This document shows positions 1 to 35,708 of a DNA stretch of 35,708 nt, piece by piece. The notes beneath the pieces were generated by a model. That model was not told the origin of the DNA. It was given only the letters and a program-made list of their open reading frames with translations, and ran no database searches. A program made the position numbers and the translations under genes. Every line of letters begins with the position of its first letter. Positions within the stretch are counted from its first letter, which is position 1. The DNA is from an uncultured Bacilli bacterium (lineage in GTDB: Bacteria > Bacillota_I > Bacilli_A > RF39 > UBA660): positions 1 to 35,708 of the forward strand of contig CALVKI010000054.1 of NCBI GenBank assembly GCA_944332635.1, read 5' to 3'.

Positions 1-11
1 TCACCTGCATA

Positions 12-41
12 TCAACAAAAAAAGCAGCACCACTGCTGCTT
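12..41 (-). terminator. Rho-independent terminator of tRNA-Trp
   Basis: Read on the minus strand, an 8-bp stem (AAGCAGCA/TGCTGCTT) with a GTGG loop is followed directly by a T run. It lies 12 bases past the encoded CCA of the tRNA, so the tRNA is probably transcribed alone. Confidence 0.85.
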
Positions 42-52
42 ATAATTCTAAA

Positions 53-126
53 TGGCAGGGGATGAGAGAATCGAACTCCCAACAGTGGTTTTGGAGACCA
101 TTATTATACCATTTAACTAATCCCCT
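53..126 (-). tRNA. tRNA-Trp (anticodon CCA)
   Basis: The minus strand folds as a cloverleaf. The acceptor stem is AGGGGAT/ATCCCCT, the anticodon loop CTCCAAA carries anticodon CCA, and the T loop is the usual TTCGATT. The discriminator base is G, as expected for bacterial tRNA-Trp, and CCA is encoded at 53-55. The top pair of the anticodon stem is mismatched (A-C). It has its own promoter and terminator. Confidence 0.95.
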
Positions 127-165
127 ATAAATTTAAAGTAGTTCATTGATAAAAGAACACTTTAA

Positions 166-194
166 ATTATAAGTGAAAATAAAGTCTTTGTCAA
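166..194 (-). promoter_or_regulatory. sigma-A promoter of tRNA-Trp
   Basis: A perfect -35 TTGACA (189-194) is followed by a 17-bp spacer and a perfect -10 TATAAT (166-171) on the minus strand. The predicted start is about 30-35 bases upstream of the mature tRNA. The left copy of the 27-bp repeat flanking the neighbouring IS begins 4 bp beyond the -35 box, so the insertion just missed this promoter. Confidence 0.9.
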
Positions 195-198
195 TTAC

Positions 199-225
199 CT
201 TTAAAAAGATAAATGATTTAAAAGG
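199..225. repeat. 27-bp direct repeat, left copy (probable target duplication)
   Basis: This 27-base sequence, beginning CTTTAAAAAGATAAATG and ending AAAAGG, recurs exactly at 1464-1490. The two copies abut the ends of the inverted repeats of the IS element between them. The repeat with its flank also has partial dyad symmetry (ACCTTTAAA against TTTAAAAGGT). Confidence 0.85.
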
Positions 226-266
226 TGTAGAGTTACAATTGATGTGACACCACCAATATAGAAAAA

Positions 267-330
267 AAGTGATTCAAGTCTTATAATTGAGTTGTACAAA
301 AAACAAATATAAGAAAGGACTGAATCACTT
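267..330 (+). promoter_or_regulatory. Inverted repeat enclosing the transposase RBS
   Basis: A perfect 10-bp arm AAGTGATTCA (267-276) pairs with TGAATCACTT (321-330), which ends one base before the ATG at 331. The ribosome binding site AGAAAGGA (312-319) lies just inside the stem. Adjoining AGTC/GAC and TTATA/TATAA segments may extend it. A transcript entering from outside the IS would include both arms and hide the start site, while one starting inside the loop would not. That protective role is known from other IS elements; here it is inferred. Confidence 0.55.
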
Positions 331-1308
331 ATGAACATTATATCACAAAACGTTAGATATTTGCCACATGATTTAAACACTAAATATTATGCTGTATCTG
401 CATATAGAAATGGTAATTCTTCTAACTATGTTTGTCGTAAATATCATATTAGTAAATCTTCTTTATCTCGTTGGAATAGAAAGTTTTATGGTACTAAAGA
501 GTCTTTAATAGATAAATCTCACAAGCCTTTATCTAAGCATCCTAATTCCCATACTGATTTAGAATTAAAATGGATTTATAATTATATTAGAAGAAATGCT
601 CATATTACTTTATGCGAATTATGGTATAAATTAAAATTAAACAAAGGTTATTCTAGACATCCCGGTAGTTTATATCGTGTTTTAAAAAGAATTGGCTATT
701 ATAACAAAATAAACGTCAAAAACACTTCCAAATATATTCCTAAACATTATGATACCCCTAAAGAATTAGGTATTAAATGGCAAATTGATGTTAAATTTGT
801 TCCTAATGAATGTAAATGTGATAATTTTCCAGTTGATAAAAAATTTTATCAATATACTTGTATTGATGAAGCGTCTAGAAAAAGATTTATTTATCATTAT
901 GATTCTCATACTCCTATGGATACAGTAGATTTTGTTCATCGTTGTTTCTTATATTATGAATATAAACCCAAGGAAATTCAAACAGATAATGGAATAGAAT
1001 TTACGTGGAATCAAGAGAAAATGAAAAAGATACATCCTTTAGATAATTAATGTATAAAAGAAAATATATATCATCATAAAATAAGGCCTAGAACACCTAG
1101 ACATAATGGTAAAGTAGAAAGAAATCATAGAAATGACAATGAAAGATTTTACAATAATCAAAAATTTTATTCATTAGAAGATTTAAGATATCAAGCAAAA
1201 CTATATTTAAAAAGATCAAACAACATACCTATGGCAGTATTAAATTATAAAACACCTAAAGAACAAAGGATATATTTAATTAATTTGCTAAAACAAAATT
1301 GTAATTAA
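331..1308 (+). pseudogene. IS481-like DDE transposase with an internal stop codon
   Basis: The reading frame gives 239 residues, a TAA at 1048-1050, then 85 more residues in the same frame to a second TAA at 1306-1308. The N-terminal part is a helix-turn-helix region (SKSSLSRWNRKFYG). The catalytic core follows, with first Asp in QIDVKFVP, second Asp in IQTDNGIEF, and the Glu in PRHNGKVERNHR, which lies beyond the stop. Relatives usually read HP.D.LC at the stop, so a single TTA to TAA change probably made it. The product ending at the stop lacks the catalytic Glu and should be inactive. The start is the ATG after AGAAAGGA. Confidence 0.88.
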
Positions 1309-1463
1309 TAAAGTGATTTTTTATCAATGTAAAATATATCTACTTCGTATACATTGACAAAAAATTATTTATAAATTCTATTATTTCTAACAACAAAAAA
1401 ACAACTCATATAAATTGAGTCATTTTCTTAAAAGTTTCGTTTCACATCATTTACAAATATACA

Positions 1464-1490
1464 CTTTAAAAAGATAAATGATTTAAAAGG
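1464..1490. repeat. 27-bp direct repeat, right copy
   Basis: This is an exact copy of 199-225 placed directly after the right inverted repeat of the IS. A perfect 27-base match suggests the insertion is fairly recent. Confidence 0.85.
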
Positions 1491-1578
1491 ATATATTATA
1501 ATACAAAGTAAGGAATTTATATACATTGATTAGACATGATTGATATAAAATTCGACATAAATAGAAACATCAATTTAC

Positions 1579-1596
1579 AAAAAATGTTGTCAACAT
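1579..1596 (-). terminator. Possible weak terminator after the aquaporin gene
   Basis: On the minus strand a 5-bp stem (ATGTT/AACAT) with loop GAC overlaps the TGA stop and is followed by six T residues. The stem is short, so the call is tentative. Confidence 0.35.
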
Positions 1597-2279
1597 ACAT
1601 TATTATGATGATAAAATAATGTATGATAAATAATAGTAGAAAATAGTGCTCCAGCCAAAGAAGAACACAGATAAAAACCTAATTGACATAATGTGTCAAG
1701 ATTGACAAATAGATTAGAAACAAAACCACGAGCAGGATTTACACTCCCACCAGTAAATGGAATAGAAATAAAAAGCAATATGAACAAACAGATCCCTAAT
1801 ATCAATCCACATACTTTTTTAGATTGAGTTTTCTCTTTTATAACAAAATAGATAATTGTAAAAATAAAAGAAACTACAAATTGAGTTAAAATAATAGTAT
1901 TAAAATCAGTTGAGAATAAAATATGGTCACCAACACCAATTACTAATCCATCTATAAGTGACGGCAAAAACAAAAGAATAAGTAATCCAGCTTCAACTGC
2001 ACCAAGTACTTGCATAAATATAGTAGAAACCATTTTGTAAAATGAAATATTATTTTTTAACCATTTAACAAAAGTAAAAAGCACATTAATATCAATCTCA
2101 CAAAATAAATTACATAGACTATAAATTACTCCAAAGGAAATAGCAAATCCAAAAGCAATAATAAAAAACTTAAAAGGCATAAATGAAATATTTAAATAAT
2201 AAATTGTAAATAACTCAATAATAGATCCAAATAATAAATATCCCAAACTACCTAAAAATTCTAATAATAATCTTTTCAA
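1590..2279 (-). CDS. MIP/aquaporin-family channel with a degenerate first NPA motif
   Basis: The protein has 229 residues, about the usual length for the family, and is nearly all hydrophobic helices. It would form a membrane pore for water, glycerol or another small neutral solute. The second half-helix is canonical: TGGSVNPARGF, with NPA at residues 181-183 and the selectivity-filter Arg at 184. The first half-helix reads EIDINVLFTF (61-70), so the first NPA is replaced by NVL and the usual preceding His is Asp. The start ATG is set by a perfect AAGGAGGTC seven bases upstream and a strong promoter. It is a single-gene unit. The substrate cannot be told from sequence, and the altered filter makes ordinary water or glycerol transport uncertain. 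Confidence 0.8.
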   Translation of the reverse strand: MKRLLLEFLGSLGYLLFGSIIELFTIYYLNISFMPFKFFIIAFGFAISFGVIYSLCNLFCEIDINVLFTFVKWLKNNISFYKMVSTIFMQVLGAVEAGLLILLFLPSLIDGLVIGVGDHILFSTDFNTIILTQFVVSFIFTIIYFVIKEKTQSKKVCGLILGICLFILLFISIPFTGGSVNPARGFVSNLFVNLDTLCQLGFYLCSSLAGALFSTIIYHTLFYHHNNVC

Positions 2280-2304
2280 TATATGACCTCCTTAAGATTG
2301 AAAT

Positions 2305-2332
2305 ATTATACCACAGTTTAGTAAAAGTACAA
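2305..2332 (-). promoter_or_regulatory. sigma-A promoter of the aquaporin gene
   Basis: On the minus strand, TTGTAC (2327-2332), a 16-bp spacer and a perfect TATAAT (2305-2310) stand 25 bases upstream of the ATG, with the RBS between them. Confidence 0.8.
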
Positions 2333-2454
2333 TAAAAAATGCCATATGGGATTTTTTTGAATAGTAGATTTATCTAATAACTTCAAATGATAAATCTTGA
2401 TAAAAAGATGGAGCACATTATATTTGATTATTAAAAAATAATGATTATCATTAC

Positions 2455-2675
2455 TTATTCATGGGTATTTTGATTAGAAGTAACATTAACATCTTTACTG
2501 TCGTTAGCTAAATAGGGTTGATATTTAGTAAGTGATAAAATAATACCATCAGCAATTATTTGTTAATGTAAAATAATAGCAGGAGTATTTTCATACATTA
2601 AATCATTATTTTGTTTAGAAGATAAGTTCATAGGAGTAATATCTCCCAAAATGATAAATAACTAATTAATGTTTC
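2455..2675 (-). pseudogene. Decayed C-terminal coding remnant, unidentified
   Basis: This is most of the otherwise gene-free stretch between the aquaporin promoter and the DUF3048 gene. One minus-strand frame reads ILGDITPMNLSSKQNNDLMY and continues to a TAA, then in the same frame IIADGIILSLTKYQPYLAND and on to a stop at 2455-2457. A neighbouring frame supplies ETLISYLS just upstream. A frame interrupted by one stop plus a frame jump fits the tail of a lost gene. I do not recognise the family. The remaining 2333-2454 and 2676-2829 hold nothing clear beyond a small AT-rich hairpin near 2680-2700. Confidence 0.4.
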
Positions 2676-2829
2676 AGAAAATTCTTATATTTTAAGAATG
2701 TTGGACTTTCTGCATTAAAGCTTTTAGAAATTCCACAAAGCTAAGTATCATGACAATTTAATTATATAAAAATAAAATATAAAAAAAGCTTGACATAAGT
2801 TGTCGAAAAAAATATTTTGAAATTATAAA

Positions 2830-2857
2830 TTGCATAAATAACATAAAAAAGTATGAT
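2830..2857 (+). promoter_or_regulatory. sigma-A promoter of the DUF3048-gpsA pair
   Basis: TTGCAT (2830-2835), a 16-bp spacer and TATGAT (2852-2857) lie 28 bases before the ATG. A second candidate, TTGACA (2790-2795) with 17 bp to TATTTT (2813-2818), lies just upstream and could add activity. Confidence 0.65.
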
Positions 2858-2885
2858 AAAATAAAGCTATAAAGGAGTGTTGCGA

Positions 2886-3980
2886 ATGGAGAAAAAAAAG
2901 ATAAAAAAAAATATTATTGTTGGGATAATATTTTTTATAATCATATTAGGAATGCTAGGCTATACTTATATGACATACATAAATAAGGAAGAATCAAAGA
3001 AAAAAGAAAAGAAAGAACCTGAAGTAGAAGAAAAAGAATTAACCATCATAGATGAAAATAGTAATCAAAGACCGATTGCTGTAATGATTGATAATAACAT
3101 TGGAAATGGGAGACATGCCGGTCTTCAAGAGTCATATATTAATTATGAAATTATTGTAGAAGGTGGTCTTACTAGAATTATGGCTGTATTCAAAGATAAA
3201 GATATATCTTTAATTGGACCTGTACGTAGTTCTAGACACTATTTCCTAGATTATGCATTAGAAAGTGATGCAATTTATGCTCATTATGGTTGGAGTACAT
3301 ATGCCCAAAATGATATAAGAACATTAGGAGTTAATAATATTAATGGTTTATATGATGATTACCCATTTTGGAGAGATCAATCGATTGCTGCCCCTCACAA
3401 CGTATTTACATCTACTGAAAAAATATATGCCTATGCCAAACAAAAAAATTACAACACTACAACTACAAGTTGGAAATTATTAAATTATACAACCGATGAA
3501 GTCAATTTAAACGAACCAATTTCAACAACAACTCAAGTAAATCCAGAAACAGGAAAAAAAGAGAAAGTACCTGTAACAAGAGAAGGATTATTAACAGCCA
3601 ATTCGGTAGTAATACCATATTCTTATTATCAAACTAGAAGTTATACTTATGATGTCGAAAGAAAAGTATATTTAAGATATATGAATGATACACCTCATAT
3701 TGATAAAGTATCAGGGCAACAACTATATTATAAAAATGTCATTATACAACAAGTAACAAATTCTCAATTGGATAGTGAAGGAAGACAAGACTTAGATACA
3801 ACAGGAAGTGGAAATGGTTACTACATTACTAATGGTTATGCTATTCCAATTTACTGGACAAAATCATCAAGAAGTGATAAAACTATATATAAGTACAGTG
3901 ATGGAAGTAAAGTAGAAATTAACGATGGTAACACTTTCGTTCAAATCATGCCAACAACATATACACCAACCATCAGTTAA
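2886..3980 (+). CDS. Membrane-anchored DUF3048 (YerB-like) protein
   Basis: The 364-residue product starts with a short basic segment and one transmembrane helix (about residues 9-29), followed by a Lys/Glu-rich linker and an extracytoplasmic domain. RPIAVMIDNN, the LQ.S.INYEIIVEGGLTRIMAVF stretch and the IGPVRSSR motif are hallmarks of DUF3048, as in B. subtilis YerB. YerB itself is a lipoprotein, but no lipobox Cys is seen here. I chose the ATG at 2886 over the in-frame GTG at 2877 because AAAGGAG (2871-2877) overlaps that GTG and is well spaced for the ATG. The gene ends 13 bp before gpsA, so the two are probably cotranscribed. The molecular function of the family is unknown. Confidence 0.85.
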   Translation: MEKKKIKKNIIVGIIFFIIILGMLGYTYMTYINKEESKKKEKKEPEVEEKELTIIDENSNQRPIAVMIDNNIGNGRHAGLQESYINYEIIVEGGLTRIMAVFKDKDISLIGPVRSSRHYFLDYALESDAIYAHYGWSTYAQNDIRTLGVNNINGLYDDYPFWRDQSIAAPHNVFTSTEKIYAYAKQKNYNTTTTSWKLLNYTTDEVNLNEPISTTTQVNPETGKKEKVPVTREGLLTANSVVIPYSYYQTRSYTYDVERKVYLRYMNDTPHIDKVSGQQLYYKNVIIQQVTNSQLDSEGRQDLDTTGSGNGYYITNGYAIPIYWTKSSRSDKTIYKYSDGSKVEINDGNTFVQIMPTTYTPTIS

Positions 3981-3993
3981 GAAAGGATTTTTT

Positions 3994-4965
3994 ATGAAAG
4001 TAGGATTATTTGGCTGCGGAGCCTATGGAATGGCTTTAAGTAGTATTATGATAGACAACAACTGTGATATAACAATGTGGACTAAATTTGAAGAGGAAAA
4101 GAAAAATTTAGAAGAAACAAGAAAAAATGAAAAATTAATTCCTAATTTTTCTATCTCTGAAAAGATAAAATTAACAACTAGCGTAGAAGAATGTATTAAA
4201 GATAAGGATTTATTAGTAATTGCTATACCAGCAGCATTTATCGATTCATTAGCTATAGAAATGAAACCATATATTAAGGATAATCATATCGTTATAGCAA
4301 CAAAGGGAATAGAGCAGGAAACAGGATTATTTATTAATCAAATATTAGAAAAATATTTAGATACTAAAAATTTAGCAGTAATTAGTGGACCATCTTTTGC
4401 TGTTGATTTAGTAACAAAAATGCCAGCTGGACTAACTTTAGCTGTTCAAAATGTAGAAACAGAAAAAAGAGCTAGAAAAGCTTTGGCCAATAAATATATA
4501 AAGTTAAGATCTACAAAAGACATTATAGGAACTGAAATATGTGGATCTATCAAAAATGTAATTGCACTATCAGCAGGAATGTTAGAGGGACTAGGTGCTA
4601 ATGATTCAACAACTGCTATGTTATTAACAGAAGCAACTCATGATATGAGAGCAATTATTGATGCTTTCTATGGTGATAAACAAACAGTATTATCATTTGC
4701 CGGATTCGGAGATTTATTATTAACTTGTACCTCTGTAAAAAGTAGAAACTTCCGTTTTGGAAAAATGTTAGGAGAAAAAAAATCTCGTGAAGAATTAAAT
4801 GAATTTTTATCACATACAACAGTAGAAGGATATTATACTTTGGAATCAATTTATAAATTATTAAAAGATATTCAAGTATCAATTCCAATTATAGATTTAA
4901 TTTATGATATTGCAGTAAATGGAAAAGATCCAGAAGAGTTATTAACATTTCTTGTGGAAAAATAA
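3994..4965 (+). CDS. gpsA: Glycerol-3-phosphate dehydrogenase [NAD(P)+]
   Basis: This 323-residue cytoplasmic enzyme reduces dihydroxyacetone phosphate to sn-glycerol 3-phosphate, the backbone for phospholipid synthesis. The N-terminal Rossmann fold has GCGAYG (7-12). The substrate-binding and catalytic parts are visible as ATKGIE, SGPSFAVDL, the GSIKNVIALSAG segment holding the catalytic Lys, and FAGFGDLLLTC. Length is normal. The ATG at 3994 has GAAAGGA seven bases upstream; longer in-frame readings would run into the previous gene. It is the second gene of a pair with the DUF3048 protein. An IS3-family element has inserted 26 bp past the stop, probably disturbing any terminator there. Confidence 0.96.
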   Translation: MKVGLFGCGAYGMALSSIMIDNNCDITMWTKFEEEKKNLEETRKNEKLIPNFSISEKIKLTTSVEECIKDKDLLVIAIPAAFIDSLAIEMKPYIKDNHIVIATKGIEQETGLFINQILEKYLDTKNLAVISGPSFAVDLVTKMPAGLTLAVQNVETEKRARKALANKYIKLRSTKDIIGTEICGSIKNVIALSAGMLEGLGANDSTTAMLLTEATHDMRAIIDAFYGDKQTVLSFAGFGDLLLTCTSVKSRNFRFGKMLGEKKSREELNEFLSHTTVEGYYTLESIYKLLKDIQVSIPIIDLIYDIAVNGKDPEELLTFLVEK

Positions 4966-5067
4966 AAAAGGTGAATATGGATTATAATACCTTTAAAGTT
5001 CACACTAAATAAAAAGAACCAAAATATGGTAAAATTTATTTAGAAAGAATTTGGAGGTGTTTTTTTC

Positions 5068-5334
5068 ATGGGAAAACATAAGAAATGGACTTTAGAACAA
5101 AAAATCAAAATAGTAAAAGAATTTAAAAATGGAGCAACCATTTCATATTTAAACAATAAGTATGGAATATCTGGTATGGGTACAATAAGCAGATGGAATC
5201 AAGAATATGATAAAGGAATTCTAGCAAAAGATAATCGTGGTAAGAAAAAATATAATCAAGAATTGGAGGATATAGATATATTAAAAAAATCCTATGCTCT
5301 TCTGATGGAAATCCGCTCTCAGCAACACAAATAG
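5068..5334 (+). CDS. IS3-family transposase OrfA
   Basis: This 88-residue protein has the N-terminal helix-turn-helix of IS3 OrfA (KWTLEQKIKIVKEFKNG, then GTISRWNQEY) and a short helical tail. It would bind the element's inverted repeats. A good RBS (GGAGGTG, 5053-5059) precedes the ATG. Its 3' part overlaps the open orfB frame, and the A7 run at 5283-5289 allows ribosomes to move into that frame and make the OrfAB transposase. OrfA alone usually regulates transposition. Confidence 0.9.
   Translation: MGKHKKWTLEQKIKIVKEFKNGATISYLNNKYGISGMGTISRWNQEYDKGILAKDNRGKKKYNQELEDIDILKKSYALLMEIRSQQHK
5283..5289 (+). other. Programmed -1 frameshift site (A AAA AAA)
   Basis: In the orfA frame the codons are TTA AAA AAA TCC, a classical A_AAA_AAA slippery heptamer. 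The -1 frame is open from 5256 through to the end of orfB, so a slip here fuses the two products. This matches how IS3-family elements make their active transposase. Confidence 0.75.
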
Positions 5335-6188
5335 AGAAATATCAAATTATCGATAGATTAAAATTTGAGTATCCTATAGTTAGAATATGCAGAGTTTTAA
5401 ATGTAAATAGACGAAGTTACTATAAGTGGTGTAAGATAGAAAAACCATTTGCTAATAACTATAAACAAGAAATTGCTGAAGTGATATCAGAAGAGCATAA
5501 AAATGTCAAAGGGATTTATGGAACAATCAGATTAAAAAAACATATAGAAAATAAATTAAAAATTGTATTAAATCATAAATTAATACGACGATATAAACGT
5601 ATTTTAGGTTTAGAGACAGTAAAACGTACGAAAAAAGGATTAGCTAATATGAAATCAAAAGAAAAGAACCTTACGAATAAGGCTCCATACTTAATTGAAT
5701 GTAACTTTAATTCAGAAAAACCAAGACAAAAATTTTCTTCTGATGTAAGCTATATCAAATGTAAAGATGGAATTCTTTACTTGTCAGCTATTAAAGATTA
5801 CTTCAACACTGAAATTGTATCATTTTCTACGTCGAATTACAACAATATAGATTTAATAAAAGAAAGTTATAAAGATTTAAATCCAATTAAAGATTCTATT
5901 GTAAATACAGATCAAGGTTCAGTTTACTTTGCATATGAATACATAGAACTTTCTAAAACATTAGGATTTACAAGGAGTATGTCACATAAAGGCCATTGTT
6001 GGGAAAATTGTCCAATAGAAAATTGGTTTATGCAGTTAAAACATGAGTGGCTTTGTCAATTTAATAAGCTTACAAGAAAAGAAGCAGAAGAAGAAATAAA
6101 AAAATACGTTCATTGGTATAACAACGAACGTATTCAAAAGAAACTTGGATATTTATCACCTGTACAATACAGACTTAAATATTCATAA
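5286..6188 (+). CDS. IS3-family transposase OrfB (DDE catalytic part)
   Basis: This is the -1 frame relative to orfA, open from 5256 and entered at the A7 site. I see no strong independent start before a GTG at 5481. It encodes the helical RICRVLNVNRRSYYKW region, then the integrase core: first Asp in FSSDVSYIKC, second in VNTDQGSVYF, Glu in CWENCPIENWFMQLKHEW, and the conserved end YNNERIQKKLGYLSPVQY. All three catalytic residues and the C-terminus are present, so the element may still be mobile. Confidence 0.9.
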   Translation, partial: KILCSSDGNPLSATQIEKYQIIDRLKFEYPIVRICRVLNVNRRSYYKWCKIEKPFANNYKQEIAEVISEEHKNVKGIYGTIRLKKHIENKLKIVLNHKLIRRYKRILGLETVKRTKKGLANMKSKEKNLTNKAPYLIECNFNSEKPRQKFSSDVSYIKCKDGILYLSAIKDYFNTEIVSFSTSNYNNIDLIKESYKDLNPIKDSIVNTDQGSVYFAYEYIELSKTLGFTRSMSHKGHCWENCPIENWFMQLKHEWLCQFNKLTRKEAEEEIKKYVHWYNNERIQKKLGYLSPVQYRLKYS

Positions 6189-6316
6189 AATAAATATTTT
6201 TATTTAGTGTGTACTTGACAGGTACTAGTATCTAATAAAACCCTTATTTTTGGGATATGATATAAACCCTGTTTGGTAAACATCAATTAAGAACCTGTAC
6301 ATTAAAAAGAGAAAAG

Positions 6317-6324
6317 TTATTTTT
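6317..6324. repeat. 8-bp target duplication of the IS256 element, left
   Basis: TTATTTTT directly precedes the left inverted repeat and is repeated exactly after the right one at 7843-7850. Eight bases is the usual duplication length for IS256. Confidence 0.9.
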
Positions 6325-6395
6325 GAGTCTGTAAATAATTTTGTGTAAATAGAATCTTTCCATGATAAAATAGAAGAAATGGAGAGATTTTTATT

Positions 6396-7607
6396 ATGAA
6401 AGAAAAAAATACTAAAGGAAAAGAATTATTAAAAATATTACAAGAAAATTATGAAATAGAAACAGCCCAAGATATATCAACCGCATTAAAAGACATGTTT
6501 AAAGATGCTTTGCAAGAAATGATGAATACAGAATTTGACTCATCTATGGGTTATTCTAAATATGATAAAAAGCAAGAAAAAACAAATTATAGAAATGGTT
6601 CTACTAAAAAGAAATTAAAAAGTGAATTTGGAGAATTTGATTTTGAAACACCAAGAGATAGAAATGGCGAGTTTGAACCTAAAATAGTACCTAAAAATAA
6701 AAGAGATGTGTCAGGGATAGAAGATAAAATCATATCATTATATGCCAGAGGATTAACCACTAGGGAAATAAACGAACAAATACAAGACATATATGGTATA
6801 GAAGTATCAGCAACAATGGTTAGTAATATAACTGATCAAATAATTCCCGAAATAAAAGAATGGCAAGAAAGAACATTAGATGAAGTATATCCATTTGTAT
6901 TTATTGATGCCGTGCATTTTAGTGTTAGAGAAGATAATAGAGTTGTAAAAAAAGCCGCTTACATCGTGTTAGGAATAAATTCAGAGGGATATAAGGATGT
7001 TATGGGAATTTATATTGGAGAAAATGAATCTTCTAAATATTGGTTAGGAGTATTAAATGATTTAAAAGAACGAGGAGTTAAAGATATATTAATCATGTGT
7101 AGTGATAATTTAACAGGAATAAAAGAAGCAATAAATGCAGCTTATCCTGATACAGTTCAACAAAGATGTATCGTTCATATGATTAGAAATTCCGTAAAAT
7201 ATGTAAATTACAAAGATTTAAAAACATTTACTGCTGATTTAAAATTAATATATACATCAAAAAATGAAAAAGAAGGATATGAAAAATTACAAGAAATAAA
7301 AGAAAAATGGCAAGACAAATATGCATCAGCTTTTAAAATATGGGAATCAAATTGGGATGCCATATGTCCTTTTTTTCAATTTTCTGAACCTATAAGAAAA
7401 ATAATGTATACAACAAATACTATAGAATCATTAAATAGACAATTTAGAAAATATACTAAAACAAAATCTGTTTTTCCAACAGATATGTCATTATTAAAAT
7501 GCTTATATTTATCAGTAAAAAATATAGAAAAAAAGTGGTGTGTACCTTATAGAAATTGGGGTTCAATTTTATCCGAATTATCTATTATGTTTGATAATAG
7601 AATATAA
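6396..7607 (+). CDS. IS256 family (mutator-type) transposase
   Basis: This 403-residue DDE transposase moves the element that encodes it. Typical motifs appear in order: an N-terminal region with GYSKYDK and YRNGSTKKKL, ETPRDRNGEFEP, the first Asp in FVFIDAVHFSV, the second in IMCSDNLTGIKEAI, the QQRCIVHMIRNSVKYV helix, and the C-terminal TTNTIESLNRQFRK with the catalytic Glu. Length matches the family (about 390-410). The start ATG follows a GGAGAG-type RBS at 6379-6384. No interruption is seen, so the enzyme is probably functional. Confidence 0.95.
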   Translation: MKEKNTKGKELLKILQENYEIETAQDISTALKDMFKDALQEMMNTEFDSSMGYSKYDKKQEKTNYRNGSTKKKLKSEFGEFDFETPRDRNGEFEPKIVPKNKRDVSGIEDKIISLYARGLTTREINEQIQDIYGIEVSATMVSNITDQIIPEIKEWQERTLDEVYPFVFIDAVHFSVREDNRVVKKAAYIVLGINSEGYKDVMGIYIGENESSKYWLGVLNDLKERGVKDILIMCSDNLTGIKEAINAAYPDTVQQRCIVHMIRNSVKYVNYKDLKTFTADLKLIYTSKNEKEGYEKLQEIKEKWQDKYASAFKIWESNWDAICPFFQFSEPIRKIMYTTNTIESLNRQFRKYTKTKSVFPTDMSLLKCLYLSVKNIEKKWCVPYRNWGSILSELSIMFDNRI

Positions 7608-7652
7608 TCAATTTTTTTTGCAACTAATTATATTATAATCATTTTTCATTAA

Positions 7653-7686
7653 TCAAGGCTAAAATGAACAGCTGCGCTGGCCTTGA
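7653..7686. other. GC-rich stem-loop in the 3' region of the IS256 element
   Basis: An outer 7-bp stem TCAAGGC (7653-7659) with GCCTTGA (7680-7686) encloses an inner CAGC/GCTG hairpin. It is much richer in G+C than its surroundings and lacks a following T run on either strand, so it is not a standard terminator. The rest of 7608-7804 has no credible gene. Confidence 0.5.
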
Positions 7687-7842
7687 CTAATAAAATAATT
7701 ATAATTTATTGATAAATAACAAAAGAAAAAAGTTCTTTGAATTATTATTTATATATGGTATTATTAAATCAAGAAAAAAGGAACTATTGAAGTTCCAAAT
7801 ATTGTGGAAAGATATCATTTACACAGATTTTCTTACACACTC

Positions 7843-7850
7843 TTATTTTT
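7843..7850. repeat. 8-bp target duplication of the IS256 element, right
   Basis: TTATTTTT is identical to 6317-6324. Rejoining the flanks restores a 12-bp perfect inverted repeat (AAAAAGAGAAAA/TTTTCTCTTTTT) with a 6-base loop, so the element inserted at the centre of a palindrome. Confidence 0.9.
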
Positions 7851-8953
7851 TTCTCTTTTTCTTAACTTTTGACTTAAGTCTTTTATGTTATAAAATAATA
7901 TCCATCCTTCTACAAGTTAAAGATATTCTTGTAAAGATGTAATATTATTGTTGTACAAAGTTTCTTTTTTAAAAAGTGAGTGCCAACTCTCTATTGGAGC
8001 GTCATCAATCAAAGTTCCTTTTCTAGCCATTGAAATAGTTATTCCATTTGATTCACATATAGTTTTGTACTCATTAGATGTATATTGAAATCCTTGATCA
8101 AAATAGAAGATTAATTCATGTACATCTTTTTCTTTTGCTATTGCTTCATTTAAAGTATCTATTACTAATTTATTATCATTATATCTAGATATTTTATATG
8201 CAACTACATGTCTATCATATAAATCAATTATTGTAGACAAATATACTCTTGTTCCTTTAAATATTAAATATGTTACGTCGGTATACCATTCTTTATTAGG
8301 GGCATCAGTTGTAAAATTTCTTTTTAATAAATTAGGTTTGATATTTTCTTCAATTCTTTCATTCTTATGTTTTATCTTCGCTTTTCTTATATACTCAGCC
8401 ATTAAATTATATTTTTCATTATTCTTAATACCTTCTTTCTATTCATAACTACACCATATTTTGAGAGTAGGCCTTCAACTATCCTACGATATCCATAAGT
8501 GCTTTTAGAATCATCAAATAATTCTTTAATTATTAAATAATCATAATAATCAGGATCTTCTTTATTTCTATATTTATAATAGATTTTAAGATTTATATTA
8601 AGTACGGCACACACACATATTAGTAAGTTTATAGTTATCTCTATATAGATTTATAAATATTTCTTTTCTCTCGTTATGTCTTGAGGAAGGCTCGGTATTT
8701 TTTAAATATTTCATATCTTTCTTTCCAATCTTCTCTTATTAAATCTGAATCTTTTTTTCTTTCTCTTTTTTACAAACATTAGGATATAATTTAGGATGAT
8801 TTATATATCTTCTCTTCCATGTTTTTTAGTATATATTGATATATTATTTATTTTGGCAAGATGATATGCAATTACACCATTATTCATTTGACTAACAAAA
8901 TCATTTATAAATTCATCAGTATATTTAATAAATTTTTGACCTTTTGAAGCCAT
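7851..8953 (-). pseudogene. Broken IS3-family transposase genes (orfA and orfB)
   Basis: The orfA start is the ATG at 8953 (MASKGQKFIKYTDEF), with AAAGGATG upstream. That frame stops at 8801-8803, and the expected C-terminal part (DLIREDWKERYEIFKKYRAF) continues in another frame. OrfB begins around 8614 (NLKIYYKYRNKEDPDYYDYL), shifts frame near 8402-8425, then carries the DDE core with WYTDVTYL, YFDQGFQYTSNEY and APIESWHSLFKKE. An in-frame stop at 7917-7919 follows QEYL, after which LVEGWILFYNIKDLSQKL runs into the IS256 insertion. The last codons lie on the far side at about 6258-6316. With these lesions it cannot make transposase. Confidence 0.85.
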
Positions 8954-9079
8954 AAGAAAACACATCCTTTCGGAAGTGTATTCTATCATATTTTTATAAA
9001 CAGATTTTTAATTGATATCTACTCTAAGGGGTGCATTTCAATACACAGAAATGAGGTTTTTATAATATTGTCATATATA

Positions 9080-9106
9080 ATAAAAAAAATCTTGATTACA
9101 AGATTT
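9080..9106 (-). terminator. Terminator of tRNA-Arg
   Basis: On the minus strand an 8-bp stem AAATCTTG/CAAGATTT with loop TAAT runs into a stretch of T residues, 11 bases past the tRNA CCA end. Confidence 0.8.
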
Positions 9107-9117
9107 ATTTTCAAAAA

Positions 9118-9194
9118 TGGTGTCCGCGAGGCGACTCGAACGCCTGACCGATCGCTTAGAAGGCGATTGCTCTATCCAGCTGAGCTACGCAGAC
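9118..9194 (-). tRNA. tRNA-Arg (anticodon TCT)
   Basis: The minus strand forms a cloverleaf. The acceptor stem is GTCTGCG/CGCGGAC, the D arm GCTCAGCTGGATAGAGC, the anticodon stem ATCGC/GCGAT with loop CTTCTAA (anticodon TCT, reading AGA/AGG), and the T arm AGGCGTTCGAGTCGCCT. Discriminator A and encoded CCA (9118-9120) complete it. Confidence 0.96.
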
Positions 9195-9214
9195 ATAACC
9201 AGTTAACAAAATAG

Positions 9215-9243
9215 ATTATACAATATTTTTTTTTAGGTTGCAA
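9215..9243 (-). promoter_or_regulatory. sigma-A promoter of tRNA-Arg
   Basis: TTGCAA (9238-9243), a 17-bp spacer and a perfect TATAAT (9215-9220) on the minus strand lie 20 bases upstream of the mature tRNA. Confidence 0.85.
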
Positions 9244-9660
9244 TACCTTTTTAAAAGAAAAAAGAAAAAGTATATAGTATTACAATTGATATGAACATCT
9301 TTATACAAGAAGTCAACCAAACCGTATAGTTAAATTAACCCAAAATAAAAAAGCATTTAAATTACATGATAAATATATCTAATATCATATAATATAAACA
9401 CAAATTTTATCCTAATACTATAAGTAAACAACGTTTATTCATTACTTGATTAAATGCTTTTTAATAAAACTAACAATATTAAAGTTCACGGATACCTTAC
9501 TTTTTTACTACCACCTTAAAATCATAAGAATGAAGAGAGAAAAATTAAAAATTTAACCAATATACTAATATAATATATTAATCTTTATAAAGCTATGATA
9601 AATCTTTAACCTTGCCTTATAGAAAACCGTTACTCACAAACACTTAAATAGTATATAAAT
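9244..9660. other. AT-rich intergenic region with a wide inverted repeat
   Basis: No gene is credible in this stretch on either strand. The one structural feature is a perfect 13-bp inverted repeat, AAAAAGCATTTAA (9348-9360) with TTAAATGCTTTTT (9450-9462), whose arms are 89 bp apart. Both outer sides are A/T runs, so it resembles a terminator stem with a large loop or a small structured transcript. Nothing else is evident. Confidence 0.4.
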
Positions 9661-9688
9661 AAAAAAAGAGAAATATTTATTTTTTCTC
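9661..9688 (-). terminator. Terminator at the end of the spoIIIAH-gerE-gerM operon
   Basis: On the minus strand GAGAAA/TTTCTC with an A/T loop overlaps the last codons of the GerMN gene and is followed by seven T residues. Confidence 0.6.
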
Positions 9689-10633
9689 AATTTTACCATC
9701 TCTAGAAACTTGTCCTACATATTCATTATTAACCTCAAACATTACCATAGAAACATCATAATTATCAAACACTGAATAAGAAATACTATATAATACTTCC
9801 TCCAAAACTTTATCATCACTATCAAATAAGAATTGGTTAAAATTTAAAAAAAGTACATTTTCTTGCTCATAATAATCTAAAAGTTCTACTTTACTATGTA
9901 AAAAACTCATTAAATTAGGTTCATATATATAACTAGTCGAAAGTTCATCAATAATAATTTTTATTTTATCTCTAGAATCATTTAAATATTTAGTAACTGG
10001 AACATAATACATTTCATTATTAATTCTAGATAAATAATAAACAACAACTTTAGAAATATCTTCTCTAGAAGTTAATTCATACTCTTCATTAATACCTATA
10101 TTTTTATTCAAAGGGCTAGACAAACTCTCTTTCGTATTTGGGTATTCACGCAAAACTTGTCCCTCTACTAATATGATCACTTCTTCTACATCATCTAAAT
10201 CTAAAATACTAAAAACAATTCCTGAAATGATTTGTTTTTCTTTATAAACTTCCATACTTAAAAACTCAGAAGAAAAATCGATGGTTACTTTTCCCTCACC
10301 GCATAAAACATTAAGTACTTTAGTATCTTTTGGAATATAAGGAAAAAGCCCCTTAGGAAAATGATTTTCATCTTGAATTATCAACTGGTTTAGCACTTTT
10401 TTTATCTTATCTTCTAATTTATTTTCCTCTAATAAAATCCTACTTTTTACTAAATAACCATCATCATTCAATAAGTAAATATTATCAGTAGCAAGTCCTG
10501 TTGTACTTTCTATCTCTAAATTAGTCTTTAAAACATAAGAATCATCCAACACTGGTAAAGAATATACAAATAAAAATATAAATAATGATAAAGTAGTAAT
10601 GAAAATTTTTCGTATTGCCCTAGATTTCAGCAT
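9677..10633 (-). CDS. GerMN-domain (GerM-like) exported protein
   Basis: The 318-residue product has an N-terminal hydrophobic segment (about residues 10-30: a signal anchor or signal peptide) and two GerMN-type domains. Each has the pattern of a predicted beta strand, a VTIDFSSEFL or VLFLNFNQFLF core, then a VFSILDLDDVEEVIILVEG or SYSVFDNYDVSMVMFEVN helix-strand unit. B. subtilis GerM has this two-domain layout and helps assemble the forespore-mother cell channel (SpoIIIAH-SpoIIQ) and germination. Here it follows gerE and spoIIIAH, which supports that role. Two adjacent ATGs are possible; the second (10633) is better spaced from AGGTGAT. It lacks an evident lipobox, unlike GerM. Confidence 0.75.
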   Translation of the reverse strand: MLKSRAIRKIFITTLSLFIFLFVYSLPVLDDSYVLKTNLEIESTTGLATDNIYLLNDDGYLVKSRILLEENKLEDKIKKVLNQLIIQDENHFPKGLFPYIPKDTKVLNVLCGEGKVTIDFSSEFLSMEVYKEKQIISGIVFSILDLDDVEEVIILVEGQVLREYPNTKESLSSPLNKNIGINEEYELTSREDISKVVVYYLSRINNEMYYVPVTKYLNDSRDKIKIIIDELSTSYIYEPNLMSFLHSKVELLDYYEQENVLFLNFNQFLFDSDDKVLEEVLYSISYSVFDNYDVSMVMFEVNNEYVGQVSRDGKIEKK

Positions 10634-10654
10634 CATATCACCTAAAAAAATATA

Positions 10655-10683
10655 TGAAAAATCGTACTAAAATAGTACGATTT
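10655..10683 (-). terminator. Hairpin between gerE and the GerMN gene
   Basis: A perfect 10-bp stem AAATCGTACT/AGTACGATTT with a 5-base loop overlaps the gerE stop codon and is followed on the minus strand by five T residues. It would reduce or attenuate readthrough into the GerMN gene. Confidence 0.65.
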
Positions 10684-10888
10684 ATAAAGATAATTCATGT
10701 AATTTCAATAATTCTACAACCGCCGCTGCTCTTCCATTAACTCCTAATTTCTGCATTGTATTAGAAATATGATTACGAATTGTTTTTTCACTAATTTGTA
10801 ATTTTTTTGCAATTTCCTTAGTAGTCATATTTTGAATCAACAATTCAAAAATTTCTCTTTCTCTTGCGGTTAGTATTCCATTCGCCAT
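10682..10888 (-). CDS. gerE: GerE-like LuxR-type DNA-binding regulator
   Basis: The 68-residue protein is nothing but a LuxR/GerE helix-turn-helix domain: LTAREREIFELLIQNMTTKE, IAKKLQISEKTIRNHISNTM, then QKLGVNGRAAAVVELLKL. B. subtilis GerE is a similar size (74 residues, recalled) and is the late mother-cell transcription factor controlling spore-coat genes. A free-standing domain of this size without a receiver is characteristic. As I recall, gerE and gerM also lie close together in B. subtilis, so the arrangement supports orthology, although small LuxR proteins with other roles exist. RBS AGGTGG lies eight bases upstream of the ATG. Confidence 0.75.
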   Translation of the reverse strand: MANGILTAREREIFELLIQNMTTKEIAKKLQISEKTIRNHISNTMQKLGVNGRAAAVVELLKLHELSL

Positions 10889-10901
10889 ATCAGCACCACC
10901 T

Positions 10902-10929
10902 AAAGTATTCTATGTAAGTAAAATACTTT
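10902..10929 (-). other. Inverted repeat between spoIIIAH and gerE
   Basis: AAAGTATT (10902-10909) and AATACTTT (10922-10929) form 8-bp arms with a 12-base loop in the 56-bp gap. It could be an operator, a weak terminator or an mRNA structure. No T run follows. Confidence 0.4.
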
Positions 10930-10944
10930 GTTGTATGCTTTTAC

Positions 10945-11451
10945 CTAAGCTTTTTGAAACTTCACCGTAATATACATTTTATTATCATATTCTGATTGAA
11001 TCAATCTCATAATACTATTAGCAAGACTGTTATCATGTTTAGAGGAAACGCATACAACTGAAACATTTGTATTATCAATCTTTACAAAAGAATCTAATTT
11101 AAATTCTTTTTTTATCTGTTTTTCTAATTCTTCCTCTTTACTTTGCAAAGTATTTAAATATTTTAACTGTTCATACGCATTATTCTTTTCTTCACTACTA
11201 ATAGCATCACTAGTTAATTGTTCTTGTAAATCATCCATCATTCCCTGGCGTTCTTCTTCTAAACTAACCCTCATAGCAGTAAGAGAAGAAACTTCTTCTA
11301 CTGTTTCTTTTACTTCTTCTTTCTTTTTAGAATTCTCCTCAGTAGAAACAGCTTTACTAAGTAAATCATTCGGCATAGTAATATAGTAAACACTAAGTAC
11401 TAAAATTAAACTAAATAATGTTAAAAACCATAAATTTTGTTTATTTATCAT
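10945..11451 (-). CDS. spoIIIAH: Stage III sporulation protein AH (SpoIIIAH)
   Basis: The 168-residue protein opens with INKQNLWFLTLFSLILVLSV then YYITMP, the characteristic N-terminal membrane helix of SpoIIIAH. A Glu/Lys-rich coiled-coil linker (about 40-115) and a C-terminal YscJ/FliF-like domain (VSVVCVSSKHDNSLANSIMR, MYITVKF) follow. In spore formers it sits in the mother-cell membrane and pairs with forespore SpoIIQ to form a channel across the intermembrane space. It is normally the last gene of the eight-gene spoIIIA operon; here it stands without spoIIIAA-AG, between a DUF5684-type gene and gerE. The start is the ATG following a strong AAGGAGGAG; a longer in-frame reading lacks an RBS. 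Confidence 0.85.
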   Translation of the reverse strand: MINKQNLWFLTLFSLILVLSVYYITMPNDLLSKAVSTEENSKKKEEVKETVEEVSSLTAMRVSLEEERQGMMDDLQEQLTSDAISSEEKNNAYEQLKYLNTLQSKEEELEKQIKKEFKLDSFVKIDNTNVSVVCVSSKHDNSLANSIMRLIQSEYDNKMYITVKFQKA

Positions 11452-11509
11452 ACGACTCCTCCTTAATTCTAATAAACTATATGAGAAAAAAAAAAGAATT
11501 ATGAATAAA

Positions 11510-12028
11510 TCATAACTCTTTACCACATCTAGAACAATATTTTGCTTGTAAATCTATTTTTTTACCACATCTAGAACAATATACCGTTTTTTTAAAAAAA
11601 CTATGAAGAATTATATCTTCCATAGGTTTAGGACCTAAATATTTACTATCTCCTAATCCCATAATCATATAAAAAATAAAAGGAAGCAAATAAAGACCTA
11701 TAGCATAAGCATCATCTTTATCAAAACTACGTGCTATGCTAACTGCTAATAAAATACCAAAGTAAATACTAATAATAGATGATAAAAAACCTAAAATAGG
11801 TATAAAAGCAACAATAACTCCAGCTATAATAGATATAACTAACCACCATGGACTAACACCAGTAATTATACATAATATATAAGTATTATAAACTGGTATT
11901 AAAGAAGGCCATCCAGGTCTACCCGCTTTTTGAAACATCTTCCATAATCCAACAACGGACAAAATATATGTAATTAATATTATTCCTAAAAAAATCGCAA
12001 AAAAACTTAAAAATAACGCTTCTAACAT
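11510..12028 (-). CDS. DUF5684-type membrane protein with C-terminal zinc ribbon
   Basis: The 172-residue protein has about four transmembrane helices containing LWKMFQKAGRPGWPSLIPVYN, the signature of DUF5684-type small membrane proteins, then a cytoplasmic zinc ribbon CSRCGKKIDLQAKYCSRCG at the extreme C-terminus. Function is unknown; such proteins occur as signal-peptidase-like or uncharacterised membrane proteins in Bacillota. The ATG at 12028 is preferred over an in-frame GTG nine bases upstream because AGGTGA ends five bases before it. It starts nine bases after the PLP enzyme stop, so it belongs to the same operon. The repeated ribbon halves (TTACCACATCTAGAACAATA, twice) are near-identical in DNA. 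Confidence 0.7.
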   Translation of the reverse strand: MLEALFLSFFAIFLGIILITYILSVVGLWKMFQKAGRPGWPSLIPVYNTYILCIITGVSPWWLVISIIAGVIVAFIPILGFLSSIISIYFGILLAVSIARSFDKDDAYAIGLYLLPFIFYMIMGLGDSKYLGPKPMEDIILHSFFKKTVYCSRCGKKIDLQAKYCSRCGKEL

Positions 12029-12037
12029 AATAATCAC

Positions 12038-13294
12038 CTACTCATTTAATAAAAGTTCTACTGCTTTCATAAGTCCTAACTTACCATAATCATAAGTAAG
12101 ACTCCCCTGCATATAAGCAATATAAGGAGGTCTTACAGGTCCATCACAAGAGAGTTCAATAGAAGATCCTTGCGTAAAAGAACCACTGGCCATAATAACT
12201 TTATCAATATAGCCAGGCATATCCCAAGCTTCTACAACTGCATTAGAATCAATAGGAGAACCTTGCTGAATACCTCGAGTAAAACGAATCAATTTCTCTG
12301 GATCACGGAAAATAATATTTTGAACAATATCAACACGTTCATCTTGATAATAAGGTTCTACACTATATCCTAACTTTTCTAATACTCGACTAGTAAGAAC
12401 AGCTGTTTTTAAAGCAGATGCAACAACACTAGGAGCCATAAAAATACCTTGTAATATTTGTTTATTAATACCAAGTGTAGGACCAACATCTGCTCCCTCT
12501 CCAGGCAAAGTTAATCTTTCAGCACACAAATCGACTAAATCCCTACGACCTACAATATAAGCACCATTAGGGGCAATTCCTCCCCCTAAATTCTTAATCA
12601 AAGAACCAACCACAACATCGGCTCCAACTTCAGTAGGTTCTTTTACTCCAACCATCTCACAATAACAATTATCAATCATCACAATAATATTACTATCTAT
12701 CTTTTTAATTAAAGAAATTACTTTTTCTACCTTTTCAATAGAAATACTTTTTCTAGTAGAATATCCCTTACTTCTTTGAATTTCTATTACTTTAACTTTA
12801 TGAGCTTTTAAATATTCTTCTATAGCTCCATAATTAAAATCATCATCAACTAAATCAATTTGATCATATTTTACACCAAAACTTTTTAAAGAACTTGGAT
12901 TATCTACAATACCAATAACTTCATCTAAAGTATCATATGGTTTTCCACTAATACTTAAAAGCAAATCACCAGGACGAAGTAAAGCAAAAAAACAAACATT
13001 TAACGCATGAGATCCCGAAATAAACTGACTTCTAACTAATGCACTCTCTGCTCCTAAAACATCACTAAAAACTTTTTCTATCCCATCTCTTCCCAAATCA
13101 TTATAACCATATCCTGTAGTAGAAATAAAATGTGATTCTGTAATTTCATTCTTATGAAAACTAGACAACACTTTTAAACTATTAATATAACCATTATTAT
13201 CTATTTTTAAAAATTCTTCACAACAATCTTTTTCCGCTTCCTCTACGAGCTTTACAACCTCATCACTAATTCCCAATGTCTTATACATAACCAT
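12038..13294 (-). CDS. PLP-dependent enzyme, methionine gamma-lyase (YnbB) family
   Basis: The 418-residue protein belongs to the family annotated as methionine gamma-lyase or aluminium-resistance protein (B. subtilis YnbB). It has the family N-terminus, GYGYNDLGRDGIEKVFSDVL and a SQFISGSHAL cofactor region. The Schiff-base Lys is probably K234 in VVGSLIKNLGGG, and the end reads CDGPVRPPYIAYMQGSLTYD. Its true substrate is not established for the family; a C-S lyase role is inferred. The ATG at 13294 has GAGGAG five bases upstream; GTG at 13300 and ATG at 13288 are alternatives. It follows the SDR gene by 24 bp and precedes the DUF5684-type gene by nine. Confidence 0.88.
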   Translation of the reverse strand: MVMYKTLGISDEVVKLVEEAEKDCCEEFLKIDNNGYINSLKVLSSFHKNEITESHFISTTGYGYNDLGRDGIEKVFSDVLGAESALVRSQFISGSHALNVCFFALLRPGDLLLSISGKPYDTLDEVIGIVDNPSSLKSFGVKYDQIDLVDDDFNYGAIEEYLKAHKVKVIEIQRSKGYSTRKSISIEKVEKVISLIKKIDSNIIVMIDNCYCEMVGVKEPTEVGADVVVGSLIKNLGGGIAPNGAYIVGRRDLVDLCAERLTLPGEGADVGPTLGINKQILQGIFMAPSVVASALKTAVLTSRVLEKLGYSVEPYYQDERVDIVQNIIFRDPEKLIRFTRGIQQGSPIDSNAVVEAWDMPGYIDKVIMASGSFTQGSSIELSCDGPVRPPYIAYMQGSLTYDYGKLGLMKAVELLLNE

Positions 13295-13318
13295 TCTCAC
13301 TCCTCTTTCTTAAATTTA

Positions 13319-14062
13319 TTAACCATTAAATTTGCCACCATCTACACGAATAATAGAATCATTAATATAGCTAGCTTTGGAACTAGCCAAAAAAACTACA
13401 ACCTTTGCTATTTCATCTGGTTCAGCAAAACGATGTAACAAAATTTTTTCTTCTTCCTCACGGATTTGTTCAAGAGAAAGATCGTCATTCATATCTGTTT
13501 TAACCCAACCAGGACATACACAATTAACAGAAATATCTGGTGAAAACTCACGAGCCAAATTATGAGTAAGAGAAATAACACCAGCTTTAGAAGCATCATA
13601 ATCACAAGATTCTGGATAATAAGTATCAATTGCATTGGTAGAAGCAATATTAATAATTTTTCCTCCACCACGATCAAGCATAACCTTACCAATATATTTA
13701 CTACACAAAAAAGTACCAATCAAGTTAACATCTAAAATTCTACGAAAATTTGATGCTGATTTATCAAGCAATAAACTATCATTGCAAATACCTGCATTAT
13801 TAACTAAAATATCAATTTTACCAAAAGTATCCACTGCCTGATTTACCATCATTTCAACTTCTTCTTCCTTAGAAACATCCGCTTTGATACATAAAACATC
13901 AACATCATATTTTTCTCTAATCTCATCTGCTACTTTTTCAGCCATCAAACAATGTCTATTATAATTTAAGATAACATTAACTCCAGCTCTAGCAAATTCC
14001 ATAGCAATACTTTCACCAATACCACGACTTGCCCCAGTTATTAATGCAACAACATTAGTCAT
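13319..14062 (-). CDS. Short-chain dehydrogenase/reductase (FabG-like)
   Basis: A classical SDR of 247 residues, normal for FabG relatives. It has the dinucleotide-binding TGASRGIG (9-16), DVNLIGTF with the active-site Asn at 113, LVNNAG, Ser141 in INIASTNA, and YDASK with catalytic Tyr155 and Lys159. NADP(H)-linked reduction of a 3-oxoacyl thioester is the commonest activity, but no other fatty-acid gene is nearby, so the substrate is open. AGGTGG precedes the ATG by four bases; a TTG one codon earlier is less likely. It lies eight bases after the thioredoxin-like gene, hence in one operon. Confidence 0.85.
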   Translation of the reverse strand: MTNVVALITGASRGIGESIAMEFARAGVNVILNYNRHCLMAEKVADEIREKYDVDVLCIKADVSKEEEVEMMVNQAVDTFGKIDILVNNAGICNDSLLLDKSASNFRRILDVNLIGTFLCSKYIGKVMLDRGGGKIINIASTNAIDTYYPESCDYDASKAGVISLTHNLAREFSPDISVNCVCPGWVKTDMNDDLSLEQIREEEEKILLHRFAEPDEIAKVVVFLASSKASYINDSIIRVDGGKFNG

Positions 14063-14070
14063 CAAACCAC

Positions 14071-14505
14071 CTAACTTTCCTCATTTATAAGTGAAAGAAT
14101 ATTATTGTTTTGAATGAAATCATTTACTGTTTTTTCATCTTTTATATCTGTAATATTAAAAGAAACTTCACCTTTAATAAGTACATAAATTGCAGGTAAT
14201 TTTACTTCATAATCAACTTTCATTTGATTTAATACACTTTGATAACTAGAAGATTTTACATTAAAATTATAATAAGTCACTCCCAAATCATTTAATTCTT
14301 GCTGAACCAAAGAACCTTTTTTACTATCATCAGTAAATAAAACAACAAAAGTATCCTTATTACGTAATGCTTTCGTTACTGCATCTACATCACTACCAAA
14401 TCGATTAAAAATAAGTAAAATACCTATTGCAACAACAAAAACAAATACAACAGCACACAATATTATTTTTTGTTTTAATTCTTCTACCTCTTCATTCTTA
14501 TACAT
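14071..14505 (-). CDS. Membrane-anchored thioredoxin-like protein without a CxxC motif
   Basis: The 144-residue protein has one N-terminal transmembrane helix (about 13-34) and a small domain that reads like a thioredoxin fold: a DTFVVLFTDDSKKGSLVQQE strand-helix, YYNFNVKS, a helix, then LPAIYVLIKGEV at the usual cis-Pro position. The redox CxxC is replaced by DDSKKG, so it should not be an oxidoreductase; binding or assembly is possible. It is the first gene of a probable operon that continues to the GerMN gene. I do not recognise a named family. Confidence 0.55.
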   Translation of the reverse strand: MYKNEEVEELKQKIILCAVVFVFVVAIGILLIFNRFGSDVDAVTKALRNKDTFVVLFTDDSKKGSLVQQELNDLGVTYYNFNVKSSSYQSVLNQMKVDYEVKLPAIYVLIKGEVSFNITDIKDEKTVNDFIQNNNILSLINEES

Positions 14506-14528
14506 AGCTATTCCCCTTTTCTACTTCT

Positions 14529-14555
14529 ATTATAACAAAAAAAAAAGAAGAACAA
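14529..14555 (-). promoter_or_regulatory. Promoter of the thioredoxin-like/SDR/spoIIIAH operon
   Basis: A perfect TATAAT (14529-14534 on the minus strand) sits 23 bases upstream of the start codon. The -35 is weaker: TTGTTC at 14550-14555 with a 15-bp spacer, or TTTGTT with 16. Confidence 0.55.
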
Positions 14556-14557
14556 AA

Positions 14558-14579
14558 GAAAAGAGACAAATTTGTCTCC
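14558..14579 (-). terminator. Terminator downstream of ileS
   Basis: The perfect palindrome GAGACAAATTTGTCTC on the minus strand is followed by a T-rich tract (TTTTCTTTTG). It separates the ileS unit from the promoter of the next operon. Confidence 0.65.
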
Positions 14580-14935
14580 ATCAACTATGTTTAGACTTTT
14601 TTGACTATCTGTATATCTTTGATAACAAGAGAAAAATAAAGAATCTTTATATATTTAGTAATAACCTGATACAAATAATTGTTCTTCACCATTTTTATTG
14701 AAACTTCTTGAATTTGAAAAACACTAACAAATTGTACCAACATCTGCTTATCTATAACACTCATACCTAAAACTTGAATAACATAAGCCAAATATAAAAA
14801 TAATCATCATCCAAATTACTACTTCTATATTTTTACTACAAAGTTCTTAGCAAGTATCTAAATATCTAAGAATAATATATTGCTATATTGATAATGAAAT
14901 AATTTAAAATATATTATCTAAAGTTCTTTCATATA
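14580..14935 (-). other. Intergenic region after ileS, perhaps decayed coding DNA
   Basis: No intact gene is credible. One minus-strand frame between about 14640 and 14795 reads CFSNSRSFNKNGEEQLFVSG, broken upstream by two stops, which looks like the tail of a lost gene of unknown identity. A 7-bp inverted repeat TTCTTAG/CTAAGAA lies at 14844-14872, without a T run. Confidence 0.3.
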
Positions 14936-17900
14936 TTAAATTCTCTCAACTTTAATAGCCACTTCTTCATCATTTAATTTATCATCAAAAACCAAACTAT
15001 TATCAACAATTAATTTATCTCCAAGAACTTCTCCCATAACATAATCATAATATTTATCAAGCATAACTTGAATTTTCTCACTACCATGATATGTAACAAT
15101 AATATGATCAGTAATTACAAAATCTGCTTCTTTTCGTAGACTTTGTACTTTACGAACAAATTCACGAGCAAGACCTTCTAAAATTAAATCCTCTGTAAGT
15201 TCAGTATCTAAAACAACACAAGTACGATTATTACTACTAGACGCATAACCATCCTTTTGTTTCAAAGAAACTAAAACCATTTCATTAGTTAATGTAAATT
15301 CTTCACCATCTAAGTTAACAATTAACCCTTCATTTTGAAGCCTTTCAATTTGTTCTGTAGTTAAATTATTCAAAATTTCACTAAGTAATTTTACCCTTGG
15401 ACCAAGTACCTTACCTAATACTTTAAAATTAGGTTTTACAATATATTCAAGATATTCACTCATATCTTCTCTAAATTCAACATCTTTAACATTTAACTCT
15501 TCTGTAATAACAGAAAGTAAATCACCAATAATCACCTCATCACTCTTAGGCAAGATTAATTGTGAAATTGGTTGGCGAACTTTAATATTTGCTTCTTCTC
15601 TAGCAAATCTACCTAAAGAACAAACATCTCTTACTAAATCCATTCTCTCTTCTACTCCATCATTAATCAAATCTGTATTTTCAACAGGCATATCTGCAAG
15701 ATGTACAGAGTCTTCACCAGTTAATCTTTGATAAATCTCTTCTGTAATAAATGGTGTAATTGGAGCGCATATTTTACATAATGTAACTAGAACTTCATAA
15801 GTAGTTAAATAAACTGCTTTTTTAGATTCTGTTAACTCACTATCCCAGAATCTTCTACGATTACTTCTAATATACCAATTAGATAAATCATCATTTAAGA
15901 ATGGAACAATTAATTTTGTAACTTTATTTAAATCATATTCTTGATAAGCCTTTTGTACCCCTTGTACAAGACGATTTAGTTTAGATAAAATCCAGCGATC
16001 AATTAACTCACGTTTTTCTACTGGAATATCATATTCTCTTGGATCAATATGATCAGCATTTGCATACATTTCAAAGAATGAATAAGCATTTCTAAATGTA
16101 GAGATATATTTAGAATAAACCTCTTTTACTCCTTCTTCATCAAACTTTAATGGTGTCCAAACAGGAGATGCATACATCATATAAAAACGAATTGTATCGG
16201 CCCCATACTCTGTCATAATCTTAATTGGATCAATAATATTTCCTGTTGATTTACTCATTTTTTTACCATAAGCATCAAGCATCATATCATTAACAACAAC
16301 GTTTTTAAAACTACTCCTTCCACTAATTAAAGTAGATAAAACAATTAATACATAGAACCATCCACGAGTCTGATCAACGCCTTCCGCAATAAAATCTGCT
16401 GGAAATTGTGATTCAAACAATTCTTTATTTTCAAAAGGATAATGAAATTGAGCATATGGCATAGCACCAGAATCAAACCAAACATCTAATACATCACTAA
16501 CACGACTCATTTCTTTTCCGCATTTAGGACATTTAATATGAATACGATCAACATATGGGCGATGAAGTTCTAAATTATCAACATCAATATCACTAGTTGA
16601 CTTTTCCTTTAATTCTTGACGAGATCCAACACTTTCAAAATGGCCACAATCACAAATCCAAATTGGAAGTGGACATCCCCAATAACGATTTCTAGAAATT
16701 CCCCAATCAATCATATTTTCAAGCCAATTATGAAATCTCTTTTCACCAACATAATCAGGATACCAATTAACTTTTTTATTAGCTTCAATTATTTCATCTT
16801 TATAAGCGGTAGTTTTTACATACCAAGCAGGTTTTGCATAGTAAATTAAAGGTTGTTTACATCTCCAACAATGTGGATAATCATGAACCATCTTTTGTTT
16901 CTTAAATAATTTATCATTTTCTTTTAACCACTTAATAATAGTAATTTCAAGATCAGAATCTGTAACTAAAATACCTTCCCAAGGACCAACTGTATAGCAA
17001 CCATCTTTACCAACTGGATTAACAAAACCAACTCCATTTTCACGACAAACACGACTATCATCTTCACCAAAAGCAGGCGCAATATGAACAATACCAGTAC
17101 CATCACTATCTGTAACATAATTATCAGCAAGAACCACAAAAGCCTTTCCTTCTACATCTACAAAAGGCATTAATTGCTCATATTTAATTCCAACTAAATC
17201 AGTTCCCTTATAAATGTCAATAACTTCATAATCTTCCCCTAATACAGCATCAGCTAAACTCTTTCCTACATAAAATGTATAACCACGAGAGTTAACTTTT
17301 ACATATTCTAAATTAGGATTAACACATAAAGCAACATTAGCAATTAATGTCCATGGTGTTGTTGTCCATACTAAGAAATACTCATCTTTATCTACTATTT
17401 TAAACGGAACAATCACCGTATTAACACTTACTTCCTTATAACCTTGAGAAACTTCATGAGAAGCAAGCTCTGTACCACATCGAGGACAATAAGGTAAAAC
17501 TTTATTTCCATGATAAATTAAACCCTTTTTATTAAGTTCATTAACAATCCACCACTCTGATTCAATATAATCATTACTACAAGTAACATATGGATGATCA
17601 CAATCAATAAATTGACCCATCATATCAGTAACTTTCTTTACTTCATCTATATTACTATCAGTTTCAATTTTACATTCTTCACAAAATTTTTCTATCCCAA
17701 GTTTCTCAATATCATTTTTATTTTTAAAACCAAGCTTTTTCTCAACATTAACCTCAATTGGAAGACCATGTGTATCAAGACCAATCTTTCTTAAAACTCG
17801 ATAACCTGACATAGTCTTATACTTACAAAAAGCATCCTTAATCGTTTTAGCAAAAACATGATGAATTCCAGGCTTTGCATTAGCATAAATCGGACCATCA

Positions 17901-18031
17901 TAAAAAACAAAGTCTTGACTATACTTACGATTTTCTATAGTTTTAACTAAAATATCCTTTTCTTTCCATTCTTTTACATACTTTGATTCCACCTCATGAA
18001 TAGAACCACTCTCTAATTTTTTAAATTCCAT
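14936..18031 (-). CDS. ileS: Isoleucyl-tRNA synthetase, long eukaryote-like (type 2) form
   Basis: The 1031-residue enzyme charges tRNA-Ile. The class I HIGH-type motif is within ANAKPGIHHVFA (50-61) and KMSKS is at 591-595. The editing domain has VWTTTPWTLIANVA and DGTGIVHIAPAFGEDD. Cys pairs CPRC (182-185) and CPKC (501-504) are probable zinc sites. The FYDGP-(I)-YANAKPGIHH wording, YCPRCGTELASHEVSQGYKE and the roughly 1030-1050 length mark the type 2 class related to eukaryotic enzymes, many of which resist mupirocin. It stands 150 bp after an antiporter gene and may share that gene's Ile T-box leader. The gap also contains a possible promoter: TTGTAA, 17 bp, TAATAT. Confidence 0.95.
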   Translation of the reverse strand: MEFKKLESGSIHEVESKYVKEWKEKDILVKTIENRKYSQDFVFYDGPIYANAKPGIHHVFAKTIKDAFCKYKTMSGYRVLRKIGLDTHGLPIEVNVEKKLGFKNKNDIEKLGIEKFCEECKIETDSNIDEVKKVTDMMGQFIDCDHPYVTCSNDYIESEWWIVNELNKKGLIYHGNKVLPYCPRCGTELASHEVSQGYKEVSVNTVIVPFKIVDKDEYFLVWTTTPWTLIANVALCVNPNLEYVKVNSRGYTFYVGKSLADAVLGEDYEVIDIYKGTDLVGIKYEQLMPFVDVEGKAFVVLADNYVTDSDGTGIVHIAPAFGEDDSRVCRENGVGFVNPVGKDGCYTVGPWEGILVTDSDLEITIIKWLKENDKLFKKQKMVHDYPHCWRCKQPLIYYAKPAWYVKTTAYKDEIIEANKKVNWYPDYVGEKRFHNWLENMIDWGISRNRYWGCPLPIWICDCGHFESVGSRQELKEKSTSDIDVDNLELHRPYVDRIHIKCPKCGKEMSRVSDVLDVWFDSGAMPYAQFHYPFENKELFESQFPADFIAEGVDQTRGWFYVLIVLSTLISGRSSFKNVVVNDMMLDAYGKKMSKSTGNIIDPIKIMTEYGADTIRFYMMYASPVWTPLKFDEEGVKEVYSKYISTFRNAYSFFEMYANADHIDPREYDIPVEKRELIDRWILSKLNRLVQGVQKAYQEYDLNKVTKLIVPFLNDDLSNWYIRSNRRRFWDSELTESKKAVYLTTYEVLVTLCKICAPITPFITEEIYQRLTGEDSVHLADMPVENTDLINDGVEERMDLVRDVCSLGRFAREEANIKVRQPISQLILPKSDEVIIGDLLSVITEELNVKDVEFREDMSEYLEYIVKPNFKVLGKVLGPRVKLLSEILNNLTTEQIERLQNEGLIVNLDGEEFTLTNEMVLVSLKQKDGYASSSNNRTCVVLDTELTEDLILEGLAREFVRKVQSLRKEADFVITDHIIVTYHGSEKIQVMLDKYYDYVMGEVLGDKLIVDNSLVFDDKLNDEEVAIKVERI

Positions 18032-18181
18032 AACTATCCCTACTTTCCTTCAATTTTACAAAAATAATCATAAATTTTTAATAGAATATAAAATAATATA
18101 GTTTCACATTTTTCTTTAAATAAATATTAAATACAACACACATCAATTACAAATAAAATATTAATTTATCAATAACCATAC

Positions 18182-19132
18182 CTATACTATAATTACATAT
18201 GAATAATACACTATAAATAATATTAAAAAGACAATACCTTCTTTTCTACTAATCTTATAATCTTTAAATGAAAATAAGAATAAAAGTAGTGCTGCAATAA
18301 ACATTACAATCAAATCAATATAACTAAAAGCAATTCGACTAATACCACCAAACATAGCAATAGGAAGTCCAATAACAATACCTATATTAAATATATTACT
18401 TCCAACTACATTTCCAATTGCAATATCATATTCACCCTTTTTAGTAGCCATAACAGAAGTTACAAGTTCAGGAAGAGATGTTCCAAGTGCAATAATAGTT
18501 AATGAAATCATTCTCTCGCTAACTCCTAATTCTTTCGCAATAAAAGAAGCACTATCTACAACAAAATTACTTCCAACAACAATAGCTACTAACCCAAGAA
18601 TAGTAAATACTATCGACTTAAATAAAGACATTTTTGGAACATCTTCATCTACATCAATTTTTCGTCTCATCATAGAAATTAAATAATAAATAAAAACTAG
18701 AAAGAATAACAACAAAACTACCCCATCACTTCTAGTAAAACTATTAGGTAAACTAGTATCAAAAAAATGATCTGACAAAAGTACTGCAAATAACGAAGTA
18801 ATTAATAAAGTAATAGGTAATTCTTTCTTCACAGTATTATTTTTAACTGTAAGCGAATGGATAATTGCTGAAACACCTAAAATCAATAAAATATTTAAGA
18901 TATTACTACCAATAACATTTCCTAAAACCATATCACCACTACCACTAAGAAGAGCTTTAATACTAACAGCAAATTCTGGTGCACTAGTACCAAATGCAAC
19001 AATAGTAAGTCCTATTAACATCTTAGAAACCTTGAAATTCTGAGCAAAAGAACTAGCTCCATCTACAAAAAAATCTGCTCCTTTAATTAAAACAACAAAC
19101 CCCACAATTAATAAGATAATTTGTAATAACAT
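18182..19132 (-). CDS. CaCA-family calcium/sodium antiporter (YrbG-like)
   Basis: This 316-residue membrane protein has about ten helices in two inverted halves. Each half has the alpha-repeat signature of Ca2+:cation antiporters: GLTIVAFGTSAPEFAVSI, with GNVIGSNILNILLILG, in the first; SLTIIALGTSLPELVTSV, with GNVVGSNIFNIGIVIG, in the second. It would exchange Na+ (or K+/H+) for Ca2+ across the membrane; the exact ions are inferred. GAGAGGAG gives a good RBS. The gene directly follows the Ile T-box and precedes ileS by 150 bp with no clear terminator between. Whether isoleucine control has meaning for the antiporter is unknown. Confidence 0.92.
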   Translation of the reverse strand: MLLQIILLIVGFVVLIKGADFFVDGASSFAQNFKVSKMLIGLTIVAFGTSAPEFAVSIKALLSGSGDMVLGNVIGSNILNILLILGVSAIIHSLTVKNNTVKKELPITLLITSLFAVLLSDHFFDTSLPNSFTRSDGVVLLLFFLVFIYYLISMMRRKIDVDEDVPKMSLFKSIVFTILGLVAIVVGSNFVVDSASFIAKELGVSERMISLTIIALGTSLPELVTSVMATKKGEYDIAIGNVVGSNIFNIGIVIGLPIAMFGGISRIAFSYIDLIVMFIAALLLFLFSFKDYKISRKEGIVFLILFIVYYSYVIIV

Positions 19133-19358
19133 ACTATTCTCCTCTCTAAAAAAAACAATTCATCCAAAGGACGAATTGTTCGTGGTACCACCTTAGTTCA
19201 TAGAAAACCTATCTCTAATACTATAACGCGTTACCGTATTTATCTTATCCATAAATCGCAACTTGAAAGTGATCTGAATATTTCCTCATAACTTGTTTTC
19301 ACCAACCACAAGCTCTCTAATAATTCCGAAATATTCCGTCTTTCGCACCTGCTTTCCC
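19133..19358 (-). promoter_or_regulatory. T-box riboswitch, isoleucine specificity
   Basis: The minus strand holds a full T-box leader. Stem I has AGAGAG and GGUUGGUG, and the paired arms GAAUAUUUC/GAAAUAUUC border the specifier loop, in which AUC (Ile) is followed by A. The T-box core GGUGGUACC (19181-19192) has UGGU, which would pair with the A73-CCA end of tRNA-Ile. The terminator is a 12-bp-class stem AACAAUUCGUCC/GGAUGAAUUGUU followed by U8 (19148-19180). Uncharged tRNA-Ile should favour readthrough into the antiporter and probably ileS. Confidence 0.9.
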
Positions 19359-19363
19359 AATAA

Positions 19364-19391
19364 ATATAACACACTTTTAAAAGAACTGCAA
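19364..19391 (-). promoter_or_regulatory. Promoter of the Ile T-box transcript
   Basis: TTGCAG (19386-19391), a 16-bp spacer and TTATAT (19364-19369) on the minus strand place the start just before the T-box stem I. The rest of the gap to divIVA (19392-19603) is very AT-rich with no gene. Confidence 0.6.
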
Positions 19392-19603
19392 ATATTTTAT
19401 TTTAAACTATCTTTTTTTCATATTAGAACTACTACATATTAAACTTTCTTTTTTATCTTTTAAATAATTTAAATATTATTATTACTAAACTACTTTTAAT
19501 ATATCTCCTAATAATAAAAAATAATAATATCAATAATTATTTAATTTATATAATTTAAATTTTTAATATTTATTACTATATCTATATCAATTAAAATTAC
19601 AAC

Positions 19604-19626
19604 ATAAAAGATCCTATTTAGGATCT
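19604..19626 (-). terminator. Terminator of sepF-divIVA
   Basis: AGATCC/GGATCT with a 6-base loop overlaps the divIVA stop codon and is followed on the minus strand by TTTTA. It separates divIVA from the T-box unit. Confidence 0.6.
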
Positions 19627-20051
19627 AATTCCAAAAGTTCAATTTCATCAACAACAGCCATCTGCTGTTCCATAATAATCTTCAACTTACGCTTAAAAAT
19701 TTTCATATTCTTTTCTAACGTTTCTGCGTTATTTTCGATTTTTTGGGCTTTAAGTAGTGCTTCATTGACAATACGACTAGCATTATTTTTAGCATCACGA
19801 ACAATCATTTCATGTTCTTCTCTAGCCATTCGCTTAATATTATCACCAGTCTCCTCAGCTTTAAGAATTGCCTTTTGCAATGTAGTTTCCATACGTTTAT
19901 GATGTTCAAGCTCTGCTTTTAGCCTATCCAAAGCTTCACCTTGAGCTCGACATTTCTTAATAATCCCTTCTGTCTGTGCAATGACATCACTAACAAACTG
20001 ATTTACTTCCTGGCGATTATACCCATTAGCTTCATAACTAAATTTTTTCAT
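19614..20051 (-). CDS. divIVA: DivIVA-domain cell division/polarity protein
   Basis: The 145-residue protein starts with the DivIVA lipid-binding motif (KKFSYEANGYNRQEVNQFVSD), followed by a long coiled coil rich in Glu, Lys and Ala to the C-terminus. DivIVA binds negatively curved membrane at septa and poles and recruits division or polarity proteins; in spore formers it also helps position the chromosome. It lies 24 bp after sepF, matching the sepF-ylmG-ylmH-divIVA-ileS order of B. subtilis but without ylmG and ylmH. TGAGGTGATT is the RBS. Confidence 0.9.
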   Translation of the reverse strand: MKKFSYEANGYNRQEVNQFVSDVIAQTEGIIKKCRAQGEALDRLKAELEHHKRMETTLQKAILKAEETGDNIKRMAREEHEMIVRDAKNNASRIVNEALLKAQKIENNAETLEKNMKIFKRKLKIIMEQQMAVVDEIELLELDPK

Positions 20052-20075
20052 ATAATCACCTCAGTTAATAATTAA

Positions 20076-20498
20076 CTAAAAATCAAAGTCATCTTCTTTT
20101 TTCCCACTCTTAGCAGACTTAGCAGAAACAGCATCATCACTTATTTTTCCTTCTACATTTACATTATTAGGAGTACATAGGAAAATTCCTCCCCCTAATT
20201 TCTGTAAATCTCCACCAATAGCATAAATAGTACCGCTTAAAAAATCTACAATTCTCTTTGCTTGATCAGGAGTTACTCTCTTTAAATTCACAACAACAGC
20301 AGACCGACTTTTTAAATAATCTGCAATTTGTTGACTTTCAGAATAAGCACGAGGTTCAAGTAACATCATCTTACTACCAGCCACACCATTTGCTTCGTGA
20401 TATTCTTCTCGAGAAGTAGAATAAAATTCTTCATCAGTACCCTCTTCGATTGTATCATCTTCTCCCCCAAATAAATTTTTTAATTTATCTAAAGCCAT
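20076..20498 (-). CDS. sepF: Cell division protein SepF
   Basis: The 140-residue protein has the amphipathic membrane-binding start [12 protein letters not shown], an acidic linker, and the SepF core [20 protein letters not shown], then [20 protein letters not shown] with GGGIFLCTP. SepF tethers FtsZ to the membrane and shapes the septum. The start is the ATG at 20498: GGAGG (20506-20510) is well spaced for it, while the ATG 15 bases upstream overlaps that RBS. It is cotranscribed with divIVA. Confidence 0.93.
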
Positions 20499-20524
20499 AT
20501 TCCTATCCTCCATTTTATCTTAAC

Positions 20525-20553
20525 TAAATATTATTCTATCACAGTTCTTTCAA
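20525..20553 (-). promoter_or_regulatory. Possible promoter of sepF-divIVA
   Basis: TTGAAA (20548-20553), a 17-bp spacer and TATTTA (20525-20530) on the minus strand end 26 bases before the sepF start. An AT-rich hairpin (ACAAAT/ATTTGT, 20564-20580) followed by GCTTTTCCTTTT may end the preceding ATPase gene. Confidence 0.45.
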
Positions 20554-20568
20554 AAGGAAAAGCACAAA

Positions 20569-22578
20569 TTAAGCATTTGTACTCGCTTCCTGTGATTGTA
20601 TAAACCTATTTTGCTCAGGAACTGTCACAAACGATGCTGATTGCGTCTCATCTGAGCTCATTAAATGTACTCCACCCACGCTAATTCCAGCCACTTGTTG
20701 TGGTTGAATACTTCCTTGTACAGGTACAAAAGAAGCTGTTTGAACAGATGGCACAGCCGCAACACTTCCAGAACTTATCGACTGGTTAATAAAAATATTT
20801 GTATTAGGTTTCTGATACCATACCACTTTCAAATCAACATTATTAGAAAGAGGACGAGGATTTGGAAGATCAATATACATAGAAGTTGGCACTTGGAATG
20901 CACTACCAAAAGCTATACAATTACCAGGTTTCAAATTCTTAAGTTGCAAAACTATTTCTGAAGAAACATTAGGTACCATTTCTTTAATATACTGTAAATC
21001 AGTTGGATGAAGGGTTCTAAGAATAACAAAATTCATACACTGTGAAACACAAGTATCTGAAAGTTCACTAGGTCTTTGTGTAATAAGCCCCAAAAAAGCA
21101 CCATACTTACGCCCTTCTTTAGAAATTCGTTCAAAAATATTATATCCAAGTAAACTAACATCACTATCATGTTGAACATAACGATGAGCTTCCTCAATAA
21201 TAATATGATAAGCTATAGAACCACGAGGTTTTAACGTACTAGCTCTAAGGAAAAGCATTCTTGATAAAATCTTAGTAATAACTTTTGCCAACCTATCATC
21301 AATATAGTTAATATTAAAGTTAATAATTTGGCACCTAGAATTAGTTTTTGCATCAAACATCAAAGATTCAATATATTGATCTCTAGTTACATATTTGGGA
21401 TATTCAAAATAATATCTATTATCACCTGTAGCCAAAGTATGAAGGCGAACACTCATAACATTAGCAGTATCAAAAACTTTATCACTCTTTAAAATACCCT
21501 CACTAATAAGTGCAAATTCCATTGCATGTTCCAAATCAGTAAGATTATAAAACTTATTCATTTCTTCTTCTTTTATTTCTTCTTGCTCTTCATTAATATA
21601 TCCACGAATAAATTCAACAACAAGCTCCATCTCTTGCATCTTACCAGTTTTATCAACATACAAACATTGCTTCAACGTACGAACATATCCAGGTTGAGCA
21701 ATAGTACTTTCCAAATTAAGTTCAGACGTATTAAACTTAGTGAGTACGGCAATTACTTGATCACGGATTTTAGTAGAATCATTACCACTAAGTAAAATAT
21801 CCTGCAAAGCTCTCGCAATAATATCATTCTTTCTTTTTATAACACCAGCAGAATTACCAGTTAAAATTGGAACTAATTTCAAAGTTTTTTCCAAAATAGG
21901 AAGTTGTGCAGGTGTATTAACATCAAGTAACAAAGCCAAATCATCTACATCAAGCAACCACGTAGGAATCCTTAATATTTCACAATCTGGATCAATTACA
22001 TTAGTAGTATAAGCTTTATAATTAAGAGATTGATTCTTTTCATGTAAAGAACTAAAAGCATGAGTATATTCGCCATAAGCATCAAAAAAGAACAAAGCTG
22101 AATTTATTGGTGCTGTTGGACTACTAGTATATAATTTTTGAAGAATGGATGCAACAGTACAACTCTTACCTGCACCAGAATTACCAAGAATAGCAAAATG
22201 TGCGTTAAAAAACTCATTAATAGGAACATTAATTTTATATCCTTCATAAACATTACTTGTACCAAAATTAGTAAATCCAAAAGCAGTCTCTTGCTTACCA
22301 AATAATAGTTCCAACTCTTCTGAAGTAATTAAACGGACAATTGACTTAAATGCTGGTTTAGAACTAGCACCTGGAGTAAATCTCCCATCATTAATCTCTC
22401 CAACGACATTAGCAAACATCTTTGTCTGATTGACATTTGCTATTTCTGCAACTACTTTCTTACTGCTGCCATCTTCAAAAACAATATGCAAATTAACTAA
22501 ATTAGGTTGTTCATTAATATTAATAGCTAATTTTATAGTTACACTGTTATCAATAATCTCTTCAATTTTACCTATCAC
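20569..22578 (-). CDS. HerA-like hexameric ATPase (DUF87 family)
   Basis: The 669-residue protein starts with a small HAS-barrel-like beta domain (IGKIEEIIDNSVTIKL), then a HerA/FtsK-type ATPase: Walker A GNSGAGKS (132-139), FFFDAYGEYTHAF, IIIEEAHRYVQHD (Walker B and catalytic Glu), LITQRPSEL (sensor), VILRTLHPTD (probable Arg finger) and LKPGNCIAFG. HerA proteins translocate DNA, usually with the nuclease NurA; no nurA is present here. The last 80 residues are low-complexity, rich in Ser, Val and Gln. GTG is the probable start, after GAGGGTG. Upstream lies a zinc-ribbon/HExxH protein on the same strand, and sepF-divIVA follow. A DNA-processing or defence-like role is possible but unproved. 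Confidence 0.85.
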   Translation of the reverse strand: MIGKIEEIIDNSVTIKLAININEQPNLVNLHIVFEDGSSKKVVAEIANVNQTKMFANVVGEINDGRFTPGASSKPAFKSIVRLITSEELELLFGKQETAFGFTNFGTSNVYEGYKINVPINEFFNAHFAILGNSGAGKSCTVASILQKLYTSSPTAPINSALFFFDAYGEYTHAFSSLHEKNQSLNYKAYTTNVIDPDCEILRIPTWLLDVDDLALLLDVNTPAQLPILEKTLKLVPILTGNSAGVIKRKNDIIARALQDILLSGNDSTKIRDQVIAVLTKFNTSELNLESTIAQPGYVRTLKQCLYVDKTGKMQEMELVVEFIRGYINEEQEEIKEEEMNKFYNLTDLEHAMEFALISEGILKSDKVFDTANVMSVRLHTLATGDNRYYFEYPKYVTRDQYIESLMFDAKTNSRCQIINFNINYIDDRLAKVITKILSRMLFLRASTLKPRGSIAYHIIIEEAHRYVQHDSDVSLLGYNIFERISKEGRKYGAFLGLITQRPSELSDTCVSQCMNFVILRTLHPTDLQYIKEMVPNVSSEIVLQLKNLKPGNCIAFGSAFQVPTSMYIDLPNPRPLSNNVDLKVVWYQKPNTNIFINQSISSGSVAAVPSVQTASFVPVQGSIQPQQVAGISVGGVHLMSSDETQSASFVTVPEQNRFIQSQEASTNA

Positions 22579-22673
22579 ACTAACACCCTCTATTCTATCA
22601 TAAAATAATTATAACTTTTTTTATACCTATTTACAAGATTAAAAAAAAGAAAAAGAGCGACAAAAAATAAACT

Positions 22674-23864
22674 TTAAATTATCTTAGTCTCTTTATGTAA
22701 TCTCCGTTCTCTTGCATTAGCTCGCCTGATTAGTTCAATATATAAATTATCTTTTGAATCATCATCAAAATATAAAAACTCATCAATTAATTCTTGGTTA
22801 GTTTTCCAACGGATTTCATGACCATCTCTAACAAATTCATAACGAAATTGTGCAAAATGATTGTAAAGATCAGGCTCATCATTTAATATAGCTAAAACCT
22901 CTTCTTCCACCTCTACTTCTCTTCCTTCAATAACACGAGAAGTATCACCATACAACCATAAAGCACAATCAACTTCTTGTTGCATTCTAGAATCATCTGA
23001 CATCGTTAATCCAAATAACTCTAAAAAACGTTCTTCAATTAAATATCCGTTTATTCTAGCATCTATTTCTGCAAACTGTTTAAAATAATTATCATCGTAA
23101 ACTCCACTTCGTCTCGAATTAACAATCTGATCATACACCATAAACAAATCATATTTATTTTCTACAATATTACGAGTTCTTTTATAATTTTGATATACAT
23201 GGCAAGCTTCATGCCCTATTATATTAATTATTGAAGAACCTCCATTAGCAATAAAATCTTTAATAACATCTTCAGAAATTGACGCTTGGTTAAAATATGC
23301 CTCTCCATTTACATTCTCATCCAATACTTTAGACTCTATCCCACAAGTCTTTACCCATGGCTTTAAAATTTGATAAAAAAATTGATATAAAGCCCCCTCC
23401 ACTGCTTCATAAGGGTATTGTTTTTGTTTTGTAACTGTTTCAATTAATATCTTATTTTGTATAGAAATAGCTGCTTGATCCTGATACATTTGTGAACCAT
23501 CAAATAAGTTAAGTATTGCCTCATAATCTGAAGCAGAAATTCCTTCTATTAAAATTTTATTAGTCCAAGCTAAATAAGCCTCATCAACTTCTTCAGTATT
23601 AAAAGATGAAACAAACCTCAAATTATTACCAAGTTTTTTTAAAGAAACAAGTACAAATGGATCATCTAACAGATTTCCTGAATATTCACTTAAAATTTGA
23701 GAAAACTTTTCTACTTCTTCTTTGAATCTCTCATTAACCTTCGTACAATAAACACATTCAAAACCATCACTGAACTCATTAGAACCACAAGAAGTACAAG
23801 TATATACTTTTCTAATTCGCTGTAAACAATTAATTATTTGCTCGTTCCAATTCATCTCTAACAT
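22674..23864 (-). CDS. Zinc-ribbon protein with an HExxH metallopeptidase-like motif
   Basis: I do not recognise a named family. The 396-residue protein has an N-terminal zinc ribbon (C23-C26 in CTSC, C37-C40 in CVYC) and a central GHEACHVYQ. The latter is a canonical HExxH (H218, E219, H222) followed 44 residues later by AEIDAR (E266), a plausible third ligand, as in gluzincin-type peptidases. There is no signal peptide, so it is probably cytoplasmic. The C-terminal third is acidic and helical. The start ATG has a GAGG RBS and overlaps the end of a frameshifted small ORF. It is followed 95 bp later by the HerA-like ATPase on the same strand with no obvious terminator, so a shared transcript is likely. 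Confidence 0.7.
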   Translation of the reverse strand: MLEMNWNEQIINCLQRIRKVYTCTSCGSNEFSDGFECVYCTKVNERFKEEVEKFSQILSEYSGNLLDDPFVLVSLKKLGNNLRFVSSFNTEEVDEAYLAWTNKILIEGISASDYEAILNLFDGSQMYQDQAAISIQNKILIETVTKQKQYPYEAVEGALYQFFYQILKPWVKTCGIESKVLDENVNGEAYFNQASISEDVIKDFIANGGSSIINIIGHEACHVYQNYKRTRNIVENKYDLFMVYDQIVNSRRSGVYDDNYFKQFAEIDARINGYLIEERFLELFGLTMSDDSRMQQEVDCALWLYGDTSRVIEGREVEVEEEVLAILNDEPDLYNHFAQFRYEFVRDGHEIRWKTNQELIDEFLYFDDDSKDNLYIELIRRANARERRLHKETKII

Positions 23865-23989
23865 TTATCAATTCCTCAGTTTCTTTAATTTCCTTTAAAA
23901 TAATTCTACGAATATTTTCATCCTTCTCATCACAATACATTCTTCTAAGAATTTCCAGTTTTTTTTCAAATGACATTTCTAAATTCATA
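23830..23989 (-). pseudogene. Small ORF with a frameshift, unidentified
   Basis: An ATG at 23989 with RBS AAGGTGG opens MNLEMSFEKKLEILRR, which then meets a stop within a few codons. One base over, MYCDEKDENIRRIILKEIKE, then TEELINVRDELERANN, runs to a TAA at 23830-23832. The two halves read naturally as one helical, acidic protein of about 52 residues. The shift lies between an A8 run (23960-23967) and GAAATG at 23938-23943. It may be a real mutation, a slippery site or an assembly error. Alternatively, the ATG at 23940 alone gives a 36-residue protein. Its end overlaps the metallopeptidase-like gene by 35 bp. Confidence 0.45.
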
Positions 23990-24022
23990 TATTATCCACC
24001 TTAACAGTCTTATTTAAAAAAA

Positions 24023-24050
24023 ATATAACACAAAAAAGAAGCAAACTCAA
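24023..24050 (-). promoter_or_regulatory. Promoter of the small ORF/HExxH/HerA unit
   Basis: TTGAGT (24045-24050), a 16-bp spacer with TG before the -10, and TTATAT (24023-24028) on the minus strand lie 33 bases upstream of the small ORF start. Confidence 0.6.
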
Positions 24051-24063
24051 CACACCTCAAAAT

Positions 24064-24158
24064 AAAAAGAGACCACAATGAAGTAGTCAAGAAAAAGTAG
24101 ACTAGACTCTTTTAGTCTTTGTCTAATTTTATCATATCACTTCACAATAGTCTCTTTT
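24064..24158 (-). terminator. Large imperfect hairpin ending the PP2C-lipoprotein unit
   Basis: Outer arms AAAAGAGAC/GTCTCTTTT and inner GAAGT/ACTTC pairs frame a 95-base structure containing a further GACT/AGTC hairpin. On the minus strand it starts at the lipoprotein stop codon and ends in a run of T, as expected for a terminator, but it is much longer than usual. Confidence 0.6.
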
Positions 24159-24768
24159 ATCCCTCATATAATCCATGGATTTTTTGTAAATCTAAATCCG
24201 TAATATTTTGTAATTGCCATTCACCATTCTTCTTAGTCAAATAAAAAGTAATATTATAAGTAGTAGTATCACTAACATTTTGTAATTCTTTTAGCTTATA
24301 ATCGATATAAGCTGCACTATTTTCAATGGCTTCTTCACTACCTTCAACAGCATCCTCTAAAAGATTATCATTATCAGATTGCTCTTTTTCATTAGAAGAT
24401 TCTATTTCCTCTTTATGCTCTTCATAATACTTTTTAACAGATCGAATTGTAGTAGCATAATCCAAAACCTCTATTTCTACATCAACTGTTGCCTCGTTAC
24501 CATTAATATTCTCGTTTTCAATTTTATATGATAAATTTTGATATTGTTTTTCTAAAATTGCACGATATTTATCTTTTTGTTCATCATTCATTGTCTTATC
24601 ATCAGAAAGAACTTGATCTAATTGAACAGTAACATCATCATCCATATTTTGATATTTTCCTAAAAACTCTTCTACCTTACTAGTAGGTGTATTCATAGTT
24701 GTACTACACCCTACTAATATCAATAATAAAAACCCAAAGCAAAGCAAAAATTTACCAAAATTTTTCAT
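24157..24768 (-). CDS. Lipoprotein with a DUF5105-like domain
   Basis: The 203-residue product has a lipoprotein signal: MKNFGKFLLCFGFLLLILVG then Cys, with lipobox LVGC (Cys21). It would be anchored on the outer face of the membrane. The mature part (VEEFLGKYQNMDDDVTVQLD, DKYRAILEKQYQNLSYKIEN, NEATVDVEIEVLDYATTI) resembles DUF5105/DUF4878-type lipoproteins with an NTF2-like fold. An acidic insert lies at about 125-150. The ATG at 24768 has TAGGAGGGA upstream. It follows the PP2C gene by 52 bp and was probably cotranscribed with it. Function is unknown. Confidence 0.75.
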   Translation of the reverse strand: MKNFGKFLLCFGFLLLILVGCSTTMNTPTSKVEEFLGKYQNMDDDVTVQLDQVLSDDKTMNDEQKDKYRAILEKQYQNLSYKIENENINGNEATVDVEIEVLDYATTIRSVKKYYEEHKEEIESSNEKEQSDNDNLLEDAVEGSEEAIENSAAYIDYKLKELQNVSDTTTYNITFYLTKKNGEWQLQNITDLDLQKIHGLYEG

Positions 24769-24820
24769 TTTTATCCCTCCTATTACTAGAATGAACAAAA
24801 ACATAGAAAATATTCAAAAA

Positions 24821-25636
24821 TTATAATTTTGAAAATAAAACAACACTAGCATTATCTCTACCACGAACTGGCACTAAATAATAATCATAAGAATATTGTT
24901 TTAATCCATTTGGTACATAAAGATTTTGATCAATCAAAATAGCTTCATCTATAATTTTTTTAGAAACAGTATGAATATCATTATCTCGCAATATTCGTTG
25001 CAATTTAGCATCAGTTACTAAATCAGTAATTCCATCTGTCGTAAGAAGCAAAGTTTTATAACTGGAATTAGGATAGATATAAATATGAGGTCTACATAGA
25101 TTTAAAGAAATACCAATACAATTATGTATAACATTACTAGTAGAAAAATAACGCAACCATTCTTTATTTATATGTTGATATTTATAATAAAGCCACACAT
25201 CACTATCATCCTCTGTTATTTGTCTAATCTCTCCATTTTTATAAAAATAGCAACGTGAATCTCCCAAATGAACAAGAATAGTATCTTCTTCTAAAACTAA
25301 CGCCAAAGTTAATGTAGTTCCTACTTGCCCACTTCCATACTCTAAAATAAAATGATTATTACATTCCATAACTAGATTAATAAGTTTTTCTTTTAATTCA
25401 ATAACATCAGAAAAAGACGATAATTCTTGTTCTAAAAACCAATAACCAAATTTTTCTAACACATAATTGGACGCAATATCTCCATATTGTTTACCACCCA
25501 TTCCATCAGCTACAGCTAATAATTTAATTCTATCATTCTGTGGATGAACAAGGGTAATAACGGCATCCTCTTGAGTAGGTCTAAGCAAACCAACATGAGA
25601 CTCTTTCTGTAAAATATAATCATAAATTTGTTCCAT
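24821..25636 (-). CDS. PP2C-type serine/threonine phosphatase
   Basis: The 271-residue cytoplasmic protein is a metal-dependent PP2C phosphatase. Its motifs run in order: GLLRPTQEDAV (usual R..NED), AVADGMGGKQYGDIAS, GTTLTLAL, VHLGDSRCYFY, LLTTDGITDLVTD and GRDNASVV, so the metal-binding Asp residues are all present. In Bacillota such proteins (PrpC, Stp) counter a PASTA Ser/Thr kinase, but no kinase lies in this window. The ATG at 25636 is preferred because AGAGGG ends six bases before it; a TTG further up has no RBS. It starts 87 bp after the asnS terminator. Confidence 0.88.
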   Translation of the reverse strand: MEQIYDYILQKESHVGLLRPTQEDAVITLVHPQNDRIKLLAVADGMGGKQYGDIASNYVLEKFGYWFLEQELSSFSDVIELKEKLINLVMECNNHFILEYGSGQVGTTLTLALVLEEDTILVHLGDSRCYFYKNGEIRQITEDDSDVWLYYKYQHINKEWLRYFSTSNVIHNCIGISLNLCRPHIYIYPNSSYKTLLLTTDGITDLVTDAKLQRILRDNDIHTVSKKIIDEAILIDQNLYVPNGLKQYSYDYYLVPVRGRDNASVVLFSKL

Positions 25637-25693
25637 GAGATCCCTCTTTTGCAAAAGTTAGTATATCACAACAAGAAAAAAAGAAAAGAAAAA

Positions 25694-25725
25694 CAAAAAA
25701 AGTTTACAGAATATACTGTAAACTT
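25694..25725 (-). terminator. Terminator of asnS
   Basis: A perfect 10-bp stem AAGTTTACAG/CTGTAAACTT with a 6-base loop, followed on the minus strand by T7, overlaps the last base pairs of asnS including its stop. Confidence 0.88.
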
Positions 25726-27106
25726 AAAAATCACAATTTCCTGGAGTCCTAGGATATGGAATAACATCACGAATATTCTCAACTCCTGTTAAATAAATTA
25801 ATAAACGTTCAAATCCCATACCAAATCCAGAATGAACACATCCTCCAAACTTACGAAGATTAATATACCAATCTAATTCACTCATATCCATACCCAATTC
25901 TTTCATACGTGAAACAAGTTTGTCATAATCTTCTTCTCTTTGAGAACCACCCATTATTTCACCAGCTCCCGGAACTTCAAGATCAACTGCTGCAACAGTC
26001 TCACCATCAGAGTTTTGTTTCATATAGAAAGCTTTTATATCTTTTGGCCAATCAGTAATAAATACTGGACCTCCAAAATATTCTGTAATATATTTTTCAT
26101 GTTCTTTTGCAATATCTTCTCCTTGAATTGGTTCAAATTCCCATTTAACATCTGCTTTTTGTAAAATATCGATAACTTCCTTATGAGTAACACGAGTAAA
26201 CTTAGAACTTACTAACTTAGTAAGCTTATCAAGTAAACCCTTCTCTACGAATTTATCTAAGAAAGTCATTTCATCCTTACAATGATCCAAAACATAACCA
26301 ACAACATATTTTAACATTTCTTCCATGATTTCCATATCTTGGTCCAAATCACAAAAAGCAATTTCCGGCTCAATCATCCAAAATTCGTTGGCATGTACTT
26401 TTGTATTTGAGTTTTCTGCCCTAAAAGTTGGCCCAAAAGTATAAGTTCTCTTATAAGCTAATGCAAAAGTTTCAGCTTCCAATTGACCAGAAACAGTTAA
26501 AGATGCTGGTTTTTGAAACATGTCTTTACTATAGTCTACTGTTCCATCTACTTTAGGAATATCCTCTAAATCCATACAAGTAACATGAAACATTTCTCCT
26601 GCTCCTTCACAATCACTAGCAGTAATTAATGGTGCATGAAAATACACATATCCTCTATCTTGAAAATATTTATGAATTGCATAAGCTACAACACTCCTAA
26701 CACGAAACACGGCTTGAAACAAGTTAGTTCTAGGTCTCAAATATGCTTGTTCTCTTAAAAATTCACGAGAATGTTTCTTTGGCTGAATTGGATAATCCTC
26801 TGGACAATCTCCTAATAATTTAATTTCTTTCGCTTGAATTTCAAAAGCCTGACCTTCTTTAGGAGACTCTACTACTTTCCCAACAACTTCAATTGCACTA
26901 CCTACATGATATTTTTGAATTTCTAAAAACCTATCCATTTTATCATCATAGATAACTTGAATATGATTAAAACAAGTACCATCAGAAAAATCAATAAAAC
27001 CAAATTCCTTTTGTTTGCGATGATTACGAATCCATCCTTGGATTGTAACGTCCCTACCCATAAATTCAACTATTTTTTCATATATTTCTTTCGCATCAAT
27101 TATCAT
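25724..27106 (-). CDS. asnS: Asparaginyl-tRNA synthetase
   Basis: The 460-residue class II synthetase charges tRNA-Asn. An N-terminal OB-fold (VTIQGWIRNHRKQKEFGFID) is followed by the catalytic core: REFLREQAYLRPRTNLFQAV, motif 2 FGPTFRAENSNTKVHANEFW, and motif 3 GFGMGFERLLIYLTGVENIR ending in DVIPYPRTPG. I placed the start at the ATG at 27106. AGAGGAGG lies eight bases upstream, and this gives the normal family length and N-terminus. The frame stays open for 117 more codons upstream, but those look like decayed unrelated coding sequence. An Asn T-box lies about 600 bp upstream. Confidence 0.95.
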   Translation of the reverse strand: MIIDAKEIYEKIVEFMGRDVTIQGWIRNHRKQKEFGFIDFSDGTCFNHIQVIYDDKMDRFLEIQKYHVGSAIEVVGKVVESPKEGQAFEIQAKEIKLLGDCPEDYPIQPKKHSREFLREQAYLRPRTNLFQAVFRVRSVVAYAIHKYFQDRGYVYFHAPLITASDCEGAGEMFHVTCMDLEDIPKVDGTVDYSKDMFQKPASLTVSGQLEAETFALAYKRTYTFGPTFRAENSNTKVHANEFWMIEPEIAFCDLDQDMEIMEEMLKYVVGYVLDHCKDEMTFLDKFVEKGLLDKLTKLVSSKFTRVTHKEVIDILQKADVKWEFEPIQGEDIAKEHEKYITEYFGGPVFITDWPKDIKAFYMKQNSDGETVAAVDLEVPGAGEIMGGSQREEDYDKLVSRMKELGMDMSELDWYINLRKFGGCVHSGFGMGFERLLIYLTGVENIRDVIPYPRTPGNCDF

Positions 27107-27700
27107 AATTATTCCTCCTCTATTAGTATACCATTTATTTTCCACTATCTCCATAGTTTGATAAAACCCTGGTAATAGGATTATCAAGTTACAACCATCC
27201 GACTCTTTGTTATGCATCCAATAACCAACTATAAAATCGCTATGACCAGGATAAAATTTTTCAAATATCTCACAATATAATAAAGACTCTTTAGTAAATG
27301 GTGTATGTTTGGTATATTTACTGATTTTTTCTTCATATTCTAAATCAACATATAAACTTTCAGCATACATTTTTAAATCATCAACTAAAGACCACAACAT
27401 CACTAAAATCTGCCCTCTATCTATATATAATAGACCGTGGCAAATAATCTCCTTCAAAAAATTTACGATGCAAATATTTTCCTTAATCGTATTTGTTCAT
27501 TTTAAACTAAGAATTAATACTCATTAAATAAGATAGAAAATTCAAAACAACAAATAGTACACGTGTCTCTAATGAACAACCAAAAATCCATCAATCAATC
27601 ACGTAATACATCACACATATAAATTTCTCTATATTACACTTTAGAAACTCTTTCATGAATTCTTCTTTACTTGTATTTATCTTTGCTACAAATAATAATC
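27107..27700 (-). pseudogene. Decayed coding sequence between the Asn T-box and asnS
   Basis: Minus-strand frames hold three protein-like pieces: INTSKEEFMKEFLKCNIEKF (about 27600-27670), GKYLHRKFFEGDYLPRSIIY (about 27430-27490), and a longer piece starting MLWSLVDDLKMYAESLYVDL and passing through FEKFYPGHSDFIVGYWMH (27110-27400). They lie in different frames separated by stops. The third stays open into asnS, so on paper it is an N-terminal extension, but it lacks a convincing start of its own and asnS has a full RBS and normal N-terminus without it. I do not recognise the parent family. A translated extension or small upstream protein is the alternative. Confidence 0.5.
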
Positions 27701-27720
27701 ACTTCCTTAAATAATAAATT

Positions 27721-28004
27721 AAAAAGACTAGCCTGTACCACAATACTGATTAGTACTATGGGACGAAACTAGTCTTCCGCGGTGCCACCCAATTTATTAT
27801 AAAGGTTATTAATTCTCTATAATCACTTTTTCAATTCTATCAAATCTAGCAAATGTAACGGTCTGCTCCCGGCTTAGTCTACTTTATTCTTTAAGCACTC
27901 AGAAATGTTATTCACTATTCGCTTTTATTCGTTTTCACCAACCACGAACTCTCTACAAAAAGTTGAGAACAGCTACTTCTTTTCTTCAACATTTTAAAAA
28001 TGAT
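27721..28004 (-). promoter_or_regulatory. T-box riboswitch, asparagine specificity
   Basis: The minus strand carries AGUAGC, AGAGAG and GGUUGGUG of stem I. The specifier region GUGAAUAACAUUUC places AAC (Asn) before A. The T-box core GGGUGGCACCGCGG (27777-27790) has UGGC, matching the G73 discriminator expected of tRNA-Asn. A GACUAG/CUAGUC-based terminator ends in U5 at 27721-27725. Uncharged tRNA-Asn should permit transcription towards asnS. Confidence 0.93.
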
Positions 28005-28010
28005 GTACAC

Positions 28011-28039
28011 ATATTACTATATTTTTACTCATTTGTCAA
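28011..28039 (-). promoter_or_regulatory. sigma-A promoter of the Asn T-box transcript
   Basis: A perfect TTGACA (28034-28039), a 17-bp spacer and TAATAT (28011-28016) on the minus strand. The -35 box begins four bases after the end of the RluA-family gene. Confidence 0.8.
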
Positions 28040-28043
28040 ATTT

Positions 28044-28898
28044 TTATGCATCATGATCTATAAACTTCTTAAATTCAGTTGGAATAGAAGTTTCAAACAA
28101 AATATCTTTTTTAATAGCAGGATAATATATTTTCAAACGATTAGCGTGTAAAAACAAACGATTTACTTTATGCTTATCACCATACTTTTTATCCCCTACA
28201 ATAGGCATTTTTTTACTAGAAAAAGCAACACGAATCTGATTTTTACGACCAGTTTCAATTGTAACTTTTAACATAGAAAAATTATTACTAGATTTTAATA
28301 CTGAATAATTAGTAATTGCCTTCTTTCCATCTTCATGACGAGATACATAAACTAGATTAGTTTTAGTTTCTTTTAAATATTGTACGATCTGCCCAGACTC
28401 TTCCCTAGGATGTCCACATACAATAGCAGTATACTCACGTAAAGACACATACTCATTCCAATTTTCTTGTAACTGATTTTTTATTTTTTCATCTTTAGCA
28501 AACAAAACAATTCCACTAGTATCCTTATCTAAGCGATGAACAATAAAAATACGTCCTTTAGGATTTTTAGAAATCACATAATCTCGAACAATATGATATA
28601 AAGTACGTTCTTTTTCTTTATCAGTCGCAACAGTAAGTAAACCACTCGGCTTATTAACAACAATTAAATGATCATCTTCGAATAATACTTCAAAAGGCAT
28701 CTTTTTTATATTTTTACTATTAGTGTCAATAGTAATTTTCATCCCCGTAATAAGAGGATAATTATATTGAGTAACCTTTTCTTCCCCAACATAAATCGAA
28801 CCATGTACTAAATATTGTTTTACACGTTTTTTAGGCATATCTAAATTTTCATATAAATATTTTAACAATTCACTATTTTTATTAACTATTAACTTCAT
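28044..28898 (-). CDS. RluA-family pseudouridine synthase
   Basis: The 284-residue enzyme isomerises specific uridines in rRNA or tRNA. An S4-like N-terminal RNA-binding segment (PKKRVKQYLVHGSIYVGEEK) precedes the catalytic domain, which has FEDDHLIVVNKPSGLLTVAT, the motif II HRLDKDTSGIVLFAKD with the catalytic Asp, and TGRKNQIRVAFSSKKMPIVG, then DKKYG. Length fits the RluD/YlyB type. The exact target uridine cannot be told. It follows the class B sortase by 55 bp and ends just before the Asn T-box promoter. Confidence 0.92.
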   Translation of the reverse strand: MKLIVNKNSELLKYLYENLDMPKKRVKQYLVHGSIYVGEEKVTQYNYPLITGMKITIDTNSKNIKKMPFEVLFEDDHLIVVNKPSGLLTVATDKEKERTLYHIVRDYVISKNPKGRIFIVHRLDKDTSGIVLFAKDEKIKNQLQENWNEYVSLREYTAIVCGHPREESGQIVQYLKETKTNLVYVSRHEDGKKAITNYSVLKSSNNFSMLKVTIETGRKNQIRVAFSSKKMPIVGDKKYGDKHKVNRLFLHANRLKIYYPAIKKDILFETSIPTEFKKFIDHDA

Positions 28899-28953
28899 AA
28901 GTACATCACCTACTTAATTATAATATAAAAATTTAAAAAACACCAGTAAATCA

Positions 28954-29736
28954 CTAATACCTCTTCTCCTGCTTAACTAACTTAGCATGAACAACCATCT
29001 TTTCACTATTATTATAACAAGTAGATAAAGTAAGTATTTTATTTGCAGTAGAAACATTAGTATCAAATTTTATCATACTACGATTCTTAATAGTATCCAA
29101 AAATTCTTGGTATAAACTATTATCACTAAAATTAGTATTTAAATAGTCATTAGTAGTTTTTATATGATAAGCACTAAATATCTCAAATAAATAATTATAA
29201 CTTAAAGTAGAAAGCCTTATAATACGTTTATTCTTATAAAACCATTCATCAGTAAGCACATTTTTCAAACTACCAAACATAGTACCATCTATCCTACCAT
29301 GAGCGTAAATAATCGTATTAGTATCCAGTGGATCGATTTTATTTCTATAATCCAAAAATATCCAACCAGCACTATTATAACTACCATCAAAAGAATGGGT
29401 TAAATAAAAAGAATTATTACTGTTTTGTACAAATGGATAATTAATATTAGTATAAGGTATTTCTATCCATCCAACAACATTACTATTTTTACTTAAAAGA
29501 TTAGTAAAATCTACACTCAATAAATCCTCATCATGATACTGGCTAGTATCCAAAATTTCTGTTGTAATAGTTTCATCAGTACTTTTAACCTTTACTATAT
29601 CTTGTAACTGAGAAATAATTTGATTAGTAGCTTTGAAATCTAAATACCAAATAACAATATGACATAATGAAAAAAAGAATACTATGATAAATATTACTAA
29701 AATAATAACGCTAAGTAATATTTTCTTATCTTTCAT
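28954..29736 (-). CDS. Class B sortase with Lys in place of the catalytic Arg
   Basis: The 260-residue membrane transpeptidase has one N-terminal helix (about 6-31). It has the class B features NVVGWIEIPYTNINYPFVQN, FLDYRN, the catalytic His146 in YAHGR and Cys240 in TLSTC. The segment after the Cys reads YNNSEKMVVHAKL: where class B enzymes have the catalytic Arg two residues before VVHAKL, this one has Lys246, and no Arg is nearby. It may attach the finished fibre to the wall or process the VPNTL protein. It follows the class C sortase by 13 bp in the same operon, with RBS GAGGAAT. Confidence 0.9.
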   Translation of the reverse strand: MKDKKILLSVIILVIFIIVFFFSLCHIVIWYLDFKATNQIISQLQDIVKVKSTDETITTEILDTSQYHDEDLLSVDFTNLLSKNSNVVGWIEIPYTNINYPFVQNSNNSFYLTHSFDGSYNSAGWIFLDYRNKIDPLDTNTIIYAHGRIDGTMFGSLKNVLTDEWFYKNKRIIRLSTLSYNYLFEIFSAYHIKTTNDYLNTNFSDNSLYQEFLDTIKNRSMIKFDTNVSTANKILTLSTCYNNSEKMVVHAKLVKQEKRY

Positions 29737-29749
29737 AGTATTCCTCCTA

Positions 29750-30634
29750 TCAAATAGTTTCGATACTAGACGAAGCCTTATCCTTGTTTTTTACATATCT
29801 ATCTTTTTTCTTCTTATAATAAATAATCACAATAACAATTAAAATAATGGAAATAATTAAACTACAATATAAAATAAGATCAGCATAAGTAAATGACTTA
29901 TCTTTTACTATCTGTTTTTCAACTTGTTTATTATATTCTATTCTTTCCCCACGAACTAGTAATCGATGAGTATTAACAGCATATGGTGTACAAGTAACCA
30001 AAGTAGCATAGTCTTTACCATCTACTATCTTTAATGCCTCTATCTCTGATGGTTCACTAACTAATATTTGATCTACTTTATAGGCAAGAACCTCGTCCAT
30101 GACATAAATATAAAAAATGTCCCCTTTTTTTAACTGATTTAAATCTGTAAAAAGACGTGAAGAAGGAAGTCCCCGATGTGCTGATAAAATAGTATGTGTA
30201 CTATTCCCACCAACTGGAAGAGAACTCCCTTCTAAATGGCCTACCCCTTTTTGCAATACATCTGAACTAGTACCATGATAAATTGGTATTCTAACATCAA
30301 TTTTAGGTATAGAAATGTACCCCATCATTCCATTATCATTTACATTTAAAATAGACAGATATTCTGACGAATTTGATTGGTTAGGATTTTGAAAAACATC
30401 AACAATATTATTAGACGAAAGAGAAGAATTATATTGTCTCGCTTTTACTAATAATTTGTCGTTTTCTACATCGGTCTTATCACTAACTGTATTTTGATAT
30501 GTATTAATAATTTTTTGATAATGATTTGCATTAATTAGATTACTAATAATAGGATATAAGATAAAACTTAAACCTATAATAATCATAAGGATAAATAAAA
30601 AAATAATAATTTTTTCTTTTATCTCTTTATTCAT
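29750..30634 (-). CDS. Class C (pilus-polymerising) sortase
   Basis: The 294-residue protein has an N-terminal helix (about 8-33), a sortase domain with ISIPKIDVRIPIYHG, His153 in SAHRGLPS, Cys215 in TLVTCTP and Arg224 in NTHRLLVRG, and a second C-terminal helix (about 254-273), the class C topology. Such enzymes join pilin subunits through Lys-LPxT isopeptide bonds. A DVFQNP segment near residue 80 lies where the lid usually sits but differs from the common DPF/DPW lid. It starts nine bases after the backbone pilin stop without a strong RBS, suggesting translational coupling. Confidence 0.93.
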   Translation of the reverse strand: MNKEIKEKIIIFLFILMIIIGLSFILYPIISNLINANHYQKIINTYQNTVSDKTDVENDKLLVKARQYNSSLSSNNIVDVFQNPNQSNSSEYLSILNVNDNGMMGYISIPKIDVRIPIYHGTSSDVLQKGVGHLEGSSLPVGGNSTHTILSAHRGLPSSRLFTDLNQLKKGDIFYIYVMDEVLAYKVDQILVSEPSEIEALKIVDGKDYATLVTCTPYAVNTHRLLVRGERIEYNKQVEKQIVKDKSFTYADLILYCSLIISIILIVIVIIYYKKKKDRYVKNKDKASSSIETI

Positions 30635-30643
30635 AAATTGTGC

Positions 30644-32155
30644 TTAACTTTCTTGATTTTCTTTTTTCTTGCGATAAATAAAGAAGAAATAAACTGCACT
30701 AGCAACAATTACTAAACCAATTAAAGTAATAATAACAGTACCAATACCACCTGTAACAGGTAATAAACCTACTTTTTCATTAGAAACTTCTAAACGATAA
30801 TACCCTTCAGTATCAGCATTTTCTAAACTACCTTCCCCTGGTCCAATCTTAGCACTAATAATAGAACCATCTAAACGATATCCTGTTGGTGCTTTAGTTT
30901 CTTTTACATAATAAGTGCCAGCGGCAAGACCTTTATATTGAGCAATACCACTTGCATTTGTAGAAACAACACCGATAGCTTGTTGTAATTCAGCATCTTT
31001 ATAAATAGTAAACTCTGCACCTTCCAAAGCAGCATTGCCATCAGCAGCATATTTATAAATTTCTAATCCATACAATAATACCGTAACTTGTCCATCACCT
31101 TCCTCAGGAACTGTTGTACTACTACCTGTTCCATATGGATCATTTGAATAAGTTAAAGTAGCATTGTTACTATTTCCACCATTGGCACCAAGACCAGCAT
31201 TATCATTTAATCTTGCTGTGTAGTTAATAGTAATAGTTGTACTATCTACATAATTAACATTAAAGGTAATAGTCATTTTTCTACCATCAATAGAAATAAC
31301 AGCAACTTCTTCACCACTTGCATTAGTAACTTTACCATCGCTAGCAGTAGTCAAAGTAACATCTCCATCTTTAATAATAACAGATGAAACCCCATTAAAG
31401 TCCAATCCTTCACTAAGTGTATCAGTAATTGTATAAACCTTATTTGTAGCGTTAATTGGATATTGTGGAACACTACCATTAATAATAAATGGAATATCAT
31501 CCCCTATAGAATAGCTTCCAGAATCATACCCTTCTTCACCAATAGACTTACTGATAGCTGCATCACTAACTTTTGCAACAATCTCTTCATTATTAATTAC
31601 CCAACTATTGCCACTAGCTGAAAAATCTAAATTACCAACCATAACTGCATAAATTCTAGATGTTGCAGTAGGTAATACTAGATAAGAACCAGCTTGTAAT
31701 GTAGCGCTTGCAGTAGTACCACTAACATTCATCTGTGTACCACTAACAGAATGAGATTTAATATATCCTGCATAAGCTCTAGCCAACTTATCGATATCTG
31801 AATTTGATAATGTAGATCCCGTATTTATATTTCCACTGCTATAAGAATATAAATCGTCAACCTTAAGCTTTTGATAAGTAGATGATTGCTTCAAGAATTC
31901 TTGAAAATCATCAGTAAATTCGTAAGTAATAACATCAGTTGTTTGATTATAAAAGGCATCTAAAATTTTATATGCCATAAGTTGATCACCAGATACAACA
32001 CCAGTAATAGACAAGGTTGCTGTATCAGTAATAATCTTACTTCCAGTATCAGAAGTACCAGTCTCACTTCCAACAGAAATAGCTGAAACATTGACTATTC
32101 CTATAAAAAGAAAAACTGATAAAATTAATAAAATTACTTTATTCTTTGTTTTCAT
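30644..32155 (-). CDS. LPVTG backbone pilin-like surface protein
   Basis: The 503-residue protein has a signal peptide (about 1-25, ending NVSA), an SpaH/FimA-type fimbrial backbone domain, a SpaA-like Cna-B domain (GLEIYKYAADGNAALEGAEF) with E-box GTYYVKETKAPTGYRL, sorting signal LLPVTGG, a transmembrane helix and a YRKKK tail. Lys in EIVAKVSDAAISKSI is a candidate for the pilin-linking Lys. It should be the main shaft subunit polymerised by the class C sortase that follows it. The ATG at 32155 has AAAGGTG eight bases upstream; a GTG 12 bases earlier overlaps that RBS. Its start overlaps the end of the VPNTL gene by 17 bp. Confidence 0.9.
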   Translation of the reverse strand: MKTKNKVILLILSVFLFIGIVNVSAISVGSETGTSDTGSKIITDTATLSITGVVSGDQLMAYKILDAFYNQTTDVITYEFTDDFQEFLKQSSTYQKLKVDDLYSYSSGNINTGSTLSNSDIDKLARAYAGYIKSHSVSGTQMNVSGTTASATLQAGSYLVLPTATSRIYAVMVGNLDFSASGNSWVINNEEIVAKVSDAAISKSIGEEGYDSGSYSIGDDIPFIINGSVPQYPINATNKVYTITDTLSEGLDFNGVSSVIIKDGDVTLTTASDGKVTNASGEEVAVISIDGRKMTITFNVNYVDSTTITINYTARLNDNAGLGANGGNSNNATLTYSNDPYGTGSSTTVPEEGDGQVTVLLYGLEIYKYAADGNAALEGAEFTIYKDAELQQAIGVVSTNASGIAQYKGLAAGTYYVKETKAPTGYRLDGSIISAKIGPGEGSLENADTEGYYRLEVSNEKVGLLPVTGGIGTVIITLIGLVIVASAVYFFFIYRKKKENQES

Positions 32156-32828
32156 TTTTATTTTCACCTTTCCTTTTTAAAATATATATCATCACTCCTA
32201 CAATAACCAAAAACGAAATAATGAACAGTATAACATAAAGATAAATATTATCTAATGTATTAGGAACTTTTTCACCATTATCATCGATACTTGGAGGAGT
32301 AACTTCTTGTTCAATTTTTTCACGCTTTGTTTTAGTATTTACCAAAACATCATATTGATATGTATCATTTTCTAAAGTGGGTATAGTAATTATCATAGGA
32401 GAAACCTCATAACGATAATCATCAATAATCTTACTATCTATCGAAACCAAATATAATCCTGGAACCAAATTAGAAAAGTAACCACTACCATCTTCTTTAG
32501 TTTTTAACGAAAAATCAGAATGTATTTCTTTTTTTGCAATATAAGAAAGAATCTCTTTTGCTTTTAAGCTAACTTCCGATGTAGTCATATTACTAAAATC
32601 AAAGGAAACATCTAAATAATTATCATCAAAATGAAATTGACCATTAGCATCTATATTAGCTAAAAAATAAAGGGAAACCTCAGCATCTGAAATTACTATA
32701 TCATTATATTGATGGTTAATTGTAACACTGGATATTCTAGATGAATCAATATTATCAGCACTTACATCCAAAACACATAAATTAAATATTGCCAGAAAAA
32801 GTAATAAACTACCCATGATTTTTTTCAT
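32139..32828 (-). CDS. Small pilin-like surface protein with a VPNTL sorting motif
   Basis: The 229-residue protein has a signal peptide (about 1-24), one Cna-B-like domain (VTINHQYNDIVISDAEVSLY to GYFSNLVPGLYLVSID), a linker with EQEVTPPSIDDNGEKVPNTL, a transmembrane helix and an LKRKGENK tail. The layout is that of a wall-anchored minor pilin, but the motif VPNTL(DN) lacks the usual Leu and Gly of LPxTG. It may be a base subunit handled by the class B sortase. The ATG at 32828 has GAGGTG upstream and overlaps the previous gene by 20 bp, so it is translationally coupled. Confidence 0.8.
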   Translation of the reverse strand: MKKIMGSLLLFLAIFNLCVLDVSADNIDSSRISSVTINHQYNDIVISDAEVSLYFLANIDANGQFHFDDNYLDVSFDFSNMTTSEVSLKAKEILSYIAKKEIHSDFSLKTKEDGSGYFSNLVPGLYLVSIDSKIIDDYRYEVSPMIITIPTLENDTYQYDVLVNTKTKREKIEQEVTPPSIDDNGEKVPNTLDNIYLYVILFIISFLVIVGVMIYILKRKGENKNENKE

Positions 32829-34893
32829 CTTTCTCACCTCTTTTCCTAAACAATAAAACTAAACATACTGTACCACCAATAATAAGAATAAGTCCTACGA
32901 CAATATAAGGAATAATTCCTACTCCACCAGTATTAGGTAATATATTTATTTTTTTATTTACAATAGATACTTTATTAACTCCATTATCATTAGAAACATC
33001 ATAATCAGGAATAATAATATTTCCATCATTAGCTACCTTAATTTCTAATGCCTTGCCTAACAACTGATAACCAGTAGATGCTCTAGTTTGTTTAAGATAA
33101 TAAGTCTTATTAGGAGAAAGACCAGTAAATTCAAAACCAGTAGAAACAACATTAGATAAATTACTATCACGATATAAAGTAAATTCTGCACCAGAAATAT
33201 TCTCACCATCTTCGTTTACTAAAGTGATTTGTAAAGCAATATTAGAAATTACAAAATCTACCGCTGATTTATATTCTTTACTAATATCCAAATGATAATT
33301 GGAATTACTTGCTAAAGCACCAGTAAGTTGTACAACGTTAGTAACATTTTTAACTACGTCTGTACCAACATTATAAGATGCATAAACTGTAACACTACTA
33401 TGTGCATCAATTGTTGGAATCAAAACCTGAGTATTGCTACGAACAGTATAACCTTCTCCATCAACAAAAATACAATCTAAAGTCTTTTCTTCTAACATAA
33501 CATCTAGAATTGGATAATCAGCAGTATTTTCAACAACAATAGAAAATCTAACAACATCACTATTGTGATATGATTCTTGTTTATTAATAATATTAACCGT
33601 AATTGTTGGAGAAAAGACCCCCTCTTCAACCATCCATTCTCCATAAATAATAACATCCTCTTCAGGCATAGTAAATTGTTCAGAAGAATACCAACCTAAA
33701 AATTTGTAACCAGTAGCATTTGGATAAGATGCAATAGTAACAGTATCACCAGGATAATAATTTTTCTCTATTGGCAATAAACTATCTGCATTTGGAGGAA
33801 TAACACTTCCTTGAAACTGATAGGTAACCTTATAACTAATACGTGCAAACATTCCAACTAAAGTAACAGAATGATCTGGCATAGTAAATATGATAGAATC
33901 ATCAATATTTGTACTTGGTAATTCGACATCACTAGAAGTCCATCCTAAAAAACGATAACCATTGATTATATCTCCAGCTTTTAAAGAGTCAAGTTTTACA
34001 TCACTACCAACAACATAACTTTTATCCAATGGAGGCAAATAGCCATCAGGAATCTCACCTGTAATGGTATAAGTCACATCTTGTTTCTTCTCTACCTTTT
34101 TAGTAAATGAGCCTTGAAATGTAACATGAGAAGATGGCATTATAAACACACCATCTGAAACGCTAACATCATCGGTAGTCCATCCACTAAATTCATACCC
34201 TTCTATATTAATATCTTGATTAACACTAACAGTACTTCCTGCTATATAGCTTGTAACTGCTGGAACTTCTGGAACACCATCCGGAACATCTCCCGTATAT
34301 TGATAAATTACATTAAATGGACTAATATTTTCTCTTCCAACAAATGCATGAACTGTATTAGATTTTGTAGACCTACTTCCTTCCCTACCATAAGCTGTAT
34401 TATAAAAATCCATTCTATAAATTCCATTAGATAATGTTGGAGTTTGAGTAATAATACCGACAGTAATTTTGCAACCTGCTTGTAGATAATTTACTTTAAA
34501 GGAAACTGTTCTAGTATCACTATCATATTTTAGTCCTGAAACACCACCATCTACATAACCAGCACAACTACTATTATCACTACGTTTAACAGCACCAATT
34601 GTACCATCATCTGTTTCAACAAACCCCTTAAATGTAAGACCTTCAGGAATTTTATCCTCAACATAAATATAATCACTATAAACCTGTGCAGTAGCACTAT
34701 CGCTAGAGCTAACTGCACTACCATCTTTACCATCATAGTTAACTTCAATATAATATATAAGTTCACTATTTTCTTCTAGCTTAACATCATTTTCTAAAGG
34801 AGTAGCGAAGGAGAAAGAAAGTCCAATAATAATACCAACGCCAATCATAATAAAACCAACAATGCCAATAAGCAACATTCTTTTATTTTTCAT
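32809..34893 (-). CDS. LPNTG adhesin/tip-like protein with SHIRT/InlB-like repeats
   Basis: The 694-residue protein has an N-terminal signal or anchor helix and an isopeptide-like N domain. Three repeats of about 75 residues follow (starting near VIYQYTGDVPDGVPEVP, YTITGEIPDGYLPPLD and VTYQFQGSVIPPNADS), each ending in a GYxFxGW..DV..P....T..G.F pattern like InlB B-repeats or SHIRT domains. After them come a DUF11-like domain, a Cna-B domain (TLVNEDGENISGAEFTLYRD, with KQTRASTGYQL as a degenerate E-box), LPNTGG, a helix and an RKRGEK tail. It probably forms the tip or stalk adhesin of the fibre. RBS AAAGGAG lies seven bases before the ATG. Confidence 0.88.
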   Translation of the reverse strand: MKNKRMLLIGIVGFIMIGVGIIIGLSFSFATPLENDVKLEENSELIYYIEVNYDGKDGSAVSSSDSATAQVYSDYIYVEDKIPEGLTFKGFVETDDGTIGAVKRSDNSSCAGYVDGGVSGLKYDSDTRTVSFKVNYLQAGCKITVGIITQTPTLSNGIYRMDFYNTAYGREGSRSTKSNTVHAFVGRENISPFNVIYQYTGDVPDGVPEVPAVTSYIAGSTVSVNQDINIEGYEFSGWTTDDVSVSDGVFIMPSSHVTFQGSFTKKVEKKQDVTYTITGEIPDGYLPPLDKSYVVGSDVKLDSLKAGDIINGYRFLGWTSSDVELPSTNIDDSIIFTMPDHSVTLVGMFARISYKVTYQFQGSVIPPNADSLLPIEKNYYPGDTVTIASYPNATGYKFLGWYSSEQFTMPEEDVIIYGEWMVEEGVFSPTITVNIINKQESYHNSDVVRFSIVVENTADYPILDVMLEEKTLDCIFVDGEGYTVRSNTQVLIPTIDAHSSVTVYASYNVGTDVVKNVTNVVQLTGALASNSNYHLDISKEYKSAVDFVISNIALQITLVNEDGENISGAEFTLYRDSNLSNVVSTGFEFTGLSPNKTYYLKQTRASTGYQLLGKALEIKVANDGNIIIPDYDVSNDNGVNKVSIVNKKINILPNTGGVGIIPYIVVGLILIIGGTVCLVLLFRKRGEKDEKNHG

Positions 34894-34950
34894 ATTTTTC
34901 TCCTTTCTAAAAAATATAATTAATTAAATATATTCAAATTAAACTCATAA

Positions 34951-35708
34951 TCAAAAGCTAACCCCTTCACTAGAAACTGTATCAGCAATTGTCACAGTAA
35001 AATAAGGCACTCCAGACTCCTCCAATCTAGAACGCATCCAAGTATATGCAGTACTATCTCTAACAATGACCTCAACACCGCTATCACTAACACCAACTGC
35101 CCCAAACATACGATTATGTGAAGTAGCATTGAACACCGCATTTCTCATATCTAAATTATATAATCTTTGACAAAAATCAAACATATTATTCATATTAGTT
35201 ACATTAGATGTGTCAAAATTACTTAAATCTAAATTAGTCAAACCAATACAACCATAAAACATACTACTCATATTAGTAACTTTTGATGTATCGAAACTGG
35301 CTAACTTTATGTTAGTTAGAGATTGACAGTATAGAAACATTTCCTGCATATTTATTACATTTGAAGTATTAAAATTACTCAAATCTAAATCTACTATGCT
35401 GCCACAAAAACCAAACATACCTTGCATAATAGTAACCCTTGAGGTATCAAAATTATTTAAATTCAAAGTCTTAACATTAGCAAAACCATAAAATAATGAA
35501 GTACAATCAGTGTTGGCTACAACTCCACCCCATCCACCAATGGATACTTTATAATCTCCATTACCATCATCTTCTATATAAGCAACTACACTCTTATCTT
35601 GTGCTTGTGATGCATCCCAATATGCAATTGCTGTATCAGGAACATCTATACTATTCTTAATTTCAATACTTGTAACCTTTTGTTTTGCATAATCAGTATT
35701 CCACCAAG
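34951..35708 (-). CDS. BspA/DUF285-like repeat surface protein, partial
   Basis: The gene runs off the right edge: the frame is open to the last base, so only the C-terminal 251 residues are seen. Four BspA-type (DUF285) units of about 23 residues are visible, with the pattern LDLSNFNTSNVINMQEMF, LASFDTSKVTNMSSMFYG and so on, preceded by an IEIKNSIDVPDTAIAYWDAS segment. Such proteins are extracellular, often adhesive. The C-terminus (VPYFTVTIADTVSSEGVSF) has no LPxTG motif or helix, so it is either secreted free or anchored by its missing N-terminal part. It ends 57 bp before the LPNTG protein and probably belongs to the same operon. Confidence 0.8.
   Translation of the reverse strand, partial: WWNTDYAKQKVTSIEIKNSIDVPDTAIAYWDASQAQDKSVVAYIEDDGNGDYKVSIGGWGGVVANTDCTSLFYGFANVKTLNLNNFDTSRVTIMQGMFGFCGSIVDLDLSNFNTSNVINMQEMFLYCQSLTNIKLASFDTSKVTNMSSMFYGCIGLTNLDLSNFDTSNVTNMNNMFDFCQRLYNLDMRNAVFNATSHNRMFGAVGVSDSGVEVIVRDSTAYTWMRSRLEESGVPYFTVTIADTVSSEGVSF

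Follow-up and report, generated by a model that had tools for sequence, protein, structure and literature searches.

Our analysis indicates that the three adjoining ORFs examined here, which lie on the minus strand of a 35,708-nucleotide contig of an uncultured Bacilli bacterium (the window), are probably two independent units side by side: a housekeeping gene for a HerA-like ATPase, HerA-1, and an accessory two-gene cassette for a small protein and a putative peptidase. The first-pass annotation had located all three ORFs correctly and had proposed them as a candidate for one undescribed system. That proposal did not survive the comparison with relatives: the peptidase gene was found beside 3 of the 14 HerA-1 loci of the genus and elsewhere in 4 of its 7 carriers. 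Conserved linkage was likewise missing across the family, in which HerA was detected in 279 of 291 genomes and the peptidase in 19 or 82, depending on the profile used.

HerA-1 is a core gene of the family

HerA-1 (20569–22578, minus strand; 669 aa, GTG start) encodes a pump ATPase of the DUF87 type, which the first-pass annotation had read as HerA-like. The Pfam DUF87 model scored 78.1 bits (cut-off, 23.2), and the protein carries the Walker A motif GNSGAGKS, the Walker B motif IIIEEAH, and TQRP; both Walker motifs and the following QRP motif were present in all 37 HerA proteins from the fetched loci. The PADLOC HerA model PDLC04102 scored 366.7 bits, and solved HerA chains were matched among the PDB sequences, including the HERA chain of 4d2i, which we take to be Sulfolobus HerA, at E 9.3e-23. 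The Pfam FtsK_SpoIIIE profile scored 17.8 bits, below its cut-off of 24.

The immediate setting of the gene is constant. Directly downstream is sepF (20076–20513, minus strand; Pfam SepF, 97.3 bits), an adjacency seen at all 14 HerA-1 loci of the genus. A divIVA-like gene (19614–20051, minus strand; Pfam DivIVA, 91.3 bits) followed sepF in 13 of these loci, and the contig ended in the remaining one. Where the cassette is absent, the direct upstream neighbor of HerA-1 is a lipoprotein-like gene, recognized by eye (24157–24804, minus strand); this was so in 10 of the 14 loci when ORFs of at least 60 aa were considered. The leader AGAATAGAGGGTGTT occurred just before the HerA-1 start codon in all 13 lipoprotein-to-HerA gaps printed, of which 3 contained the cassette and 10 did not. 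A promoter-like site of HerA-1, TTGTAA-17-TATAAT, was found at 22608–22636 on the minus strand with a scan score of 10/12; the scan returned 16 sites in the window when 10.7 were expected, and a match alone proves nothing.

At a threshold of E 1e-30, HerA of the HerA-1 subfamily was detected in 147 of the 150 genera sampled. It was missing at this threshold from 12 of the 291 genomes, 8 of which were at least 90% complete and which included all 3 genomes of genus g59. All 37 closely examined family genomes (that of the window and 36 others) had HerA matches, and 30 of them had two. In a phylum-wide draw, all 11 family members scored > 430 bits, and 11 of the 284 other genomes matched, all at < 100 bits. 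The HerA tree separated two paralog clades with 100/100 support, with a warning from the tree tool of long branches meeting. The paralog, HerA-2, is located within a cluster of SRP genes; of 8 such loci, 7 have ylxM immediately ahead of HerA-2 and 6 have an ffh-type gene immediately behind it.

No NurA match over the cut-off was obtained in any of 60 genomes (that of the window and 59 relatives; 37 belonging to this family), which agrees with the earlier description of a HerA without NurA, and the idea that NurA is hidden elsewhere in the genomes was rejected. One sub-threshold match of 18.4 bits occurred in G033, and the controls of this search were positive in 7 of 14 cases. HerA-1 is a core gene of this bacterial family and probably encodes a NurA-independent housekeeping ATPase. 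The first-pass annotation had itself offered a housekeeping role near sepF as an alternative, and our results support it. HerA-1 and HerA-2 most likely move or clear double-stranded DNA in chromosome segregation, division, or repair. We also considered HerA as a substitute for a lost FtsK, and dropped this idea as a general rule because 32 of the 37 family genomes had an FtsK match of > 200 bits. The other five, all drafts (G013, G015, G019, G022, and G029), had no strong FtsK, and their matches resembled fragments, EssC-type proteins, or HerA-type proteins; in these, HerA could be such a substitute.

The cassette encodes a small protein and a putative peptidase

The gene upstream of HerA-1 (22674–23864, minus strand) encodes a 396-aa protein with a zinc ribbon (C23xxC26 and C37xxC40) and a HEACH motif (H218, E219, and H222), followed by E266, 47 residues after E219. 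The four cysteines and the residues H218, E219, H222, and E266 were all invariant in six aligned sequences, those of the window and five relatives. The combination of a zinc ribbon, a complete HExxH motif, and a downstream Glu was therefore described correctly at first reading. The HEACH spelling is peculiar to the window: C221 is R in the other five sequences and also in G009, making HEARH the rule in the genus. The pattern HExxH...Y..N...E..A was invariant in 19 of 19 aligned members of the peptidase family, which share 17–44% identity with the window protein; these rows derive from profile hits centered on the HExxH region, so the count leans toward the motif, and none of the 22 peptidase candidates was dropped for want of HExxH.

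The first-pass annotation could not place this protein, and we obtained no significant match to it in Pfam, NCBIfam, PADLOC, PHROGs, or the PDB sequences. An SprT-like profile weakly matched 2 of the 19 family members, the window member not among them (best E, 0.03). Judged from its sequence, the protein belongs to an unnamed, divergent HExxH family with no named match in the libraries searched. Gluzincins are zinc metallopeptidases that combine an HExxH motif with a Glu ligand farther downstream. The 396-aa family resembles them at the sequence level in its HExxH and invariant downstream Glu, but differs in that searches of Pfam, NCBIfam, and the PDB sequences gave it no significant match. 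We regard the protein as a putative cytosolic gluzincin-like zinc enzyme that would cut an intracellular protein.

Predicted models of the full-length protein and of the domain, built from six sequences, had mean pLDDT values of 79 and 68. The HExxH motif and E266 were both predicted to lie in helices. Foldseek returned nothing at E 0.001 for either model. VIA aligned the full-length model with aminopeptidase N, BepA, and PepO at Z 4.2–4.4 and the domain-alone model only with FtsH (Z 3.6), in both cases among unrelated rows. Neither method gave a convincing metallopeptidase fold match for either model, and a fold outside their lists is possible.

A 52-aa small protein (23830–23988, minus strand) is the upstream partner of the peptidase, whose gene it overlaps by 35 nt. 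The ORF was initially read as small, acidic, and frameshifted. It is a real small partner ORF, but its acidity is weak (14 D/E vs. 11 K/R by hand count), and in the window the gene is intact and simply lies in a different frame; among nine copies, a frameshift occurs in that of G009 alone. In the other eight, two of which come from another genus with 25–28% peptidase identity, the ORF is intact and keeps a constant spacing, stopping 35–38 nt inside the peptidase gene in a different frame. Its dN/dS was 0.16–0.62 in 27 of 28 pairs, the remaining pair being saturated, and the small protein is at least as well conserved as the peptidase. It had no named family match in PHROGs, the single library searched for it. 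No obvious equivalent was found beside most distant members (L109–L117 and L119–L121), so the pairing holds for the closer copies.

A Shine-Dalgarno-like GAGGA of the peptidase lies inside the small ORF (23873–23877, minus strand), and this element was in the same register in all eight copies, as GAGGA in six, CAGGAG in one, and AAGGAG in one. The small protein would be made first and the peptidase read from this internal site, and translational coupling of the two is therefore probable. The most likely role of the small protein is to bind the peptidase, as an inhibitor, adaptor, or chaperone. A programmed frameshift fusing the two products is disfavored, since a separate start and Shine-Dalgarno element are present for the peptidase in 8 of 8 copies.

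The cassette has a promoter-like site of its own, TTGAGT-17-TATATT with a TG (24022–24050, minus strand), whose scan score of 9/12 is not above chance alone. Of 6 genus copies, 5 had the sequence TTTTGTGnTATA ahead of the small ORF, and G007 had a variant. A terminator-like hairpin (24071–24088, minus strand) separates the upstream lipoprotein gene from the cassette; the terminator scan found this one, compared with 0.2 (sd 0.4) in shuffled sequences. Transcription read-through from the peptidase gene into HerA-1 is possible, because no terminator was found between them in the scan and only a weak hairpin (z, -1.96) lies there.

The cassette occupies different sites in relatives

Of 16 genus genomes, 7 carried the peptidase gene, which occupied three kinds of site and adjoined HerA-1 in three of these carriers (G000, G009, and G007). 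The peptidase of G009 has stops and that of G007 has a broken C-terminus, and HerA has no stops in either genome. At the obg-side site, examined in 15 genomes, the cassette was present in 3, the two flanking genes were adjacent with no cassette in 5, and neither the 229-aa neighbor nor the cassette was in the flank in 7. Across the family, the protein's own profile detected 19 of 291 genomes and a looser core-domain profile 82. Among 295 phylum genomes, the core profile gave 12 matches from other families at ≤ 31.6 bits, 8 of them in ORFs of ≤ 203 aa, and we tentatively take these to be chance matches or unrelated HExxH proteins.

Of 15 distant peptidase loci read, one showed a further adjacency to HerA: in G064, the gene for a member without the zinc ribbon follows HerA-1 on its strand after a gap of about 40 nt. 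Because of this locus, some attraction of the peptidase to HerA is possible, as a counterpoint to the two-unit view.

The cassette is thus flanked by different housekeeping genes from one relative to the next, and it is frequently missing or degraded; the place beside HerA would be one landing site. We infer its movement only from these differing places; no copy was found in the phages, plasmids, or viral contigs searched, and no mobile carrier was identified. The Pfam-named neighbors were Obg, RimM, a TrmD-type methyltransferase, formate-THF ligase, CorA, SpoIVA, an abhydrolase, and a MutS domain. A defense-island setting was rejected, since these look like housekeeping genes, although named neighbors are a minority of all neighbors.

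Comparison with known systems and alternative explanations

HerA-1 shares a DUF87 HerA ATPase with Walker A and B motifs with the HerA-NurA end-resection systems of archaea, Thermus, and Deinococcus. In the Thermus genomes available at the time of one study, a NurA homolog, truncated in HB27, is reported to lie ahead of HepA, the HerA homolog (PMC5448004). In contrast, the family studied here has no NurA over the cut-off, usually two HerA paralogs, and housekeeping neighborhoods.

Sir2-HerA is an anti-phage HerA system. DUF4297-HerA is another (PMC11291478). HerA-1 resembles such systems in that its best solved relatives are named HerA or ATP-binding protein, and in its PADLOC HerA score. Unlike them, it is core rather than patchy, it scores far below the cut-offs of the NCBIfam anti-phage HerA equivalog models (151.8 vs. 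850 and 150.7 vs. 800), and its steady neighbors are sepF and divIVA, with no constant effector. No published description of the gene arrangement reported here appeared in titles or abstracts among the matches listed, in a search that covered literature outside subscription journals.

These comparisons bear on a three-gene system in which HerA would power DNA handling and the peptidase and small protein would serve as an effector, like the nucleases and NADases of defense HerAs. The adjacency in G000, G009, and G007, the distant member in G064, and the pairing of HerA family members with effectors in anti-phage systems (PMC11291478) are consistent with it. We nevertheless consider it very improbable, given the equivalog scores, a core HerA-1 that is mostly without the peptidase, a peptidase that is mostly away from HerA, and a HerA-1 leader that is unchanged where the peptidase is missing. 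The peptidase is also broken in G009, together with the small-ORF frameshift, and in G007, while HerA is free of stops, although these are drafts in which sequencing error is possible.

Within the two-unit reading, the cassette might be a toxin-antitoxin-like module, the small protein restraining a putative toxic protease. In type II toxin-antitoxin modules, a small gene lies upstream of a larger partner and overlaps it, and the distribution is patchy. The cassette similarly has two overlapping genes with the small one first (8 of 8 copies), paired in the closer copies, and is patchy, with different sites and decayed copies; it differs in having no named family match. We regard this special case as rather unlikely, as no plasmid, phage, or viral-contig copies were found, and the small protein, no less conserved than its partner, also fits an adaptor or chaperone. 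It is less likely still that the HExxH protein is inactive, with a structural or regulatory role, and simply kept the motif. The unusual HEACH of the window copy and the missing fold match would suit such a protein, but the HExxH, Y, N, E, and A positions do not vary among the 19 aligned members, even at 17% identity, which is the sort of pattern that catalysis preserves. Two independent units remain our preferred reading.

Although the proposed three-gene system falls, a NurA-less HerA and a partnered HExxH family remain. HerA is retained almost throughout the 150 sampled genera, and the 37 family genomes searched for NurA had none over the cut-off, which raises the question of the role that HerA plays in the absence of its usual nuclease. 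For the HExxH family with its tiny partner ORF, our searches of Pfam, NCBIfam, PHROGs, and PADLOC gave nothing significant. As a tentative proposal that we hold to be possible rather than probable, an undescribed, diversified family of zinc peptidases controlled by small proteins and confined nearly to one large uncultured Bacilli family would form a cassette that spreads among housekeeping genes and acts as a regulated-proteolysis module in stress, toxin, or anti-phage functions, in a family that also keeps two fixed, NurA-less HerA pumps for a chromosome task.

No Fixed Linkage Between HerA-1 and the Peptidase

On the minus strand of the window, the transcription order is two genes identified by eye, one PP2C-like and the next lipoprotein-like, a small ORF of 52 aa (23830..23988), the gene for a 396-aa zinc-ribbon/HExxH protein, a putative peptidase (22674..23864), the HerA-type ATPase gene HerA-1 (20569..22578), sepF, and divIVA. 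The window is part of contig C54 of G000, a 1.45-Mb draft that is 71% complete. By eye, the left end of the window (331-8402) carries a cluster of several transposase- or integrase-like ORFs, and 28954-35706 holds two sortase-like ORFs along with large cell-wall proteins whose tails resemble LPxTG, suggesting a pilus or surface-protein cluster.

The first-pass annotation observed the three ORFs soundly; its proposal that HerA, the peptidase, and the small ORF form one joint system was not borne out. The small ORF and the peptidase (the cassette) lay upstream of HerA-1 in three of the 14 HerA-1 loci of the genus (G000, G009, and G007), and the peptidase was present in seven of the 16 genus genomes. 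When co-occurrence was checked, the peptidase was found outside the sepF/HerA locus in G001, G003, G005, and G004. sepF was directly downstream of HerA-1 in all 14 loci, a lipoprotein-like gene was directly upstream in 10, and the HerA leader AGAATAGAGGGTGTT was identical with and without the cassette (13/13). The pairing of HerA-1 with the peptidase is not constant. In G005 (one of the 14 loci), the gap between the lipoprotein-like gene and HerA-1 is filled by a different, unrelated ORF of 314 aa (L052 3571-4512), which had no Pfam match; by eye, its Cys/His/Asp pattern resembles a cysteine peptidase or transglutaminase.

Among 15 distant peptidase members, one adjoined HerA-1: in G064, a 367-aa protein without the zinc ribbon is encoded ∼40 nt downstream. 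For a genome of 1,200 genes, we estimate the chance of landing next to one or other HerA as very roughly 0.3% per placement; given this figure and the single case among 15, the family may have a weak preference for the HerA neighbourhood.

HerA Is a Core Gene of the Family

The DUF87 domain of HerA-1 scored 78.1 bits (Pfam cut-off, 23.2), and the protein could be aligned with solved HerA proteins. All 37 genomes of a closer family set had HerA matches, two in 30 (including G031, in which the second is a fragment) and one in seven. In a wider family draw, 279 of 291 genomes and 147 of 150 genera had a match at E 1e-30. A phylum draw (n = 295) gave > 430 bits in 11/11 family members; outside the family, 11 of 284 genomes had matches, each < 100 bits. 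HerA is thus a core gene of the family. In genus g59, all three sampled members (G076, G209, and G303) were without a match at E 1e-30, possibly a true loss.

The first-pass reading of HerA without NurA held: a profile search found no NurA match over the cut-off in any of the 37 genomes, and the NurA-less HerA pair is fixed in the lineage. A strong FtsK match was found in 32 of the 37 and not in G013, G015, G019, G022, and G029 (completeness 90-96%, except G015, 73%), where missing sequence may be the reason. In at least 25 of the 37, FtsK-type domains occurred in frames no shorter than 1500 aa, which resemble EssC of type VII secretion.

HerA-1 and its paralog HerA-2 formed separate clades, with a long-branch warning from the tree tool. 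In five other genera, HerA-1 is preceded by HAD-phosphatase and YqeH-like cluster genes, with one intervening gene in G017. HerA-2 lies among SRP genes (ftsY, ylxM, and ffh types) in several genera (L074 1-4479, on G000:C22; L069, L073, and L075-L079). Of these eight loci, seven have ylxM directly before HerA-2, preceded by an ftsY-type gene, and the eighth begins at the contig start; an ffh-type gene follows directly in six. These neighbours were assigned through gene clusters, with the cluster profiles checked in a single locus. The HerA-2 proteins of this genus have long C-terminal extensions (up to 783 aa). Between divIVA and ileS, five genus genomes (L048, L049, L050, L055, and L056) carry one to three tandem copies of a 233-262-aa protein family, one member of which was searched and had no Pfam match.

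The Small ORF and the Peptidase Form a Probable Accessory Unit

The real unit is the small ORF plus the peptidase. Eight copies, six from this genus and two from another, share one layout: the start of the small ORF precedes the peptidase ATG by 121-124 nt, and its stop lies 35-38 nt beyond that ATG. All eight have a purine-rich SD for the peptidase within the small ORF, ahead of the ATG. The dN/dS of the small ORF (Nei-Gojobori) was 0.16-0.62 in 27 of 28 pairs, the remaining pair being saturated; that of the peptidase was 0.18-1.01, the high values coming from distant, nearly saturated pairs. TTTTGTGnTATA is kept upstream of the small ORF in five of the six genus copies (a variant in G007), despite their different genomic sites. 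Among the distant members, L118 has a similar-looking overlapping ORF of 60 aa; no obvious equivalent was found in most of the others.

In G001, G003, and G005, the peptidase precedes an Hpt/response-regulator gene near obg. Among 15 genomes with that gene, the cassette was there in three, the site was empty in five (G014, G004, G009, G013, and G010), with a 229-aa gene directly adjoining the Hpt/response-regulator gene, and seven showed neither 229-aa gene nor cassette in the flank. In G004, the cassette occupies a third place. The small ORF of G009 is frameshifted, its peptidase contains two in-frame TGA codons, and the peptidase C-terminus is broken in G007; because these are draft assemblies, the peptidase defects are possibly sequencing errors. 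Six peptidase loci in a named collection (probably corresponding to G004, G009, G001, G005, G003, and G007) include Candidatus Faecimonas gallistercoris, whose genus is listed by NCBI under Bacilli incertae sedis, and MAGs called Tenericutes or uncultured Bacilli. Of 291 family genomes, 19 had a hit to a profile built from the genus proteins and 82, representing 66 of 150 genera, to a core-domain profile, many of the latter weakly.

The 19 aligned members share seven conserved columns: the H, E, and H of the motif, followed by Y, N, E, and A. Among the seven genus copies, HEACH occurs only in that of the window and HEARH in the other six; both CxxC pairs are present in ten of the 15 distant members and neither in five. 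Pfam, NCBIfam, PADLOC, PHROGs, and PDB sequences yielded no family name, and full-length and domain structure models were mostly helical, without a convincing fold match. No signal peptide was seen by eye, and the protein is taken as cytosolic. The cassette is taken as an accessory, undescribed, putative peptidase unit.
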